A stretch of DNA of 64,000 bases from positions 496,001 to 560,000 of the forward strand of contig NZ_CP019698.1 of the NCBI RefSeq assembly GCF_002005145.1, given 5' to 3'. Position numbers and translations under genes: made by a program. The stretch comes from Desulforamulus ferrireducens. GTDB lineage: Bacteria > Bacillota > Desulfotomaculia > Desulfotomaculales > Desulfotomaculaceae. Of the stretch, positions 1 through 64,000 are shown piece by piece. The notes under the pieces were generated by a model. That model ran no database searches. It was not told the origin of the DNA and saw only the letters and a program-made list of their open reading frames with translations. The first letter of the stretch is position 1. Each line of letters begins with the position of its first letter.

Positions 1-139
1 GCCAATCAAACATTTGCTGATAGAATTCCTGAACTTGCGTATTGGGAGTTGTGGTGTCATCGGCGGCAGCAAAGGCAGCAGGCACCATTAGGGCAGCCAG
101 GGCAAGAGTAACAATGCCAGCAGTAATCTTACGTTTCAT
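1..139 (-). CDS. Secreted protein, N-terminal fragment (cut by window edge)
   Basis: The first 46 codons of a gene running off the left edge. The start is ATG at 139-137, preceded on the minus strand by a GGAGGT ribosome site. The translation begins with MKRKITAGIVTLALAALMVP and an AFA-A cleavage site near residue 24, a classical Sec signal peptide, followed by a Thr/Asp-rich stretch and then EFYQQMFDW. The last segment resembles the start of the DUF2680/YckD-type secreted proteins of clostridia, but too little is present to assign a family. Exported location is well supported; function is not known. Confidence 0.75.
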   Translation of the reverse strand, partial: MKRKITAGIVTLALAALMVPAAFAAADDTTTPNTQVQEFYQQMFDW

Positions 140-353
140 TACACATACCTCCATTAATATTTGTTTTATTTCTTCTGTCTTTACTATAACAATGAAGTTT
201 CACAAAACTGTCTCGAAAATATCACAATTTGTTTATATTTACCCCACCTGAAAACTGATAGATCAGAAAACCGCATGGAAGGACTAGGCCTAGGTAAAAA
301 TAACGGGTAGATATAACCGGAAACCAAATAACTTGTGAAGGGGCTGTCTAACC

Positions 354-854
354 TTGCACCAATTGCCTAAGTATATTTTATGGCCAGTAACTTTGGTTCT
401 GGGCTTTTTTCTTATTTTCAGTGGTTGTACTGTGGCCAAGAAACCAGAGCAGCCACAGGAGAAAACACCAAAGGTAGCCAAGAGTATCAATGCCCCCAAT
501 AACACACCAACCAACCAAAACCAAGATTATCCCAGGGAAGTGGCAGAGCGGGTGGTCAACCAGGCCAATCAGGTGGCTGGGGTGCAAAATTCCGCAGCGG
601 TTATTTCCGGTAATACCGTTTATCTGGGGTTAGAATTACAGGAAAATGTGGACCCAAAACAAGCCAGGGAACTAGAAAAAGTTATATTACAGCGGTTTAA
701 TGAGCCCCATTATACCCTGATGGTTTCATCAGATGCCGCAACAGTTGCCCAGATTAAGAGGGTATCCCAAGGCTTGGCCCAGGGTAAGCCCATTGACTCC
801 TATCAAGAAGAAATACGGGATATTGGCAATAGACTAAAACCCGGAAAACGCTAA
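354..854 (+). CDS. YhcN/YlaJ-family sporulation lipoprotein
   Basis: 166 aa, TTG start with a GAAGGGG ribosome site about 9 bases upstream. The N-terminus is a lipoprotein signal whose lipobox ends FSGC, so the mature protein should be anchored to the outer face of a membrane. After a Pro/Lys/Asn-rich linker (about 26-65) comes a YhcN/YlaJ domain (about 66-150), with the typical A-x-V-V-N-Q-A core and the NTVYLGLEL strand. Family members are forespore or spore-associated lipoproteins involved in germination or spore-cortex properties. It stands alone and is closed by a hairpin terminator. Family call good; exact role unknown. Confidence 0.75.
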   Translation: MHQLPKYILWPVTLVLGFFLIFSGCTVAKKPEQPQEKTPKVAKSINAPNNTPTNQNQDYPREVAERVVNQANQVAGVQNSAAVISGNTVYLGLELQENVDPKQARELEKVILQRFNEPHYTLMVSSDAATVAQIKRVSQGLAQGKPIDSYQEEIRDIGNRLKPGKR

Positions 855-865
855 TAACTTTAACG

Positions 866-906
866 CAACAAGTGGCTAGCCATTGTTGGTTAGCCGCTTG
901 TTGTTT
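866..906 (+). terminator. Intrinsic terminator after the YhcN-type gene
   Basis: A near-perfect 14-bp stem (left arm from 866, right arm ending near 903, one G-U pair, loop about 8 nt) is followed by a T-rich tail. Confidence 0.7.
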
Positions 907-1026
907 ATTAAAATATCCTGGAAAAGTGATATAATTAAGTAATATGTTGGATTAAAATGTAAAACAGTTAAGGCTGAGACTGCCGGAGATTTACTGAAGG
1001 TTAAGGAAGAGTAGGAGGCTTGGTTG

Positions 1027-2277
1027 ATGAAGGAGTTTGTCCCCAATAAAGCTAGGTTTATTCTTATGGCGGTTTTACTATTACTTACGATGTTAGGCCT
1101 GGGGCTACAGCAAGCTAAATCAGCTAAGGAAAACTCCTCTGTCAGCCCAACCCTTTCCCAGGCAGAGGTATTGTATCAATACAAAACCCCTTATGTGGGG
1201 GATAACGGCAAGGTGGTAAACCTTATTGATAGCTTACCCTATGCTAATTTGCGTCAAAAGGTCTACTTGCAGACTCAGACTGTTCCCTACGGGATTACAG
1301 TTGACTACGATTTCAGCAATGCTGCCGCGGAAGCCCAGCAAATGGAGGTAAACTTTCGGAATAACGCAGCTATTATGTTTGCCTTAATAGAAAATGTTGA
1401 TGAGATTACCTTTGTGGCCAAGGGAACGGGCCAACCCGTTAAATATCATTACGAAAGAGCGAAGCTGCAAAAGGAATTTGCCCGGGACCTGCGGCACTAT
1501 GCCAAGGATATAGCTACACTGCAAAGTCTTCTGGAGGAACTACCCAAAGTCACAGCAGCCAACCTGCCCAATAATCTAGATACTGCCGTCAGTCAGGCCA
1601 TCATTGCCCAGGGCAAGGGTTATAAGGCCGGAGAGGTGGTCACCGAAGGGCATGTTATTTTGGAGACTGAGGAAAGTAATGGCAAGGTCAAAGTCTATAC
1701 GATTGCCAGCTTAGGTTGGTTTGCATTTGAGAACAATATTTTTACCAAAACCAGCGGCAGCGGGGCCATTCCCACGGTGATCACCTTTGCCAAGAATGAA
1801 AAGGGTGAGTATGCCCTATTGACTTATGAAGAGCCCCAGGACGGTGCCTATTATGTAGCTTCTCTCAAGAAAATGTTCCCCCGCATGCTTCAAGCCCGGG
1901 TGCTTGATGCCCAAAGTGAATATGCTAACCTGGCCCAACAGCAGGAAGCCCAAGCCGCAGCATATCTTAAAGGCATTGGCAGAGAGGCTCAGGTAAGTGC
2001 CGCCCATGTGGAGAAGGAATTGGCAGATATCGATGTCCAGGCAAAAAATAAATTATTTGCTGAGCTTACAAAAGACGATGAATTTCTTAACAACTGTCCC
2101 TACTGGTTGGGTACCAGAGAACAAATTGAAGATGGCGTTCGCTATATTTATGAAACTTCCCAAAGTAAAACAAAGGATGGTTACCACAGGATTACCTTTA
2201 GAAAGCTGACGGAGGATCATAGGGTAGTTAAGGAACAAAGCTACAAAATAGTGGGTAGCGAGCCAGTTCTAGAATAA
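1027..2277 (+). CDS. Membrane-anchored DUF4825-domain protein
   Basis: 416 aa from ATG at 1027; a TTG one codon earlier (1024) is the alternative. A GGAGG site lies at 1013-1017. Residues about 8-28 form one hydrophobic segment, so this is a signal anchor with the rest outside. Residues about 45-140 carry the DUF4825 pattern: YKTPYVGDNGKV, then a Leu/Gln-Thr strand and PYGITVDY. The middle and C-terminal parts are helical and Gln/Ala rich with no motif I recognise. DUF4825 is often found in cell-envelope proteins of Firmicutes, sometimes with antirepressor/BlaR-like domains, which are not visible here. Function unknown. Confidence 0.6.
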   Translation: MKEFVPNKARFILMAVLLLLTMLGLGLQQAKSAKENSSVSPTLSQAEVLYQYKTPYVGDNGKVVNLIDSLPYANLRQKVYLQTQTVPYGITVDYDFSNAAAEAQQMEVNFRNNAAIMFALIENVDEITFVAKGTGQPVKYHYERAKLQKEFARDLRHYAKDIATLQSLLEELPKVTAANLPNNLDTAVSQAIIAQGKGYKAGEVVTEGHVILETEESNGKVKVYTIASLGWFAFENNIFTKTSGSGAIPTVITFAKNEKGEYALLTYEEPQDGAYYVASLKKMFPRMLQARVLDAQSEYANLAQQQEAQAAAYLKGIGREAQVSAAHVEKELADIDVQAKNKLFAELTKDDEFLNNCPYWLGTREQIEDGVRYIYETSQSKTKDGYHRITFRKLTEDHRVVKEQSYKIVGSEPVLE

Positions 2278-2278
2278 G

Positions 2279-2314
2279 AAAAAGAGCCAGCGGTCAAGCC
2301 GTTGGCTCTTTTTC
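2279..2314. terminator. Bidirectional terminator at the intron insertion point
   Basis: A 16-bp stem (one G-U pair) with a TCAA loop, flanked by A-run and T-run, so it can work on both strands between the convergent genes at 1027-2277 and 2968-3603. The intron copy at 2317 begins two bases after its T-run. Confidence 0.85.
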
Positions 2315-2316
2315 TG

Positions 2317-2963
2317 GTATGCCCGGCATGGGCGATAGCTTTAGGGTGAAAGTCCCGAACAGGGGTTGGCAACACCAACTGTTAGCCAAGAGCAAGGGTG
2401 TCCATCGTGAGGTGGAATCTGAAAGAAGCTGGAGGCAAATTCCCGACCTGAGGTACACGAATCACATTCGAGGCTGTTATATTCGGGCAAGACTGCCAGA
2501 CAAGTCAAAGCCCTATGTTGCCAAGGGATATAGCAGTAAATGTGGCAGGTACATGGGATGAAAGTTATCGCTCTTATCCGGGGAGGTCTGTCGATCCGGT
2601 AATGGTAAGGAAGTCCTTAACAATACCAACCCGCATCGTGAGGTGTCGGCTGAGTCGGCAGAAGTCAGCAGAGGCCATAGTACTCCTAACGAGGAAGGGC
2701 CGAAGGTCAGGGCAGACTAAGAACGGTGCGTTCGAGAGAATTTGCTGATAGCAGTTGTCTCTGAAACAGAGACCTATCTATAAGAGGGAGTGGTGAAGCC
2801 ACAATGGCTTATAGAAGGGCTGAGAATTCTCCGGCACAATACCCGAAAATCTTAATCTTAATCGCTGAGTAATCAGTTAACCCTGGCCAACCGCCGGATG
2901 CGGACCCGCATGTCCGGTGGTGTGGGAGGGTCGGCGGAGATTATCTCCGCCCCCTATCCCAAT
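2317..2963 (+). mobile_element. Group II intron without ORF, copy 1
   Basis: The 5' end reads GTATGCCCGGCATGGGCG followed by a domain I-like AGGGTGAAAGTCCC. Near the 3' end is a domain V-like hairpin (2889-2920) with a CGC triad, then a domain VI-like stem (from about 2930) with a likely branch-point A at 2956, seven bases before the 3' end at CCCAAT. At about 647 bp there is no room for a reverse transcriptase/maturase; the short open frames inside are not related to one. The whole block 2316-2964 is identical to 14129-14777. Insertion directly after a terminator hairpin, together with the CGC triad, suggests class C behaviour (inference). Mobility would need a maturase supplied from elsewhere. 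Confidence 0.8.
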
Positions 2964-2967
2964 TAAA

Positions 2968-3603
2968 CTAGCGGATAAAATTCATTATAAATTTATTTTC
3001 TTTTGCCGGTGGTTGAATGGTGTCTTTACCATGTTGCACCAGTTTTAATAACCAGGCCATATTTTTACCCAGTACCCGCATAATTTGTACACCCTCTAGA
3101 TCCTGCAGAACCTCGCCAGGTGTTCTCCCGTGAATAACATTCCAGTAATTTGAAGTGGGAATGAGCATCTCGGAATAATTGAGGAAGTTATTCAATTGGT
3201 TAAAAGCCGGTAGCCCACCGGAACGTCTAACTGCCACAACAGCTGCGCCAACTTTGTGCCTGAACAAACCATTGTTCACACCCGCCACATAAAAAGCCCT
3301 GTCTAAAAAGGATTTCATATTGCCTGCTATTGCTGAATAGTGCACGGGTGAACCGAGAAGGATACCGTCTGCTGCTTTCATTTTTTGAATCCATTCATTT
3401 ACATCATCACTGGTTATGGCACATCTTTCATTTTTATTCTTAATGCACTGACCACAGGCCAGACAGCCACTAATGGCTTTATGGCCCACCTGGATAATTT
3501 CTGTTTCTATACCTTCCTTCTCCAGTTCGTCTAATACCAGTTTGAGGGCATGGTAAGTATTTCCCTGTTTATTAGGACTTCCGTTAATAGCAACAACCTT
3601 CAT
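2968..3603 (-). CDS. Iron-sulfur flavoprotein / NADPH-dependent FMN reductase family
   Basis: 211 aa, ATG with a GGGAGG site. The N-terminal GSPNKQGNT loop is the FMN-phosphate binding site of the flavodoxin-like fold, and LGSPVHYSAIAGNMKSFLDR is the second flavin loop. Cys47, Cys50, Cys53 and Cys61 form CX2CX2CX7C, the compact [4Fe-4S] motif of archaeal/clostridial Isf proteins, so this is probably an electron-transfer flavoprotein rather than a plain quinone reductase. The stop codon lies only four bases from the end of intron copy 1, so transcription of this gene reads antisense through the intron before reaching the shared terminator. Substrate unknown. Confidence 0.85.
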   Translation of the reverse strand: MKVVAINGSPNKQGNTYHALKLVLDELEKEGIETEIIQVGHKAISGCLACGQCIKNKNERCAITSDDVNEWIQKMKAADGILLGSPVHYSAIAGNMKSFLDRAFYVAGVNNGLFRHKVGAAVVAVRRSGGLPAFNQLNNFLNYSEMLIPTSNYWNVIHGRTPGEVLQDLEGVQIMRVLGKNMAWLLKLVQHGKDTIQPPAKENKFIMNFIR

Positions 3604-3804
3604 GTCTTTGCCTCCCTTAATAACTTTTAGCCTGTTTGATTGGAGTATAATTGATTATTGCCATCAGAGCAAGGGGTGAGACCCCACAAAATTGTTTGGA
3701 AAAGGTGCTAAATAGAATGATTTTGGAAGCACAATTATAACTTAAAAGTTTTGGAAGGTTGCTGAGGGACTGATGCCGTTATTTGGCAGCCTTAGTACAG
3801 GCAC

Positions 3805-4857
3805 TTAAAGGCACCACTTAATGACCGCCGAGGCGAAGGACCAGTTAGCCCCTTGATCTGCTAACAACAGTAAATCTCCCTTGTTTAATTTGCCACAACT
3901 AACAGCATGATCTATGGTAACCGGTATACTGGCGGTCTTCATAGCGGCATATTCAGCTATGGTATCATGAACCAATTCATAATTAATCCCTAAATTATTG
4001 GCCCAGGTACGGTTTAATTCAAGGTATTGCTGACCAAAGATAGATAAGTTGATGTCTCTGGCAGTTAAATTAAGTTTATCTAAAGTCATATTTACGGTGA
4101 AGGGCAGATACTTTTCCAGTTTAGGGACATCTACCTCTAAACTGTTGGGTTCAATACGCATGAAGGGTTTAATTTCATATTGTTGGCTTAACAGGGAATA
4201 ACCCCGATCTATTCTCAGGGTAGCTGCTTTTTCACATTCCCAGGACATAAAATGGAAACCTAGCAGACCGTCCCCCGGGTTTACCCTTTGCACGACTACT
4301 GCTGCAGCCCCATCGCCAATTAGTAAACTGGCAAAATCGGCGCAGTCTTCGTTGGCCAATAAAGCCTCTGTGGCCACTACCAGCACAGTATTATAAAAGC
4401 CACTTCCAATATAAGAGGCTGCGGTGAAGAGAGTTGGCAGAAAACCGTTAAAGCCATTGTCAATATTAAAGGAACAGGCATTGCTGGCACCGATGGAAGT
4501 TTGAATAAAATTGGCAATGGGGGGTGTGAGACGATGCATATCTTTACAGGAATGAGTGACCAGAACCAAATCAATGTCCAGAGGACTTATGCCATATCTA
4601 TCCAGGGCGTTTTGGGCTGCCTTTACCCCCATCTCCCCGAGAGACTCCTGTTTGGCAAATCTTCTTTCCCTCATACCAAATTTTTGGACAAATAGTTGTT
4701 TCTCAGCTTCCGGCAGGTTTACCAGCTTAAAATCGTCATTAGTCAATTTGGTTGGAGGTAAGTAGGACCCTATGGCAGTTATGCCAACAGGTGTGGCTAC
4801 CTGTACGGCCTTACTTCCGGATAATTGATAATCAGCCAACTCATAACTCGTTTTCAT
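3805..4857 (-). CDS. KAS III-like protein lacking all catalytic residues
   Basis: 350 aa, second gene of a two-gene operon, 27 bp after the active partner at 4885-5883. It keeps the whole thiolase fold of 3-oxoacyl-ACP synthase III (NACSFNIDNGFNGF, GDGAAAVVV, TASIP). Aligned by eye with FabH, the nucleophilic Cys is Phe136, the active-site His is Gly275 (FGQQ in place of HQxN) and the Asn is Ala305. It therefore should not catalyse Claisen condensation alone. The Pseudomonas PqsB/PqsC pair is a known case where one KAS III subunit is inactive and serves as a structural partner; a similar heterodimer is inferred here. Substrate unknown. Confidence 0.8.
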   Translation of the reverse strand: MKTSYELADYQLSGSKAVQVATPVGITAIGSYLPPTKLTNDDFKLVNLPEAEKQLFVQKFGMRERRFAKQESLGEMGVKAAQNALDRYGISPLDIDLVLVTHSCKDMHRLTPPIANFIQTSIGASNACSFNIDNGFNGFLPTLFTAASYIGSGFYNTVLVVATEALLANEDCADFASLLIGDGAAAVVVQRVNPGDGLLGFHFMSWECEKAATLRIDRGYSLLSQQYEIKPFMRIEPNSLEVDVPKLEKYLPFTVNMTLDKLNLTARDINLSIFGQQYLELNRTWANNLGINYELVHDTIAEYAAMKTASIPVTIDHAVSCGKLNKGDLLLLADQGANWSFASAVIKWCL

Positions 4858-4884
4858 TGCTCTCCTCCCCTTGTTTTAAAATAG

Positions 4885-5883
4885 TTATTTACCCCACCTA
4901 AGGACTACAGCTATTTCGTTTTTTCCCGCTCCCGCTGATGCCATGAGCAGGTAGTCTCCATCCTTTAACATTCCCTTGTTAACTGCTTCGAACAAATTTA
5001 CCGGTATCGTTGCACTACCGATATTACCGTATTTACTAAAGGTCTGATAGGAGTTTTCCGGTTTAATACCGATACTATCTCTCCAGGCAGCGTGTGCCCA
5101 GTAACAGGGCTGGTGGGAGAGAAACAAATTAATTTGTTCTGGCCGAAGCTGGGCTTTGGCCAACACTTTGTTGAGGACAAATTTCATATCTTCAATGGAA
5201 CTGCGGCCAATCATTTTGGTTATGTCATAGTTATAGGTTAGTAGTTTTCTTTCTTTCATTTCCGGTACATCCTGGTAGCGAGGTTGCCTAAATTGAACCG
5301 TAAAGCCTTGATGGTATTCCCCGTGGGAAGTACAGAAGGATGCCAGATATCCTCTATCATCTGCTACCACGCCCATGACAATAGCACCGGCAGCATCGCC
5401 CAGAACTACGGAGAGGTAATCGCCTTTGTCGGCATGTCTGGAACATAGGGCCGAATTAATAATAAGAATTTTTTTATATTCCCCGGTGGCAATTAGATTG
5501 GCTGCGGTTACTATGGCAGTTAAAAAACTAGAACAACAAGTATCGATGGTCCAGGCTCCGGCATTTTTCAGGCCCAGTTTATACTGCACAAGGCAAGCAT
5601 TTTCTGGCAGAATTTCATCCGGGACCATCGACTGAACCATTACCAAGTCGATTTCATCCGGTGAAAGGTTAGCATTTCTTAACGCACGGCGGCCAACCTC
5701 GGCTTCAACATCAGAGGGTAAAAGGTTTTCCGGAAATACTCTGCGTTCCTCTATGCCTTGAAAAGGATTTTTACCAGGGGGCAAGTCAAATCTTACGTCT
5801 TGCCAATAATCGTTAGTTCTCACCTGGGATGGTACAACAGCACTAACCCCTAATATGCCGGCAGGATAAAGAGTTTTTCTCAT
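4885..5883 (-). CDS. 3-oxoacyl-ACP synthase III-family protein (active type)
   Basis: 332 aa, ATG at 5883, first gene of the pair. The catalytic triad is complete by alignment with FabH: Cys117 (TIDTCCSSF), His257 (SHQPC) and Asn287 (YGNIGSATIP). The sequence is diverged from housekeeping FabH around the acyl pocket, and no acyl carrier protein, malonyl transferase or ketoreductase gene lies nearby. A role in a specialised condensation, such as head-to-head, quinolone-like or amide-forming chemistry, is more likely than bulk fatty-acid initiation (inference). It is read divergently from the PAS kinase at 6265. Acts in the cytoplasm. Confidence 0.85.
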   Translation of the reverse strand: MRKTLYPAGILGVSAVVPSQVRTNDYWQDVRFDLPPGKNPFQGIEERRVFPENLLPSDVEAEVGRRALRNANLSPDEIDLVMVQSMVPDEILPENACLVQYKLGLKNAGAWTIDTCCSSFLTAIVTAANLIATGEYKKILIINSALCSRHADKGDYLSVVLGDAAGAIVMGVVADDRGYLASFCTSHGEYHQGFTVQFRQPRYQDVPEMKERKLLTYNYDITKMIGRSSIEDMKFVLNKVLAKAQLRPEQINLFLSHQPCYWAHAAWRDSIGIKPENSYQTFSKYGNIGSATIPVNLFEAVNKGMLKDGDYLLMASAGAGKNEIAVVLRWGK

Positions 5884-6264
5884 GGAACCTTCCTTTCCTC
5901 AATAGTTATTTATTAATAACTGTAATCTTTACTAATGTAATAAGCCCAAAGACCTAGTCGCTAATGATAAATAAGTCCTAAGTAGCGTTTTAACAGCAAG
6001 TTAAAACAAACTCTAAGTAATCAAAACCAAATAACTGCCTTAATACTAGGTATATTTCTACGCGATATTTCAAACCCCTTCTTTTTTTGGAAAAAAATTC
6101 CTACAAAAGTAATGCAACATAAAACAATAGCTTAGCTAAAAATATTGTCTTACAATATTGTCATATAGTACTGTTGTAGTATTATAATAAAAAGAGTAAA
6201 TAACAAGTTTATAGAACGTCTGGAAGAAGACCAATTTTTTTTTAGTATATGGGGGGTAAATGAA
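5884..6264. promoter_or_regulatory. 381-bp divergent intergenic region, KAS III operon / histidine kinase
   Basis: AT-rich non-coding stretch that must hold promoters for both flanking genes. On the plus strand TTGTCA (6158-6163) and TATAAT (6183-6188) form a possible sigma-A promoter for the kinase, although the 19-bp spacer is long. The perfect palindrome ACAATATTGT at 6152-6161 overlaps the -35 and could be an operator. I see no ORF or structured RNA in the rest. Confidence 0.35.
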
Positions 6265-8043
6265 TTGATTAGTAAACTAAAGGACTGTGATACCCTCTTA
6301 TCAGAATTTTGGTATAAAGTATTTAATGTTATCCCTCACCCCATGGCCATCAGTGTCTATTCAACCGGTCATTATATAAAGGTAAATGAAAGTTTTCTTA
6401 CCACCTTTGGTTACAGCGAAGAAGAAGTCATTGGTAAATCATTTAGTTCACTAAGGCTTTGGGTCAATGAGGAGGATAGAGAAAAGGCCATCAAGCTACT
6501 GCTGGATGCAGGGAGACTGCGGGATTATGAGGTATTGATTCGTACTAAATCAGAGGAGATAAAGGTTTGCTCTTTCTCAGCAGAGTTTATTGATATAAAT
6601 GGGGAGAAATATGTTTTAAGTCATCTTACCGATATAACGGAAAGAAAGAAGATGGAGGAAAACTTAAAAAAAGAGCAACAAAGAATTTTCTCGGTGTTAG
6701 ATGAACTTCCGGGTATCGTTGCTCTTATGTCTGAAGACTTAGCACCCAAATATGCCAACAAAGCCTTTAAAGCATTATTTGGGGAGGATGACGGAAGACC
6801 TTGTTATGAAGTGATTGGCAAAAAGGAACCCTGTGAAGTTTGTTATACCAAGCTGCTCTTTGAAAAGAAGCAACCAATTAATTGGGAAATGCCAGTTAAA
6901 GATATTGCTATCTATGATACCTATGAAAAGTTAATCTACGATGTTGACGGCTCTCCTTTGGCATTAAAAGTGGGAATTGATATTACCAAGCGTAAAAAGG
7001 CCGAACAGGAATTACTTTATAGTGAGGAGAAATATCGGACCTTCTTTGAAAATAGCATGGATGGGATTCTGTTAGCAAAGGAAGATGGAACATTTATAGC
7101 CGCCAATCAAGCCCTTTGCCAAATGGTAGGCATGTCTGAGGAGGAGCTATACCAGGCTGGCAAAGAGAGGATTTTTGACTGGTCCGATGGAACCATGCAG
7201 GAATTGGAGTTGGCCCTACAAAAAAAGGGTAAAGCAAGAGGGGAAGTAAAATTAATCCATAAAGAATTATCCAAGGTCCCCGTGGAAGTGAGTATGCAAA
7301 CCTTCTCGCGGAGTAATGGAGAGTTGTATACCAGCGTCATCTTTCGGGATCTATCGGAAAAAATAAAAATAAATCAAGAGTTATCAAGACTGGACCGACT
7401 CAATATTATTGGTCAAATCGCCGCGGGTATCGGACATGAAGTGAGAAATCCCCTCACAACCATCAGGGGTTTTTTACAAATCTTAGGAAAAAAGCCCAAA
7501 TATATTGAGGATAAAGAATACTTTGACCTGATGATCGAAGAGTTGGATAGGACTAATAATATCTTATCTGAATTTCTATCCCTAGGCAAAGATTCGTCAA
7601 ACAGCTTAGAGGTACATAATTTGAACAAAATTATCCAGGATCTCTATCCTTTACTGCAAGCAGATGCTTTAAACTCTGGTAAAGACATTATTGTAGAGCA
7701 GCAAACCATACCTGACATGGAGTTAAACCGAAAGGAAATACATCAGCTTATCCTGAACTTAGCTCGCAATGGTTTAGAGGCTATGTCTGCTGGCGGAACC
7801 CTAAGTATTCAGACCTTTATGGAAGGTGAACAGGTGGTTTTGGCAGTATGTGATGAAGGTGTGGGGATAGCTGCAGATATTTTGGATAAACTGGGTACAC
7901 CATTCCTAACCACCAAAGCCGACGGGACAGGCCTTGGCCTAGCAACCTGTTATAATATAGCTGCTAGGCATAATGCTAGTATTAAAGTAGAGACAGGGCC
8001 AAAGGGAACAACATTTTTTGTTAAATTTAAAAGAAACGAATAA
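6265..8043 (+). CDS. Soluble PAS-domain sensor histidine kinase
   Basis: 592 aa from TTG at 6265, chosen because the ATG just upstream meets a stop after one codon and GGGGGGT sits at 6250-6256. There are no membrane segments. Three PAS domains are visible (about 10-130, 140-245 and 250-375), each ending in the usual D-I-T-x-R-K connector. Then comes HisKA with His391 in GHEVRNPLTT, and HATPase_c with the N box NLARNGLEAM, G1 DEGVGIA and G2 GTGLGLA. The build is that of KinA/KinE-type sporulation kinases, which phosphorylate Spo0F. No response regulator is adjacent, so it is an orphan kinase. The sensed signal is unknown. Confidence 0.88.
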   Translation: MISKLKDCDTLLSEFWYKVFNVIPHPMAISVYSTGHYIKVNESFLTTFGYSEEEVIGKSFSSLRLWVNEEDREKAIKLLLDAGRLRDYEVLIRTKSEEIKVCSFSAEFIDINGEKYVLSHLTDITERKKMEENLKKEQQRIFSVLDELPGIVALMSEDLAPKYANKAFKALFGEDDGRPCYEVIGKKEPCEVCYTKLLFEKKQPINWEMPVKDIAIYDTYEKLIYDVDGSPLALKVGIDITKRKKAEQELLYSEEKYRTFFENSMDGILLAKEDGTFIAANQALCQMVGMSEEELYQAGKERIFDWSDGTMQELELALQKKGKARGEVKLIHKELSKVPVEVSMQTFSRSNGELYTSVIFRDLSEKIKINQELSRLDRLNIIGQIAAGIGHEVRNPLTTIRGFLQILGKKPKYIEDKEYFDLMIEELDRTNNILSEFLSLGKDSSNSLEVHNLNKIIQDLYPLLQADALNSGKDIIVEQQTIPDMELNRKEIHQLILNLARNGLEAMSAGGTLSIQTFMEGEQVVLAVCDEGVGIAADILDKLGTPFLTTKADGTGLGLATCYNIAARHNASIKVETGPKGTTFFVKFKRNE

Positions 8044-8053
8044 TAGAAAAAAT

Positions 8054-8099
8054 GGCTTACGCCAAGTTCTTACAGACGCAGGCGTAAGCCTTAGTTTTT
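8054..8099 (+). terminator. Intrinsic terminator after the PAS kinase
   Basis: A perfect 10-bp stem (8054-8063 with 8081-8090) and a 17-nt loop, followed by a TTAGTTTTT tail. Confidence 0.7.
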
Positions 8100-8213
8100 A
8101 TAGAAATCTTATATTTTCTGAGGAGGGTAGACACCCTTTTTTTGTTGTTAGCAGGATTAACCATAAATTTAAGAGAATAGTTTCCATAGCAAATAATAGG
8201 GGGGGTAAATATA

Positions 8214-8876
8214 GTGTCGGAACAAAATGCACCTAAGGGAGCCTTTATTCAAAGAGACAAACAAACCTATGCCATCGTACCGCGTATACCGGTGGGCTTG
8301 GTTACTCCAGATTTACTGGAAAATATAGCCCGGGTGGCTAGGAAATACGAAATTCCCATTATTAAGCTGACATCTGCTCAAAGAATGGCTTTGGTGGGTA
8401 TGAAACCTGAAATAGTAGATGATGTGTGGCAGGATTTAGGCACCGCTATCGGTCCTGCTGTGGGGTTGTGTGTTCATTATGTGCAGGCGTGTCCAGGTAC
8501 CACTGTGTGTAAATATGGGGTTCTTGACTCCCTAAACCTGGGACTGCGGCTGGAAGAACTCTTAGTGGGCTATGAACTGCCGGCCAAAACTAAAATTGGC
8601 GTATCCGGGTGTCCCTTTAACTGCGGAGAAGGCTATGTTCGAGACATTGGGATCTTTGGCAGACGCAGTGGTTGGACACTTATTTTTGGAGGAAACTCCG
8701 GCGGCAGACCACGTATTGGTGATGTCATAGCTGAAGGGTTAAGTGATGATCAAGTTGTTGAACTGACCATGAAATGCCTAAACTACTACAAAGAAAATGC
8801 TAAAAAAATGGAGAGAACTGCCCGGTTTATCCAAAGAATTGGCATTGAGGAATTCAAAAAAGCAGTATTAGGGTAA
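8214..8876 (+). CDS. Small siroheme-type nitrite/sulfite reductase-like protein
   Basis: 220 aa from GTG at 8214 with a strong GGGGGG ribosome site. It contains one ferredoxin-like half domain (about 10-75) and one siroheme/[4Fe-4S] domain. The cluster ligands are all present as Cys93-X5-Cys99 and Cys133-X3-Cys137 (GCPFNCG). This is roughly a third the length of assimilatory sulfite reductases, matching the small monomeric assimilatory-type reductases (alSiR) of anaerobes. The likely role is reduction of sulfite or nitrite, or a redox function with siroheme. It is monocistronic, with a terminator at 8914. The electron donor is not encoded next to it. Confidence 0.85.
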   Translation: MSEQNAPKGAFIQRDKQTYAIVPRIPVGLVTPDLLENIARVARKYEIPIIKLTSAQRMALVGMKPEIVDDVWQDLGTAIGPAVGLCVHYVQACPGTTVCKYGVLDSLNLGLRLEELLVGYELPAKTKIGVSGCPFNCGEGYVRDIGIFGRRSGWTLIFGGNSGGRPRIGDVIAEGLSDDQVVELTMKCLNYYKENAKKMERTARFIQRIGIEEFKKAVLG

Positions 8877-8913
8877 TAATCCAAACAACTAAATTGACAA
8901 TAGATGTTCCTCA

Positions 8914-8936
8914 AACCCCGCCCAGCGGGGTTTTAT
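8914..8936 (+). terminator. Intrinsic terminator
   Basis: A 7-bp GC-rich stem (AACCCCG with CGGGGTT), a 5-nt loop and a TTTTATT tail. Confidence 0.8.
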
Positions 8937-9041
8937 TATGTTAGTAACTCTATAAACCCATGAATTACAGGGTCTTTTTATGCAAATGATAAGGAGGAAG
9001 AATTTGAAATATAAATAAGGAATTTTTTTGGAGGTATATGC

Positions 9042-10178
9042 TTGAAGGTTGCAATTATAGGCGCAGGTATAGCGGGGCTAGCGGCGGCATTAACCCTGGA
9101 AAGAAAGGGTTTTAAAGCGGATATCTATGAACAAAACTCAGCGGTGGCCGACCATTATTCCCATGTTGGCGTAATCTTGAACATGGCCTACCGCAGTATT
9201 ACCAATGAACCATTAAAATACCTAAATAAACTGCTTACCATAAAACTAGCGCCCTTGGAGACAATAAATAATTTAATTATTTACAGTAAGAATTCCCAGG
9301 CTATCGTGCAAAAGGAAACCATTGGCCATAGTTTTATTATTGGACAAGAGTCTAACTCTTTGCAGAGACAACTACTCAAGCATCTGAAAAATACAAAAAT
9401 CCTTTTTGAGCAAAGACAGTCTTTGGAAAACCTAAGGCACAAATATGATTTTGTCATTGTGGCCACCGGTAGTAGAAGTGAAGACTATGTAGCAGACAAG
9501 TATTTAAAGGATTGGCGGCAATATCTAGTGGCCTTTAGTCGGGTGGCCAAAATATATGGCCGGTTTGAGCCTAATACCGCCATCGCCTGGGGAAACAAGG
9601 AAATACTTAAAGATGGTTATGCTTTTTTAGCTCCCTTTAGCCGCCAAATTGCCTCCCTCTATGTAACTGTGCCGCATATTAGTGGCTGGCAGGAGTTGAA
9701 TCAATGTTGGCAGGCATTTTGTGAATGGGAAAATATTTTGGGCAAATATACCTTGCTGGGAACCTATGATAGAACCCATGTCAGTGCCTATTCCAGCAAC
9801 GTGACCTGGAAAAACTGTTTGTTTGTGGGGGATCAAGGCTGCTTTTTGGACCCCTTCTTAGGCTTGGGCGGTGCAACCGCCATTGTTTCCGGTGTTATGG
9901 CAGCAAAGTCTATTATAGAAAATACCAGTTATGATCAACTGGTGCAGGAGCACAAGAAAGTAATCAGTGTCATGGGCAGGATTAGAAATTTATATGACAG
10001 CATTGATGACGAAACCTTTGACTCCATTGTCAGCTTTGAGGATCATGCCCTGATTCAAAAACTAGTTTACGGTACAAACATTGATTGGTTAAAATATGGT
10101 GCCCTAACCCTGGGGCCCTTTGCAAAGCAAAAGAAATCACCCAATTTTCACGACACCTTTTCTTCACCCACAGAGTAA
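9042..10178 (+). CDS. FAD-dependent oxidoreductase/monooxygenase-like protein
   Basis: 378 aa, TTG start preceded by TTTGGAGGT. The Rossmann FAD loop GAGIAGLAAA is at residues 7-16, with the Glu that binds ribose at the end of the second strand (DIYEQ). Near residue 270 the GDQGCFLDPFLGLGGA motif matches the second FAD-binding motif (GD...P..G.G) of the p-hydroxybenzoate hydroxylase/geranylgeranyl reductase class. An anaerobe would more likely use it as a reductase or dehydrogenase than as an oxygenase (inference). It has its own upstream region and no operon partner that identifies a substrate. Confidence 0.75.
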   Translation: MKVAIIGAGIAGLAAALTLERKGFKADIYEQNSAVADHYSHVGVILNMAYRSITNEPLKYLNKLLTIKLAPLETINNLIIYSKNSQAIVQKETIGHSFIIGQESNSLQRQLLKHLKNTKILFEQRQSLENLRHKYDFVIVATGSRSEDYVADKYLKDWRQYLVAFSRVAKIYGRFEPNTAIAWGNKEILKDGYAFLAPFSRQIASLYVTVPHISGWQELNQCWQAFCEWENILGKYTLLGTYDRTHVSAYSSNVTWKNCLFVGDQGCFLDPFLGLGGATAIVSGVMAAKSIIENTSYDQLVQEHKKVISVMGRIRNLYDSIDDETFDSIVSFEDHALIQKLVYGTNIDWLKYGALTLGPFAKQKKSPNFHDTFSSPTE

Positions 10179-10391
10179 GCGGCAACAAGTACTGTTTCTT
10201 TATAGCTGCCCTTTATACCCGTATAACCACCTGTTATTTTACAAATATCTTAAATTTTTTTATACTTTGCGTAAGTATAAGAACAGGGAAATTCTAGTAA
10301 TAGCCAACCAGTGATTGATAATTTGTTGATTCTGGCAACTTTGCAGGTTTCGTGAGCAACTCAGAAATTTTACCGGCGGGGGGGAACTGTT

Positions 10392-10742
10392 GTGGGTTAC
10401 GATACATTTCAACAATTAACAATAGTGAATTTTGATACCCATACTTTTGATAGTGATACTCCCGCGCTGGTGTTTTTTGCGGCAGAAAGATGCGATATCT
10501 GTAAAGAGCTGCTTCCTATTGTGGAAGAACTGGTGAGTTATTATGCTGGGAAATTAGATGTTTACTTTGTGGATGTAGACAAATACGCCGAGCTACACAA
10601 GCGATTTAGATTAAAGGGTATCCCGCAGTTGTTGCTGTTTAAGGATAATGAATTTAAAACTCGTATAGGTGGTTTGCATGAAAAAGAAGATATCATTGAG
10701 ATAATTGACAGTGTTCTCAATGATGAAGACGAAACAACTTAA
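10392..10742 (+). CDS. Thioredoxin-like protein with CDIC active site
   Basis: 116 aa from GTG at 10392, with a GGCGGGGGGGA ribosome site. Thioredoxin fold with FFAAERCDICKELLPI carrying a CXXC motif of sequence CDIC rather than CGPC, followed by the cis-Pro loop KGIPQLLLF. It is a close paralogue of the CHVC protein at 18042-18368 (both have YxVDV and KRFxLKG segments). The replacement of Gly-Pro by Asp-Ile suggests altered redox potential or a private partner. The neighbouring genes do not show which protein it reduces. Short terminator directly after the stop. Confidence 0.8.
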   Translation: MGYDTFQQLTIVNFDTHTFDSDTPALVFFAAERCDICKELLPIVEELVSYYAGKLDVYFVDVDKYAELHKRFRLKGIPQLLLFKDNEFKTRIGGLHEKEDIIEIIDSVLNDEDETT

Positions 10743-10772
10743 CCCCCCAATTGTAGTGAGGGGTTTTTTATT
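10741..10772 (+). terminator. Intrinsic terminator
   Basis: The AACCCC arm overlaps the stop codon and pairs with GGGGTT, followed by TTTTATTTT. Confidence 0.75.
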
Positions 10773-10795
10773 TTAATTTGGAAGGGGTAAAGCAT

Positions 10796-12733
10796 ATGAA
10801 GTTTAGTTTTACAATTAAAAATAAGTTAATCATGCTTTTACTAACAGTGGCATTGGTTCCGACCATTGCATCTAATATCTACTTAGCTAACTATTCATGG
10901 AAAGTGGTCCAACAGGAGTTTGTCAGTAGCACTACAAAACAAATCCAACAGGTTAATAGCGCCATCAATATTTTTTTTCAAGGGATAAGCGAAAACTGTA
11001 AGTTTCTTGCGGAGAATAACATAGTTAAGAGCGCAGATACCACTATAACCTCTTACCTAAACAATGAGGGAGAAGATGGGCTTATTCAGATGACACCATC
11101 AAAGAGCACGGGATTGGAGAAAGATATCTACAACTTCTACTCGACTTTTGCAGAATCACATCCTAAGACCGCCTATGTCTATCTGGCAACCATCCATGGT
11201 AACTACACACAATGGCCAGATGGTCCAATTATGAGCAATTATGACCCCAGAGAAAAACTCTTTTACAACACGGCAATGGCCAATAAAGGTCAAGTAAGTA
11301 GAACAAAACCTTATTTCTTTCCAGCGGATCAAGTTTTCCTGGTGAGTACTGTCACAACCATTACAGATAACATGGGCCAAGTAATTGGTGTTCAGGGATT
11401 GGATGTAAGCTTAGAAGGCATAACGAATATGATTAAGGACATTAAAATAGAAAAGACCGGATATATCATCGTTACCGATAGTGATGGAACAATTATTGCT
11501 CATCCTAAAAAACCGGAGGTAAATGGTTCTAACTTAACAGACCTGGGAAATGAAAAATTAAGCTCTGCTTTGCAAATAAAAACAGGAAATTTTGAAAGCA
11601 ATATCGATAACAGGGATTGTTTTATCAATGTCTATACCTCTGAGGAGACTGGTTGGAAATTTATCGCTATTGTAGAAAAAGCAGAACTAATGGATAAATT
11701 TAAGGATATGGCCAGGAGTTTAGCTTTACTTTTAATAGCACTGTTAATCAGTATTGTTGTCATGGCGGTTCTGATTGCAAGGCAAATCTCCAAACCCATT
11801 ACCACATCAGCTAATTTTGCCAGTGAAATTTCTAATGGTAACCTTAAAGTAGAACCTATAGCTATTAAACAAAGGGATGAAAATGGCATTTTAATTAATT
11901 CCCTCAACAAAATGCGAGAAAACCTTAGAGAGCTAATACAAGGTTTAAGGGTATCCTCAATGGACTTAACTGAGTCAGCTAAGCAGCTGGCTGCCCAATC
12001 TCAACAAACATCCGCAGGCTCCTCAGAAACTGCCGCCACAGTCAGTGAAATCGCAATGACCATAGAACAAGTCGCCAGAAATGTCCAGGAAGTGGCTAAT
12101 CTGTCTGATAAAGTTTCCAGTAATGCTGAACAAGGTTCCCGAGGTGTTGAGAGAATCACTGACCAAATGGAATTAATCTCAGGGTCAAATGACCAGGCAG
12201 CGAGAGTTGTGGAAGAACTGGCCGGAACATTAAATCAGGTTAATAAAATTGTCTATATCATAACCAGCATAGCGGAACAAACCAATTTACTTGCCCTTAA
12301 TGCAGCTATAGAGGCGGCTCGGGCAGGCGATCATGGTCGTGGCTTTGCGGTGGTTGCTGACGAGGTTAGAAAATTGGCCGAACAATCCGCCAATGCTGCC
12401 AAGGATATTACAGAACTAATTAGCCAGGTACAATTAGAATCACGAAAGGCAGTAGTGGCAATGACAGAAGGAAGTAAACAGGTAAAAGAAGGAGTCAAAG
12501 CTGTAGAGGAACTTGGCAATAATTTCAAAGGGATTAGTAATTCTATTGAATTACTTGTGAAACAAATTCATAGTGTTGCCGCCGCGGCGGATCAAGTGGC
12601 TGTAGGAATTCAAAATGTGTCTGCCACTACAGAAGAACAAACTGCTGCCATGGAAGAAATATCAGCCGCTAATGAACAGCTGAATCTTATGGCCGATAAT
12701 TTAAAGAAAATGGTCGATAAATTTACCCTCTAA
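10796..12733 (+). CDS. Methyl-accepting chemotaxis protein with Cache sensor
   Basis: 645 aa from ATG at 10796. An earlier in-frame TTG at 10778 is unlikely because the GAAGGGGT ribosome site lies between the two. TM1 is at about 10-30, followed by an extracytoplasmic dCache-type sensor (about 35-285) with the [16 protein letters not shown] strand, TM2 (about 300-322), HAMP (about 325-375) and the MCP signalling domain. The hairpin tip is intact ([18 protein letters not shown]). Such Cache domains bind small molecules, often amino acids or carboxylates; the ligand is not deducible. It is a single-gene unit ending in a hairpin at 12782. Confidence 0.92.
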
Positions 12734-12781
12734 GCCACAGAGGGATTATCAGGTATTGAAAAGTGCTATGGTCTATTACAG

Positions 12782-12814
12782 AATGTCTGGTAGCCTAGGA
12801 GGTTACCAGACATT
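12782..12814 (+). terminator. Terminator after the Cache chemoreceptor
   Basis: A 14-bp stem with one G-U pair and a 5-nt loop (12782-12795 with 12801-12814), followed by a short TTTGATTT tail. Confidence 0.7.
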
Positions 12815-12853
12815 TGATTTAACTAACCATGGGTTAGTAATTATTTGTTCTGC

Positions 12854-12908
12854 TTATATGGGTATAGGTACCAAATATATTGTGCATAAAAGACATATTT
12901 TTTATAAT
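12854..12908 (+). promoter_or_regulatory. Shared upstream element A with promoter
   Basis: Starts with CTTATATGGGTATA, contains TTGTGC (12881-12886) and TATAAT (12903-12908) separated by 16 bp, and shares the intervening GACATATT. The same succession appears at 14809-14864 upstream of the phosphodiesterase gene. It is probably a promoter with an operator for the LysR protein encoded between the two copies (inference). Confidence 0.45.
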
Positions 12909-13187
12909 TAAGTAAATTACCTAGGACAACACCGATGTATAGAGGATACAGCGGTTAATGAAGGTTAGACAGCGCATAATTACTTTAACACCATGTGGCC
13001 GTTCGTTTCCTTGTCGGAAAAAGAACGGCTTTTACTTACCCATTCTTAACCATACTTTATAGCTCCCAGCATCGAATACCAAGGGGAACTTTCATTCATA
13101 ATAAATCTGTAGTATACTCTATTTCTGTAAGCCTTTTGTACCTAGGACTTGGCGTAAGGCAAGTTTTTCTAAAGATGGGGTGTTTAG

Positions 13188-14087
13188 ATGCGTTTGGAAC
13201 AACTCTATTATCTGGTTGAGATCTACCGTTCTAAAACGATTTCCTTAGCTGCCGAGCGTTCCCATATTTCACAACCGGCTCTAAGTGCGGCTATCAGTAA
13301 ATTGGAAGATGAGTTGGGGGTTCATTTACTGAAAAGAACAAATCATGGTGTTTACCCTACTGAGATAGGGGAAGCAATTATTCAAAAAGCACATGAAATT
13401 ATCGAGAGTATTGAAGAAATAAAGCAAATTGCCAAAAGCAACTCCCTGGAGCTAAATGGCAATATTTCCATAGCGGTAGAGCCAAGCGTTAACCTCACCA
13501 TCATGCCCGAAGTATTAACCAATTTTAAATATAATCACCCTAAAGTAAATATTTTTATTAAAGTAGGTGAATCAAATAACATACTGCGTGATATTCAATC
13601 AGGCAAGGCCGATTTTGGGGTAATTCTCAAAACGGATGAACTTATGCAAGCGAAAGATATCAACAAAAGAGATTTATTTATAGATGAATTAGTTGTAATT
13701 GCGGGTAACCAAAGTGCCCTGGCGGGAAGAGATTCCATAACCCTGGCAGAAGCTCTGGCCCAACCTCTGGTTTTGTATAATACAGAGTATGTAACTGAGT
13801 GTGGTATATCCGGTATTTTAAAGAAACACGGTTCTATTGATGTATTGTTCAGAGTAGATAATCTGGAAATGCTGGAGAAAATACTGCTACACAGAGAGTG
13901 CATTGCCTTTATCCCCAAATTTATGGCTGAGGAATACGGTAAGTTTGGTGAAATTGTCGCCATCCCCATCAGTGATGTTTCTTTAGATATCACCATATCT
14001 ATTATCTGGTCCAACCGGCACCATCTATCCATGGTGGAAAAGGAATTGATCAAAGGGATAAAATCCACCTGTTGTGATGTATATTAG
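13188..14087 (+). CDS. LysR-family transcriptional regulator
   Basis: 299 aa. Residues 1-60 form the winged helix-turn-helix typical of the family (L-x-x-F/L-V...ISQPALSAAISKLEDELG). Residues about 90-295 form the type 2 periplasmic-binding-protein-like effector domain. The gene sits directly upstream of the phosphodiesterase/EamA/thioredoxin operon, and similar promoter elements precede both, so it likely controls itself and that operon (inference). Effector unknown. Closed by the terminator at 14097-14128. Confidence 0.88.
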   Translation: MRLEQLYYLVEIYRSKTISLAAERSHISQPALSAAISKLEDELGVHLLKRTNHGVYPTEIGEAIIQKAHEIIESIEEIKQIAKSNSLELNGNISIAVEPSVNLTIMPEVLTNFKYNHPKVNIFIKVGESNNILRDIQSGKADFGVILKTDELMQAKDINKRDLFIDELVVIAGNQSALAGRDSITLAEALAQPLVLYNTEYVTECGISGILKKHGSIDVLFRVDNLEMLEKILLHRECIAFIPKFMAEEYGKFGEIVAIPISDVSLDITISIIWSNRHHLSMVEKELIKGIKSTCCDVY

Positions 14088-14096
14088 ATAATCCTC

Positions 14097-14128
14097 AACC
14101 CCGAGTCAGAGAGACTCGGGGTTATTTT
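14097..14128 (+). terminator. Terminator and intron target after the LysR gene
   Basis: A perfect 11-bp stem (14097-14107 with 14113-14123), a 5-nt loop and an ATTTT tail. The second intron copy begins immediately after it. Confidence 0.85.
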
Positions 14129-14129
14129 G

Positions 14130-14776
14130 GTATGCCCGGCATGGGCGATAGCTTTAGGGTGAAAGTCCCGAACAGGGGTTGGCAACACCAACTGTTAGCC
14201 AAGAGCAAGGGTGTCCATCGTGAGGTGGAATCTGAAAGAAGCTGGAGGCAAATTCCCGACCTGAGGTACACGAATCACATTCGAGGCTGTTATATTCGGG
14301 CAAGACTGCCAGACAAGTCAAAGCCCTATGTTGCCAAGGGATATAGCAGTAAATGTGGCAGGTACATGGGATGAAAGTTATCGCTCTTATCCGGGGAGGT
14401 CTGTCGATCCGGTAATGGTAAGGAAGTCCTTAACAATACCAACCCGCATCGTGAGGTGTCGGCTGAGTCGGCAGAAGTCAGCAGAGGCCATAGTACTCCT
14501 AACGAGGAAGGGCCGAAGGTCAGGGCAGACTAAGAACGGTGCGTTCGAGAGAATTTGCTGATAGCAGTTGTCTCTGAAACAGAGACCTATCTATAAGAGG
14601 GAGTGGTGAAGCCACAATGGCTTATAGAAGGGCTGAGAATTCTCCGGCACAATACCCGAAAATCTTAATCTTAATCGCTGAGTAATCAGTTAACCCTGGC
14701 CAACCGCCGGATGCGGACCCGCATGTCCGGTGGTGTGGGAGGGTCGGCGGAGATTATCTCCGCCCCCTATCCCAAT
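14130..14776 (+). mobile_element. Group II intron without ORF, copy 2
   Basis: Identical by eye over 649 bp (14129-14777) to copy 1, with the same 5' GTATG start, CGC-triad domain V at 14702-14733, domain VI and branch-point A. It is again inserted on the same strand right after a terminator hairpin. Identity without an internal maturase implies recent spread of both copies, presumably using a maturase encoded elsewhere. It separates the LysR gene from the promoter element at 14809. Confidence 0.8.
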
Positions 14777-14808
14777 TCTCGGGCTTATATTGTGAGTCAT
14801 ATGTATTA

Positions 14809-14864
14809 CTTATATGGGTATAAACAGCGAGTATTGTACAGAATACGACATATTTCTTTATAAT
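14809..14864 (+). promoter_or_regulatory. Shared upstream element B
   Basis: Begins with CTTATATGGGTATA, continues with TATTGTAC, GACATATT and TATAAT (14859-14864) in the same order as element A at 12854. It lies about 130 bp before the phosphodiesterase start. The spacer from TTGTAC to TATAAT is 19 bp, so this copy may need an activator. A small GTTAGT/ACTAAC hairpin follows. Confidence 0.45.
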
Positions 14865-14992
14865 AAACGTAGTTAGTGAAGTTACTAACATACAAAAGAT
14901 ACAAGCCAATGTTTCATATGACCTTCCTTTTTTAACTTAAGCAAAAAAAGGTTTTCACCGGGACACAGGTAGACCCATAAGAAAGGAGACCA

Positions 14993-17047
14993 ATGTTAGT
15001 GAAGAGAAAAGCACTTACCAACAAGTTATTGGTATTGGGCATTGATGGCATGGACCCCAAAGTCAGCCGCAAATTCTTAGCCCAAGGGAAAATGCCCAAC
15101 TTACAGAAATTAATTGACCGTGGCTCTGCCAGAAAGGATTTAACTCTACTGGGGGCAATTCCTACCATTACTCCGCCCTGTTGGACCACACTGGCCACAG
15201 GTGCTTATCCAGGAACCCATGGTATCACTTGTTATTGGCGGCAATCTCCGGAGAGCCTTGACGCAGTTGTTTATAACATGGATTCCCGTAATTGTACAGC
15301 AGAACAAATCTGGAATGTTACCGCAGAAGCTGGTCTCAAGACTTTAGTTTGGCACTGGCCCGGGAGTTCTTGGCCCCCAACCTCTCAGAGCGAAAACCTT
15401 AATGTTGTAGATGGCACCCAACCCGGTTCTGTTAATATGGGCGTGGCCCAGCTGGATTGGGAAAAGATTATTGTCGCTACACCGGAGATTGATGGTGTGC
15501 GTTATGCACCCAGGGTAGATAAACCAGCCGGTGTGGGTTGCATCATTGCCGATCTGGAAGGCACTTTAGACGATGATGTTGATGATGAAATGATGGAGCT
15601 TTGGTGGGGCGATAAGGCTCGCCAAGGTGGCGAAATTCGTACCTACATTATGGACGATGAAGATACCGAAGTGGTTATTGGCAGTAAGGTAGCCTATGAC
15701 ATCGTTAACTCTCCTCTTAAAGATGCCACGGGTTGGGCCAATGCTCCCGAAGGAGCTAAGGAATTCACTATCCTAACCTCTGGCGGTGTGATGAGACGCC
15801 CTGCCTTAATTCTGAAAAACGAAGCCGGCCAGTATGACCGTGTGGCTATTTATAAGAACAAGAAAGCAACAGAGCCCATTGTGGTCTTAGAAAAAGACAA
15901 AATGGTAACCGGCATTATTGATGACGTTACAAAGAAAGAAGTCACTAAGCCGGCCTGCCGTTCTATGAAAATTTTAGAGCTGGATCCCGCCGGCAATAAA
16001 GTAAGGCTTTGGATTAGTAATGCCCTTGATATTGCCAATGACCAATTATGGCATCCCAAATCTCTTTATCAGGAAATTGTAAAAAATGTTGGCGTGGTGC
16101 CACCCGTTAGTCTCATTGGTGGAGAAGATGATGAGTTAGTACGTGAAATCTTTGAACCCTCCTGGGCATTATACAACAAATGGCAGGCAGATTGCTTGAA
16201 TTATGCCATTAGAGAAAAGGGCTATGACGTAGTATTTTCCCACTTGCACAATATTGATTGTGCCGGTCACCAGTTGTGGCACCTGGCTAAGACATTGCCC
16301 GAATGGGATCACACCGATGAAAAAACCTACCAAGGATTCATTGAAAAATTCTATGTGCAAACAGATGACTATATTGGTGAGTTCTTGCATTTATTGGACG
16401 AAGATTGGACCATCTTACTGGTCAGTGACCATGGTTTAATCGTTGGGGAAAACGTGCCTCCCATTTTAGGTGAGTACGGTGGCCTCAATACCAAGGTTAT
16501 GGAAAAATTGGGCTATACCGTCTTGAAAAAAGACGAAAATGGCAATACCTTACGAGAAGTTGATTGGGAAAAAACCAGAGCTGTTCAGATCCGCAGTAAC
16601 TATATCTACATCAACCTTAAGGGCCGGGATAAATATGGCATTGTGGATCCCAAGGATAAGTATGCTCTGGAAGAACAAATCATCAACGACTTGTACAATT
16701 ATAGAGATGAGAGAACCGGCAGACGCGTGGTTGGTATTTGTCTGAGGAACAAAGATGCAGTATTACTTGGTACCCACGGACCGGAATGCGGTGATATCTT
16801 CTTTTCCATTGAAGAAGGGCACAATAGATTACATGGTGACAGTATCTCAACTTCAGAAGGATATTTCGATACCTCAGTCTCACCGATATTTGTAGCGGCA
16901 GGTCCTGGTATTAAAGCCGGATTTACCACAGATCGTATTATCCGTCAAGTGGATGTTGCGCCTTCCATCTCGGTGTTACTAGGTGTGCGTTTCCCTGCGC
17001 AATGTGAAGGAGCCCCAGTTTATCAAATCTTCTCAGAAGAGATTTGA
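14993..17047 (+). CDS. Alkaline phosphatase superfamily phosphodiesterase
   Basis: 684 aa, ATG with GAAAGGAG upstream. It has the nucleotide pyrophosphatase/phosphodiesterase architecture: metal ligand Asp18 in GIDGMD, nucleophile Thr60 in PTITPPCWTTLATG, the GAYPGTHGI motif, LHNIDCAGHQLWH, and SDHGL with the remaining metal ligands. There is no signal peptide or membrane segment, so it acts in the cytoplasm. Two metal ions would hydrolyse a phosphodiester or phosphonate ester; related enzymes act on phosphoglycerate or sulfate esters, so the substrate is open. First gene of an operon with an EamA transporter and thioredoxin system, under likely LysR control. Confidence 0.8.
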   Translation: MLVKRKALTNKLLVLGIDGMDPKVSRKFLAQGKMPNLQKLIDRGSARKDLTLLGAIPTITPPCWTTLATGAYPGTHGITCYWRQSPESLDAVVYNMDSRNCTAEQIWNVTAEAGLKTLVWHWPGSSWPPTSQSENLNVVDGTQPGSVNMGVAQLDWEKIIVATPEIDGVRYAPRVDKPAGVGCIIADLEGTLDDDVDDEMMELWWGDKARQGGEIRTYIMDDEDTEVVIGSKVAYDIVNSPLKDATGWANAPEGAKEFTILTSGGVMRRPALILKNEAGQYDRVAIYKNKKATEPIVVLEKDKMVTGIIDDVTKKEVTKPACRSMKILELDPAGNKVRLWISNALDIANDQLWHPKSLYQEIVKNVGVVPPVSLIGGEDDELVREIFEPSWALYNKWQADCLNYAIREKGYDVVFSHLHNIDCAGHQLWHLAKTLPEWDHTDEKTYQGFIEKFYVQTDDYIGEFLHLLDEDWTILLVSDHGLIVGENVPPILGEYGGLNTKVMEKLGYTVLKKDENGNTLREVDWEKTRAVQIRSNYIYINLKGRDKYGIVDPKDKYALEEQIINDLYNYRDERTGRRVVGICLRNKDAVLLGTHGPECGDIFFSIEEGHNRLHGDSISTSEGYFDTSVSPIFVAAGPGIKAGFTTDRIIRQVDVAPSISVLLGVRFPAQCEGAPVYQIFSEEI

Positions 17048-17061
17048 TGAATTGAATCTGC

Positions 17062-17101
17062 GCAGCTATCAGAAAAGAAACACTCTGATAGCTGCTTTTT
17101 A
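17062..17101 (+). terminator. Terminator after the phosphodiesterase gene
   Basis: A perfect 11-bp stem GCAGCTATCAG/CTGATAGCTGC, a 12-nt loop and TTTTTATT. It may only attenuate, because the next gene starts 16 bp later with no obvious promoter. Confidence 0.75.
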
Positions 17102-17116
17102 TTAGAGGTATCAGCG

Positions 17117-18016
17117 ATGAAGAGAAATGCAGAAATTGCCATGCTGGTGGTTACCATATTATGGGGTGCTAGTTTTGTGGCCGGAAAAGTGATTTTGGAC
17201 AGCACTACGCCACTATACTACACCTGCATTAGATTTATCGGTGCAACCATCATTTTGGGCCTGGTTTATCATAACCGTTTGGCAAAACTAGACAGGCCAA
17301 CACTGCTAGCTGGCTTAATGATAGGTGTAGCACTGGGCATCGGTTACATTTTGCAAACCGTTGGCTTGAAATATACTACGGCCTCCAAAGCAGGATTTAT
17401 TACAGGGCTATTTGTCATACTAGTGCCAATGCTTGAGTGTCTGATTAACAGAAGTAAGCCCCGTGTTAATGAATCAGTGGGAATTTTGTTAGCGACAATC
17501 GGGCTTGGGGTATTAAGTTTAGATGGTAACCTGAGCATTGGTTTTGGCGATGCCATGGTATTTTTAGGAGCAGTTGCTTTTTCCATTAGCATTATTCTAA
17601 TTAGTCGTTTTGCCAGAAACTATGATTCTGTTTTGTTAACCATTATTCAGATTGCAGTAACGGCTGTCTTATCGCTGTTTTTTGCAATTACATTGGAGCC
17701 TCCGGTTCCCCAGGAAGTATTTGATGTCAATTTGATGCTACTACTTCTTTTTACCATCCTTTTTGGTACAGCAGTAAATACGGTTGTCCAAAACTGGGCT
17801 CAGAGCAAAATAAGCGCCACCAGTGCATCTCTAATTTTGGTTGTGGAACCGGTTGTGGCCGGTGTGTTTGGCTACTTCTTGTTAGGTGATCCCATAGGTA
17901 TTAAAGAACTTTCAGGTAGCGTGATGATTATAAGCGGTATGCTGATTACGCTGCTCGTCAAACCCTCAAAGTTGTCCCCAAAGGGTGTAACATCTGCTGG
18001 TACTTTACAGTCATAA
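17117..18016 (+). CDS. EamA/DMT-family transporter
   Basis: 299 aa made of about ten hydrophobic helices arranged as two EamA repeats of five. The sequence WGASFVAGKVIL near the start and the conserved Glu-Pro (VVEPVVAG) in the last third are typical of drug/metabolite transporters that export amino acids or small metabolites. It lies between a phosphodiesterase and a thioredoxin-like gene, so it may export the product of the phosphodiesterase or import its substrate (inference). Inner membrane protein. Confidence 0.85.
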   Translation: MKRNAEIAMLVVTILWGASFVAGKVILDSTTPLYYTCIRFIGATIILGLVYHNRLAKLDRPTLLAGLMIGVALGIGYILQTVGLKYTTASKAGFITGLFVILVPMLECLINRSKPRVNESVGILLATIGLGVLSLDGNLSIGFGDAMVFLGAVAFSISIILISRFARNYDSVLLTIIQIAVTAVLSLFFAITLEPPVPQEVFDVNLMLLLLFTILFGTAVNTVVQNWAQSKISATSASLILVVEPVVAGVFGYFLLGDPIGIKELSGSVMIISGMLITLLVKPSKLSPKGVTSAGTLQS

Positions 18017-18041
18017 ATCTAAATTTTAAGGAGTGTAGTAG

Positions 18042-18368
18042 ATGGCCTTGCAACAATTAAACGCAAACCGTTTTGAAGAAATTATTTATGATGAATGCGA
18101 GCCCTGCCTGGTGCTCTTTTCCAGAAAAGACTGCCATGTTTGTCAAGAAGTGGCTCCCATGTTAGCTGAATTAAAACCTCAATATGAAGGTAAGTTTGGT
18201 TTCTATTACGTTGATGTAGAAGAGGATAGAGAACTGTTTAAACGCTTTTCCTTAAAGGGAGTGCCACAAATCCTTTTCTTCAACGAAGGCGAGTATCAGG
18301 GTAAACTGGCAGGCCAGGTAGAGGAAGATGAAGTGGAAGAAAAGATTGCAGAAGTTCTAGGTGAGTAA
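18042..18368 (+). CDS. Thioredoxin-like protein with CHVC active site
   Basis: 108 aa, ATG with an AAGGAGTG site. Thioredoxin fold, with the active site FSRKDCHVCQEV and cis-Pro in KGVPQILFF. A paralogue of the CDIC protein at 10392. It lies immediately before a thioredoxin reductase-like flavoprotein (its stop is 25 bp from that gene's ATG), so it is the probable redox partner of that enzyme. The non-standard CHVC pair suggests a dedicated rather than general disulfide pathway. Confidence 0.82.
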   Translation: MALQQLNANRFEEIIYDECEPCLVLFSRKDCHVCQEVAPMLAELKPQYEGKFGFYYVDVEEDRELFKRFSLKGVPQILFFNEGEYQGKLAGQVEEDEVEEKIAEVLGE

Positions 18369-18393
18369 ATTTAAATTAAGGGATGTGACAAAA

Positions 18394-19608
18394 ATGGTTA
18401 ACGCATATGATTTAATCATCATTGGCGCTGGCCCGGCGGGACTTACTGCAGCCATCTACGGTGGTAGGGCTAAGCTGAGAACTTTAGTTATTAATAAAGG
18501 AAGGATTGGCGGTTTAGTTAGTACCACCCGGGAAATTGTCAATTACCCTGGCTATATCAATATTAGCGGGCCGGATTTAATGAAGGATTTCCAAAAGCAT
18601 GCGGAGAGTTTTGGGGTTGAGTTTGTCAAGGGTGAAGTTGTTAGTGTTGACTTTTCCCAAGAAGAAAAAATTGTTAGAACCAAAAAAGGACAGGAGTATA
18701 CCGCCAAAGCGGTTATTATTGCCTCGGGTAGTGAACCCAGGTTACTGAATATTCCCGGCGAAAGAAGACTGCGGGGAAATGGTGTGGCCTACTGTGCCAC
18801 CTGTGATGCCGAATTCTTTGAAGGGGAAGACGTGGTTGTTGTTGGCAGCGGTGACCAGGCCATTGAAGAAGGCATGTTTATTACCAAGTTTGCCCGTAAA
18901 GTCACAGTAATCGTCCTGCACGATGAAGGTATTCTCGATTGTAATAAAGTGAGTGCTGAAAAAGCCTTTAAGAATGAAAAAATGGAGTTTATCTGGAATT
19001 CAACCATTGAGGAAATTCTGGGCAAGGACAATGTGGAAGGAGTAAAAATTAAGAACTTAAAAACAGGTCTTTCTTCTGAACTTAAATGCCAGGGAGTATT
19101 CCTCTTTGTGGGTATGGTTCCATCAACTAACTATCTCAAAGATAGCGGCTTAGAGATGGATAGCAGAGGATATATTCCAGTTAATGAACTTATGGAAACG
19201 AACATAGAAGGGGTCTATGCCGTAGGTGATAACAGAGTAAAATATCTCAGACAAGTTGTCTCCGCCGCAGGTGATGGTGCCACCGGTGCTGTAGCCGCCG
19301 AGCGGTACATTGAAGAACTGAATAGTTTTAGAGCTAATGTTCTGCAAAGTGAGAAAAAGGTTTTACTCCTCTTCTTTAATGCCCTAATCAATGAAAGCCT
19401 GATGTTCAGTACTTTATTAGAAGAATTAAATAGTGAAATTGGTCAGGCTTATAAGATTGTCAAGGTTGATATGGCTTCCAAGAAAACCCTGGCTGCCAAA
19501 TACGGTATCCAAAGGGCACCGGCAGTTGTGGTATTAAACCAAGGGGAAGAAATCAAGCGACTAGAATGCACTCTTGACAAGGAAAAATTAAAGGCTCAAT
19601 TGACATAG
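18394..19608 (+). CDS. Thioredoxin reductase-like flavoprotein fused to Cys-less thioredoxin domain
   Basis: 404 aa from ATG at 18394, which has an AAGGGA site; a GTG at 18361 would overlap the upstream gene and is less likely. Residues 1-310 are a thioredoxin reductase: FAD loop GAGPAGLTAA, redox pair Cys134-A-T-Cys137, NADPH loop GSGDQAIEEG and C-terminal GVYAVGDN. Residues about 320-404 have the shape of a thioredoxin (LLLFFNAL, then YKIVKVDM and RAPAVVVL), but the CXXC position reads N333-E-S-L336 with no cysteine. The tail may therefore dock the CHVC thioredoxin rather than react itself (inference). No CXXC is visible elsewhere in the tail. Confidence 0.82.
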   Translation: MVNAYDLIIIGAGPAGLTAAIYGGRAKLRTLVINKGRIGGLVSTTREIVNYPGYINISGPDLMKDFQKHAESFGVEFVKGEVVSVDFSQEEKIVRTKKGQEYTAKAVIIASGSEPRLLNIPGERRLRGNGVAYCATCDAEFFEGEDVVVVGSGDQAIEEGMFITKFARKVTVIVLHDEGILDCNKVSAEKAFKNEKMEFIWNSTIEEILGKDNVEGVKIKNLKTGLSSELKCQGVFLFVGMVPSTNYLKDSGLEMDSRGYIPVNELMETNIEGVYAVGDNRVKYLRQVVSAAGDGATGAVAAERYIEELNSFRANVLQSEKKVLLLFFNALINESLMFSTLLEELNSEIGQAYKIVKVDMASKKTLAAKYGIQRAPAVVVLNQGEEIKRLECTLDKEKLKAQLT

Positions 19609-19656
19609 TTTTTCATAAAGCAACCGCCCTCGCATATCCTCCTGTCTTTTTAATCA

Positions 19657-19735
19657 AGATTTTTTCTAACTATGGGAGGAGTTTTGGTTAAAAGAGAGAA
19701 ACACCCCTTAGTTAGAAAAATCTGAAAAAGGGGGC
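19657..19735 (+). promoter_or_regulatory. Structured leader with alternative hairpins before the TM1266 gene
   Basis: A 15-bp inverted repeat with one bulge joins 19657-19672 to 19709-19723. A competing hairpin pairs CCCCTT (19704-19709) with the AAGGGG of the ribosome site (about 19729-19735). The two share bases and cannot form together, the layout of a translational switch. TCCTCC at 19638 can also pair with GGAGGA at 19675. No known riboswitch consensus was recognised. Confidence 0.4.
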
Positions 19736-19741
19736 ATATGC

Positions 19742-19999
19742 ATGGAAAATAGTGTTGGTGGCGTAGTCATTGTGGTGGAGGATCGGGAAAAATTAGCCCC
19801 AAAGGTAAATGCCATTCTCACTGAATATGGTGAATTAATTGTCGGTCGGGTGGGATTACCTTATCGCGAAAGGAATAAGTATGTAATTACGGTAGTTGTT
19901 GATGGAGACAGTGCCGTTGTGGGAGAAATGGTTGAAAAATTACAAGCCCTAGGAGAAATTCAGGTGAAGGTTGCCCTCAGTGGCGTTTGCAATCCCTAA
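19742..19999 (+). CDS. TM1266-family iron-only hydrogenase system putative regulator
   Basis: 85 aa, ATG preceded by AAAGGGGG. The sequence has the ACT/NikR-like alternating beta-alpha pattern of the TM1266 family: VVIVVEDRE, GRVGLPYRERNKYVITVVVDGD, then a helix and the closing VKVALSGV strand. This family is found beside [FeFe]-hydrogenase maturation genes (HydE/F/G) in Thermotoga and clostridia and is thought to regulate them. No hydrogenase genes are in this window. A structured leader precedes it and a hairpin follows at 20027. Confidence 0.8.
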   Translation: MENSVGGVVIVVEDREKLAPKVNAILTEYGELIVGRVGLPYRERNKYVITVVVDGDSAVVGEMVEKLQALGEIQVKVALSGVCNP

Positions 20000-20026
20000 T
20001 ATTTGCTAATTGTAAGGATAGACTGC

Positions 20027-20066
20027 ATGCCGTCTCGTCATTAGGTTTCTAATGGCATGACGGCAT
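20027..20066 (+). terminator. Hairpin after the TM1266 gene
   Basis: An 18-nt stem with an internal mismatch, ATGCCGTC...GACGGCAT outermost. The following tail is AT-rich but has no T-run, so termination is probable rather than certain. Confidence 0.5.
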
Positions 20067-20205
20067 ATATAATTTTATAAGAAAAAAAAAGTGACATGAC
20101 CTCAAAGGTCAAATTTGCTATTCCAAATTTTGGTATGTGACATTTGCCAGCCCCTTTCGTCATTATTGATGTAACGTCAAAGCATAAAAAAGGAGCACAA
20201 CCAAT

Positions 20206-21180
20206 ATGATAAAAAAACTATTCCCTGTGTTAGCGGTACTGCTGATAGCTTTGGTTTTTCTGGGGGGATGTGCTAAAACCAGAGACCAGGGCCAAACCAG
20301 TCCACCTGAGTCGGAACAAAAATCTGATCCCCAGCAAGAACTTTTATGGCAAATATTTCAGTTGGCTGAGCAGGGTAGGACGATCAATTGTGACTTTCCA
20401 GTTGAGCAAACGGTTATTGATACAGTAGAGGAAAAATGGGGCAAGCCGGATAAGGTTGACTATGTAGCAGCAGCCAAGGGTTCCTATGCCACTTATAGTG
20501 ACAGAAATGTTGTTTTGGGTTTTAACAAAGGGTCCCAGATTTTTGATGTGCGTTCCTATGACAGTAGCTTAAAGCAAATTACCATGTCCAAGGTACAGGA
20601 GGTTTTGGGAACACCGGGTAATATCCGACACTTAGCTTCAGAAGACATGTTGATATATTCAGCCGGAGAAAAATATGAGCTGCTGTTCCTGTTCCCCAAA
20701 GCTACCCAGGAAAATCCTGACCCCAAATTAGATCACTATAATGTCTTTTATCCCAGGGGTACGGTTAATAGCATGGCAGGTGACCCGGGCATATCACATT
20801 TACAGGAGAAAGTACCTGACAAGGCAACAAATCGCTACGAAGTGGCAGGTATTAATGATGCTGCAGCCTTCGAGAAGACCCTTATAACTATCCAGAGCTT
20901 AGTGGAAAAGGGTGATAAGCAGCAGGTAGCGCAATATGTCCTTTACCCCATCAATGTATATGTAGCTGGTCAGAAAACAAATATTAACAACGAAACTGAA
21001 TTTATCAAATACTATGATGAGATTTTTAATGAAAAGGTAAAGCAGGCCTTAATCACTCAGGACGTAACCAAGACCTTTGTTAATTATCAAGGGGTTATGG
21101 TAGGGAACGGGGAAATATGGATGACAGCCACCGGCGAAGGGGAGCAAAAATACTACATTTATGGCATCAACAATGACTAA
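20206..21180 (+). CDS. YjgB-like (DUF4309) lipoprotein
   Basis: 324 aa. The N-terminal signal ends in a lipobox (FLGGC), so it is a surface lipoprotein. Residues about 45-190 match the YjgB/DUF4309 pattern: VEEKWGKPDKVDY, YATYSDRN, GFNKGSQIFDVRSY, EVLGTPGNIRH and a closing LDHYNVFYPRG. Residues about 210-324 form an NTF2-like alpha+beta domain (QYVLYPINVY, FIKYYDEIFN, GVMVGNGEIWM). YjgB proteins are cell-envelope proteins of unknown function in bacilli. No operon partner indicates a job. Confidence 0.7.
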   Translation: MIKKLFPVLAVLLIALVFLGGCAKTRDQGQTSPPESEQKSDPQQELLWQIFQLAEQGRTINCDFPVEQTVIDTVEEKWGKPDKVDYVAAAKGSYATYSDRNVVLGFNKGSQIFDVRSYDSSLKQITMSKVQEVLGTPGNIRHLASEDMLIYSAGEKYELLFLFPKATQENPDPKLDHYNVFYPRGTVNSMAGDPGISHLQEKVPDKATNRYEVAGINDAAAFEKTLITIQSLVEKGDKQQVAQYVLYPINVYVAGQKTNINNETEFIKYYDEIFNEKVKQALITQDVTKTFVNYQGVMVGNGEIWMTATGEGEQKYYIYGINND

Positions 21181-21208
21181 TGGGCTGCAGGCCGCAGGGA
21201 GGAAAAAG

Positions 21209-21700
21209 GTGTACCGGGATAAAGTAATCTCTGAAATGAAAAAAGTTTTTCAAGCAGTACCCTATGGGATAGACCATACTCTTAAGGTACTAAAGGATGC
21301 TGAGGAGATCATGGAGGGGGAAAATATCAGTCCTGATCAGAGGGAACTTATTGCTTTGGTGGCAATTCTTCACGATATCGGTGCTGTAGAGGCACAAAGA
21401 AAACATGGTTCCATGGCCGCTAGCTATCAGGAAAAGGAAGGGCCGGATGTAGCCAGACAAATATTACAAGGTGTAGGTTATGATCCCATCAGGACAGAAA
21501 GAATCTGCTATATTATTGGCCATCATCATACCCCTGCCAAAATTGATGGCATTGATTTTCAAATCCAGTGGGAAGCGGATTTATTAGCCAACCTGGAGCA
21601 TATGGAGATAAAAAATGACCCGGATAAGCTGCGAAAATATATAGAAGATAATTTTAAGACTTCCACCGGCAAAAGGATAGCCATGGAACGGTTTATGTAG
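21209..21700 (+). CDS. HD-domain phosphohydrolase
   Basis: 163 aa from GTG at 21209, chosen because GGGAGG lies at 21197-21202 and this start does not overlap the upstream gene; an ATG at 21161 is the alternative. The HD metal site is visible: His in GIDHTLKV, then HDIGAVE and HHHTPAKID. Small single-domain HD proteins hydrolyse nucleotides or phosphomonoesters; the substrate cannot be told. Cytoplasmic. Followed by a terminator at 21708. Confidence 0.8.
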   Translation: MYRDKVISEMKKVFQAVPYGIDHTLKVLKDAEEIMEGENISPDQRELIALVAILHDIGAVEAQRKHGSMAASYQEKEGPDVARQILQGVGYDPIRTERICYIIGHHHTPAKIDGIDFQIQWEADLLANLEHMEIKNDPDKLRKYIEDNFKTSTGKRIAMERFM

Positions 21701-21707
21701 CGTTAAG

Positions 21708-21739
21708 ACCCTGGACTAAGCAATGGTCCGGGGTTTTTG
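21708..21739 (+). terminator. Intrinsic terminator
   Basis: A 9-bp stem ACCCTGGAC with GTCCGGGGT (one G-U pair), a 9-nt loop and a TTTTTGTATTT tail. Confidence 0.75.
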
Positions 21740-21763
21740 TATTTATTGCCAGGGGTTATTTGG

Positions 21764-21822
21764 TTGACATTAAGTTATGATAAAAGTAAAATATGTTGTA
21801 TTACAACACGTCGTAATACGAC
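21764..21822 (+). promoter_or_regulatory. Sigma-A promoter and double operator of the MarR/ABC exporter operon
   Basis: TTGACA (21764-21769) and TAAAAT (21787-21792) are separated by exactly 17 bp. Immediately downstream are two 13-bp palindromes of the same design: GTTGTATTACAAC (21795-21807) and GTCGTAATACGAC (21810-21822). They sit where a MarR repressor would block transcription start and elongation, so autoregulation by the following gene is likely. Confidence 0.75.
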
Positions 21823-21844
21823 TTAATTTTAGAGGTGTTTCAGG

Positions 21845-22285
21845 ATGGCGGAAAATCAAGATAAAATCAATAATGAACTCATTGAACATTTATTTTTTCT
21901 TTTCCATGCATTGCATAAAGGAGCAGCTGAACAAGCCATACAAAGTGACTTGACCATTCCCCAAAAAATTGTGTTAGGTTATTTATCTAAGTACGGCGAG
22001 CTTAGTGTCAAGGAATTAAGCCAGAAGGTACGGCTTTCCCATAGCACCGTCTCTGGTATTGTGGATCGGCTGGAACGTAAGGAGTTGGTGGTGCGTAGGC
22101 CCCATCAACAAGACCGGCGCATTACCAAGGTAGCTTTAACTGATTTGGCTAAAAACAAAATGAAACGGTCTCCCCAGCAAATGTTTGCAGGTATTGTGCA
22201 GCTTTATGAGCAGTCTACGGTGGAAGAACAAAAGGAAATAATGGCAAGCCTGAAGACATTAAGAAAGTTCCTAGACAGGAGATGA
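21845..22285 (+). CDS. MarR-family repressor of the ABC exporter operon
   Basis: 146 aa, ATG about 10 bases after AGAGGTGTT. The winged helix is at about 45-105 (LSVKELSQKVRLSHSTVSGIVDRLERKELV, then RRPHQQDRR as the wing). Four bases separate its stop from the first ABC gene, so all three genes are one transcript. With the two palindromes at the promoter this is a standard drug-responsive MarR/exporter unit. Inducer unknown. Confidence 0.88.
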   Translation: MAENQDKINNELIEHLFFLFHALHKGAAEQAIQSDLTIPQKIVLGYLSKYGELSVKELSQKVRLSHSTVSGIVDRLERKELVVRRPHQQDRRITKVALTDLAKNKMKRSPQQMFAGIVQLYEQSTVEEQKEIMASLKTLRKFLDRR

Positions 22286-22288
22286 TGC

Positions 22289-24019
22289 TTGTTGTTGAAG
22301 CTACTGCGTTACTTAAAGCCCTTTACCTGGCCTATCCTGGCTGTTTTGGTACTCCTGTTTATGCAAGCTCTGGCGGATCTTTATCTACCCACCTTAATGT
22401 CTGATATTGTTGATATTGGTATTGTCCAGGGAGATACCCAGTTCATTCTTCGTGTGGGCTTAGTCATGCTGTCCTACGCTGCCCTCAGTGCTTTGTGTCT
22501 GGTTACGGCCAGTTATTTATCCGCACGCATAGCAATGGGTTTTGGTAGAAACTTGCGTAGCCTGGTATTTTCCCGGGTATCGGGCTATTCCCTGCAGGAG
22601 TTTAACCGCTTGGGTACTGCCTCCCTGATAACCAGAACCACCAATGATATTACCCAAGTGCAACAGGTGGTAGTGATGATCCTGCGCATGATGGTTACCG
22701 CGCCCATCATGTGCGTTGGCGGACTAATTATGGCGGTATCCAAGGATGCGCACTTAACTTTAATTTTTGTCCTTGTCCTGCCCCTGCTGGCCGGTATGAT
22801 CTGGTTCATTACCAGACGCAGTGTACCCCTCTTTCGAGCCATGCAAGTTAAGCTGGATAAATTAAACCTAGTGCTGCGGGAGGAACTAACCGGCATCAGA
22901 GTGATTCGGGCCTTTAACCGCCTGGAACATGAGACGGCACGGTTTAATCAGGCCAATAGCGATCTCACCAACACAGCCATTAAAGTAAATAAGCTGATGG
23001 CTTCTTTAATGCCCTTAATGATGCTGGTGATGAATCTGGCCACCGTTGCCATTGTCTGGTTTGGTGGCTTGCGGGTTGATTTGGGAGAGATGCAGGTGGG
23101 GGACATGATGGCATTTTTGCAGTACGCCATGCAAATAATGTTTTCCCTGGTGATGATCTCCATGATGCTCATTATGATTCCCCGGGCCGAGGCTTCTGCG
23201 GTGAGAATTAACGAAGTGTTGGACTTAGTGCCGGAAATCAAGGATGCAGACAGGGTTAAAGAGGCCCAAGGGGAAAGGGGCTTGGTGGAGTTTAAAAATG
23301 TTACCTTCAGTTATCCCGGGGCGGAACAGCCGGTACTTAGTAACATCTCCTTTACGGCAGCTCCCGGTGAAGTTACCGCCATTATAGGCGGTACAGGGGT
23401 GGGGAAATCCACCTTAATCAACCTGATTCCCCGTTTCTACGATATTGACAGCGGGAGTATTCTGGTGGATGGGGTGGATGTGCGGCAGCTGTCCCAGGCC
23501 AGTCTGAGAGCCAAAATTGGCTATGTACCGCAGAAGGCGGTGTTGTTTACCGGTACCATTGCCGATAACATACGTTTTGGTAAGGAAAATGCCACCCTTG
23601 AAGAAATTAAACAGGCGGCTGTCATTGCCCAGGCCGATGAATTTATCAGCAAACTGCCGGAGGGGTATGATACGGTGCTGGCCCAGGGCGGTACCAATAT
23701 TTCCGGTGGACAAAAACAACGCCTGGCCATCGCCAGGGCTTTGGTCCGCCAACCAAAGATTTATCTTTTTGACGATACCTTCTCCGCTCTGGATTATCAA
23801 ACAGATGCTAAACTTAGGGCAGCCCTGAAAAAAGCAACAGCCTCTGCCACTGTCATATTGGTGGCCCAAAGGGTAAGTACCATCATGGATGCAGACCGCA
23901 TCATAGTGCTGGATAAGGGTAAAATTACCGGCATGGGTAAACATCGGGAGCTATTAGCCACCTGCCAAGTATATCGTGAGATAGTAGCCTCACAGCTTTC
24001 CGAGGAGGAGATTGCATGA
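22289..24019 (+). CDS. ABC multidrug exporter half-transporter, degenerate-site subunit
   Basis: 576 aa, TTG start preceded by AGGAGA. Six-helix ABC_membrane domain (about 1-310), then a nucleotide-binding domain with Walker A GGTGVGKST (about 367-375), signature ISGGQKQR and Walker B YLFDD. The catalytic Glu after Walker B is Asp496, while the partner protein has Glu. This asymmetry is what is known for BmrC of the Bacillus BmrC/BmrD heterodimer, so the two genes should form one exporter with one consensus and one degenerate ATP site. Membrane protein; substrate probably hydrophobic drugs. Confidence 0.88.
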   Translation: MLLKLLRYLKPFTWPILAVLVLLFMQALADLYLPTLMSDIVDIGIVQGDTQFILRVGLVMLSYAALSALCLVTASYLSARIAMGFGRNLRSLVFSRVSGYSLQEFNRLGTASLITRTTNDITQVQQVVVMILRMMVTAPIMCVGGLIMAVSKDAHLTLIFVLVLPLLAGMIWFITRRSVPLFRAMQVKLDKLNLVLREELTGIRVIRAFNRLEHETARFNQANSDLTNTAIKVNKLMASLMPLMMLVMNLATVAIVWFGGLRVDLGEMQVGDMMAFLQYAMQIMFSLVMISMMLIMIPRAEASAVRINEVLDLVPEIKDADRVKEAQGERGLVEFKNVTFSYPGAEQPVLSNISFTAAPGEVTAIIGGTGVGKSTLINLIPRFYDIDSGSILVDGVDVRQLSQASLRAKIGYVPQKAVLFTGTIADNIRFGKENATLEEIKQAAVIAQADEFISKLPEGYDTVLAQGGTNISGGQKQRLAIARALVRQPKIYLFDDTFSALDYQTDAKLRAALKKATASATVILVAQRVSTIMDADRIIVLDKGKITGMGKHRELLATCQVYREIVASQLSEEEIA

Positions 24020-25872
24020 GTAACACAGGTAAAAGACCAGGCTCCTTGGGTAAGCATGGCGTCAAGATTGGCATGCCGGTGGTCAAGGCGAAAAATTTTA
24101 AAGGCTCCTTAAAAAGGCTGTTGGGTTATCTCAAGCCTTACCGCTGGCGACTGTTAGCAGTCTTTGGTCTGGCCATTCTCAGCACAGCCTTTAGTATTGT
24201 CAGTCCTAAGATTTTGGGTAAGGCCACCACCAAATTATTTGAAGGTATCATGCTGAAATATCAGCAGGTACCCGGAGCCAGGGTGGACTTTGAGTACATC
24301 TTACAAATACTGTTGTTTTTAGTGGGGCTATATATTTTCAGTGCCTGCTTTAGTTATCTTCAGCAGTATCTGATGGCCGGCATAGCTCAAAAGACTGTCT
24401 ACGATCTGCGTCAGGCTGTGCAGGATAAATTAAACCGTTTGCCTCTGAAATATTTTGATGCCCGTCCCCACGGGGAGATATTAAGCCGGGTGACCAATGA
24501 TGTGGATAACATCGGCTCAACCTTACAGCAAAGCTTGACCCAGTCCATTACTTCCCTGGTGACCTTAGTGGGTATTCTGCTTATGATGCTGAGCATTAGC
24601 CCACTAATGACCTTAATTGCAGTGGTGATCGTACCCCTTTCCTTGGTGGTGACGGTGCTGATAGCCAAACGCTCGCAGAAATACTTTGCCACCCAACAAA
24701 AGGAACTGGGTATCTTAAATGGTCATGTGGAGGAAATGTATACCGGACACCCCATTGTGAAGGCCTTTGGACGGGAAGGGGAGTCCGTAGAGAAGTTTCA
24801 AGAGATTAACCAAAGGCTCTATGAGGTGGGTTGGAAGGCCCAGTTTATTTCCGGTATCATCTCGCCGCTCATCAGCTTTATCGGCAATATCGGCTATGTT
24901 TTGGTTTGTGTGGTGGGAAGTAGCCTGGTGTTAAAAAATAAAATTGAAATTGGCGATATCCAGGCCTTTATCCAATACACCCGTCAGTTTACCCACCCCA
25001 TCATGCAGACGGCCAATATAGCCAACATTATTCAATCCACCGTGGCCTCAGCTGAGCGGGTGTTTGAACTCCTGGATGAAGCCGAACAAGTGCCTGAGCC
25101 GGACAAAGCTAAGGTGCTGGCCTTTCCCCGGGGGGAAGTTGAGCTTAGAAATGTGACCTTTGGTTATGGGGAAACTAACCTGATAGAGAATATGAATCTT
25201 CACGTTAAACCGGGACAAACAGTAGCCATTGTTGGACCCACCGGAGCCGGGAAAACCACTCTGGTAAATCTGCTGATGCGCTTCTATGAAATTAAGTCTG
25301 GCCAAATTCTCGTGGATGGGGTGGACATCCGAGAGATGAAGCGGGGAGATTTACGCACTCTCTTTGGCATGGTGCTACAGGATACCTGGCTTTTTAACGG
25401 CACCATCAGGGATAATATTGCCTATGGCCGAGTAGGAGCCAGCGAGCAAGAGATTGTCCAGGCAGCTCGGATGGCCCATGCTGACCACTTTATCCGCACC
25501 CTGCCCGAGGGTTATGATACGGTACTGGATGAAGAAGCCTCCAACATTTCCCAGGGACAAAAGCAACTGCTTACCATCGCCCGGGCGATTTTGGCCGACC
25601 CTTCTATCCTCATCCTGGATGAGGCCACCAGCAACGTAGATACCAGAACAGAAGTCTTGATCCAAAAGGCGATGCTGACCCTAATGAAGGGACGCACCAG
25701 TTTTGTGATTGCCCACCGGCTATCCACCATCCGGGAGGCTGACTTAATCCTGGTGATGAACCAGGGCAGCATTATCGAGATGGGTAACCACCAGGAACTG
25801 CTGGCCAAGGGGGGTTTTTATGCCGACCTTTATCAAAGTCAGTTTGCCAGTACTTCCCGAGAGGCTGGCTAA
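24016..25872 (+). CDS. ABC multidrug exporter half-transporter, consensus-site subunit
   Basis: 618 aa, overlapping the upstream gene by ATGA, so translationally coupled. A basic N-terminal extension of about 35 residues precedes the six-helix membrane domain (about 45-345). Walker A GPTGAGKTT begins at residue 407, the signature is ISQGQKQ, and Walker B ends LILDE with catalytic Glu536. It completes the BmrC/BmrD-like heterodimer. The extension and length fit the BmrD/YheH side of the family. Confidence 0.88.
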   Translation: MSNTGKRPGSLGKHGVKIGMPVVKAKNFKGSLKRLLGYLKPYRWRLLAVFGLAILSTAFSIVSPKILGKATTKLFEGIMLKYQQVPGARVDFEYILQILLFLVGLYIFSACFSYLQQYLMAGIAQKTVYDLRQAVQDKLNRLPLKYFDARPHGEILSRVTNDVDNIGSTLQQSLTQSITSLVTLVGILLMMLSISPLMTLIAVVIVPLSLVVTVLIAKRSQKYFATQQKELGILNGHVEEMYTGHPIVKAFGREGESVEKFQEINQRLYEVGWKAQFISGIISPLISFIGNIGYVLVCVVGSSLVLKNKIEIGDIQAFIQYTRQFTHPIMQTANIANIIQSTVASAERVFELLDEAEQVPEPDKAKVLAFPRGEVELRNVTFGYGETNLIENMNLHVKPGQTVAIVGPTGAGKTTLVNLLMRFYEIKSGQILVDGVDIREMKRGDLRTLFGMVLQDTWLFNGTIRDNIAYGRVGASEQEIVQAARMAHADHFIRTLPEGYDTVLDEEASNISQGQKQLLTIARAILADPSILILDEATSNVDTRTEVLIQKAMLTLMKGRTSFVIAHRLSTIREADLILVMNQGSIIEMGNHQELLAKGGFYADLYQSQFASTSREAG

Positions 25873-25940
25873 AATCGGGGAGATATGGTATAATAAACAA
25901 AATGCCTCTGGCTAATGAAGATACTACGATGAGGTGTAAG

Positions 25941-25964
25941 ATGAAGAGAGTGTTTTTAAACTAA
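25941..25964 (+). CDS. Leader peptide MKRVFLN
   Basis: A seven-codon ORF with GAGGTGTAAG just upstream of its ATG. Its last four codons form the left arm of the 14-bp repeat at 25949-25962, so a ribosome stalled here would free or block that arm. No homology can be judged at this size; the case rests on position and ribosome site. Confidence 0.55.
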   Translation: MKRVFLN

Positions 25965-26110
25965 GTAATTTCATAATTTCTTAAAAAGGTAGGACAACAA
26001 CCCTAGGGTTAGTCTGCCCTTTTTTAAGAGATGATAGTTTAAAAACACTGGCAGGGGAAAATTGGGATTAATATTAAGGCTATAGTATAGCTTTAAGTTT
26101 TATGCTTAAT

Positions 26111-26147
26111 GCAGTAAACACCTGTGTGTTTACTGCATTTTTGTGTT
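26111..26147 (+). terminator. Leader terminator of the ABC-F gene
   Basis: A perfect 11-bp stem GCAGTAAACAC/GTGTTTACTGC with a CTGT loop, then ATTTTTGTGTTTTT, placed 40 bp before the ABC-F start codon. Confidence 0.85.
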
Positions 26148-26188
26148 TTTCTATCATCTCTTAAAGACTGGAAGAAGGAGATGATGTT

Positions 26189-27937
26189 ATGAATTTACAT
26201 TTTGATAATATAGGTAAAAGCTACCAGGGCAAAACTGTTCTGGCCAATATCAGTGGAAAAATTAACCCCGGGGATAAGATAGGCTTAATTGGTGTTAATG
26301 GTCGGGGCAAAACAACCCTGGCCAAGCTATTGGCCGGGCTGGAAGCCTGTGATACGGGTAAAGTTAAGGTATCACCCAGCCAAGGTAAGATTCTTTATAT
26401 TGAACAATACCCTAACTTTGAGGAGCAGGTTACTGTTTACGAAGAAATATTTCGACTGGCCTCGGAAAATCAGCATCAGGACAGCGAAACAACCACCAAA
26501 AGGGCTTTGTACAGGGTTGGTTTAGACGAGAAAATATGGGGCCAGCGGGCAGTTAGTCTTAGTGGCGGGGAAAAAACCAAACTAGCCCTTTGCCGGGCCT
26601 TAGTCAGCCACTTTGAGCTGCTGATTCTCGATGAACCCACCAACCATCTGGATTTACCAAGCTATACCTGGCTGGAGGATTTTGTGCAAAAACTAAACCA
26701 GCCTCTATTGGTAATATCCCATGATCGGTTTTTCCTTGATCGTGTGGTGAATAAGATTTGGGAATTAACCGACCAGGGATTAAAGCCCTACGAAGGGAAT
26801 TATTCCGCTTATAAAGGACAAAAGGAAATAGAGCTAACCACAATCACCAGAAACTATGAAAAACAACAGGCTAAAATAAAAAGTCTACAACAAATGATTC
26901 ATGAGAGAGAAAACTGGTTTAGAAGTGCCCATAAAGCTGCCGGACAAAATGACTTTTATCGGTCCAAAGCCAAGAAGCACACCAGTGTCCTAAAGGCTAA
27001 AGCACGGGAACTGGCCAGGATGGAACAAAATAAAATTGAAAAGCCTAAAAAAGCCGTGTCCCCAGCCTTTGAAATAATTAACAAAAGCATTACCAACCAG
27101 AAGTTTCCCCCTTATCTGATCCAAGGGAAGCAGATAACCAAGGCTTATGGGGAGAGAACTGTCTTACGAGAAATTTCCTTTGACATTAAGCGGCAGGATA
27201 GGATTGCCCTAATTGGACCAAACGGTGCGGGTAAGACATCTTTGTTGAAGATCATCTGCGGCTTGGAGCAAGACTACAGCGGGAGCCTAACAGTTAACCC
27301 TTCAGTAAAAATTGGCTATTTTGCCCAGGAACTGGATCATCTCAATGGTGAGTCAACCATCCTGGATGAAGTATTACTAGAGGGTACTACCACCGAAGAA
27401 GCCAGGCTGCTTCTTGCCTGCTTACTTTTCCGAGGGGATGCAGTATATAAAAAAATTGCTCACCTCAGCATGGGTGAAAGGGGCAGGGTGGCCTTTGCCA
27501 AGCTGATCTTATCCGGGGCCAATGTGTTGGTGTTAGATGAGCCTACCAACTATATGGATATCCTCTCGAAAGAGAAAGTGGAGGAAGTTCTGGAGGAGTT
27601 TAGTGGGGTGATCATCTTTGTTTCCCACGACCGCTATTTTATTCAAAGGCTGGCCAACAGAATATTTTTGCTGGAGAACCAGGGTTTATCCTGTTACGAT
27701 GGTGGTTATGAGTACTATTTAACAAAATGTAGAGAACAAAGGAAACAGGCAGAGGTTGGTCTGGATTACGGGCAGATAGCGGATACTATCAGACGGTTGG
27801 AATGTGAATTGGCCTTTTTAGGCGGCAAATTAAATGAGCCTTTGGAACCGGCAGAAAAGGAATCCCTTAATGAAAGGTTTTTGGCCATTGCCAAGGAACT
27901 TCGTAACAATAGGGAGCTTCTCAAGGGGCAAAAATAG
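26189..27937 (+). CDS. ABC-F family ribosomal protection-type ATPase
   Basis: 582 aa, ATG with AAGGAG. Two nucleotide-binding domains and no membrane segments: Walker A GVNGRGKTT (about 35-43) with SGGEKTK and LDEPTNHLD, and Walker A GPNGAGKTS (about 343) with SMGERGR and LDEPTNYMD. Between them, residues about 200-290 form the charged P-site tRNA interaction linker, which sets antibiotic specificity in Vga/Lsa/Msr/VmlR proteins. A C-terminal helical tail follows. Presence of a stalling-type leader and an MFS pump next door supports a role in resistance to ribosome-targeting drugs. Which drug class is not deducible. Confidence 0.85.
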   Translation: MNLHFDNIGKSYQGKTVLANISGKINPGDKIGLIGVNGRGKTTLAKLLAGLEACDTGKVKVSPSQGKILYIEQYPNFEEQVTVYEEIFRLASENQHQDSETTTKRALYRVGLDEKIWGQRAVSLSGGEKTKLALCRALVSHFELLILDEPTNHLDLPSYTWLEDFVQKLNQPLLVISHDRFFLDRVVNKIWELTDQGLKPYEGNYSAYKGQKEIELTTITRNYEKQQAKIKSLQQMIHERENWFRSAHKAAGQNDFYRSKAKKHTSVLKAKARELARMEQNKIEKPKKAVSPAFEIINKSITNQKFPPYLIQGKQITKAYGERTVLREISFDIKRQDRIALIGPNGAGKTSLLKIICGLEQDYSGSLTVNPSVKIGYFAQELDHLNGESTILDEVLLEGTTTEEARLLLACLLFRGDAVYKKIAHLSMGERGRVAFAKLILSGANVLVLDEPTNYMDILSKEKVEEVLEEFSGVIIFVSHDRYFIQRLANRIFLLENQGLSCYDGGYEYYLTKCREQRKQAEVGLDYGQIADTIRRLECELAFLGGKLNEPLEPAEKESLNERFLAIAKELRNNRELLKGQK

Positions 27938-27967
27938 GCTTTTACTGATTGGAGAGATACACTATTT

Positions 27968-29194
27968 ATGTATCAAAATTGGCAAAAGAACATTATCATT
28001 TTTTTGGCTAGCCAGACTATCTCGCTCTTTGGCTCATCCCTGGTTCAGTATGCCATTTTTTGGTATATTACCTTGGAAACACAGTCTGGTATCATGATGA
28101 CCATTGCAACTATTTGCGGTTTCCTACCTACCTTTTTTATTTCACCCTTTGCGGGGGTATGGGCGGACCGTTATGAGCGAAAAAAGATGATCATGCTGGC
28201 GGATGGCATGATTGCCCTGGTAACACTTATTTTGGCAATACTGTTTCTCATGGGCTACCAAGCGCTCTGGCTACTCTTTATTATCTCGGCCATACGGGCG
28301 CTGGGAACAGGCATTCAGACACCGGCCATCGGGGCTTTCCTGCCCCAACTGGTACCGGAGGATAAACTTACTAAAGTAAACGCCACCAACAGCAGTATCC
28401 AGGCCTTTGTTATGCTGATATCCCCCATGCTCAGTGGAGCCCTGCTCACTATGTCTACCATCGAAATAATCTTCTTTATCGATGTGATTACAGCTGTCCT
28501 GGCGATTTTAATCTTACTCTTGTTTTTACGGGTGCCGGCCCATGCCAAGGCGCTGGAAAAACAAACCATGGGCTATTTTGAGGATATGCGGGCGGGTATA
28601 GCTTATGTTAGAAGCCATGAGTTTGTTAAGAAATTTTTTCTGTTTTGCGCTCTCTTTCTGTTCTTAGTGACGCCGGTTGCCTTTCTGTCACCACTGCAGG
28701 TCACCCGCAGCTTTGGCAGCGATGTTTGGCGTCTAACAGCAATTGAAATCACCTTCTCTATCGGTATGATGGCGGGTGGCGGTATCATGGCTGTTTGGGG
28801 CGGCTTTAAAAACAAAATTCATACCATGACACTGGCCTGTCTTATTAATGGAGCCTGTATCTTTGCCCTGGGGATTGTTCCTAACTTTTGGATCTATATA
28901 TTTATTATGGGAATAAATGGCGTGACCATGCCAATGTTTAATACGCCTTCTATGGTTCTCCTACAGGAAAAAGTAGAGGGAGATTTTCTGGGCAGGGTAT
29001 TTGGGGTGATGAGCATGATCTCCAGTACCATGATGCCCCTGGGCATGCTGGTGTTTGGCCCCATAGCCGACATCATTAAAATAGAATGGTTGCTCATAGG
29101 AACCGGCCTGTTGCTGTTTATTCAGGGGTTTTTCCTGCTGGGCGACAAAGCACTGCTTGAAGCAGGTAAGCCTCTGGTAAAACCTGAAGGCTGA
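27968..29194 (+). CDS. MFS efflux transporter (MefA-like)
   Basis: 408 aa with about twelve membrane helices. The loop GVWADRYERKKM between helices 2 and 3 is the MFS signature. The N-terminal LASQTISLFGSSLVQYAIFWY strongly resembles the Mef macrolide-efflux group (MFS_3). It starts 30 bp after the ABC-F gene and probably shares its attenuated transcript. ABC-F plus Mef pairing is a known macrolide-resistance arrangement (msr(D)/mef(A)), so a similar two-part system is plausible here. Confidence 0.82.
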   Translation: MYQNWQKNIIIFLASQTISLFGSSLVQYAIFWYITLETQSGIMMTIATICGFLPTFFISPFAGVWADRYERKKMIMLADGMIALVTLILAILFLMGYQALWLLFIISAIRALGTGIQTPAIGAFLPQLVPEDKLTKVNATNSSIQAFVMLISPMLSGALLTMSTIEIIFFIDVITAVLAILILLLFLRVPAHAKALEKQTMGYFEDMRAGIAYVRSHEFVKKFFLFCALFLFLVTPVAFLSPLQVTRSFGSDVWRLTAIEITFSIGMMAGGGIMAVWGGFKNKIHTMTLACLINGACIFALGIVPNFWIYIFIMGINGVTMPMFNTPSMVLLQEKVEGDFLGRVFGVMSMISSTMMPLGMLVFGPIADIIKIEWLLIGTGLLLFIQGFFLLGDKALLEAGKPLVKPEG

Positions 29195-29199
29195 GGATC

Positions 29200-29232
29200 A
29201 AAAGCCGTGCCCCGCACAGGGACACGGCTTTT
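29200..29232. terminator. Bidirectional terminator between MFS gene and TipA-like gene
   Basis: A 9-bp stem AAAGCCGTG/CACGGCTTT between convergent genes, with A-rich and T-rich flanks. Confidence 0.75.
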
Positions 29233-29242
29233 GCTAATACAT

Positions 29243-30014
29243 TTATTTACACCCTTGCATGCCGGTATAGATTAATACAGCATCTCTTAAAAAGGCTGCT
29301 GTTCCCGGTTGCTTGGCATCATAATAGGCGGTAAACCTTGGGTCATCCACATACATTTGGGCCACCCCGGCGTGGGCTTCTTTGGTGTAGCTGGGCCAAA
29401 AATAACTTAACCACTGACGGTGTAAGTCTGCCGCCTTTTGGGCTAGTTCACCGGCTGGGTCACCGGTTTTAAAGGCAGCCTGCAGGACCTCCAGTACCTG
29501 GTTACCCAATTTAGTCACTTCATCATATTGTTCCTGGGACATACCTTTTAGTTTAGCATTAGACTTATCCACCACTTCATCACCATATTTGGCACGAATC
29601 TCCGAACCATATTTTTTTTCATTCTCCTCAATTAACTTTTGTTTAAAGCCTGCGAATTTTTCCTGATCACTCATGGTTATTCTCCCTTCTGTAAAAGCAA
29701 TGGTTTTGTCAAGATTGGTCAGTAGCAAATCCAGTTGCTCTCTTTTAGCTAGCAGTTTCTCCCGGTGTTCTTTCAAGGCTGTTAGCCGATCAAAGTCAGG
29801 ATTGTTCAGGATCTCTTTAATTTTTTCCAAACTTACTCCCAGTTCTCGATAAAAAAAGAATTTGTTGTAACCGATCTACCTCTGCCTGGCCATAGATGCG
29901 ATAGCCGGAAGAGTTAATTCTAGCTGGTTTAAGCAGCCCCACCTGGTCATAATAACGCAGCGTTCTGGTGCTGATACCGGCCATTTGCCCTAGCTTTTGT
30001 ACTGTATATTCCAT
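29243..30014 (-). pseudogene. TipA-like MerR regulator, frameshifted at an A7 run
   Basis: ATG at 30014 with GGAGGTGAAG upstream encodes a MerR helix-turn-helix (KLGQMAGISTRTLRYYDQ). The frame is lost at the seven-A run 29851-29857 (seven T on the coding strand). Deleting one base there restores the normal family text, ILFYRELGVSLEKIKEIL, running into a long second frame (to 29243) with the coiled coil and a TipAS antibiotic-binding domain (about residues 115-256). The restored protein would be 256 aa. As read, a 65-residue N-terminal fragment is made, and the second frame starts with ATG at 29830. Either a real mutation, slippage, or a sequencing error in the run. Confidence 0.8.
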
Positions 30015-30036
30015 GGCTTCACCTCCTGACAGGATA

Positions 30037-30067
30037 GCTATACACATTGACGTAACGTTAATGTCAA
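30037..30067 (-). promoter_or_regulatory. MerR-type promoter of the TipA-like gene
   Basis: On the minus strand TTGACA (30067-30062) and TATAGC (30042-30037) are separated by 19 bp, the elongated spacing MerR activators correct. The spacer contains the dyad ATTGAC...GTCAAT. It points to autoregulation by the TipA-like protein. Confidence 0.75.
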
Positions 30068-30087
30068 TAGCATACCCAGAAGAAAAA

Positions 30088-30126
30088 GATGGCGCAAAAT
30101 CCTACTCTTAGTAGTTTGGCGCCATC
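30088..30126 (-). terminator. Terminator-like hairpin downstream of the GIY-YIG gene
   Basis: An 8-bp stem GATGGCGC/GCGCCATC with a long AT-rich loop; on the minus strand it is followed by a run of T (complement of 30082-30086). Confidence 0.6.
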
Positions 30127-30134
30127 CCTTCAGT

Positions 30135-30485
30135 TTATCTTTTGTAAAAGTCCATGCCTTCCTTAGCCAACTTCTCTTGCCAAATAATTTCCAGTAGAGC
30201 TAAGTCCTCCTTATAATCGGTTTTTGTTTCGTCCTCATCATATTCAAGGTTTTCCAGCACCTCAAATTCAAAGGCATCCTCACCCAGTTCTCGCCAAGCC
30301 TTTTGTAACTCCCGGTTACGATGGGAACCATTGGCCAGTTGAAACCTGGTACTGTTTATTTTGCCTTTTATATTGGGAGTTACCTCCAGTAAACATTTGT
30401 TATCTAATTTACAACGAACCATGAAGATTCCCATGGGTGGTTTCATTTGCTTATATTGTTCTTTTAATTCCTTTTTTCTGTCCAT
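30135..30485 (-). CDS. Divergent GIY-YIG-fold protein
   Basis: 116 aa, ATG with AAGGTGA. Resembles the small GIY-YIG nuclease-family proteins of Firmicutes in which the first motif is weak (MGIFMVRC in place of GIY-x-YIG), followed by INSTRFQLANGSHRNRELQKAW and FEFEVLENL. Because the catalytic Tyr residues are not evident, nuclease activity is doubtful. It lies 28 bp after the gene at 30514, apparently in one transcript. Confidence 0.6.
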   Translation of the reverse strand: MDRKKELKEQYKQMKPPMGIFMVRCKLDNKCLLEVTPNIKGKINSTRFQLANGSHRNRELQKAWRELGEDAFEFEVLENLEYDEDETKTDYKEDLALLEIIWQEKLAKEGMDFYKR

Positions 30486-30513
30486 TAAATTTCACCTTGC
30501 TTTTTTGTTATTT

Positions 30514-30993
30514 CTAATAGCCCATTTCCTTTAAAATTCTTGCTAAGGTACGCAAACGTTCGCTGATAAGTTCATCATCATTACTGAGTGCCTGGTTAAA
30601 TAACTTAATGTCTTCATTAATCTTTTCATTGTCGGTACATACTGCCACGGTCATGGCATCGCCCTGTAAACCCACTCTATCAATAACGGGTTGGGCAGGA
30701 TCGTATAAATGCTCATAGCGATAAGCCTCTCGAAAATGAAGCTTTGCCCGGCAAATCAGAATGGCCAGATCCAACACACGATGTAAAGGTAATTCTTCAG
30801 ATTGTCTGGACCATTTGCCGCCGGTGTGTCGCCACACCTTAGCCGAAATATCCACCTTGCCCCGGTCGTTCCACTGGGCTAAACCCAGGGAAAGCCCCTT
30901 GGCATCTGAGTTGTAGGCATATCTACCATCAACATTTTCATAGTTGTCCGAAATAATAACCGGTTTATGCTTTAAGGTAGTTGGTATTTTCAT
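30514..30993 (-). CDS. Uncharacterised protein (DUF6530-like)
   Basis: 159 aa, ATG with AGGAGG. A soluble protein with the segments DGRYAYNSDAKGLSLGLAQW and WSRQSEELPLHRVLDLAIL; from memory this matches DUF6530, a family without known function. No catalytic motif or membrane segment. It has a clear promoter with an overlapping long palindrome (31010-31048), so it is probably tightly repressed. Co-transcribed with the GIY-YIG-like gene. Confidence 0.6.
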   Translation of the reverse strand: MKIPTTLKHKPVIISDNYENVDGRYAYNSDAKGLSLGLAQWNDRGKVDISAKVWRHTGGKWSRQSEELPLHRVLDLAILICRAKLHFREAYRYEHLYDPAQPVIDRVGLQGDAMTVAVCTDNEKINEDIKLFNQALSNDDELISERLRTLARILKEMGY

Positions 30994-31009
30994 ATGTCCT
31001 CCTAGTAAA

Positions 31010-31073
31010 TTATAGATTTAGTAATTTACTAAATTACTAAATCTATAATAATAGCTTCAGCAGCAATTGTCAA
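31010..31073 (-). promoter_or_regulatory. Promoter with 17-bp-arm palindromic operator
   Basis: On the minus strand TTGACA (31073-31068) and TATTAT (31050-31045) have a 17-bp spacer. Directly downstream and overlapping the -10 is a perfect inverted repeat, 31010-31026 with 31032-31048 and a 5-bp centre, built from TAGTAATTTA units. Its position suits a repressor. It can also form a hairpin in the 5' UTR. Confidence 0.7.
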
Positions 31074-31125
31074 GTCTTGCTCCCGGTTTAGCTACTGGCA
31101 AGTGCCGAAGTTTCCGTAAGTGCAA

Positions 31126-31162
31126 AAGGGGAGTGCCGCAGAACCTTTGCGGCACTCCCCTT
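31126..31162 (-). terminator. Terminator of the SLH gene
   Basis: A perfect 15-bp stem (31126-31140 with 31148-31162) and a 7-nt loop; the minus-strand tail is TTTGCA. Its core GAGTGCCGCA resembles the terminators at 34487 and 60203. Confidence 0.8.
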
Positions 31163-31177
31163 GCTGGGAGGAAATTT

Positions 31178-32083
31178 TTATTCTAACACTCTGACCGATT
31201 GGGCAGTTGCCTGAACAGGGTAGGATTCCGCCACCGGACCGGTAAACTCCACTTCCACCGTAAGCCCTGTTGTTAGGTCAGCCGGAGAGATTTGGCTATC
31301 TCCCTTTGTCACCAGGGTATCCTCAGTTAGTTTTACCAGGGCTTTATCATACATGGTGTCCTTTTCTGCCACACCTTCAATGAGCATCCTGGTTACACCC
31401 TTCTCGGTAGCAATCTCTTTAATTTCTCCCCTTAAATCTACCCTTTGCTGGGTCTCGTTAATGGGAAAGGCATGTTCTAAGCTGTTCAGGGTTCTCTGTA
31501 GAATAGCGGCCAGTTCTGCTCTGGTTACCTGATCCTGGGGTCTAAAATGTTGTGCAGCATCACCTTTCATAATACCTGCATTAAAGATAAAGCTTATGAC
31601 ACTTTGGTCTTCCTGCGGCAGATTGACGGTATCTTCAAAAACCGGCCACATCAGGGTGGTGATGATCCCTAATTTCTTAGCATTCAATGAATTATTAATA
31701 GCCTTGGCTATTTCTAATCTAGTTACCGGTTGGTGGGGGCTAAATTTGCGGTCTGCTATGGCAAAAATGCCGTTAACGCCGCATTTTAAGGCAGCCTCAC
31801 TATACCATTGGTCAGCTTCTAGATCATCATACAGATCCCTTGGGCCATCCTGGTTAAAGTCAAAAACCCGATCTAAAACAGCCGCCAGTTCTGCCCTGGT
31901 TACGGTTTTTTCGGGACTAAACTGATTATTGCCGGTACCCTTTAAGTATCCCTTTTGGTAGACAGCTTCAATTTCCTGGGCGGCCCAATGGCCGGAAATA
32001 TCTGTAAAGGGAGTTTGGGCAAAAACTGTATTGGGAAGTAACAATAGAGCACTTAGCACTAAAGGAAACAATTTTTTCTTCAT
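31178..32083 (-). CDS. S-layer homology (SLH) domain protein
   Basis: 301 aa with a signal peptide (cleavage after VFA, about residue 22) and three SLH repeats at about 24-68, 80-130 and 148-200, each with the GYxxG/FxPxxxVTRAE signature. SLH triplets bind pyruvylated secondary cell-wall polymers, so the protein is fixed to the wall. Residues about 212-301 form a small beta-rich domain (VDLRGEIKEI, LVKLTEDTLVTKG, VEVEFTGPV) like DUF3221/DUF5666-type OB folds. Single gene; role in the envelope unknown. Confidence 0.85.
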   Translation of the reverse strand: MKKKLFPLVLSALLLLPNTVFAQTPFTDISGHWAAQEIEAVYQKGYLKGTGNNQFSPEKTVTRAELAAVLDRVFDFNQDGPRDLYDDLEADQWYSEAALKCGVNGIFAIADRKFSPHQPVTRLEIAKAINNSLNAKKLGIITTLMWPVFEDTVNLPQEDQSVISFIFNAGIMKGDAAQHFRPQDQVTRAELAAILQRTLNSLEHAFPINETQQRVDLRGEIKEIATEKGVTRMLIEGVAEKDTMYDKALVKLTEDTLVTKGDSQISPADLTTGLTVEVEFTGPVAESYPVQATAQSVRVLE

Positions 32084-32226
32084 GTTGATCCTCCTTGTTG
32101 TCTTAAGTTAGGTTGCTAATATATAGACGCACCCTGAAGTAAAATGTAACAGTGAGTAAAACTATCGGGAATACTATTCTGGCACGGTAAAAAAATAAAG
32201 GCATCATAAAACTGGGGGGACAGTGG

Positions 32227-32601
32227 ATGCTTACTAAGCTGTTACATGTTTCTGTGCCTGTGGATGATTATGACGAAGCCTTAAAATGGTATACAGAAAA
32301 ACTGGGGCTGGAAGTACGGAAAGACAACACCTTTGGTGAAGGTTATCGTTTTATCGCCGTGGGAGCCAAACAGCAACCGGATGTGGAAATAGTGTTAAAC
32401 AAAAATATTCCCGGCGTGGTTGAGGTGGGCAAGGTTTCAGGCTGGGTTTTTGGTACCGACAATTGCCGTCAACAGGTGGAAACCCTAAGGGAACAGGGAG
32501 TACAAATTTTAAGTGAACCGGAGGAAGTTCCCTGGGGTATACAGGCTGCCATTGCCGATCCCTATGGTAATAGTTTTGTTCTGGTGGAGGAACGAAAATA
32601 A
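32227..32601 (+). CDS. Glyoxalase/VOC-superfamily protein
   Basis: 124 aa, ATG with GGGGGACAG upstream. One VOC domain made of two beta-alpha-beta-beta-beta modules: HVSVPVDDYDEALKWYTEKLGLE at the start and DPYGNSFVLVE at the end. It could be a metal-dependent lyase/dioxygenase or a drug-binding protein; metal ligand candidates are His7 and a Glu near residue 121. Substrate unknown. Confidence 0.82.
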   Translation: MLTKLLHVSVPVDDYDEALKWYTEKLGLEVRKDNTFGEGYRFIAVGAKQQPDVEIVLNKNIPGVVEVGKVSGWVFGTDNCRQQVETLREQGVQILSEPEEVPWGIQAAIADPYGNSFVLVEERK

Positions 32602-32612
32602 CTTGCTTCCAT

Positions 32613-32648
32613 TAAAAAGAGCCGCTTTTAAGAGTGGCTCTTTTTTTC
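32613..32648 (+). terminator. Intrinsic terminator after the VOC gene
   Basis: Stem AAAAAGAGCC(G)C/G(T)GGCTCTTTTT followed by more T residues. Confidence 0.8.
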
Positions 32649-32756
32649 TACCCATCGCCTATAGTAATCCCAAAATTGATAACAAGGAATTTTAATAATT
32701 TTGCCGAACAATGTAAAATGGAAAATTATTCTGTATTTACTGTGGGGGAGTACATT

Positions 32757-34400
32757 ATGCGGCTTAATCTAATGGGCAAAATGATGGTAGGATTCGGCAT
32801 AATCCTGTTTTTGATGCTAGGTACCAGTATTTACCTGGTACAGCAAATGAAAAATATTGACCAAAACTATGAAGAATTAATTACTAAGAATGCCATGGCG
32901 CGTTACCAGACAACCCTGGCAATCGCAGAGGTCCAGGGTGCTGTTAGTAGTGTCAGAGCTTATCAGATTTCCGGTAAGCCGGAGGATGCTGCCAAGGCTG
33001 CTCAATCAATTAAGGCGGCAGAGGAGGCGCTTGAGATATTAAAGGCTGTGGTAAGCACTGAGCAAGAAGAAACTGCCTTAAATGAATTTGTCACCTGCCT
33101 TTCTAACTTTAAATTGTATTCCAATAACCTGATTAATTTAATTACCCAGAGGGAAGCTTTAGAGGGAGCCGCATGGGAGGTGGCTAACCTTAATATAGTA
33201 GATGTTATTAACAATAACGAGGGAATAATCAATGATATGGTTAGAGCCGGCAAGGCCCTGGCATTAATAGAAAGCGATATTCTGGAGCAAAAAAATCAGG
33301 CCAATACCAAGCAGGCGGATGGGTCAATTGCCCTGGCCATGACCCTAACAGTTATTATTGTCCTGCTGGGTATGGCTGTAGCCTACTATGTGGCCAGACT
33401 TATTTCTAAACCCATCCAGGCGGTGAACCAAGCAGCGGCCCAAATTGCCACCGGGGATCTTACCGCTGAGGAAATTAAGATCAACTCCCAGGATGAGATT
33501 GGTCAACTGGCCAAGTCCTTTAATGCCATGTTTGTCAATTTGAAGGATATGGTACAAAAAATTCAACATCACGCCAATAGTGTTGCTGCCTCAGCCGGGG
33601 AATTATCTGCCGGGGCAGAAAATGTTTCTGCCGGGGCCACGGAAACCGCCGCCACCATGACAGAATTTGCTACCAGCCTTGAACATATTGCTAATAATGT
33701 TCAGGAGGTATCCCGTACCTCGGCCAGTACTGTAAATCAGGCCCATCAAGGACGCCAACAGGTGGTTCAGGTTACTGAACAGTTTGCGGTTAATGCGAGG
33801 ATTGCTGGAGAAGTTTATCGTATAGTCGAGATTTTAAACGCCAAGTCTCGAGATATATCCAAGATTGTTGATCTTATTACCCAAATTGCTGACCAAACAA
33901 ACCTCCTGGCTTTAAATGCTGCCATTGAGGCCGCCCGGGCAGGGGAACAGGGGCGTGGCTTTGCTGTGGTGGCGGAAGAAGTGCGCAAGTTAGCTGAACA
34001 ATCTGCTAACTCCACCAAACAAATTGGCGCTATTATTAGTGGTATTCAGCTGGAAACCCAAAATGCTTTTGCTGAAATGGAGTTAGCCCGCGATATCGTA
34101 GAAAAAATTACTCAGTCTTTAAAAGAATTAGAAAACGGTTTTGCCGGCATAGTTACCTCTGTGGACGGCCTAGCCACACAAATCCAAGAGGTTAATTCCA
34201 CCACCGAGCAAATTTCTGCCGGTGTACAAAATGTGGTGGCTGCCAACGAAGAACAAAACGCCACCATGGAAGAGGTAGCGGCTACTGCCCAGAGTTTAGC
34301 CAGAATGGCAGAAGAACTGGAAAGTTTAGTCGGTAACTTTAAAGTTGCCCAAGTAGCGGATGATGAACACATAAAAGTGCCTGTTGAACAACAGGCATGA
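32757..34400 (+). CDS. Methyl-accepting chemotaxis protein with four-helix-bundle sensor
   Basis: 547 aa from ATG at 32757, which has GGGGGA 7 bases upstream; an open frame continues to 32634 but runs through the previous terminator. TM1 is at about 8-30, then a helical 4HB_MCP sensor (about 35-185), TM2 (about 192-214), HAMP and the signalling domain with the intact tip [20 protein letters not shown]. The ligand is unknown. A degraded copy of its 3' end lies at 36502-36562, beyond the MATE operon. Confidence 0.9.
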
Positions 34401-34486
34401 TGCGCGCACTCAGTCTGCATTCCTTTGTGGTCCTGCTCGGGCTACGCATCTCATCCGAACGTTCACGCATGCCAATTTACAATAAT

Positions 34487-34519
34487 AAGGGGAGTGTTTT
34501 TGCGACACTCCCCTTAATT
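34487..34519. terminator. Bidirectional terminator between chemoreceptor and MATE gene
   Basis: Stem AAGGGGAGTGT/ACACTCCCCTT (34487-34497 with 34505-34515) and a TAATTTT tail on the plus strand. Confidence 0.75.
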
Positions 34520-34527
34520 TTATAACC

Positions 34528-35928
34528 TTAACCTCTTTGGCCAGTTGGTTGTAATTGATTTGTATTCATATTTGTATTCAAACTGGTTGCTGGTTCTACA
34601 GCCAGTTTCTTTAATTCCCGATAGATGACGATGGCGGTAATTACCACTGCCAGAAGATCCGCAATGGGTGCGGTTCGCCAAACCCCATCTATGCCCCAGA
34701 AATGCGGTAAAATCAGGAGCAACGGGATAAACAGCAATACTTGTCTGGATAAACTGAGGATAGCTGATTCCCGTGCCTTGCCCACTGCTTGGAAATAGGT
34801 GGAGCAAATGATTTGGAAACCAAGGGCCGGCATCAAGGCAAAGAAAATAGTCATGGCATGGGTTGTTAAGGCAATCAATTGTTTATCTTTGCTGAATAAA
34901 CCGATTATCTCCTGGGGCCAAATCATTAAGACAAGAAATCCCGTTACGGCAATGGCAGTGCTGGCGATAACGGCAATTTTCAAAGTTTCTTTAACCCGTT
35001 GATATTGACGGGCGCCATAATTATAGCCGATAATCGGTTGAGCCCCCTGGCTGATCCCCAGGATGGGCATGAAGAGAAGGGTAGATACACTCATCAAAAT
35101 CCCCACTGCCGAAAGGGCTAGATCGCCGCCGTAGGTCATCAAAGTTTTGTTTAAAATCAGTTGTTGGATACTGTTAGCAACCTGCATAGCGAAGGGCGCA
35201 AAGCCAATGGCCATAATGCTTAGTAAAATAGGCCACTGTGGCTTGAGGTACTTCAGCCTGATCTTTACCAGACTGCGGCCTGTAAAGAAATAACTTAGCA
35301 CCCAGATTGCCGAAATAAATTGGGAAATTACTGTAGCCAAAGCAGAGCCTTTGATTCCTAAACCCATCTTGAAGATAAAGATGTAGTTTAGTACCACATT
35401 AATTACCGCTCCCAGTATTTGTGTATTCATGGCCATCCTAGGGTTACCTTCGGCGCGGATAAAGTTATTCATGCCTATGCTAATGGAGCCAAAAACCGAA
35501 CCAAGCATGATAATGTGGACAAAATCCTGGGCATAAGGCAGTACAGCCTCACTGGCCCCAAAGGCTACTAAAATAGGTTCTGTAAAAAGTAAAAATATAA
35601 TGGCAAAAAGTGCTGGCAAGAGGACTAGCATGGCTGCGGCATTGCCCGCCACCTTTTCAGCCTCTTCCTTTTTCTGCTCACCTAACCGAATGGATATTAA
35701 AGCTGTGGCACCAACCCCGATCAACATGGAAACTGCCATAAGAATTATCATAATGGGAAAAGCCACAGTGGTGGCGGCAATGGCTAATGAGCCTACCCCA
35801 CGGCCCACAAAAATCCTGTCTACGATATTATATAGAGAGTTAACCAGCATACCTACAATGGCTGGTAAAGAAAAACTAAATAATAATCTACCGATCTTTT
35901 GATCACGCATTGCGTCGGAACGATTCAT
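34528..35928 (-). CDS. MATE-family multidrug efflux protein
   Basis: 466 aa with twelve hydrophobic helices in two MatE repeats; FSLPAIVGMLVNSLYNIVDRIF at the start and QGAQPIIGYNYGARQ near the middle are family hallmarks. It probably exports cationic drugs with Na+ or H+ antiport. It is the second gene after a MarR regulator (18 bp gap), so drug-induced expression is likely. The C-terminus ends in a short Asn/Thr-rich tail. Confidence 0.9.
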   Translation of the reverse strand: MNRSDAMRDQKIGRLLFSFSLPAIVGMLVNSLYNIVDRIFVGRGVGSLAIAATTVAFPIMIILMAVSMLIGVGATALISIRLGEQKKEEAEKVAGNAAAMLVLLPALFAIIFLLFTEPILVAFGASEAVLPYAQDFVHIIMLGSVFGSISIGMNNFIRAEGNPRMAMNTQILGAVINVVLNYIFIFKMGLGIKGSALATVISQFISAIWVLSYFFTGRSLVKIRLKYLKPQWPILLSIMAIGFAPFAMQVANSIQQLILNKTLMTYGGDLALSAVGILMSVSTLLFMPILGISQGAQPIIGYNYGARQYQRVKETLKIAVIASTAIAVTGFLVLMIWPQEIIGLFSKDKQLIALTTHAMTIFFALMPALGFQIICSTYFQAVGKARESAILSLSRQVLLFIPLLLILPHFWGIDGVWRTAPIADLLAVVITAIVIYRELKKLAVEPATSLNTNMNTNQLQPTGQRG

Positions 35929-35946
35929 TTAATATATCCCTTCTAT

Positions 35947-36396
35947 CTATTTTAATTTTTGCATAAACTCAGTGATGTAGCGCAAGTTTTCAATATATTT
36001 ATCCAGTTCCTTCGAGTCCACATCCTTAAAAAGTTCCATGAGAGTTGTGCGGAATTTTTGTATAACATTTTCCATATATTTCTTTCCCTCAGGGCTGAGG
36101 GAGAGTAAGGTTTTGCGACGATCATTAGGATCAGCCAAACGCACCAGTAAGCCGGTGTCCTCTAACTTATCGATAATGGTGGTTAGCCCTCCCTTTTCTA
36201 TATCCAGCATTTTACCTAATTCAGTGGGAGTTAGGCTGTCTTGTCGATAAAGGACATGAAGAACTTTAGCATGATTCTTTTTTAATCTGGGTTGCAAATC
36301 TGCACATTTACGAAAATTAATCAGAATTTTTTCGTGAAAGGTAGCAATAAAGGTAAACAATAATAAATGTATTTCTTTAGCCTGTTCATTATTCAT
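35947..36396 (-). CDS. MarR-family regulator of the MATE pump
   Basis: 149 aa. The winged helix is at about 50-110 (LTPTELGKMLDIEKGGLTTIIDKLEDTGLLVR, wing DPNDRRKTLL). It is first in the operon with the MATE gene and probably its repressor. AGGAAGG ribosome site. Distinct in sequence from the MarR at 21845. Confidence 0.88.
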   Translation of the reverse strand: MNNEQAKEIHLLLFTFIATFHEKILINFRKCADLQPRLKKNHAKVLHVLYRQDSLTPTELGKMLDIEKGGLTTIIDKLEDTGLLVRLADPNDRRKTLLSLSPEGKKYMENVIQKFRTTLMELFKDVDSKELDKYIENLRYITEFMQKLK

Positions 36397-36501
36397 AGCA
36401 GTGCCTTCCTGGATAGTAATAATTCTAACAGTTGTACATTATAACAAAGAAATTTACTTTACGCCAGAAAAAAATAACCAGTTCCAGTCAATGAAAAACA
36501 T

Positions 36502-36562
36502 CCCAGGGCTTAGCCAGAATGGCAGAAGAACTGAAAGCAAGTAACTGTAAAGTTGCCAATTA
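36502..36562 (+). pseudogene. Remnant of a chemoreceptor gene 3' end
   Basis: Reads like the last 60 bases of the chemoreceptor at 32757-34400: 24 consecutive identical bases (36510-36533 with 34296-34319) and then TAAAGTTGCC in the right place, with several small deletions. The translated tail would be [18 protein letters not shown]-stop. No upstream part of the gene remains. Confidence 0.7.
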
Positions 36563-36576
36563 GCTAGAAAAAGGAA

Positions 36577-36607
36577 AGCCCCGGGTTGTTTACAACCAAC
36601 CGGGGCT
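36577..36607 (-). terminator. Terminator of tupA
   Basis: Stem AGCCCCGGTTGG with its near-complement on the minus strand, followed by TTTCCTTTTT. Confidence 0.7.
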
Positions 36608-36705
36608 AATTTGTAACTTCCACTGGACCTCTAGTAATAACAAAAGCCCAGACAAGATTACATTACTTTTCATTCAGTTCTCAGGAATTTCTTTAGTCCT
36701 GACAG

Positions 36706-37590
36706 CTACAAGTTTTTACCCACCTCGGAGTTGGGGAAGAAGAGAGGTTCACCGTATTTGTCTACACCAAACTCCTTGATAATGGTTTGTCCCTCTTTGC
36801 CGGTGGCAAAATCCACAAATTGCATCACTAAATCATGCTTAACCCCGGGGAATTTTTCGGGATTAACAGGAATCAAAGTAATATAGTTAAGCAGGTTCTC
36901 GTCCTTTTCCACCAGTACCTGTAGCTTTAGATCATTCTTAAGGGTTAAGTAGGTGGCGCGGTCTATGAGCGTGTAGGCGTTTTTTTCATCGGTATATTTC
37001 AGGGTGGGGACGTTACCTTCGGCACCCCGGGCAAATTTTTCGTACCAATTTCCCTCCGGGGTAATACCGGCAGCTTGCCAAATTTCCTTTTCCTTCACAT
37101 GAGTGCCGGAGTTGTCTCCCCGGGTTACAAAGTGAGCTTGGGTCTGGGCAATTTTTTGCAGTGCTTCAGTGGCGCTCTTTAAACCCTTAATTTGGGCTGG
37201 GTCCTCAGCTGGCCCCATAATAACAAAGTCGTTATACATTAGGTCAATACGCTTTGTGCCATAGCCCTCGGCAACAAATTTTTCTTCCAGTGCTTTAGCG
37301 TGTACCATGACCAGATCCACATTACCGGATTGACCAATTTTCAATGCTTCGCCGGTACCTGCGCCAACATGGCGCACCAAAATACCTGTCTTCTCGGCAA
37401 AGGCATCTTCTAAAGCGGCAACAATACCGGCGTCAATGGGGCCGATGGTCGAGGCCATCAATATTTCTCCGGCCGCTTTTTCAACCGGCTTTGCTTCCTC
37501 CTGAGCCGGTTGGCTGCCACAGCCCGCTACAGCCACCAGTAATACCAGGGAGAATAAAGCTGCCATTAGTTTTGCTGAGTGTTTCTTCAA
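36706..37590 (-). CDS. tupA: Tungstate ABC transporter substrate-binding lipoprotein
   Basis: 294 aa from TTG at 37590. The upstream in-frame ATG (37608) lies within the GAAGGAGG ribosome site and is rejected. The signal peptide ends in a lipobox (VAVAGC). The mature part is a type 2 periplasmic-binding protein with the TupA/WtpA-type signatures STIGPIDAG and FVTRGDNSGTH, which bind an oxyanion through Ser/Thr and Arg. TupA prefers tungstate. The usual tupB/tupC permease and ATPase genes are not next to it; a terminator follows. It is preceded by a Moco-type riboswitch, tying tungstate uptake to cofactor level. Confidence 0.85.
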   Translation of the reverse strand: MKKHSAKLMAALFSLVLLVAVAGCGSQPAQEEAKPVEKAAGEILMASTIGPIDAGIVAALEDAFAEKTGILVRHVGAGTGEALKIGQSGNVDLVMVHAKALEEKFVAEGYGTKRIDLMYNDFVIMGPAEDPAQIKGLKSATEALQKIAQTQAHFVTRGDNSGTHVKEKEIWQAAGITPEGNWYEKFARGAEGNVPTLKYTDEKNAYTLIDRATYLTLKNDLKLQVLVEKDENLLNYITLIPVNPEKFPGVKHDLVMQFVDFATGKEGQTIIKEFGVDKYGEPLFFPNSEVGKNL

Positions 37591-37664
37591 CGGGGTAACC
37601 TCCTTCATTTTTTCTTAAACGGATGGAATTACTTATACCGCTAAATCCCACCCCCTTATAGGTA

Positions 37665-37708
37665 AAATAAAAACCGTGTACTGGGGAAAAAAGAACAGTA
37701 CACGGTTT
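37665..37708 (-). terminator. Expression-platform terminator of the tupA riboswitch
   Basis: A perfect 12-bp stem AAACCGTGTACT/AGTACACGGTTT followed on the minus strand by TTTTATTTT, between aptamer and start codon. Confidence 0.85.
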
Positions 37709-37724
37709 AATTAACCATTATGTT

Positions 37725-37818
37725 CTCCTTTCCGCACCGGGAGGCCAGTCTGTTTCCGGACTAACCCTATCGGCTTAAGCACCATACTAGAGTCTAGTGA
37801 AGGTTCTTAAGCTCGGAG
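37725..37818 (-). promoter_or_regulatory. Moco-type riboswitch upstream of tupA (RS1)
   Basis: On the minus strand it carries all conserved blocks of the Moco RNA motif in order: CTCCGAGC, CCGATAGGGTT, CGGAAACAG, GGCCTCCC and GGAAAGGAG. The A in CCGATAGGG differs from CCGTTAGGG of three other copies and is shared only with RS4. A terminator hairpin follows, so control is by transcription termination. Sensing of the tungsten form of the cofactor is possible given the target gene (inference). Confidence 0.92.
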
Positions 37819-38058
37819 TTATTTTAGGTCTTATTCGATTTAAATCACCAAATTCCTCTATTGATATAATTAGGAAGGGATATTAAAGTAACTAGAGAAT
37901 ATTAATAATAGACCTATATTTGGAAGATTCTTTTTGGAACAGTTGAACGGCAAGCTATTCCAAAATAGAACAAGTGACCTTTAAATACTTAAGGGAATTG
38001 TTTTAATAAGGAACATTTTGAATTGGTACAATTTTTGCTATATTTATAAACGCATGTC

Positions 38059-38148
38059 TCCGAGCCGTCTGATCTAAGGCTTTGGCTATGATCTATCGGC
38101 CGTTAGGGTTTGCCGAGAAATGGGCAAGCCTCCCCTGAGGAAAGGAGC
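38059..38148 (+). promoter_or_regulatory. Moco riboswitch (RS2)
   Basis: Blocks CTCCGAGCC, CCGTTAGGGTT, GAGAAATGGGC, AGCCTCCC and GGAAAGGAG in the order and spacing of the Moco RNA. Followed at 38171 by a terminator and then by a 107-aa gene of unknown function. It is divergent from RS1, so a common 240-bp region holds both promoters. Confidence 0.95.
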
Positions 38149-38170
38149 ACGATAAAGCTTGGCTCATTTT

Positions 38171-38219
38171 GGCCAGGGTCTGCTTGCTTCCTCGCAGAGA
38201 CCCTGGCCGTTTATGTTTT
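38171..38219 (+). terminator. Expression-platform terminator of RS2
   Basis: GGCCAGGGTCT pairs with AGACCCTGGCC (arms starting 38171 and ending 38208), tail GTTTATGTTTT. Confidence 0.8.
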
Positions 38220-38235
38220 GTTGGAGGTTTTGAAC

Positions 38236-38559
38236 ATGCAACAGTTAATGGCATTGTTACATAATAGCCTGAAGGATGTTACTTTAAAGTCCCTAAATCA
38301 TGAACAAAGGGTAAAACTAAAAAACAACTATAATTGTAAACTGTATTTATTTGATTATGGTCTTAATGCCAGTGGTGATCTGGTGATAAAGACCAGCAAA
38401 AGTAATTACACCAATTTACTCTACTATATGGGTTTTGCCGCCGGTCAAAGGGATCCGGTAAAAGTAAAGGTGGAACTGGCCGATGATGTGGTTGTTGTTT
38501 ACGACATGCAGCATCAAAGGGTTGTGGGTCTGGCAGAAAAACTAGGCCTGGTTGGTTGA
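38236..38559 (+). CDS. Unknown 107-aa protein under Moco riboswitch control
   Basis: 107 aa from ATG at 38236 with GGAGGT upstream; the longer open frame running back to 38110 crosses the riboswitch and is not used. A small soluble alpha/beta protein: helical start (MQQLMALLHNSLKDVTLK), then strands CKLYLFDYGL, DLVIKTS, VKVKVELADDVVVVYD. No cysteine cluster, signal or membrane segment. I do not recognise a family. Being the only gene between its own Moco riboswitch and the next one, it should be tied to molybdenum or tungsten cofactor use or supply. Function unknown. Confidence 0.75.
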   Translation: MQQLMALLHNSLKDVTLKSLNHEQRVKLKNNYNCKLYLFDYGLNASGDLVIKTSKSNYTNLLYYMGFAAGQRDPVKVKVELADDVVVVYDMQHQRVVGLAEKLGLVG

Positions 38560-38580
38560 TAACTTTAATACCATAAAATA

Positions 38581-38669
38581 CTCCGAGCCTGGCAGTCTAA
38601 GGCAAAGCTATGAATACCAGGCCGTTAGGGTTTAATGGGAAACCGTTAAGCCTCCCCTGTGGAAAGGAG
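38581..38669 (+). promoter_or_regulatory. Moco riboswitch upstream of the moeA-like gene and mop (RS3)
   Basis: Blocks CTCCGAGCC, CCGTTAGGGTTT, GGGAAACC, AGCCTCCCC and GGAAAGGAG. The stem P1/P2 arms CTGG...CCAGG also pair. A terminator at 38696-38738 completes the switch. It controls the MoeA-like gene and most likely the long mop transcript. Confidence 0.95.
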
Positions 38670-38695
38670 TACAGTTTGAACCTGGTAAAGTTTAG

Positions 38696-38738
38696 AACCA
38701 GGGTGCTGTTAATCCACCACAGCACCCTGGTTTTTTGT
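38696..38738 (+). terminator. Expression-platform terminator of RS3
   Basis: A perfect 14-bp stem (38696-38709 with 38719-38732) and TTTTTT tail. Confidence 0.9.
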
Positions 38739-38790
38739 CTTTGGGAAAATATCCATGGTCTCATTTGTTATACAAAGAGGGGGACAAATT

Positions 38791-39816
38791 ATGAAGATGG
38801 TACCGGTGCAAGAGGCAGTGGGCATGGTTCTCTGCCATGATATTACCCAAATTATCCCGGGTAAATTTAAAGGGCGGGCCTTTAAAAAAGGCCACGTGAT
38901 AAGGTATGAGGATATTCCCAAGCTTTTGGATATCGGCAAGCAAAATATTTATGTATGGGAAGTAAACAAAGACCTGCTGCATGAGGATGAAGCGGCCATG
39001 AGAATTGCCACTGCTGCAGCGGGCAACGGTATTGCCCTGACCGAACCCAAAGAAGGCAAAGTAAACCTGGTAGCGCAACACAGGGGACTCCTTAAGGTAA
39101 ATACCCAAGCTCTGTACAACATTAACGAACAGGAAGAGGTGATGTTTGCCACCTTACACACCAACCAACTGGTTGAGCAGGACAAGGTGGTGGCTGGTAC
39201 TAGAATTATTCCCCTGGTTATTAATAATGGAAAAATCCAGAATATTGAGGAAATATGTCGAAATAATTTTCCGCTGGTGGAGGTCAAACCCTTACAAAGC
39301 AAAAGAGTCGGGATTGTCACCACCGGCAGTGAGGTGTATCACGGTCGCATTGAAGACAAGTTTGGCCCGGTGGTAACCAAAAAGGTAGAGGCCCTGGGCA
39401 GCACTGTTATTAAACAAATTTTTGTCTCTGACAGTACAGAGATGATTGTTGATGCCATTAATCAATTATTGAGAGAGGGGGCTGATCTAATCACCGTTAC
39501 CGGCGGTATGTCTGTGGACCCGGATGATGTAACACCAGCGGGAATCAGAGCTGCCGGGGGACGAATAGTTACCTACGGTGCACCTACCTTACCAGGGGCT
39601 ATGTTTATGGTGGCCTATCTGGGCAAGGTACCTGTGCTGGGGCTGCCCGGCTGTGTCATGTACAGCCGCAGCAGCATTTTTGACCTGGTGTTACCTCGCA
39701 TTTTGGCGGGGGAAGAAATTAGCCGCCGGGATATTGTGGCACTGGGTCACGGGGGATTATGTGTAAACTGTCCTCAATGTCGTTATCCGGATTGTGGTTT
39801 TGGTAAAAGTGTTTAG
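38791..39816 (+). CDS. MoeA/MoaB-like molybdopterin-binding protein
   Basis: 341 aa from ATG at 38791 with AGAGGGGG upstream. The N-terminal part resembles the MoeA N domain (VPVQEAVGMVLCHDITQIIPGKFKGRAFKKGHVI). Residues about 175-320 are a MoCF_biosynth domain (GIVTTGSEVYHGRIEDKFGPVV, then VTGGMSVDPDDVTPAGI), the fold that binds molybdopterin or its adenylate. The C-terminus carries a Cys-rich tail, CVNCPQCRYPDCG, probably a metal site not found in standard MoeA. It likely inserts metal into, or hands over, the cofactor for the following Mop enzyme. Confidence 0.85.
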   Translation: MKMVPVQEAVGMVLCHDITQIIPGKFKGRAFKKGHVIRYEDIPKLLDIGKQNIYVWEVNKDLLHEDEAAMRIATAAAGNGIALTEPKEGKVNLVAQHRGLLKVNTQALYNINEQEEVMFATLHTNQLVEQDKVVAGTRIIPLVINNGKIQNIEEICRNNFPLVEVKPLQSKRVGIVTTGSEVYHGRIEDKFGPVVTKKVEALGSTVIKQIFVSDSTEMIVDAINQLLREGADLITVTGGMSVDPDDVTPAGIRAAGGRIVTYGAPTLPGAMFMVAYLGKVPVLGLPGCVMYSRSSIFDLVLPRILAGEEISRRDIVALGHGGLCVNCPQCRYPDCGFGKSV

Positions 39817-39863
39817 GTTTTAAGGTCCAGAGCATTAAATAAAAATAAAAGGAGTGTGGGAAG

Positions 39864-42641
39864 TTGATTAAGAAGAAGCTTATTATCAACGGCTGCAACA
39901 CCGTGTTGATTTGCGACCCGGAAACTATGTTAGTGGATGTCCTGCGTGGCCAGCTACATCTCACCGGTACTAAAGTCGGTTGCGGCAAAGCTCAATGTGG
40001 TGCTTGCTCAGTCATCCTTAATGGTAAGGTAGTTATGGCCTGTGCCATGAAGATGAAGCGCATTCCCGATGATTCCATCATCACCACCATTGAGGGCATC
40101 GGTACCCCCACCAACCTGCACGCCTTACAATTGGCTTGGGTTAAACATGGTGCCGCCCAGTGTGGCTATTGCTCCCCCGGTTTCATTGTTTCTGCCAAAG
40201 GTCTGTTAGATGAAAACCCTAACCCCACCCGGGAAGAAGTAAGGGATTGGTTCCAGAAGCATAATAACGTCTGCCGTTGCACCGGTTACAAGCCTTTGGT
40301 AGATGCTGTTATGGCCGCGGCTCAACTGCTGCGTGGTGAAATTTCCGTAGAGGATCTGGGCTTCCAGATGCCAGAGGATGGCAAGATCCTGGGCACCGAT
40401 TATCCCCGCCCCTCTGCCATAGCCAAGGTTACCGGTACCATCGAATACGGTTCTGATTTTGGTTTGGAGATGCCTCCCGGCACCCTGCAGCTTAAACTGG
40501 TGCAAGCACAGGTATCCCATGCTAAGATTTTATCCATTGATGTAAGCGAAGCAGAAAAAATGCCCGGCGTTTATAAAGTAGTAACCCATAAGGATATTAA
40601 AGGAAGAAACCGTATTAACGGCTTAAACTTCCCCAGCAACAAGGGTGATAGCTACGACCGTCCCATCCTGTGTGACGAAAAGGTCTTCCAGTTTGGTGAC
40701 GCCATCGCCATTGTCTGTGCTGACACCGAAGCCAATGCCCAGGCTGCGGTAGAAAAGGTAAAAGTGGAATTAGAAGTACTGCCGGCTTACATGAGCGCTC
40801 CTGCTGCTATGGAACCGGATGCCATTGAAATTCACCCCGGTACTCCTAACGTTTACTACAAACAAACCATCGCCAAGGGCGAGGACACCGCACCTCTCAT
40901 GGAGAAGGCTGATGTTGTGGTAGCTATGGAAGACCTCTATGTGGGTCGCCAGCCCCACCTGCCCATTGAGCCGGACGTGGCTGCTGCCTACTATGATGAA
41001 AACGGCAACCTGCAAATCCTCTCCAAGAGTATCGGCTTGGATCTCCATGCCCTGATGATTGCCGAAGGTCTTGGCTTGGAAGCTGGCAAGAACCTGTTCC
41101 TGTCCCAGTTCCCAGGCGTAGGTGGTACCTTTGGTTATAAGTTCAGCCCCACCATTGAAGCTCTGGTAGGTGCTGCTTGCATGGCCACCGGCAAGCCTGT
41201 CTTCCTCAACTTTAACTACTATCAGCAAATTACTTACACCGGTAAACGGTCACCCTTCTTTGTGGACCTTAAGTATGGTGCCACTAAGGATGGTAAAATC
41301 ATCGCCATGGAAAGCAACTGGGCAGTGGATCACGGTCCCTACTCCGAATTTGGCGATCTCCTAACCCTGCGGGGCGCCCAATTTATTGGTGCCGGTTACG
41401 GTATTCCCAACATCCGTGGTACTGGTTACACCGTTTGTACCAACCATTGTTGGGGTTCCGCCTTCCGGGCTTATGGATCACCCCAGAGCTTCTTTGCCTC
41501 AGAAACCCTTATGGATGTATTAGCTGAGAAGCTGGGTATGGATCCGCTGGAGTTACGTTATATCAACGCTTACCGTCCCGGCGATACCAACCCCTCTGGC
41601 CATGAACCGGAAGTATATTCCATGGTAGACTTAATTGATGCCATCCGTCCCAAATATCAGGCAGCCCTGGAGAGAGCTAAAGAACTCTCTACACCCGAGA
41701 AGAAGCGTGGTGTGGGTGTAGCTGTAGGTGCCTATGGTTGTGGTTTGGACGGTGTAGACGGCGCTGAAGTCTGGGCAGAACTGCTGGCTGACGGTCGGGT
41801 GCAAATCAGCACCAACTGGCAGGATCACGGCCAAGGCGCTGATATAGGTCTACTGGCCACTTCCCACGAAGTCCTGCGTGCCATGGGTATTAAGCCGGAG
41901 CAAATCAAACTGGTCACCAACGACATGAACGTAGCACCCGCCGGTGGTCCTGCCGGTGGCAGCCGCTCCCAGTTGGTTATTGGTAACGCGGCAGTAAATG
42001 CTTGCGAACAACTGGTGAAAGCTCTGCAGAAGGAAGATGGCACCTACATGACCTATGATGAAGCAGTGGCCAATAACCTGCCCCTCAAGTATGTAGGCAA
42101 GTGGAGTACCGCTGCGGATAATTGCACTGCTTGTGATGAAAATGCTCAGGGCAAACCCTTTGCCACCTATATGTACGGTGTCTTCCTGGCTGAAGTAGAG
42201 GTAGATACCAAGACCGGTAAGGTTAGTGTGGTTAAGATGACCCTGGCTGCCGACGTTGGAGAAATTATCAACAAGGCCGTGGTGGATGGACAAATCTACG
42301 GTGGCTTGGCTCAGGGCATTGGTTTGGCCCTCAGTGAAGATTTCGAAGACCTGAAGAAACACACTACCATGCGTGCTTGCGGTATACCCTATATCAAGGA
42401 TGTACCCGATGATTTGGAAATTATCTATGTCAACAAGACTCGTAAGATCGGACCTCATGGTGCCAGCGGTGTTGGCGAATTGCCACTGACTGCACCTCAC
42501 GCAGCCATTGCTAACGCTATTTACAATGCCTGCGGCGTACGCATTACTCAACTGCCTGCTTTACCGGAGAAGGTTCTGGCTGGTCTGCAGGGTAAAGAAA
42601 TTCCTGTGGTTAGACGTCCTATTAAGCATCCCGAGTTTTAA
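39864..42641 (+). CDS. mop: Molybdenum aldehyde oxidoreductase (Mop type)
   Basis: 925 aa, TTG start with AAGGAGTG. Single-chain xanthine oxidase-family enzyme with no FAD domain, as in Desulfovibrio gigas MOP. N-terminal plant-type [2Fe-2S] ligands Cys40, 45, 48, 60 and helical [2Fe-2S] ligands Cys100, 103, 137, 139 fall at the D. gigas numbers. The hammerhead and two molybdopterin domains fill about 180-925, including GGTFGYKF, the QGADIG segment and catalytic Glu872 in GVGELPL. Known members oxidise aldehydes to acids and carry molybdopterin cytosine dinucleotide. Codon choice is more biased to C-ending codons than in neighbours, suggesting high expression. XdhC and MobA-like genes downstream fit its maturation. 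Confidence 0.93.
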   Translation: MIKKKLIINGCNTVLICDPETMLVDVLRGQLHLTGTKVGCGKAQCGACSVILNGKVVMACAMKMKRIPDDSIITTIEGIGTPTNLHALQLAWVKHGAAQCGYCSPGFIVSAKGLLDENPNPTREEVRDWFQKHNNVCRCTGYKPLVDAVMAAAQLLRGEISVEDLGFQMPEDGKILGTDYPRPSAIAKVTGTIEYGSDFGLEMPPGTLQLKLVQAQVSHAKILSIDVSEAEKMPGVYKVVTHKDIKGRNRINGLNFPSNKGDSYDRPILCDEKVFQFGDAIAIVCADTEANAQAAVEKVKVELEVLPAYMSAPAAMEPDAIEIHPGTPNVYYKQTIAKGEDTAPLMEKADVVVAMEDLYVGRQPHLPIEPDVAAAYYDENGNLQILSKSIGLDLHALMIAEGLGLEAGKNLFLSQFPGVGGTFGYKFSPTIEALVGAACMATGKPVFLNFNYYQQITYTGKRSPFFVDLKYGATKDGKIIAMESNWAVDHGPYSEFGDLLTLRGAQFIGAGYGIPNIRGTGYTVCTNHCWGSAFRAYGSPQSFFASETLMDVLAEKLGMDPLELRYINAYRPGDTNPSGHEPEVYSMVDLIDAIRPKYQAALERAKELSTPEKKRGVGVAVGAYGCGLDGVDGAEVWAELLADGRVQISTNWQDHGQGADIGLLATSHEVLRAMGIKPEQIKLVTNDMNVAPAGGPAGGSRSQLVIGNAAVNACEQLVKALQKEDGTYMTYDEAVANNLPLKYVGKWSTAADNCTACDENAQGKPFATYMYGVFLAEVEVDTKTGKVSVVKMTLAADVGEIINKAVVDGQIYGGLAQGIGLALSEDFEDLKKHTTMRACGIPYIKDVPDDLEIIYVNKTRKIGPHGASGVGELPLTAPHAAIANAIYNACGVRITQLPALPEKVLAGLQGKEIPVVRRPIKHPEF

Positions 42642-42651
42642 TTTAAAAAAG

Positions 42652-42686
42652 CCCTTGGTCTTGGCTGTTGATTCAGCCCAAGGCCA
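42652..42686 (+). terminator. Possible weak terminator after mop
   Basis: An imperfect hairpin (CCTTGG with CCAAGG around a Gly/Ala-codon-like inner stem) just after the mop stop. The tail is poor in T, so readthrough is likely. Confidence 0.35.
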
Positions 42687-42699
42687 GTGTAATTAACAG

Positions 42700-42776
42700 C
42701 ACAACTCCTGTGGCTACCCCGGCGCGGGAGAAAACTTCCCGCGCCGGGGAGTACCAGCAAAGCTGACGGAGGTGTG
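42700..42776 (+). ncRNA. Candidate structured RNA between mop and the dicluster gene
   Basis: Three nested helices can form a three-way junction: outer CACAACTCC (42700-42708) with GGAGGTGTG (42768-42776), a perfect 13-bp GC-only-type stem (42717-42729 with 42737-42749), and a small CAGC-AAA-GCTG hairpin (42755-42765). No T-run follows the GC stem, so it is not a simple terminator. It matches no riboswitch consensus I know. A role in processing or lowering expression downstream of mop is inferred. Confidence 0.45.
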
Positions 42777-42805
42777 CCCCGGTTTGTTGAACGATCTAAG
42801 AGATT

Positions 42806-42847
42806 CCTAAAACGAACTAAAAAGTTTCACTTTTAGTTCGTTTTAGG
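42806..42847 (+). terminator. Long hairpin before the dicluster gene
   Basis: An 18-bp stem with one bulge (42806-42824 with 42830-42847), loop TTTCA, 26 bp before the next start codon, followed by TTTCCTTATT. It could stop a fraction of transcripts or stabilise a processed end. Confidence 0.5.
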
Positions 42848-42873
42848 TTTCCTTATTAATAAGGTGGGATACT

Positions 42874-45171
42874 ATGGACCACAAATTAATTATGTCTTTC
42901 GAAGAAAAGTGTATTCAGGAGCAACCACCGGCCTGCAATGCCACCTGCCCTGTGCACGTGGATGTCAGGGGCATGGTGGCGGCTATTGCGGCTGAGCGCT
43001 TTACTGAAGCCTTCAATATATATTGTAAGTCTGTACCCTTCCCGGGGATTATTGGTCGCATTTGTGACCACCCATGCCAGTCTGCCTGCAAACGGGGCGA
43101 AGCGGGGGACGCCATCGCCATTGCTGCCCTGGAAAAGGCCGTTGTGCAGCAAGTGGAGGTAGCCCGCCCCAAGCTGACACCTGCCAGCCCCAAGTCACAG
43201 CGGGTGGCGGTGGTGGGAGGAGGGTTAAGCGGTTTAACCGCAGCCCATGACCTGGCCAAAAAAGGTTACCAGGTAACTTTGCTGGAAACCGGCAGCCAAT
43301 TGGCTGGCAGGATTAGAGAAAGATTCAGTACTGAGCTACCCGAGCAAGTGATTAACGACGATTTGGCTGTTATTGAACAGTTGGGCATAACCGTCCAACT
43401 TAACACAGGCGTAGGCAAGGATATTTCCTTTACCTCTTTATGTGAGGACTATGATGCAGTTTATCTTACTGCCCTGCCTGGGCAGCAACCGGGTGAGCTA
43501 ACCATTGATCCCCTTACTTTGGCTACAGAAATTAAGGGTGTTTTTGCCGGTGGCAGTTTGCGCCTGGGCAACACTTCACCCATTGGCTCGGTGGCAGACG
43601 GCAGAAAGGCAGCCATTTCCATTGATCGTTATCTCCAAGGGGTATCTCTCACAGCAGCCCGGGAGCAGGAAGGACCCTTCCAAACCAGGCTCTTTACCAG
43701 TTTGGTGGGAGTGGAACCACTGCCGGTGGTGCCCATGGGGCAAGACCGCAGCTTTTATAGCAAGGAAGAAGCCAAGCGGGAGGCTGCCCGTTGTTTGCAG
43801 TGCCAGTGCTTGGAATGTGTCAAGGTATGCCCATATCTAGAACACTTTAAGGGTTATCCTAAAAAATACGTCCGTCAAATCAACCACAACCTTAAGATGA
43901 TCAAGGGTCGGCACGAAGCCAACATCTTAATAAACTCCTGCAGCCTGTGTGGTCTCTGCCAGGAGGCTTGTCCGGAAGGACTTCACCTGGGAGAGCTTTG
44001 TGGCATGGCTCGCCAGGAGATGGTGAAAAAGGGGAAAATGCCCCCCTCGGCCCATGATTTTCCCCTGCGGGACATGGCCTTCAGTAATGGCCCGTCCTGT
44101 ACGTTAACCCGCCACCAACCAGGGCATACTGTCAGTAACTATCTCTTTTTCCCGGGCTGTCAGCTTAGTGCCACCGCCCCGGAGCATGTGGTCAGGGTTT
44201 ATGACTATTTAACAGAGAAACTGCCCGGCGGGGTTGGCCTGATGCTGCGCTGCTGTGGTGCTCCGGCAGAATGGTCAGGACGTCGGGAGCTATTTATGGC
44301 CGAGCTGCAGCAAATTAAGGACCAGTGGGAGGAGATGGGCAAGCCTTGCCTGGTGTTGGCCTGTTCCACCTGTCAGCAGATTTTTCAACAATACCTGCCC
44401 GAGGCGAAGCTTGTTTCCCTGTGGGAGTTGTATGACTTGCACGGTTTACCCCAGGTTGCTGCAGCCAAAAGACCAACCCTGGTGGCAGTACACGATGCCT
44501 GTACCGCCAGACACCGCGGGGAAGTGCAGGAGAAAGTAAGAAAAATTTTGCTTGCGTTAGGCTGCCGGTTGGAGGAACTACCCACCAGCGGTAATAAAAC
44601 CGAGTGCTGCGGCTATGGTGGACTGATGCAGTATGCTAACCGCCCTTTGGCGGATGAGGTGGCTAAGCGGCGCATTAAGCAAAGTCCTGCGGACTATGTG
44701 GCCTACTGTGCCATATGCCAGGAAAACTTTACGGCTAAGGGCAAACGCACCTATCACCTGCTGGATCTAATCTATGGGGAGGCCGATCCTACCACCCCTG
44801 CTAAACGTCGCGTAGGTTACTCCCAACGGCGGGAAAACAGAGTAAAGCTGAAAAACAAACTACTTAAAGAGGTATGGAGAGAAAAGATCGTGCCACAGGA
44901 AAATGACTATACGGCCATTAAACTATTAATTTCTCCTTCAGTACAGGAACTAATGGAAGAACGTTTAATTTTGGTAGAAGATATCCAAAAGGTTATTGCC
45001 TATGCTGAAAGGACAGGTAAGAAGCTCTTTAATCATGACAGCGGTCATTACCTGGCCTACCATCGGCCGGTTAGTGTAACTTACTGGGTGGAGTATCTGC
45101 CCGAGGGCGATGGTTATAGAATCTTCAACACCTATTCTCACAGAATGGAGATACCTGGTGGAGATGAATGA
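42874..45171 (+). CDS. FAD/Fe-S dicluster oxidoreductase of the Mop cluster
   Basis: 765 aa, four parts. Residues 1-95 are a GltD-like Fe-S entry domain (CNATCPVHVDV, CDHPCQSACKRGEAG). Residues about 108-260 hold a short FAD domain (VVGGGLSGLTAAHDLA) that seems to lack a full NADPH domain. About 305-385 holds two cluster motifs (CLQCQCLECVKVCP, CSLCGLCQEACP). About 425-640 contains two CCG repeats (CCGAPAEW, CCGYGG), as in heterodisulfide reductase HdrB/glycolate oxidase. The last 90 residues (DHDSGHY-like HDSGHYLAYHRP) are unassigned. Probably carries electrons from Mop to another acceptor (inference). Confidence 0.82.
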   Translation: MDHKLIMSFEEKCIQEQPPACNATCPVHVDVRGMVAAIAAERFTEAFNIYCKSVPFPGIIGRICDHPCQSACKRGEAGDAIAIAALEKAVVQQVEVARPKLTPASPKSQRVAVVGGGLSGLTAAHDLAKKGYQVTLLETGSQLAGRIRERFSTELPEQVINDDLAVIEQLGITVQLNTGVGKDISFTSLCEDYDAVYLTALPGQQPGELTIDPLTLATEIKGVFAGGSLRLGNTSPIGSVADGRKAAISIDRYLQGVSLTAAREQEGPFQTRLFTSLVGVEPLPVVPMGQDRSFYSKEEAKREAARCLQCQCLECVKVCPYLEHFKGYPKKYVRQINHNLKMIKGRHEANILINSCSLCGLCQEACPEGLHLGELCGMARQEMVKKGKMPPSAHDFPLRDMAFSNGPSCTLTRHQPGHTVSNYLFFPGCQLSATAPEHVVRVYDYLTEKLPGGVGLMLRCCGAPAEWSGRRELFMAELQQIKDQWEEMGKPCLVLACSTCQQIFQQYLPEAKLVSLWELYDLHGLPQVAAAKRPTLVAVHDACTARHRGEVQEKVRKILLALGCRLEELPTSGNKTECCGYGGLMQYANRPLADEVAKRRIKQSPADYVAYCAICQENFTAKGKRTYHLLDLIYGEADPTTPAKRRVGYSQRRENRVKLKNKLLKEVWREKIVPQENDYTAIKLLISPSVQELMEERLILVEDIQKVIAYAERTGKKLFNHDSGHYLAYHRPVSVTYWVEYLPEGDGYRIFNTYSHRMEIPGGDE

Positions 45172-45183
45172 GGAAGTGAATGT

Positions 45184-45378
45184 ATGAGCCAAGAGAAGGT
45201 TTTGGAGTGCCTGAAATGTGGCGTCAAATTGGCAATGGGCAATGTGGAGGTAACCTATTTGAACAACAAATTTCCCATTCAATTGCCCAAATGTCCCAAG
45301 TGTGGGCTGGTTTTCATTCCAGAGGAGCTGGCCACCGGTAAAATGTTAGAGGTGGAGAAGGCCCTGGAGGATAAGTAA
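45184..45378 (+). CDS. Small zinc-ribbon/redox protein of the Mop cluster
   Basis: 64 aa. Two CXXC pairs (CLKCG near residue 9 and CPKCG near residue 37) form a rubredoxin- or zinc-ribbon-like site. From memory the Desulfovibrio vulgaris counterpart is annotated as DVU_1557-family redox protein. It starts 12 bp after the dicluster gene and 20 bp before the methyltransferase, so it is part of the same transcript. Metal and partner unknown. Confidence 0.75.
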   Translation: MSQEKVLECLKCGVKLAMGNVEVTYLNNKFPIQLPKCPKCGLVFIPEELATGKMLEVEKALEDK

Positions 45379-45398
45379 ACCTAGCGGAGGTAAACAAA

Positions 45399-46136
45399 AT
45401 GTCCAACTCTGGTGGTTACTGCATTTATGAAGGAACAGCCATTAGGCAGGTTACCGGTGATAGTATCCGGCCCGGGGGCTTTCAACTGACGGAGCGGGCC
45501 ATGGAGTTTTGTGCCCTGCCGCCAGGGGCGAAGGTGTTGGATATTGGTTGTGGCACTGGCGCCACTGTGGAATATCTCATAGATAAATATCAGCTACAGG
45601 CGGTGGGAATAGACCCCTCCCACCTGTTGCTGGCACAGGGTCGTCAGAGAAGGCCAGATTTACCTATCTTTCAGGCTGTGGGTGAATGCCTGCCCTTTTA
45701 TGAAGGTGAAATGGCAGGTGTTTTGGCCGAGTGTTCCCTGTCGGTGATGACTAATCCGGCCAGAGTGCTGAGGGAATGTCAGCGAGTGTTAAGGGCAGGG
45801 GGCTACCTGATTTTAACGGATATTTACGCCAAAAACTCAGCAGCAGTGGCCGGCTTGCGAACCTTGCCCCTGGTGAGCTGTGTCACCGGCGCCATGGGGC
45901 GCCAGGAACTGGAAGAAATGCTTAAGCAAGCCGGTTTGCGGGTTGTTCTTTGGGAGGATCACGGGGAACTGCTTAAACAACTTATGGTTAGGCTAATCCT
46001 GACCCATGGTTCCCTAAAAAATTTCTGGCAGCAGGGTGACACCGGCGGGATGACCGGCGAGTCAATACAGGAAATTATCAAAGAGGCAAAGTTGAGCTAT
46101 TACCTGTTAGTAGCCCAAAAGGGGGAGGATAAATAA
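45399..46136 (+). CDS. SAM-dependent methyltransferase of the Mop cluster
   Basis: 245 aa, ATG with GCGGAGGT. Class I methyltransferase fold: motif I VLDIGCGTGATVEYL (about 45-59), acidic residue GIDPS, and the later strand LRAGGYLILTD. From memory the family is called DVU_1556 after the Desulfovibrio copy. The substrate is not known. Its fixed place between Fe-S proteins and a radical SAM enzyme suggests it modifies a cofactor or a small molecule handled by Mop rather than nucleic acid (inference). Confidence 0.8.
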   Translation: MSNSGGYCIYEGTAIRQVTGDSIRPGGFQLTERAMEFCALPPGAKVLDIGCGTGATVEYLIDKYQLQAVGIDPSHLLLAQGRQRRPDLPIFQAVGECLPFYEGEMAGVLAECSLSVMTNPARVLRECQRVLRAGGYLILTDIYAKNSAAVAGLRTLPLVSCVTGAMGRQELEEMLKQAGLRVVLWEDHGELLKQLMVRLILTHGSLKNFWQQGDTGGMTGESIQEIIKEAKLSYYLLVAQKGEDK

Positions 46137-46570
46137 TGTCTGAAGCAATGTTTCGTATGTTTGAACTGGCCCAACAGGGTTTTTCTTGCAGTCAGATTTT
46201 ATTACAACTGGGCTTGGAGGCCCAGGGTAAAAGCAATGACGACCTTATCCGAGCCATGGCGGGCTTAGCAGGGGGCATGGGCTTTGCCGGTGAAACCTGT
46301 GGCGCCTTAACAGGTGGGGCCTGCCTGCTGGGGTTATATGTAACGGATCAGGAACGGTTAAAGCTGATGGTTGCTGAACTGGTTGACTGGTTTAAGGAAC
46401 AAATGGCAACGGAATACGGTGGTATTAACTGTCGTGATATTTTAGGTGAGGAACTACAATATCAGACTGTTTCCATGAAATGCGGTAATATTGTTGGTGC
46501 CACCTATGCAAAGGTGAGGGAACTTCTGCAACAACATCAAATTGAGCTAACGGGGTCTGACCATGAGTGA
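46136..46570 (+). CDS. C-GCAxxG-C-C family protein
   Basis: 144 aa, start overlapping the methyltransferase stop by one base. It has the spaced-Cys pattern of this family: FSCSQILLQL near residue 17, GETCGALTGGACLLG in the middle, NCRDILG and KCGNIVG near the end. Such proteins are thought to bind a metal or Fe-S cluster, or to be redox active through cysteine pairs. Role in the Mop system unknown. Coupled translationally to both neighbours. Confidence 0.8.
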   Translation: MSEAMFRMFELAQQGFSCSQILLQLGLEAQGKSNDDLIRAMAGLAGGMGFAGETCGALTGGACLLGLYVTDQERLKLMVAELVDWFKEQMATEYGGINCRDILGEELQYQTVSMKCGNIVGATYAKVRELLQQHQIELTGSDHE

Positions 46571-47918
46571 GCAATTTCTGAGCCAGACAGAGAGTGTTTG
46601 TCCCCATTGTTTGCGGCGGTTACCGGCCAAGCGGGTACAGCAGGGCGAGCAGGTTTTTCTCGTGAAAAATTGCCCGGAGCATGGGGCTACAAAGACGCCG
46701 CTTTGGCGGGGAGCACCGGATTACCGGAACTGGGCCAGGCCCAAACTGCCCTCCCAACCCAAAGAGTGTTTTACAGAGATAGAAAAGGGCTGCCCCTATG
46801 ACTGTGGACTTTGCCCGGAGCATCGGCAGCATAGCTGTACGGTGTTGCTGGAGGTTACCCAACGGTGCAATTTAGGTTGTAGCTATTGTTTTGCCAATGC
46901 CGGTGCAAAGGTGAGCGACCCGGATCTGCCCACCATCAAAGGTTGGTTTGAACAAATCCTCCAAGCCGGTGGACCCTACAATATTCAATTATCCGGCGGC
47001 GAGCCCACCCTGCGGGACGACTTGCCGGAGATTATCCGTCTGGGCAAATCATTGGGCTTTAATTTCATTCAGATAAATACCAACGGTTTGCGCCTGGCTG
47101 AGGAACCCTCCTTTTTAAAGAAGTGTCAAGAAGCCGGTCTAACCTCTATTTTTTTACAATATGACGGAACCGAGGAAGCCATCTATGAGGCCTTACGGGG
47201 TAGGCCCTTGCTAAAGCAAAAACTCCAAGCCATTGAACACTGCCGCCAGTTTAATATCGGTGTTGTCTTGGTGCCTACCCTGGTACCGGGGATTAACATA
47301 CATAACATTGGTGCTATGGTTGAACAGGCCCTAAGTTATTTACCCACAGTGCGGGGCATTCATTTTCAGCCGGTCAGCTATTTTGGCCGTTATCCCGCAC
47401 CGCCCGGGGACGAGCAACGCATTACCATTCCCGAGGTGATCCGAGCCATTGAGGAGCAAAGTGCAGGAAAAATTACCAGGGACAGCTTTAAGCCACCGGG
47501 CTGTGAAAATGCCCTGTGTTCCTTTCACGGCAATTTTATCCTGTTACCCAGCGGTGAACTGAGACCTTGGACCAAACACGAGGGCTGCTGTGACACTACC
47601 GAAAGGGCTGAAGTGGGGGCAGCCAAGGCCAGAAGTTTTGTGGCCAAGTACTGGTCTGCTCCGGAGATTAAGCCGGTTACCGTGGGAACCGGCGGGGGAG
47701 CCTTACGACTTTGGGATGCCTTTATTGAAAGAGCCCGCACCCATTCCTTCAGTATCTCGGGTATGGCCTTTCAGGATGCCTGGAATTTAGATTTGGAAAG
47801 GCTAAAGGATTGCTGTATTCATGTCATGTCCCCGGATGGTAAGCTTATACCCTTCTGTGCCTATAATTTAACAGACAGTCAGGGACGACCCCTTTATCGT
47901 CAGGTGAGTAAGTCATGA
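46563..47918 (+). CDS. Radical SAM enzyme of the Mop cluster
   Basis: 451 aa, overlapping the upstream gene by 8 bp. Radical SAM cluster ligands Cys102-X3-Cys106-X2-Cys109 (CNLGCSYC), the GGEPTLR motif for SAM binding, and the NTNGL strand are present. The N-terminal 90 residues carry extra cysteines in a zinc-ribbon arrangement (Cys13, Cys16, NCPEHG, GCPYDCGLC), as in the tetraether lipid synthase (Tes) group. A C-terminal domain has CC pairs (GCCDTT, DCCIHV). From memory, related proteins in the same context can contain selenocysteine; none is needed here. Reaction unknown. Confidence 0.85.
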   Translation: MSEQFLSQTESVCPHCLRRLPAKRVQQGEQVFLVKNCPEHGATKTPLWRGAPDYRNWARPKLPSQPKECFTEIEKGCPYDCGLCPEHRQHSCTVLLEVTQRCNLGCSYCFANAGAKVSDPDLPTIKGWFEQILQAGGPYNIQLSGGEPTLRDDLPEIIRLGKSLGFNFIQINTNGLRLAEEPSFLKKCQEAGLTSIFLQYDGTEEAIYEALRGRPLLKQKLQAIEHCRQFNIGVVLVPTLVPGINIHNIGAMVEQALSYLPTVRGIHFQPVSYFGRYPAPPGDEQRITIPEVIRAIEEQSAGKITRDSFKPPGCENALCSFHGNFILLPSGELRPWTKHEGCCDTTERAEVGAAKARSFVAKYWSAPEIKPVTVGTGGGALRLWDAFIERARTHSFSISGMAFQDAWNLDLERLKDCCIHVMSPDGKLIPFCAYNLTDSQGRPLYRQVSKS

Positions 47919-49273
47919 AACTAACCCCACTGCAACCATGGATTGCTCAAAAAATCGGGGTTAGCAGCAGTTCCTTAACCAGAGAAGCCATTGAGCAATA
48001 TCAATTGGCTAAGTTGCGGCAAACCCTCCGGTTAGCCACAGAACGTAGTACCTTTTATCGTCGAAGGCTGGGCCAGGTTTCTCTTAAAGATTTAGCCTCT
48101 TTTCAAGAACTGCCCTTTACCACCGCCGCGGATATTTGCCAGAACCCCCTGAGCTTTCTTTGTGTTTCCCAGGACGAGATCAGCCGGGTGGTAACCCTGC
48201 AGAGTTCCGGTACCACCGGAGCACCGAAAAGAATCTACTTCACCAAAGAAGAACAGGAATTAACCATTGATTTTTTCCATATTGGCATGTCTAACCTGGT
48301 GGGGCCGGGGGATACCGTAATGATCCTGTTACCGGGACAACTACCCGGCAGTGTGGGAGATTTGCTGGCCCAGGGGTTGGCACGACTGGGAGTGAGACCT
48401 GTTCCCCACGGTTTGGTTACAGAGCCAGGGAAAACACTGGAGATTATACGGGAACAAAGGGTTAATGCCCTGGTGGGTATCCCCACCCAGGTGCTGGCCC
48501 TGGCCAGACACCGCAGTGAGGACGGCCAAAGGGCAGCCCTCCGTCTGAAAAGTGTTCTCCTCAGTACTGATTATGTTCCCCAGGCTATTACCAGGGAACT
48601 GGAACAAAGCTGGGGTTGCCGGGTCTTTGGTCATTATGGTATGACTGAGATGGGACTGGGAGGCGGTGTTGAGTGTGAGGCCTTAGGAGGCTACCACTTG
48701 CGCGAAGCTGATTTATATTTTGAGATTATCAACCCTATCACCGGTGCACCGGTACCCGAAGGGGAAGAGGGGGAAGTGGTGTTTACCACCCTCACCAGGC
48801 GTGGTATGCCTCTTATCCGCTATCGCACCGGAGATTGGGCTAGATTTATCCCCGAACCCTGCCCCTGTGGCAGTATGCTCAAAAGAATGGCTCGGGTGAG
48901 GGGAAGGGTGGCCGGTGCCTGTCAGTTGGCAGGAGGCAGTATTACCATGCAGGAACTGGATGAGGCTCTCTTTGCCACCGCAGGACTGCTTAATTTCACA
49001 GCCACTTTATCCCGTCCTGAGCAGTTGGACAGGTTAACCATCGGGTTAAAAATGGCCGCTGGCTTTAGTGAGGATGGGATACAGGTTATCCAAGCAGCCT
49101 TAGCCACCATACCGGCCATTGCCAGGGCATTGGAGCAAGGTGATTTGGAAATTTGTCTGGAACTGCTGCCAGAGGATTGGCCAGTAACTGCTGCTAAACG
49201 ATTGATTAAAGATCTGAGAAACGGGGGTAACAACCATGAAAAAACTCTACCAAGCCATGCTGCAATACCTTGA
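47915..49273 (+). CDS. AMP-dependent CoA ligase of the Mop cluster (PaaK-like)
   Basis: 452 aa, ATGA overlap with the radical SAM gene. Adenylate-forming fold like phenylacetate-CoA ligase: P-loop SSGTTGAPKRI, the YGMTEMG core, and YRTGDWARF. A small C-terminal domain follows. It would activate a carboxylic acid as acyl-AMP and then acyl-CoA. An attractive link is activation of the acid product of Mop, but it could equally serve modification of a cofactor. The substrate pocket cannot be read from sequence alone. Confidence 0.83.
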   Translation: MKLTPLQPWIAQKIGVSSSSLTREAIEQYQLAKLRQTLRLATERSTFYRRRLGQVSLKDLASFQELPFTTAADICQNPLSFLCVSQDEISRVVTLQSSGTTGAPKRIYFTKEEQELTIDFFHIGMSNLVGPGDTVMILLPGQLPGSVGDLLAQGLARLGVRPVPHGLVTEPGKTLEIIREQRVNALVGIPTQVLALARHRSEDGQRAALRLKSVLLSTDYVPQAITRELEQSWGCRVFGHYGMTEMGLGGGVECEALGGYHLREADLYFEIINPITGAPVPEGEEGEVVFTTLTRRGMPLIRYRTGDWARFIPEPCPCGSMLKRMARVRGRVAGACQLAGGSITMQELDEALFATAGLLNFTATLSRPEQLDRLTIGLKMAAGFSEDGIQVIQAALATIPAIARALEQGDLEICLELLPEDWPVTAAKRLIKDLRNGGNNHEKTLPSHAAIP

Positions 49274-50264
49274 ACAGGGTGATAGCTTTGTCCAGGCTAC
49301 CATCCTCTCCCAGTCCGGTTCCGCCCCACGCACTGCCGGAGCCAAAATGATCATTTTACCGGATCAATCAATTCTGGGTACCATAGGCGGAGGGTTGGTA
49401 GAGGCCAAGGTACAGGAATTGGCCGGGGAAGTCTTTCAGACCAAGCAGGCAGTAATCAAGGACTTTAACCTGACGGGCCAAGAGGCCGGGCAAATGGATA
49501 TGATTTGCGGGGGCAGACTTAAGGTGTTGGTGGAATATATGAATGCTGCCAACCAACAACTGGTTACCGTTTATCAAGCTTTGCTGGAGGCTATGGAAAG
49601 ACGGCAGCGGGCGGTCCTGGTAACCCCACTGAACGATGACGGTAAGCAAACCTTTTTATTACATGGGGATGGTTCTCTTACCGGCGCCTTTACCGGCCCC
49701 AAGGAATGGTTGGAGGAACTTATCAAATTACCCGGCAGGTACCCTCAGGTTATTGAACTGGGGGAGCAGAGTTTTCTGGCAGAACCCGTTAGCACCAGTG
49801 GCACTGTTTATATTTTTGGTGCTGGCCATGTCTCACAAAAATTAGCCTTAGTGACCAGCCTGGTGGGCTTTCGTACGGTGGTACTGGATGACCGGCAGGA
49901 ATTTGCCAATAGGGAGCGTTTTCCTACCGCGGATGAGGTGGTGGTGCTGGCTGACTTTGGGCAGGCCTGTAGCAATCTGGACATTGATCAGGATAGTTAT
50001 CTCGTCATCGTCACCCGAGGGCATGCCCACGACAAGACAGTGCTGGCCCAGGCCCTGAAGACCAAGGCGCGTTATATCGGTATGATTGGCAGTAAGAAAA
50101 AACGTGACACCGTTTACCGTGCGCTGCAGCAGGAAGGCCATAGTTTAGAAGCTTTACAAAGGGTCTACTGCCCCATTGGACTGGAAATTGGTGCCGAAAC
50201 ACCGGAGGAGATCGCTGTGAGTATTACAGCGGAACTAATTAAGGTCAGAGCAGGGGAAAGCTGA
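49236..50264 (+). CDS. XdhC/CoxI-family molybdenum cofactor maturation protein
   Basis: 342 aa, ATG with GGGGGT, overlapping the ligase gene by 38 bp. The XdhC N domain carries GSAPRTAGAKM and GTIGGGLVEA; the C domain is a Rossmann fold (FGAGHVSQKLA, VLDDR, then IGMIGSKKKR). XdhC proteins bind the cytosine-dinucleotide cofactor and promote its sulfuration before insertion into xanthine oxidase-family enzymes. Here the client is almost surely Mop. Cytoplasmic. Confidence 0.9.
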   Translation: MKKLYQAMLQYLEQGDSFVQATILSQSGSAPRTAGAKMIILPDQSILGTIGGGLVEAKVQELAGEVFQTKQAVIKDFNLTGQEAGQMDMICGGRLKVLVEYMNAANQQLVTVYQALLEAMERRQRAVLVTPLNDDGKQTFLLHGDGSLTGAFTGPKEWLEELIKLPGRYPQVIELGEQSFLAEPVSTSGTVYIFGAGHVSQKLALVTSLVGFRTVVLDDRQEFANRERFPTADEVVVLADFGQACSNLDIDQDSYLVIVTRGHAHDKTVLAQALKTKARYIGMIGSKKKRDTVYRALQQEGHSLEALQRVYCPIGLEIGAETPEEIAVSITAELIKVRAGES

Positions 50265-51385
50265 TGAAGCAATGGGAGAACATTGAGGCCATTATTTTAG
50301 CCGCAGGGTTTTCTTCCCGCATGGGGCGGTTTAAGCCCCTGTTGCCTCTGGCAGGCACCACAGTGCTGGAGAAATCCATAGCCGTCTTTCGTGAGGCGGG
50401 TGTCCGAGAGGTAACAGTGGTGGTGGGTCACCGGGCTAACGACCTGCTACCGGTTTTACAACCCCTGGGGGTTAACATCGTTTTCAATGGTGATTACAGC
50501 AGTGGTATGTTTTCCTCTGTTAAGGCGGGGGTCAGTGCTTTACAACCCTCCTGCCAAGCCTTCTTTTTATTGCCGGGGGATATTCCTCTGGTGCAACCAA
50601 GCACTGTTATGAAGTTGCTAACAAGCCACCAAAGCCAGCCTACCGGTATTATTTATCCTTGCTACCAGGGCCAGCGGGGTCACCCGCCGCTCATATCCAC
50701 CCACTACCGGGCAGCCATTTTGACTGGCTCGGGGGAGGGAGGCTTAAGGGCTATCTTGGATCATTTTGAGGCGGCGGCCAGGGATGTGGCAGTGAGGGAT
50801 GAGGGAGTACTGCTGGATCTCGACACCCCGGGGGATTACCGGAAAATTTGTGCCATGCTAAAGGAAGACATTGTGCCTCCGGTACAGGATTGCTTGGAAC
50901 TTCTTAAGCAGGCCGGGGTATCCCCGCGCATCACCCAACATTGCCAGGCTGTGGCCCGGGTGGCAGAGAAAATAGCTTGCTCCTTAAAGGAAGCCGGTTA
51001 TCAATTGGATATTGACCTAATTATTGCTGCTGCTTTGCTGCACGATATCGCCAGGGGAGAAAGGGAACACGCCCAAGCGGGTGCCGAACGACTAAAGCAA
51101 CTGGGTTATCTCAGGGTGGCAGAAATTGTGGCCCATCATATGGACCTTTGGCCGGATCAGACAGGTATTAATGAAACGACGGTGGTTTATCTGGCTGATA
51201 AGTTGGTCAAGGAAAACCAACCCATGGCACTGGAACAAAGACTACAGGACATTTCACATAAATATGCTGCTCAGCCAGAGGTGCTGGAAGCAGCCACCAG
51301 GAGATTAAAGCAGGCAGCAATCATTAAGTCACAGATTGAAAGGGTAACAGCTTACCCGTTGGAAAAAATAATTGGCATTGGTTAA
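50264..51385 (+). CDS. MobA-like nucleotidyltransferase fused to HD domain
   Basis: 373 aa, TGATG overlap with xdhC. Residues 1-195 match MocA/MobA: the NTP loop LAAGFSSRMGRFKPLLP, LPGDIPL for metal and substrate, and RGHPPL. It would attach CMP to molybdopterin. Residues about 215-365 form an HD phosphohydrolase domain with LLHDIARGEREHAQAG. The fusion joins synthesis with a phosphohydrolase; the HD part might remove waste pyrophosphate-type products or regulate. From memory, the family is called DVU_1551 NTP transferase. Confidence 0.85.
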   Translation: MKQWENIEAIILAAGFSSRMGRFKPLLPLAGTTVLEKSIAVFREAGVREVTVVVGHRANDLLPVLQPLGVNIVFNGDYSSGMFSSVKAGVSALQPSCQAFFLLPGDIPLVQPSTVMKLLTSHQSQPTGIIYPCYQGQRGHPPLISTHYRAAILTGSGEGGLRAILDHFEAAARDVAVRDEGVLLDLDTPGDYRKICAMLKEDIVPPVQDCLELLKQAGVSPRITQHCQAVARVAEKIACSLKEAGYQLDIDLIIAAALLHDIARGEREHAQAGAERLKQLGYLRVAEIVAHHMDLWPDQTGINETTVVYLADKLVKENQPMALEQRLQDISHKYAAQPEVLEAATRRLKQAAIIKSQIERVTAYPLEKIIGIG

Positions 51386-51395
51386 GAGGTCCGGG

Positions 51396-51998
51396 ATGGA
51401 AGAAAAAATAATTTTTTTACTTAGGCATGGCGCGCTGGAGACCAACGGCAAAAGATTTATCGGGCAAATAGATTTACCTTTGAGTGAAGAGGGGATATGG
51501 CAGGCAAAGGGTTTAGCAGAGGAGCTTAGCCACCTCCCATTAACCCGGATCTACGCCAGTGATTTAAGGCGCGCCCGTCAGACCGCGGCGTTTATTGCTG
51601 TTAAACATAACCTCGTGCCTATCCTTTGCCCGGAACTACGGGAAATATCCCTGGGGGAGTGGGAGGGGAGATCCTTTGCCGAAATCCGCCGTGAGTTTCC
51701 CCAGGACTTCATTCAAAGGGGTAGGGATATTACTCATTTTAGTCCCCCCGCTGGGGAGAGTTTTCTACAATGCAGCCAGAGGGTGTTGATCCAATGGCAG
51801 AGGATAGTGGCAGAGACAAAGGGCAATATACTGGTTGTCGGGCATGCAGGGGTTAATCGGATAATTCTCTGCCATATTTTAGGGATGCCTCTGGAGAACA
51901 TCTTTTGTTTGAGCCAGGATTATGGCTGTATTAACATTATCAGCTATAGTAAGGAAAGGTTTCGGGTCAAAGCACTGAATTGCCGAAGCATTCCATAG
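51396..51998 (+). CDS. Histidine phosphatase (phosphoglycerate mutase-like)
   Basis: 200 aa from ATG at 51396, which has a GAGGT site; the open frame upstream to 51372 overlaps the previous gene. The RHG motif (Arg10-His11-Gly12) carries the phosphorylated His; acid/base Glu lies in LREISLGEWEG, and the second His in VVGHAGVNRI. The sequence is closest in style to CobC (alpha-ribazole phosphatase) types. Eleven bases after the HD fusion, so it is the last gene of the Mop transcript. It may dephosphorylate a cofactor precursor (inference). Confidence 0.82.
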   Translation: MEEKIIFLLRHGALETNGKRFIGQIDLPLSEEGIWQAKGLAEELSHLPLTRIYASDLRRARQTAAFIAVKHNLVPILCPELREISLGEWEGRSFAEIRREFPQDFIQRGRDITHFSPPAGESFLQCSQRVLIQWQRIVAETKGNILVVGHAGVNRIILCHILGMPLENIFCLSQDYGCINIISYSKERFRVKALNCRSIP

Positions 51999-52076
51999 AA
52001 AAGAATATTTAAAATGTTATTTTAAATTAAAGGATTATTCAGACAGTTGGCGAATAAGCTATTATAGATTCATTAC

Positions 52077-52170
52077 CTCCGAGCCCTGCAACCTGGGATG
52101 CTAGATTATGGTTGCTGTGGCCGATAGGGTTTACCTGGAAACGGGTAGGCCTCCCGTGTGGAAAGGATGG
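52077..52170 (+). promoter_or_regulatory. Moco riboswitch, first of tandem pair (RS4)
   Basis: Blocks CTCCGAGCC, CCGATAGGGTTTACC, GGAAACGGGTA, GGCCTCCC and GGAAAGGAT. It has two deviations: A instead of T in CCGATAGGG (shared with RS1 of tupA) and GGAT instead of GGAG at the 3' end. It has its own terminator at 52193. Confidence 0.92.
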
Positions 52171-52192
52171 TAGGTTTAATAGCCATGCCCTT

Positions 52193-52218
52193 AACCGCAC
52201 GCAGGTGCGGTTTTTTAA
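52193..52218 (+). terminator. Expression-platform terminator of RS4
   Basis: A perfect 8-bp stem AACCGCAC/GTGCGGTT with loop GCAG and TTTTAATTT. Confidence 0.85.
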
Positions 52219-52240
52219 TTTAATTAAAATATTCGCTGTT

Positions 52241-52330
52241 CTCCGAGCCATATTACCTGTAAGCATTGGCTATGGTGCTATGGCCGTTAGGGTTAACCGG
52301 GAAACTGATTAGCCTCCCTCTGGAAAGGAG
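52241..52330 (+). promoter_or_regulatory. Moco riboswitch, second of tandem pair (RS5)
   Basis: Blocks CTCCGAGCC, CCGTTAGGGTTAACC, GGGAAACTG, AGCCTCCC and GGAAAGGAG. It begins only 22 bp after the RS4 terminator. Its own terminator is at 52355. Confidence 0.95.
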
Positions 52331-52354
52331 AGCCTTAGCCACCTGTGTCTCAAC

Positions 52355-52405
52355 AGGGTTGGTCGGTGCTGCTTTTCTGGAGGTACTGACCAACCCTTTG
52401 TTTTT
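52355..52405 (+). terminator. Expression-platform terminator of RS5
   Basis: A perfect 13-bp stem (52355-52367 with 52385-52397), 17-nt loop and TTGTTTTT tail, just before the next gene. Confidence 0.88.
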
Positions 52406-52424
52406 GAGAAAGGTGGGTTGTCAA

Positions 52425-52820
52425 TTGCCTAAGCCAGGTAAATTATTAGTTTCTTTTCAGCCCGGTGAAGTTACCGGTTGCTATGGGCCAGGAGAGGAAG
52501 AACTTAAGTCAATCGCTTTGACACTGGGGGACATGACGAATCGAGTATTTGATATGTATTTTGAGTTTTCCCGCTTGGCAGATGAAGGTGTGCTGGTGAG
52601 GGAAGAAAAAATTTATGGCCAAAGAAATACTAAGGTGTCATTTTATTATCCCGCGGCACTATCGGTGGCAACTGTCAGACGGGTTATTGTTAATAGGCTT
52701 CTTAAAGAGTACATGAGTTCACCGGATTACCCTCACCCGGGTATTTATGTAGTGCAAAACAAAAGGCGAGAGCTTAGTTTATTACAAAAACCTTCGGGGA
52801 AAAGGGTCTGCCGAGCTTAA
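52425..52820 (+). CDS. Unknown 131-aa protein under tandem Moco riboswitches
   Basis: 131 aa from TTG at 52425, chosen because AAAGGTGG lies 8 bases upstream and just after the terminator; GTG at 52413 is an alternative. Soluble, mixed alpha/beta: LLVSFQPGEVTGCYGPG, a helix with DMTNRVFDMYFEFSRLADEG, a basic region RVIVNRLLKEYM and a basic tail. No metal-ligand cluster beyond two isolated Cys. I recognise no family. Its stop is 25 bp before the aldehyde dehydrogenase gene, so both are under the same two switches. Confidence 0.7.
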   Translation: MPKPGKLLVSFQPGEVTGCYGPGEEELKSIALTLGDMTNRVFDMYFEFSRLADEGVLVREEKIYGQRNTKVSFYYPAALSVATVRRVIVNRLLKEYMSSPDYPHPGIYVVQNKRRELSLLQKPSGKRVCRA

Positions 52821-52845
52821 TTTATATCAATCAGTGAGGTGACAT

Positions 52846-54393
52846 ATGCTAAGGGAATTTGTCAATGAACCATTTCTTAATCTAAAGGACGAGCTGGTAA
52901 TCAACAACTTTAAGAAGGCACTGGCACAAGTGGGAGAACAACTGGGACAAGAATATCCCCTAATTATTCATGGGCAAGAAATATATACCGAAGAAAAAAT
53001 TACTTCCCTCAACCCCTCCTTAAGTAATCAGGTGGTGGGTTATGTTAGCAAGGCCTCCCTGGAGCAGGCTGAGCTAGCTTTAATCAGTGCGGAAAAGGCC
53101 TTTAGTACCTGGTCAAAGGTTAGTCCCCAGGAGCGTGCTGGTTATCTTTTCAAGGCAGCATCTCTCATGCGGGAGCGTAAGTATGAACTATCCAGTTGGT
53201 TAGTGTACGAAGCGGGTAAAAACTGGGCCGAAGCCGATGCGGATACTGCTGAAGCCATCGACTTCCTGGAGTTTTATGGCAGGGAAATGTACCGTCTGGC
53301 TGCTCCCCAGCCCTTAACTAAAATAGCCGGTGAACTCAATGAACTGGTTTATCTGCCCCTGGGAGTAGGGGTGGTTATTCCACCCTGGAACTTCCCGCTG
53401 GCAATTATGGCCGGTATGACTGCGGCAGCCATCGTGGCAGGTAACACAGTGGTCTTAAAACCTGCCAGCAATACACCGGTTGTTGCGGCTATCTTTGTGA
53501 ACATTCTCCGGGAGATAGGTTTACCCGCAGGGGTTGTCAACTATTTACCGGGCAGCGGAGGGGCCATTGGGGATTATTTAGTCAGCAGCCCCAAGACAAG
53601 ATTTATCAATTTCACCGGCTCCAAAGAAGTAGGTTTAAGGATAAATGAGCTGGCTGCTAAAACCGTGCCAGGGCAGCGACATATTAAACGTGTTACTGCG
53701 GAAATGGGCGGCAAGGATGCCATCGTGGTAGACAGCAGTGCCGATCTCGAGGCAGCAGCCACCGCCATTGTGGCCTCGGCCTTTGGTTTTCAGGGACAGA
53801 AATGTTCTGCTTGCTCCCGAGCCATTGTGGTCAAGGATGTTTATGAACAGGTGGTTAACCTGGTGGTCCAAAAAACAGCTCAACTGTCCATTGGGCCAGC
53901 GGTAGACAATCATCCTGTGGGACCGGTCATTGACCAGGGGTCTTTGCAGAGGATTAAATCTTATATTGAAATAGGCAAAAAAGAAGGGGAACTGCTGTTG
54001 GGCGGAGATACCCTGGAAAGTATGGGTGGCTACTATATTCAGCCAACCATCTTTGGACATGTTTCCCCTGATGCTGTCATTGCCCAGGAAGAGATCTTTG
54101 GGCCGGTGCTGGCCTTTATTATGGCCGATGATTACAACCAGGCCTTAGAGATTGCTAATAATACCGAATATGGACTGACAGGGGCAGTTTTTGCCCAGGA
54201 GCGTAGTAAGCTGGAACAAGCCAGAAAAGAGTTCCATGTTGGTAACCTCTATTTTAACCGCAAATGTACCGGTGCCCTGGTGGGAGTGCATCCCTTTGGT
54301 GGCTTCAATATGTCCGGCACCGATTCCAAAGCCGGGGGAAGGGATTACCTGTTACTCTTTACCCAGGCCAAGTTAGTTTCTGAAAAGTTATAG
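52846..54393 (+). CDS. L-glutamate gamma-semialdehyde (P5C) dehydrogenase-type aldehyde dehydrogenase
   Basis: 515 aa, ATG with GTGAGGTG. The length and the N-terminal extension ending EYPLIIHGQEI are those of PruA/RocA. NAD-binding segments PPWNFPL and FTGSKEVG are present, with general base Glu in AEMGGKD and nucleophile Cys in GFQGQKCSACSR. It would oxidise glutamate semialdehyde or a similar aldehyde to the acid with NAD+. Control by Moco switches is unexpected for a proline-catabolic enzyme. It makes sense if it is an NAD-dependent substitute for, or partner of, the molybdenum aldehyde oxidoreductase (inference). Confidence 0.85.
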   Translation: MLREFVNEPFLNLKDELVINNFKKALAQVGEQLGQEYPLIIHGQEIYTEEKITSLNPSLSNQVVGYVSKASLEQAELALISAEKAFSTWSKVSPQERAGYLFKAASLMRERKYELSSWLVYEAGKNWAEADADTAEAIDFLEFYGREMYRLAAPQPLTKIAGELNELVYLPLGVGVVIPPWNFPLAIMAGMTAAAIVAGNTVVLKPASNTPVVAAIFVNILREIGLPAGVVNYLPGSGGAIGDYLVSSPKTRFINFTGSKEVGLRINELAAKTVPGQRHIKRVTAEMGGKDAIVVDSSADLEAAATAIVASAFGFQGQKCSACSRAIVVKDVYEQVVNLVVQKTAQLSIGPAVDNHPVGPVIDQGSLQRIKSYIEIGKKEGELLLGGDTLESMGGYYIQPTIFGHVSPDAVIAQEEIFGPVLAFIMADDYNQALEIANNTEYGLTGAVFAQERSKLEQARKEFHVGNLYFNRKCTGALVGVHPFGGFNMSGTDSKAGGRDYLLLFTQAKLVSEKL

Positions 54394-54448
54394 CCCTTAA
54401 CCTGTTTAAATATGCTTTTATGTCATGTGAATAATAATCGCGCCTGTA

Positions 54449-54478
54449 TCCCCCGACCTGGATCGGGGGACTTTTTTT
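54449..54478. terminator. Bidirectional terminator
   Basis: Stem TCCCCCGA/TCGGGGGA with a 6-nt loop and TTTTTTT, between convergent genes. Confidence 0.85.
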
Positions 54479-54480
54479 AC

Positions 54481-55011
54481 TTAGTGGAGGACTATTTGCT
54501 CCTGTTGAGGTTCTTGATAATTAATGGCCCGTTCTAATAGGGCATCCTCCATCAAGCGGGGGAGCATTTTTTTAACCTCTCTTACCAATTGAGCGATTTG
54601 CGGGTAGGCCTGCAGGGTTCCTTTGACCACAATGGGCCTGCCAAAGTTAACCCACCCAAGACGGCGGGAGGTATAGCCACCAATTTTCATCAGAGTGTTG
54701 ATGGTACTTAAGGTACTGACCATCAACAGTTCATGGGGTTTACCTCCTGCTATGCTATGCATATCCCGCACCGCCGGCACTACTACCGGGCTGGCGTATT
54801 GGCAGCTAAGGGTGTAAACCTTGTTACCCCACTCATCGGTGCCAGCATAAATGATCCGGCCGTAGTCTGCCTTGGTGGTATTATCAAACTTTTTCATTTT
54901 AAATAAATCCGCCGGCGCAGGAATTCCTTCCATGGGCAGAATGTTTAAATGGATGCCCGCGGCTGTTTGTACCGAATGGGCACCACCCACATCATAATAA
55001 ATAATGAACAT
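54481..55011 (-). CDS. DUF3189-family protein
   Basis: 176 aa from ATG at 55011, preferred to the TTG one codon upstream. It opens with FIIYYDVGGAHSVQTAAGIH, the hallmark of DUF3189, seen in spore-forming Firmicutes next to sporulation genes. Later YTLSCQY and TINTLMKIGGYTSRRLG support the family. No enzymatic role is established. A single gene with its terminator shared with the dehydrogenase. Confidence 0.75.
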   Translation of the reverse strand: MFIIYYDVGGAHSVQTAAGIHLNILPMEGIPAPADLFKMKKFDNTTKADYGRIIYAGTDEWGNKVYTLSCQYASPVVVPAVRDMHSIAGGKPHELLMVSTLSTINTLMKIGGYTSRRLGWVNFGRPIVVKGTLQAYPQIAQLVREVKKMLPRLMEDALLERAINYQEPQQEQIVLH

Positions 55012-55145
55012 CAAAGATCACCCCGTCTCATTAGCCTGCCCCAATTTTCCCTGTTTCTAATCAAATTCTAATTTTCTACTAATTATTCTCTAGTGTTCCC
55101 TTCCTATAATAAATTTGTAAATTTAAAATGCTTGGAGGGGTTACA

Positions 55146-55610
55146 ATGACATTTAATTTAGAACAAATTGATGAATTAAAGAAAAGAGCCAATGTCAGTT
55201 ACAGTGAGGCTAAGGAAGCCCTGGAACAATGTCATGGTGATTTACTGGAAGCCTTAATTTACCTGGAAACAAAAAACAAGATTAAGCCGGAACAAAATAC
55301 CAGTTGTGACATGCTCAGCAAAATTAAAAGCTTAGTAAAAAAAGGTAATGATACCAGGTTTGTCATAACCAAACAGGAGCGTACTGCCCTGGATTTATCT
55401 GTCAATGTCTCGGCGGTTATTACAGCATTTGCTCCTTACGTTGTGTTTCCGGGACTTCTGCTGGCTTTGTGCACAGGGCACAAGATGAAGTTTGAAGGGA
55501 AAAATGGTGAGGATGTTAAGGTAAACCAGGCCCTATCTAAACTATCCAAGGCCGTGACTTCAGCCAAAAAGAGTTTAACGGAGGAGCCACCAAACACAGT
55601 AACACAATAG
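55146..55610 (+). CDS. UBA/TS-N plus DUF4342 membrane-associated protein
   Basis: 154 aa from ATG at 55146 with TTGGAGGGG. Residues 1-45 form a UBA/EF-Ts N-like three-helix domain (LKKRANVSYSEAKEALEQCHGDLLEALIYLE). Residues about 65-125 match DUF4342 with one hydrophobic segment (AVITAFAPYVVFPGLLLAL). Such proteins are usually annotated as membrane-associated with unknown role. Followed by the terminator at 55625. Confidence 0.75.
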   Translation: MTFNLEQIDELKKRANVSYSEAKEALEQCHGDLLEALIYLETKNKIKPEQNTSCDMLSKIKSLVKKGNDTRFVITKQERTALDLSVNVSAVITAFAPYVVFPGLLLALCTGHKMKFEGKNGEDVKVNQALSKLSKAVTSAKKSLTEEPPNTVTQ

Positions 55611-55624
55611 GGGTGGCCCAAGAA

Positions 55625-55656
55625 AATAACCTACTTTTAATCGTAGGTTATTTTTC
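55625..55656 (+). terminator. Intrinsic terminator
   Basis: A perfect 10-bp stem AATAACCTAC/GTAGGTTATT, 8-nt loop and TTTTC. Confidence 0.8.
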
Positions 55657-55731
55657 ATATTACCTTTAGATAATGAAGGGGTATAATGACATTATTACAG
55701 CCATTATTGTATTAATTTTGGGGGAATTTAA

Positions 55732-56415
55732 ATGGCCCAACAAAAGATTCTACTTATTGAAGATGAGGTAAAAATAGCTCGGTTTTTAGAACTGGAATTA
55801 ATTCATGAAGGCTATTTGGTGGAGCAAGCCTACGATGGGAGAACAGGTTTGGACATGGCCCTGGAGGGAGATTTTGATCTAATTATCCTGGATATTATGC
55901 TGCCCTCCATCAATGGTTTGGAGATATTGCGTAGAATAAGAAAACATTCGGATATACCCGTTATTATGCTCACAGCCAAGGATGAAGTAACGGATAAGGT
56001 GATGGGCTTGGATATGGGTGCGGATGACTATGTAACCAAACCCTTTGCCATCGAAGAACTGCTGGCCAGAATTAGAGTGGCCTTAAAAAGAAGAGCAACC
56101 ACCCCTATCAGCTCTCTTTTAACGGTGGGGGAACTTAAGCTGGATCTAGCTAAGTATGCGGTAACCTTTGACAATCAACCCATAGAGTTAACTAAAAGAG
56201 AGTTCGATTTGCTGAAATATCTGATGGAAAACAAAAATATTGTTCTCACCAGGGAACGGCTGGTGGAAGCGGTATGGGGCTATGATTACACCGGAGATAC
56301 CAACGTGGTGGATGTCTATATTAGATATCTGAGAAGTAAAATTGATGACAGGTTTAACAAAAAATTAATCCATACCGTGCGAGGGGTGGGGTATCTACTA
56401 AAAGATGAAGCATGA
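55732..56415 (+). CDS. OmpR/PhoB-family response regulator
   Basis: 227 aa. Receiver domain with acid pocket Glu10-Asp11-Glu12, phosphoacceptor Asp54 (LIILDIMLPS), Thr81 and Lys103. Residues about 130-225 are the winged helix of the OmpR type (LTKREFDLLKYLMEN, then VVDVYIRYLRSKID). Overlaps the kinase gene by 11 bp, so the two form one two-component system, in the style of ArlRS or CssRS. Target genes unknown. Confidence 0.93.
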   Translation: MAQQKILLIEDEVKIARFLELELIHEGYLVEQAYDGRTGLDMALEGDFDLIILDIMLPSINGLEILRRIRKHSDIPVIMLTAKDEVTDKVMGLDMGADDYVTKPFAIEELLARIRVALKRRATTPISSLLTVGELKLDLAKYAVTFDNQPIELTKREFDLLKYLMENKNIVLTRERLVEAVWGYDYTGDTNVVDVYIRYLRSKIDDRFNKKLIHTVRGVGYLLKDEA

Positions 56416-57937
56416 ACGAAGGCTTTTCAAAACCCTTTGGCAAACCATAAAGTTTCTCTTTAGCCTTTTGCTAATGATAATTAAAATCTTACCGGTAACC
56501 ATTAGTAAATTTTACAAGTGGTTAGTTAAAAGGCTGCATTTTTCCATCACCTTTAAAATTACCACGGTCTATGCTGTTATTTTTACTCTGTTGCTGCTAT
56601 TTTTTAATACTGGTATTTGCGTGGCGGCCATAGCTTATTTAGGGCTGGATGCTGCGGAGGACCTCAATAGGAATTATCAAATGGTTGTTTCTTATCTTAC
56701 AGAGGATACCACCATGCCCCCGGAAGGTATTAATCAGTTGGCCCAGGTGGAGCAGCTAGAAATAACTCTTTTTGATGCCAGCCAAAAGATTCTTTACACC
56801 ACGGCGGCCCAGGACGCGGCAACAGTATATTACGAGCAAACCAATGAAGGTATTTTTCTAGGCAAATGCTTTCTAACCCATAGCGGAAATCAATTTTATG
56901 GTGCTCATAGCTATGGTGATGCTCCCTACCAATCAGGTTTTGTCTTGGTTTTAAAGGACACCCATGTCTGGAACTCTCAGATTGTGCATGTGCAAGTTAC
57001 TCGTTATTTGGCGAAGGAAACCATGGCGGTAGGGATTTTGTTCATTTCTTTATCAATCCTTACCATCTTAGCTATTATTGTTGTGGTCATCATTGGTTGG
57101 AGGAAAAGTAAAAAAATGCTAAAACCAGTGGAGGTAATGACCAAAACTGTTAAAAATATTACTATTAACGCCCTTGATACCAGGTTAGATGTATCCGGTT
57201 CCCAGGATGAATTAAAGGAGTTAGCAGAAACCTTTAACAGTATGTTGGATAGAATTCAGCATTCCTACGAACAACAGCAGCAATTTGTTTCCGATGCATC
57301 CCACGAACTGAGAACACCCATCGCAGTAATTCAAGGCTATGCCAATTTGTTAGACAGATGGGGTAAGAACGACCAGGCAGTGCTGGAGGAAGCCATTGGC
57401 TCCATTAAAACAGAAGCGGCAAATATGCAGGAACTGGTGGAAAAACTATTGTTTCTGGCCAGGGGCGATAAAAATAGATTGCAAATCGAGAAAAAAGATA
57501 TTTTACTCCCTGAGCTTATCGATGAGGTAATCAAGGAAACCAAACTCATTACCAAAAATAAGAATATATTTAGCCAGCAGTGTGACAATATAACCCTCCG
57601 GGCAGACCGTAAGTTGCTGAAAGAGGCCATCAGGATATTTGTGGACAATAGTATTAAGTACACTCCCGAGGGGGGGAATATTATTATTAATTGTTACGCC
57701 GAGAATGCTAAGGCTGTGCTAACCGTAGAGGATACTGGCATAGGTATTTCGGCAGAGGACTTGCCCCATATCTTTAATCGCTTCTATCGGGCAGACAAAT
57801 CCAGAACCAAACAAACCGGTGGCACAGGTTTGGGGTTAGCCATTGCCAAGAGGATTATCCAACTGCACGATGGCACTATTAAAGTAAGTAGTATCCTTAA
57901 TCAAGGCACGAAAGTCAAAGTGCTTTTACCCCGCTAA
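56405..57937 (+). CDS. Membrane sensor histidine kinase
   Basis: 510 aa. Two membrane helices (about 50-80 and 205-230) bracket an extracytoplasmic sensor of about 125 residues. Then HAMP, HisKA with His300 in SDASHELRTP, and HATPase_c with the N box IFVDNSIKYTPEGG, DTGIGIS and GTGLGLAI. The long basic N-terminus before TM1 is unusual. Cognate to the regulator just upstream. Signal unknown, envelope stress being the common theme of relatives. Confidence 0.9.
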   Translation: MKHERRLFKTLWQTIKFLFSLLLMIIKILPVTISKFYKWLVKRLHFSITFKITTVYAVIFTLLLLFFNTGICVAAIAYLGLDAAEDLNRNYQMVVSYLTEDTTMPPEGINQLAQVEQLEITLFDASQKILYTTAAQDAATVYYEQTNEGIFLGKCFLTHSGNQFYGAHSYGDAPYQSGFVLVLKDTHVWNSQIVHVQVTRYLAKETMAVGILFISLSILTILAIIVVVIIGWRKSKKMLKPVEVMTKTVKNITINALDTRLDVSGSQDELKELAETFNSMLDRIQHSYEQQQQFVSDASHELRTPIAVIQGYANLLDRWGKNDQAVLEEAIGSIKTEAANMQELVEKLLFLARGDKNRLQIEKKDILLPELIDEVIKETKLITKNKNIFSQQCDNITLRADRKLLKEAIRIFVDNSIKYTPEGGNIIINCYAENAKAVLTVEDTGIGISAEDLPHIFNRFYRADKSRTKQTGGTGLGLAIAKRIIQLHDGTIKVSSILNQGTKVKVLLPR

Positions 57938-57960
57938 GGGCAAGTTGCATTTTACTGACT

Positions 57961-58944
57961 TTAGGAGCGATAGTAGCACATATAGCCGGTACACAAATCT
58001 GGTGTACCCCTTATTTGTTTGGCCCTCTGACGGATGAGCTCCGGGTCTTCCCCGCTGGCCAGTAAATCCATAACCCTTTTGACCAGTTTAACACTGGCTA
58101 TTTTTTTTGCCAGGGGAGCCTCCCTTCCCACAATTTTTAAAGAATTGACACCCATGGCCTTTAATTCCGGCAAGGCGCAGAGTCCACACATACCATTGGG
58201 AAATCCCCGGTGGTTCAAATAACCACCGCAATTATCCATGATCCAGAGCCAGCGCTGGTAGTCTTGCAGGTGCCGGTTAAAGTTCTCCCGGGGTAGCTTG
58301 CCTTGCTCCAGAGGCAGCAGACGGTATCTTCTACCCGGTTGCAGGCAATATCCGCCCCCCAGGGCATGATTAACATGACAATAACCCTCCTCAAAGACAC
58401 AACCGTCATTAAGAATAAACACCTCATATTCCAGGTGACGGCCAGATTTATTTATAATTTGCTGCAGGTCGGCTAAGCCAAGATAGCGGGGAAAGATAAT
58501 ACGCTTTGCCCCCAGGTCCCGGAAAAAACTCACCGCCCCACTGTTTAACACAGCGGCTAAACTACTGACATGGATCGGTATTTGGGGAAAGGTATTTCTG
58601 ATAGCCTGCAGCAGACCGGGATCGCTAATAATGAGGGCATCCACCTGGCAATTGAAATAGCTTTCGCCAGCCAACTCAAGAATTTCCCCATACTGCTCCG
58701 GTGGATAGAAGGGGAGATTAAGGGCCAGATATACAGGCACATCCCGAGCATGGGCGGTATCTGTTAAGCTCTTTAATTGACTAAAGTCTTTAATGTTGCC
58801 TTGACCTCGGCGGTTAAGGCGTACCCTTTGGCCATAGCGCTTCCCCCAGGAGGCAGGACGCAGACCACAGTAGAGTTCCCCGGCACCGTGGGAAATTAAG
58901 CTGTCAGCCTCTTGGGCAGAGGTAACCGGTGCTAATATTTTCAT
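57961..58944 (-). CDS. Peptidase U32-family (YhbU/UbiU-like) Fe-S protein
   Basis: 327 aa. N-terminal LAPVTSAQEADSLISHGAGELYCGL and the YLALNLPFYP strand are typical of the U32 TIM-barrel. Conserved cysteines (DGCVFEEGYCHVNHALGG, NCGGYLNHRG, GMCGLCALPE) could hold a [4Fe-4S] cluster. Members with clusters (UbiU, RlhA, TrhP) take part in hydroxylation of quinones or rRNA/tRNA rather than proteolysis. Eleven bases after its partner at 58956; the two form an operon, like ubiU-ubiV. Substrate unknown. Confidence 0.75.
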   Translation of the reverse strand: MKILAPVTSAQEADSLISHGAGELYCGLRPASWGKRYGQRVRLNRRGQGNIKDFSQLKSLTDTAHARDVPVYLALNLPFYPPEQYGEILELAGESYFNCQVDALIISDPGLLQAIRNTFPQIPIHVSSLAAVLNSGAVSFFRDLGAKRIIFPRYLGLADLQQIINKSGRHLEYEVFILNDGCVFEEGYCHVNHALGGGYCLQPGRRYRLLPLEQGKLPRENFNRHLQDYQRWLWIMDNCGGYLNHRGFPNGMCGLCALPELKAMGVNSLKIVGREAPLAKKIASVKLVKRVMDLLASGEDPELIRQRAKQIRGTPDLCTGYMCYYRS

Positions 58945-58955
58945 GCTAATACCTC

Positions 58956-59831
58956 CTAGAGTGGTGTTGGCTGGTAGATAATTCTGCTAATGCCCAAATC
59001 ACCTGAACGGGACAGCACATCTTCCATAAATTTATTGGTTTGCAAGTAGAAAAGGGTATTACCCTTTTGTAGGATGCGCTTAATTTTAGCCTTTGTACAG
59101 GCTGGTTCTAGGATTTCCAGCCAGTGACTTTGGCATTGTTGTCCACACTTTTGGGCATTGGCCTTAAACTTTTCCTTGGGTTTTAATCCCCAGGAGCCAG
59201 AAAAGCAGATTCTACCAGTGCTAATACAGCCAAAGGGGAGGTAGAGGGAAACCTGGAATCCCCAACTGGCCAAACTGGGATCTAAGCCCTGAGGCAGGTT
59301 ATCCACTTCAATTCTTTTTACTGCCAGTCTTTTCATTAGATCCTGCATATAGGGACTGGCTAAGCCGCAGGTGCGAAAAAGCTGTAGCTCCTCCGGTGAA
59401 AACTCCTTGAGGAAGAACTCTATCCGGGGATCACGCCACATTTTATTCAGCAGCCGGCCCAGAATGGGAGTCAGCCTGGGGAATTGACGACGGAGCAGGT
59501 GGAGTACTCCCCAGTCATTGACCACCACCTCGCAATTGGGATAAATTTGCTGCAACTGCTCAAAAATATTTGTTAATTTTTTCAAGCCAGATTCCGTGAC
59601 ATAGGGGGTCACCAGAGTGAATTTTTTACGCTGTTGGTGAGCCAGATCCATTGCCTGTAGAACGTCAGCAATTTGTGGTATGGCCCTTTCACAAAACTCC
59701 TGCCCAAAATATATACGAGTGAAAGTCATATCTGGAGGAGCAGTAACCTGTGAGGGCCAGCTTTTGAGCGCCTGGGGATTCTCAATTAGGTTTAAATGGC
59801 GGGCGTTACTGATAAAGAGAGCCGATTCCAA
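58956..59831 (-). CDS. U32-like partner protein with Cys motif
   Basis: 291 aa from TTG at 59831; the GTG three codons upstream overlaps the AGAAAGGGG ribosome site and is less likely. A second, diverged TIM-barrel-like protein: FTLVTPYVTESGLKKL, then EVVVNDWGVLHLL and RIEVDNLPQG. Cysteines in FGCISTGRICFSG and KCGQQCQSHW give a C-X6-C...C-X3-C layout that resembles the UbiV cluster site. First gene of the operon with the U32 protein. Function unknown; a heterodimer is inferred from pairing. Confidence 0.6.
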   Translation of the reverse strand: MESALFISNARHLNLIENPQALKSWPSQVTAPPDMTFTRIYFGQEFCERAIPQIADVLQAMDLAHQQRKKFTLVTPYVTESGLKKLTNIFEQLQQIYPNCEVVVNDWGVLHLLRRQFPRLTPILGRLLNKMWRDPRIEFFLKEFSPEELQLFRTCGLASPYMQDLMKRLAVKRIEVDNLPQGLDPSLASWGFQVSLYLPFGCISTGRICFSGSWGLKPKEKFKANAQKCGQQCQSHWLEILEPACTKAKIKRILQKGNTLFYLQTNKFMEDVLSRSGDLGISRIIYQPTPL

Positions 59832-59941
59832 CCTCTGCACCCCTTTCTAAATAGACTTATAATATAGTATCTGGTCAGGGGTGATTAGTGACTCCTATGG
59901 CTGACAATTGCTGTTGTGCAATTAGGGGATGATGTGCAACT

Positions 59942-60197
59942 GGCTATCGGCCATCGGCCTTCGGCTTTATGGCCTTAGGCCTTAGGCTTTTGGCCTTTAG
60001 CCTTTGGCCATTGGCCATTGGCCATTGGCTTTTTTAGAACCTCCCTATGGTGTAGGTGGTGGCGTACTAATAATCTTTTCTCCAGGGGAGCGTGTTACGA
60101 GTACCAGGTTTAATCCAACTAAGCCAATGGCTAACGACCAAAGGCCAATGGCCAATATTTAGCCGACGGCCGAAGGCCGAAGGCCGATAGCCAAAAA
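59942..60197. repeat. GGCC-rich inverted repeat array
   Basis: Left arm 59942-60035 and right arm 60121-60197 are both built from 7-10 bp units such as GGCCATT, GGCCTTA and GGCCTTC. The arms are inverted with respect to each other: GGCTATCGGCC opens the left arm and its complement closes the right. Single units are also palindromic (GGCCATTGGCC), so alternative folds exist. The central 85 bp has no repeat. It may be a MITE-like or REP-like element; no transposase or target duplication was seen. Confidence 0.75.
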
Positions 60198-60230
60198 AAT
60201 AAGTGCCGCAAAACCGTAGTTATGCGACAC
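60192..60230 (-). terminator. Terminator of the thioredoxin operon
   Basis: On the minus strand GTGTCGCA pairs with TGCGGCAC (one G-U pair), followed by TTATTTTTTT. The tail overlaps the end of the repeat array. Confidence 0.8.
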
Positions 60231-60239
60231 TCCTGTCAA

Positions 60240-60548
60240 CTAGCTCAGCATTTGAATAATTTTAGGCTTTTGTTGCAGACCTTTTACTCTTTCTACCTCT
60301 TTACCATCCTTGAAAACGATCATGGTGGGATAACTGGAAACAGCATATTTTTCTAAAATATCTTTGTTCTCATCGAAGTCGATGGTGACAATTTCTACGT
60401 CATCCACAACTTTAGCTACGTCATTGAGCACAAATTTTAGCATTTTGCAAGGGCCGCAGGTTTTGGAATAGAACTTAACCAGAACCTTTCCTGTACTAAT
60501 CACCTGTTCTAATTCTGCACCATTAATTTCTCTAACTGTTGCAGGCAT
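60240..60548 (-). CDS. trxA: Thioredoxin
   Basis: 102 aa. Standard active site KTCGPCK, cis-Pro in VSSYPTMIVF and the usual length. Reduces protein disulfides in the cytoplasm, recycled by the thioredoxin reductase encoded 20 bp upstream. It differs from the two atypical thioredoxin-like proteins at 10392 and 18042, which lack the Gly-Pro pair. Confidence 0.92.
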   Translation of the reverse strand: MPATVREINGAELEQVISTGKVLVKFYSKTCGPCKMLKFVLNDVAKVVDDVEIVTIDFDENKDILEKYAVSSYPTMIVFKDGKEVERVKGLQQKPKIIQMLS

Positions 60549-60568
60549 GTTATTTCACTCCTTAAATT

Positions 60569-61483
60569 CTATTTTAATTTTTCTACATACTTGGCTACAG
60601 ATTGGGCAGCAATGGCGCCATCACTGCAAGCGGTGATAACCTGTCTGAGATGCTTACTGGTAATATCACCGGCACCATAAATACCAGGTACTTTGGTGGC
60701 CATAAAGGCATCTGTTTCAATATATCCATAATCATTTAAAATACCTAAGCCCTTAAAGGCCTGGGCAGTTGGCTCTAGGCCAATATACTCAAAGGCGCCA
60801 TCGGCTTGAACAACCAGTTCTTCGCCAGTTTGCGTAGATTTTGCTCTAAGTCCCTCAAATTTCTCAGTGCCTAAGAATTCCAGGATATCGTAGTATTCAT
60901 AAATTTTCACATTGGGCAGAGCTCTTAGCTTATCGCAAGCCATAGGATCTGCGGTTAGATTAAATAAAGTAACAACGGTTACTTCCTCCGCCAGACCGGC
61001 TAAATAAATGGCTTCCTCCACAGCAGAGTTGCCGCCGCCAATGACAATAACCTTTTTATCGCGATAATGGGGACCATCGCAAATGGCGCACCAACTGATG
61101 CTGGTACCGGCAAAATCTAATTCCTTAGCGACCCCTAACATTCTAGGTTTGGTGCCGGTGGCGATAATGACTGCCTTGGCAGTAAAGGTTTGTCCCTCTT
61201 CACATACCAACCTTTTCAAGTTATCTGCTTCCTGTATCTCCGTTACTGTGCCGTAATCAAAAGTTACCCCCAATTCCTGGGTGTGTTCAAACATTTTAAT
61301 TGCTAATTCTGCACCATTGATAGTTCCCATACCGGTATAGTTTTGAATCTCGAAGGTATTGACAATTTGGCCACCGGGAGCCAGCTTATCTAAAAGTAAT
61401 ACCTGTAAATTAGCCCTGGCTGCATAGATTGCCGCTGTCATGCCGGCAGGGCCAGCGCCGATAATAGCCACATCATAAATCAT
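60569..61483 (-). CDS. trxB: Thioredoxin reductase
   Basis: 304 aa, the normal length. FAD loop GAGPAGMTAAIYAARA, redox-active pair CAIC in SWCAICDGPHY, NADPH loop GGGNSAVEEAIYLA and C-terminal GIYGAGDITSKHLRQV are present. Forms an operon with trxA and lies downstream of the sulfotransferase gene behind a hairpin at 61512. Likely housekeeping but may also serve the sulfotransferase. Confidence 0.93.
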   Translation of the reverse strand: MIYDVAIIGAGPAGMTAAIYAARANLQVLLLDKLAPGGQIVNTFEIQNYTGMGTINGAELAIKMFEHTQELGVTFDYGTVTEIQEADNLKRLVCEEGQTFTAKAVIIATGTKPRMLGVAKELDFAGTSISWCAICDGPHYRDKKVIVIGGGNSAVEEAIYLAGLAEEVTVVTLFNLTADPMACDKLRALPNVKIYEYYDILEFLGTEKFEGLRAKSTQTGEELVVQADGAFEYIGLEPTAQAFKGLGILNDYGYIETDAFMATKVPGIYGAGDITSKHLRQVITACSDGAIAAQSVAKYVEKLK

Positions 61484-61511
61484 CCGTATCCCTCCTGAAA
61501 ATTAGGTGATA

Positions 61512-61544
61512 GAAAAAGCACTAAGTAGTGCTTAGCGCTTTTTC
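61512..61544 (-). terminator. Terminator between sulfotransferase and trxB genes
   Basis: A 14-nt stem with one mismatch (61512-61525 with 61531-61544) and a TTTTTC tail on the minus strand. It leaves 28 bp for the trxB ribosome site, so partial readthrough is possible. Confidence 0.65.
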
Positions 61545-61566
61545 TTTATCTCACAGTGAGCCATGC

Positions 61567-63423
61567 TTACAATTGGATGGTTACCCCGGTGTCATACTTG
61601 TAGTCATCAATAATCAGAGACACTTTAAACTCACCGGACAAGCCTTCGGTGCTAATGGGGAATTCTACGGCACGATCATCACTTTCTTGGAAGGTACCTA
61701 CACACATTGCCAGGAAGGGACGTTTGGTTGTTGGTATGAAGTAACTATGGGTGGTTTCACCCTCCAGTTGTAACATGACCAACTGACCCTTCTCAAAGGA
61801 TGCCTTAAAGACAAGTCGATCAACTTCCTGGCCAATTCTCACATTATATTTTTCGGGAATTGTATCCCCTGGCATGGTGGGCGGTATAGTGGTAAATTCT
61901 TCGGTAACCCCCAGAGTGCCTAAGAGTTTGCCTTTACCCCAGGTTAATACATCTTCCTCACAATATAACTTTAGTTTTTCAGCACGGTAGTAGTTACCGG
62001 GTAGATGCATTTCGTACATTACCACGTCATCTTTAAGCTCTACAGTGATGGAGTTTAATTCTACGAAGTTTTCATCATCCAGCACCGGTGGTGCATCACA
62101 CCACTCGCCATTCTTCTTGCCAATACCACCGGAGTGTACCATATAATGGCCTTCACCGTAGTATTCTACGTTACTGATATAGCAAGAGAAGAATTCTGCT
62201 CCTCTTTCTTTACCATATTGCCAAACCTGTTCAATCTCCATCTTTTCAGTATCGATTCTGTATCTGACCCCACGGGTGAAGTTATCCTTGGCAGGTACAT
62301 ATTTTTCCTTAACCTTTGCCCGGAAGTGACCGTTATCCAAGCACATGATGTCGCCATTGGGGCAGACGATACAAGCGTGTTGCTCATATTGCCAGTCAAA
62401 TTCACCTTCGCCCACTGGTTTAAAGAAGTACTTATCAACTAATTCTTGAGGCCAGCCTTCGGGGTCACCAATTATCCAGTTTAATTCGCCGGTATCAAAG
62501 TCAATGTTGATAATAGCGTCCTGGTGACGTCCTGATAAAGTTAAAGAATTAGTCTTTTTATCATACCAAACAGCATTGTTGTGGAACCAGTCATGGGGAT
62601 CCTGGCTGCCAGAACCGCCTACATCTTGCGGCAGTACCTTTTTGTAATCCCATTTTTTAAGTATTTGACCGGTTTGGCGATCCACCAGTACACACATATC
62701 TTCCACTGTGCCACTGGACAGATCCTGGGTTAGCATAAGCAGGTTACCATCTTCCATTTCAAACTGGTCGTGGTGAAAACCGTCGGGTAAGCGGAATTCG
62801 TTATAGATTTTGCCAATCATGCCCAACTCAAAGGCACCGGTTACATGGTAGGGCGGGGCAACCAGGCGGTGTGTTCCGATTAATAAGCGACCATTTCTCA
62901 GTCTCTTGATATCCCAGCAAAATCCCATGGGGCTATACCAGCGCACGTCACCTTTGTAATCATAGCCTGCCACAAGAGCGTTAGAGGTGGGACTAACAAA
63001 CATAATGTTGTCGCCAAAGTATTCGCTGGTGGTTTCAATTTTGGTTACTTTTTTAACGCCGGCTGGGGCTGCTTCTGTTTGGATGTTGATAACATTGCTT
63101 TCACCGGTGGATAATACCAATTCCACTTGGTTATTGTAATCAGCGTAGAGACCATAAACAGGAATGCTGTGTTCAGTGGTTGCGGGGAAGGTAAAGCTGA
63201 TGTCGCCAGCCTTTTCTTTACCTTTAACAGTGATGGTTACTGCCACAGGTTCTGTGGTTTTGAACATGACTAAGGCAGTTAATGGGGCAATGAGGTAAGG
63301 ATTCAATTTTACATATGGGTTCTGGAAGGTATATTCGCCCTTTTGATACTCTGCTAAAAAAGCTTGTTCTGCCTGGTACTGTTGATCAATCAAGTGCTCA
63401 AATTTTTTAAATTTGACAGACAT
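61567..63423 (-). CDS. Aryl-sulfate sulfotransferase-like protein (cytoplasmic)
   Basis: 618 aa from ATG at 63423 with GGGGGG; the open frame to 63465 has no ribosome site. Beta-propeller of the AssT family: DPHDWFHNNAVWYD, LSGRHQDAIINID and YEQHACIVCPNGDIMCLDNGH carry the His/Arg/Asn residues that in E. coli AssT handle the sulfate and form the sulfo-histidine intermediate. It would move sulfate between phenols without PAPS. Unlike enteric AssT there is no signal peptide, and trxB/trxA rather than dsbL/dsbI follow. Export by another route is possible but not visible. Confidence 0.8.
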   Translation of the reverse strand: MSVKFKKFEHLIDQQYQAEQAFLAEYQKGEYTFQNPYVKLNPYLIAPLTALVMFKTTEPVAVTITVKGKEKAGDISFTFPATTEHSIPVYGLYADYNNQVELVLSTGESNVINIQTEAAPAGVKKVTKIETTSEYFGDNIMFVSPTSNALVAGYDYKGDVRWYSPMGFCWDIKRLRNGRLLIGTHRLVAPPYHVTGAFELGMIGKIYNEFRLPDGFHHDQFEMEDGNLLMLTQDLSSGTVEDMCVLVDRQTGQILKKWDYKKVLPQDVGGSGSQDPHDWFHNNAVWYDKKTNSLTLSGRHQDAIINIDFDTGELNWIIGDPEGWPQELVDKYFFKPVGEGEFDWQYEQHACIVCPNGDIMCLDNGHFRAKVKEKYVPAKDNFTRGVRYRIDTEKMEIEQVWQYGKERGAEFFSCYISNVEYYGEGHYMVHSGGIGKKNGEWCDAPPVLDDENFVELNSITVELKDDVVMYEMHLPGNYYRAEKLKLYCEEDVLTWGKGKLLGTLGVTEEFTTIPPTMPGDTIPEKYNVRIGQEVDRLVFKASFEKGQLVMLQLEGETTHSYFIPTTKRPFLAMCVGTFQESDDRAVEFPISTEGLSGEFKVSLIIDDYKYDTGVTIQL

Positions 63424-63888
63424 GTTTTTCCCCCCGTTGATTATTGTTAACTTATTCACATCCAATTGCCTGATTAAGTTAATTGGATTATAACTAATTG
63501 AGAGGTGGTGAGATGGTAGTCCAAATTACCTGAGCGATAAAATTTTCACAAAGCCCTTTGCCAAGATTTGCAATGTGAATTTGGTTTATTACTTAGCAAG
63601 ATATATTGTGAAGCTTGGCCATAGGCAACTACAGGCCTGTAGGGTTTTCCCAGGCTATTGTATGCCTTTTCACAACTCAAGGTATAAAAATGCTGGTTCT
63701 TAGTGTTTTACTAGTAAAAAGTATAGTATATATAGGCCAACAGCCTTTGTAGTTCAGACTACAATTAAATAAAAAATGTCGGGCCCTTGACAAAAAGAGA
63801 CTGTTCCCAGGGGAACACCTAATATGTTCCTGGGAACAGTCTCTTTTAAATATTTATATTATAGAAATGTACCGGGAAAAGGTTGGTA
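63424..63888 (-). promoter_or_regulatory. 465-bp upstream region of the sulfotransferase gene
   Basis: Non-coding. Contains a perfect 14-bp palindrome TTTTACTAGTAAAA (63706-63719), an inverted repeat TTGTAGT/ACTACAA (63747-63764), and a foldable stretch (about 63609-63677) closed by GTGAA/TTCAC. It ends with a long terminator (63793-63847). Operators are likely, but no promoter is convincing. Confidence 0.35.
63793..63847. terminator. Long bidirectional terminator
   Basis: A 23-bp stem with a 2-nt bulge (AAAAGAGACTGTTCCCAG outermost), flanked by A-run and T-run. Confidence 0.85.
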
Positions 63889-64000
63889 CTATCCTCTGGT
63901 AAGCTTTAAAAGGATGACGGGTGTTGCTTCGGTCTCCTTAACCTTTTCCTCATCATTACCGAAGACCGGTTGAGTAAATAAAAAGCTGCAGAGGAATAGT
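63889..64000 (-). CDS. C-terminal fragment of an unidentified protein (cut by window edge)
   Basis: An open frame enters from the right edge and stops at TAG (63891-63889). The readable part is about 36 residues: FLCSFLFTQPVFG, hydrophobic, then an acidic stretch and VILLKLTRG. It may be a very short secreted protein or the tail of a longer one. The terminator at 63793 is correctly placed for it. No family can be named. Confidence 0.4.
   Translation of the reverse strand, partial: LFLCSFLFTQPVFGNDEEKVKETEATPVILLKLTRG

Follow-up and report, generated by a model that had tools for sequence, protein, structure and literature searches.

A zinc-ribbon-type protein of 64 amino acids (the ribbon), encoded in a molybdenum-enzyme operon of Desulforamulus ferrireducens, ends in a free C-terminal lysine that is fixed in all 85 distinct copies examined; this fixed terminus, together with the regular position of the ribbon behind the C-terminal domain of its redox neighbour, is the new observation of the present analysis. 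The operon lies in a stretch of 64,000 nucleotides (contig NZ_CP019698.1, positions 496,001 to 560,000; hereafter the window) and is tentatively read, at somewhat less than an even chance, as one functional unit of two separable modules in which the ribbon acts as a carrier. Module A would be the enzyme, comprising Mop, its putative electron acceptor diclust (FAD/Fe-S) and the molybdenum-cofactor genes (MoeA-like, XdhC and NTP transferase), and module B (the C-terminal domain of diclust, here Cdom, with the ribbon, a methyltransferase, a C-GCAxxG-C-C protein or CGC, the Tes-like radical SAM enzyme TrsS and an AMP-forming ligase) would make something required by Mop's system. The last amino acid of the ribbon may be the spot where the other enzymes build something. 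A Mop-type enzyme is usually accompanied by the same extra gene set in several bacterial phyla; should a system of radical SAM enzyme, methyltransferase, ligase and carrier regularly go with Mop, the studies of D. gigas MOP saw only part of a machine, and the invariant lysine reduces the role of the extra genes to one mass-spectrometry experiment on a 64-residue protein.

Organisation of the mop operon

The features of the operon, all on the forward (+) strand, are given with scores in bits against the model cut-off.

38569-38685, +, Moco/tungsten cofactor riboswitch RF01055 (80.3 bits, gathering threshold 36)
38696-38736, +, terminator-like hairpin with a T run, between the riboswitch and the first gene (fold and sequence reading)
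38791-39816, +, MoeA/MoCF-like protein (PF00994, 86 bits)
39864-42641, +, mop, aldehyde oxidoreductase without FAD domain (NF045668, 1612 bits, cut-off 1100)
42642-42873, +, mop-diclust gap of 232 nt, highly structured (z -10.7 against 200 shuffles)
42874-45171, +, diclust, FAD/NAD domain with 4Fe-4S dicluster, CCG domains and Cdom (NF045663, 1069 bits, cut-off 530)
44890-45168, +, Cdom of diclust (NF045663 positions 672-758)
45184-45378, +, ribbon, zinc-ribbon-type protein of 64 aa, DVU_1557 family (DUF7479), ending LEDK-COOH (NF045645, 102 bits, cut-off 60)
45399-46136, +, SAM-dependent methyltransferase, DVU_1556 family (NF045667, 260 bits, cut-off 155)
46136-46570, +, CGC, DVU_1555 family (NF045669, 166 bits, cut-off 103)
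46563-47918, +, TrsS, Tes-like radical SAM enzyme (NF045646, 703 bits, cut-off 490)
47915-49273, +, AMP-forming ligase, DVU_1553 family, PaaK-like (NF045666, 499 bits, cut-off 300)
49236-50264, +, XdhC-family maturation factor (NF045664, 459 bits, cut-off 350)
50264-51385, +, NTP transferase, MocA-like, with HD domain, DVU_1551 family (NF045665, 448 bits, cut-off 315)
51372-51998, +, histidine phosphatase, CobC-like (TIGR03162, 168 bits, cut-off 163)

The riboswitch is followed by the MoeA-like gene, mop and nine further genes ending at 51998. The first-pass annotation had described a riboswitch-led mop cluster with nine genes after mop, the last a histidine phosphatase, and both points held, with the riboswitch far above its gathering threshold. 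In two genomes of the same genus, too, the mop cluster is preceded by a riboswitch. The MoeA-like gene more likely starts at 38791 (the ATG after AGAGGGGG) than at 38755, the start of the longest open reading frame. Overlaps or short gaps had been claimed throughout; this is correct for the other junctions (12- and 20-nt gaps or overlaps) but not between mop and diclust, where the gap is the 232 nt listed above. That gap holds a 17-bp hairpin (42806-42847) which is present in the computed list of terminator-like sites, a list of 21 sites in total that does not exceed shuffled sequence (18.4 +/- 4.2) and from which the 38696-38736 hairpin is absent. A pattern derived from the gap was searched in 159 loci and was present only in one locus of the window's own genome. 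As a candidate for a known RNA element, the gap was scanned against Rfam at relaxed threshold and gave nine weak matches (animal or plant miRNAs, roX1 and a single plasmid sRNA). None of them came near its gathering score, and the candidate was rejected.

Gene order was compared in 80 loci, using pairs with both genes found, and the counts are given without a null model: TrsS preceded the ligase in 75/75, the ribbon the methyltransferase in 58/58 and mop diclust in 52/53. The conserved order is more than a local accident.

Mop was assigned to the Mop-type aldehyde oxidoreductases by score and domain content, with Pfam domains Fer2, Fer2_2, Ald_Xan_dh_C, MoCoBD_1 and MoCoBD_2, no FAD domain, and an additional Fer2_3 match under its cut-off. 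Its closest solved relatives are the aldehyde oxidoreductases (MOP) of D. gigas (1SIJ/1VLB) and D. desulfuricans (1DGJ), matched over the full length with 1341 and 1325 bits, and the window protein may share the MCD binding and aldehyde oxidation reported for the D. gigas enzyme. The NTP transferase falls under the MocA cytidylyltransferase cut-off (TIGR03310, 159 bits, cut-off 186.45). In diclust, Pfam matches were obtained for Fer4_20, NAD_binding_8, Fer4_17 and CCG.

Co-occurrence of the extra genes with mop

In a sample of 199 genomes taken to represent the window's phylum, TrsS, the ribbon and the methyltransferase were found in the identical 13 genomes. All 13 carry mop, in one case as a fragment at a contig edge; the ligase was found in 12 of the 13 (10 over cut-off) and CGC, at E 1e-18, in only 9. 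These counts include a contig-end copy of TrsS in G072 (469 bits, under cut-off) and mop fragments of G076 and G073 added to the mop set, and by cut-off alone there are 12 TrsS genomes and 13 mop genomes, with 11 common to both. G083 and G073 carry partial mop and no TrsS over cut-off, G083 having a TrsS-like match of 332 bits.

A second sample, 199 genomes of what is probably the Desulfovibrio family, centred on an uncultured Desulfovibrio and searched with TrsS (E 1e-60) and mop (E 1e-200), gave TrsS in 131, mop in 134 and both in 127 (Fisher p 5e-38, not corrected for kinship). Exceptions, all kept in the counts including contig-end cases, were four genomes with TrsS and no mop at E 1e-200 and seven with mop and no TrsS at E 1e-60; contig ends account for several of them, but not for G221 or G272. 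Among the TrsS-only genomes, short frames of G334 and G416 hold pieces of mop and the contig of G394 starts with diclust, and in the mop-only genomes G247, G343, G355 and G400 the fetched cluster is cut by a contig end. In a further set of 22 genomes, picked mostly for mop missing or cut off near TrsS and of unstated completeness, 9 had no mop over cut-off (best scores 256 to 803 bits). The extra genes had earlier been proposed to belong with mop, and they occur mostly with it, as 13/13 TrsS-bearing genomes of the phylum and 127/131 of the family have mop.

Module splits and gene fusions

The two modules are separated in some genomes. In Desulforhabdus, one locus (L115) carries the MoeA-like gene, mop, diclust, a ribbon, XdhC and an NTP transferase-phosphatase fusion, and Cdom, ribbon, methyltransferase, CGC, TrsS and ligase stand apart at another (L034). 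In G315 the MoeA-like gene and mop (L152) are apart from diclust, methyltransferase, CGC, TrsS, ligase, XdhC, NTP transferase and histidine phosphatase (L151). Smaller combinations also occur: a C. ragsdalei locus (L116) has ribbon and ligase without TrsS, methyltransferase or CGC at that locus, and L069 and L073 have TrsS without any other module B gene. Fusions of NTP transferase with histidine phosphatase (3), ligase with histidine phosphatase (1) and NTP transferase with TrsS (1) link the ligase, TrsS, NTP transferase and phosphatase to one another.

The ribbon, its C-terminal lysine and Cdom

The window ribbon matches PF24292 with 98 bits (cut-off 27). Among 85 distinct copies, a set drawn from loci picked via TrsS or mop and excluding matches below 60 bits, contig-end cuts, unknown residues and identical copies, the same free lysine ends the protein in 85/85, at a mean identity of only 52%; the last four residues are L (97%), E (100%), D (96%) and K (100%). 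Eight other proteins of the operon have drifting ends, and no more than 9-35% of their copies stop at the most frequent position. The last model position was reached by 15/15 ribbon matches of the phylum sample.

A C-terminal residue constant in position and identity is also a mark of the LysW/ArgW carriers, which are likewise small zinc-ribbon proteins, and a ligase is present in the ribbon's operon too. The C-terminal residue of LysW is charged by an ATP-using ligase, according to the passages available of PMC10433800. The tail is EDWGE there and LEDK in the ribbon, and the ligase is LysX there, whereas that of the ribbon's operon is ANL/PaaK-like; with only 14.7 bits against NF041070 (cut-off 75), the ribbon is not a member of the LysW family.

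The ribbon follows Cdom in 86 of 89 cases (88 ribbons with more than 55 bits entered this count). Cdom was found as the tail of 73 dicN-Cdom ORFs in 100 loci, as a stand-alone protein in L034, L084 and L130, and fused to the ribbon in L107 and L112, both of which keep the C-terminal end of the ribbon free. Cdom sequences gave no Pfam match passing a cut-off, the L034 Cdom gave no convincing match among PDB sequences, and modelling as a Cdom-ribbon fusion gave no fold above Z 6.3 among the top Foldseek-ranked chains.

TrsS, CGC and the ligase

TrsS has CxxxCxxC at positions 102/106/109 and further invariant cysteines. Nearest to it is tetraether lipid synthase (Tes; NF045702, 7TOL), along which it aligns (409 bits to 7TOL by profile) and with which it shares an N-terminal zinc-ribbon region, a radical SAM core and a C-terminal Cys motif. 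It is related to Tes but not a member (364 bits, NF045702 cut-off 450), and differs by its location in a molybdenum-enzyme operon. In the TrsS of L109, the stretch checked for a selenocysteine codon contains unknown bases.

CGC has four near-invariant cysteines (C18, C55, C99, C116), and its model aligns with split-Soret cytochrome c (1h21) over 134 residues at rmsd 3.2 and Z 11.7, the runner-up having Z 3.8; a Z of 11.7 is within reach of helical folds through arrangement alone; the cytochrome has 240 residues against 144 in CGC, and the match covers only 1h21 residues 27-192. The nearest solved structure to the ligase is PaaK (4R1L, 140 bits), and it falls well under the phenylacetate-CoA ligase PaaK model TIGR02155 (150 bits, cut-off 646).

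Proposed pathway and alternatives

In the reading preferred here, TrsS, the methyltransferase, CGC and the ligase would build a group on the ribbon lysine, serving Mop and its electron acceptor, with the free C-terminal lysine as the attachment or modification site. The ligase would carry out activation and coupling at the lysine, TrsS a Tes-type radical step on a C-H bond and the methyltransferase the addition of a methyl group, with CGC as putative Fe-S electron donor, presumably in this order; the finished ribbon would then dock on Cdom of diclust and link Mop to diclust as a shuttle of electrons or substrate. A further step is doubtful, though it deserves statement: the ribbon could be the first of a new carrier or prosthetic-group class, its lysine charged by an ANL ligase and remodelled by the Tes-like TrsS and the methyltransferase, to give a protein-bound cofactor for Mop that is handed over on Cdom. 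Caution is needed on the ligase as the charging enzyme, as its nearest solved relatives are small-acid CoA ligases, and we know of no ANL ligase that charges a protein C-terminus. The ribbon tail could alternatively be a docking peptide. Also against this reading are the loci L116, L069 and L073 with incomplete module B sets, the genomes in which TrsS or mop occurs alone, the gaps in CGC, and the distances of mop, which among the partners track those of TrsS least closely (r 0.44).

It is rather unlikely that the product of module B is a small, freely diffusing redox cofactor, on a mycofactocin/PQQ-like logic, which takes electrons from Mop or diclust while the ribbon tail only docks. The combination of radical SAM enzyme, methyltransferase, nucleotidyl transferase, ligase and phosphatase does resemble cofactor synthesis, the fusions described above are consistent with it, and TrsS distances track those of the NTP transferase (0.73), ligase (0.69) and histidine phosphatase (0.69), with mop lowest (r 0.44). 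However, none of the operon's genes was recognised as encoding a separate precursor, and it is not obvious why docking should demand the exact free carboxylate seen at one position in all 85 ribbons.

An aldehyde-to-acyl-CoA route, in which TrsS and the methyltransferase make or rearrange an aldehyde, Mop oxidizes it, the ligase forms the CoA thioester and diclust and the ribbon accept the electrons, is judged unlikely. It would suit a PaaK-like ligase and an aldehyde oxidoreductase, which for D. vulgaris is tabulated under ethanol metabolism in the available part of PMC10920352, and ORF clusters resembling alcohol dehydrogenase (6 loci, by sequence resemblance) or W-AOR (4 loci, under cut-off) were found nearby. 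It leaves TrsS, the methyltransferase, CGC, the invariant ribbon tail and the three kinds of fusion unaccounted for, and gives no reason why mop has the same companions in different phyla.

A domesticated toxin-antitoxin pair of the MqsR/MqsA type, regulatory rather than biosynthetic, is a very improbable reading of Cdom and the ribbon, and the resemblance is a weak lead. The L112 fusion model aligns with RelE/YoeB/BrnT folds at Z about 6, including BrnT 3u97 (Z 5.9, rmsd 2.5, 73 aligned) and 3hi2_D, presumed here to be MqsR (Z 5.4). Its ribbon part aligns with the MqsA N-domain 3gn5/3ga8 (Z 4.8 and 4.5), but every Z is below 8 (4.5-6.3) and no Foldseek E-value is better than 0.04. The L107 ribbon weakly matches the MqsA family TIGR03830 (E 0.049), at 13.4 bits against a cut-off of 61.8, and the window ribbon has no TIGR03830 match; moreover, 64 residues are too few for the HTH of MqsA, and Cdom is mostly the tail of a redox enzyme.

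Finally, D. gigas bears on the idea, raised in the first-pass annotation, of a new modification of Mop's cofactor. Genome G235, taken as D. gigas since 188 residues are 100% identical to the PDB chain, has the MoeA-like gene, mop, diclust, ribbon, methyltransferase, CGC, TrsS, ligase, XdhC and histidine phosphatase, and a search of 37 kb did not reveal the NTP transferase gene. For Mop purified from cells of D. gigas, the available passages of PMC10223205 and PMC3877041 give structures with MCD, at resolutions up to 1.28 A. Therefore, despite the strong link to mop, the molybdenum-cofactor genes in the operon and the Moco riboswitch, it is scarcely credible that module B chemically alters the molybdenum cofactor of Mop, and the idea is set aside.

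Relation to named families and earlier studies

Nine consecutive proteins, from Mop to the NTP transferase, pass the curated cut-offs of NCBIfam models (NF045645, NF045646 and NF045663-NF045669, mostly named DVU_1551-1557). These are the same families as those of the operon, and the models supply names and no pathway. A similar set in Desulfovibrio vulgaris (around DVU1551-1559) had been named in the first-pass annotation and is borne out by the model names DVU_1551, 1553, 1555, 1556 and 1557 and by DVU_1559, an aldehyde oxidoreductase in the accessible text of PMC10920352. The description of the cluster as conserved but unexplained stands for function, as far as seen; the families themselves are already curated in NCBIfam, and TrsS is attributed to Haft & Tolstoy 2025 in the table of a review, as given in the part available. 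Literature searches on the tags DVU1551, DVU1553-1556, DVU1558 and DVU1559 yielded only DVU1558 and DVU1559, each mentioned in passing, and that on TrsS the one review listing it in a table. MOP of D. gigas, the first member of the xanthine-oxidase family with a crystal structure, was studied as purified protein, and the passages available of PMC10223205 still name flavodoxin as its putative physiological partner and do not mention the operon genes.

Two other gene clusters were seen as occasional neighbours and set aside: 8 loci have a cluster of cysteine desulfurases (representative TIGR01977), and 23 have a mixed regulator cluster (representative sigma-54, PrdR/DhaR-like).

Organisation of the mop operon

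The riboswitch-led cluster described in the first-pass annotation was found as reported, with a MoeA-like gene, mop (aldehyde oxidoreductase) and nine further genes. The features concerned are:

38569-38685, Moco riboswitch (80.3 bits), heading the MoeA-like gene, mop and the nine further genes to 51998
42642-42873, gap of 232 nt between mop and diclust, the gene for an FAD/4Fe-4S protein

Junctions within the operon are overlaps or gaps of 12 or 20 nt, the exception being the mop-diclust gap, which folds much more strongly than shuffled sequence (z = -10.7), gave no meaningful match in Rfam and may act in attenuation or processing. All genes from mop to the NTP transferase gene (NTP) exceeded NCBIfam model cut-offs, several of these models being named for DVU_1551, 1553, 1555, 1556 and 1557, and the final gene, encoding a histidine phosphatase (HP), exceeded the cut-off of the alpha-ribazole phosphatase model. 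No NCBIfam cut-off was reached by the MoeA-like gene. The families of the operon are already catalogued. The genome is a single contig of 3.24 Mb.

The genes are treated below as module A (mop, diclust, MoeA-like, XdhC and NTP) and module B, comprising the C-terminal domain of diclust (Cdom), a 64-aa zinc-ribbon-type protein (ribbon), a methyltransferase (MT), a C-GCAxxG-C-C protein (CGC), a Tes-like radical SAM enzyme (TrsS) and an AMP-forming ligase (lig).

Linkage of the extra genes to mop

Among 199 genomes of the phylum (Bacillota), TrsS was found over the cut-off in 12, and one copy at a contig end fell under it. These 13 are also the only ones with the ribbon and with MT over the cut-off; lig was present in 12 of them (10 over the cut-off), CGC in nine (eight over the cut-off) and mop in all 13, one being a contig-edge fragment. 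Two genomes outside the 13, G083 and G073, had a partial mop only, G083 also giving a TrsS-like match of 332 bits. Among 199 genomes from the family of an uncultured Desulfovibrio (G219), 131 carried TrsS, 134 carried mop and 127 carried the two together (Fisher p = 5e-38, uncorrected for kinship). Seven genomes had mop without TrsS and four TrsS without mop; contig ends explain at least seven of these 11 and do not explain G221 and G272. In a further check of 22 genomes, picked mostly because mop was missing or cut off near TrsS, with two mop-bearing loci (L110 and L074) added, mop was over the cut-off in 13, and in the other nine the top score ranged from 256 to 803 bits, genome completeness not being stated. 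These counts indicate that the extra genes are more than neighbours of mop, with exceptions remaining. The proposed tie to mop is borne out more strongly (13/13 and 127/131) than sequence alone could tell.

In G221, which has no mop match, two tandem TrsS copies with a ligase gene adjoin a contig end (L140). TrsS stands without other module B genes in Clostridium ragsdalei (L069) and a Desulfosporosinus (L073), its neighbours being a CobW-like GTPase in L069, or genes resembling metal transport.

Spread, gene order, splits and fusions

A scan with the TrsS alignment, one genome per species, kept the best 80 of 552 relatives, which span Bacillota, Desulfobacterota, Chloroflexota, Campylobacterota, Acidobacteriota and Pseudomonadota. 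In 39 loci TrsS was flanked on each side by 8.5 kb or more; these contained ribbon (37), diclust (37), CGC (36), lig (36), mop (35) and MT (34). Where both genes were present in the best 80, order was near-constant (TrsS then lig, 75/75; ribbon then MT, 58/58; mop then diclust, 52/53), the Mo-cofactor genes being more mobile (lig then NTP, 26/40).

In Desulforhabdus, one locus (L115) holds MoeA-like, mop, diclust, a ribbon, XdhC and an NTP-HP fusion, and a separate locus (L034) holds Cdom, ribbon, MT, CGC, TrsS and lig. G315 keeps MoeA-like and mop (L152) apart from diclust, MT, CGC, TrsS, lig, XdhC, NTP and HP (L151), and G264 has mop with a shorter diclust of 687 aa (L147) and Cdom with TrsS, XdhC and NTP (L148). 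Fusions seen among 100 loci (NTP-HP in three, Cdom-ribbon in two, lig-HP and NTP-TrsS in one each) tie together module B and its helpers.

A Moco riboswitch lies immediately 5' of an orphan Cdom and CGC pair in a Pelotomaculum MAG (L084, 241-1155). Divergent from the mop-free TrsS block of L034 is a tungsten aldehyde ferredoxin oxidoreductase-like gene (5736-7694, minus strand), under the model cut-off, whose homologue cluster is present in four loci.

The C-terminus of the ribbon protein

The most informative new finding concerns where the ribbon protein ends. All 85 distinct copies stop at the same alignment column, in a lysine, which closes a four-residue tail of L (97%), E (100%), D (96%) and K (100%), at a mean pairwise identity of 0.52; in eight other operon proteins the most frequent end position was shared by merely 9% to 35% of copies. 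Both natural Cdom-ribbon fusions join on the N-terminal side of the ribbon, leaving the tail free.

Ubiquitin-like and sulfur-carrier proteins are small, have comparable ends and use the C-terminus chemically. In LysW, another such protein, the substrate is reported to be attached to the C-terminal Glu, and a homologue with that residue changed gave an arginine auxotroph (PMC10433800). Here too the ribbon end is fixed, and the operon encodes an AMP-forming ligase.

On the basis of this tail analysis we tentatively prefer a carrier-protein system, in which module B would build a group on the C-terminal lysine of the ribbon to serve Mop and its electron acceptor. A literature search, which did not cover the key 2025 TrsS paper (Haft & Tolstoy), found no earlier proposal of this kind.

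TrsS matched Tes (7TOL) at 409 bits, the C-terminal Cys motif included, and fell under the cut-off of the Tes model itself. Tes joins two unactivated carbons, which makes a C-H step by TrsS on an aliphatic chain such as that of lysine chemically plausible, though unproven. Four Cys of CGC are near-invariant, and the CGC model (pLDDT 93.5) gave a single outstanding fold match, the split-Soret cytochrome c 1h21 (Z 11.7, rmsd 3.2, 134 aligned; next match 3.8; Foldseek E 0.098), an entry whose title names a novel iron centre; conserved Cys and fold together suggest that CGC is an Fe-S protein. The Cdom-ribbon model (pLDDT 87.7, pTM 0.81), whose alignment places the last Cdom residues wrongly in unfused rows, resembles RelE/BrnT-type and MqsA-type folds at middling Z only.

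The ligase is nearest to PaaK. An acyl-CoA route for the operon, one branch of the first-pass annotation, is unproven and leaves several facts without explanation.

The Mo cofactor of Mop

The other branch, a new Mo cofactor, is unlikely. Over 188 residues G235 shows 100% identity to the D. gigas enzyme (PDB 1SIJ/1VLB), and it carries, in order, MoeA-like, mop, diclust, ribbon, MT, CGC, TrsS, lig, XdhC and HP; no NTP gene was found in the 37 kb searched. Mop purified from D. gigas cells is nevertheless reported to hold MCD, without a sulfido ligand, at up to 1.28 A (PMC10223205, PMC3877041). This argues against an alteration of the cofactor by module B, at least stoichiometrically and in those growth conditions.

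A second MocA-like protein in the same genome as the operon (C1:1491150-1491713) scored 165 bits, against 161 for the operon NTP transferase, both under the cut-off, so cytidylyltransferase function need not rest on the operon gene alone.

Other riboswitches and elements in the window

Further elements were located as follows:

2401-2963 and 14214-14776, a pair of group II introns alike in Rfam scores and spacing, separated by about 12 kb
36706-37608, minus strand, predicted metal-binding protein gene, TupA-like by sequence
37709-37830, minus strand, Moco riboswitch upstream of that gene
38046-38163, plus strand, Moco riboswitch at a small ORF
52065-52346, tandem Moco riboswitches, with a terminator-like hairpin after the first
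52846-54393, L-glutamate semialdehyde/aldehyde dehydrogenase gene (TIGR01237), downstream of the tandem pair

In the two genomes of the same genus, L130 and L131, the cluster again has a tandem pair downstream. The arrangement may serve to switch aldehyde oxidation between a Mo-dependent and an NAD-dependent isozyme.
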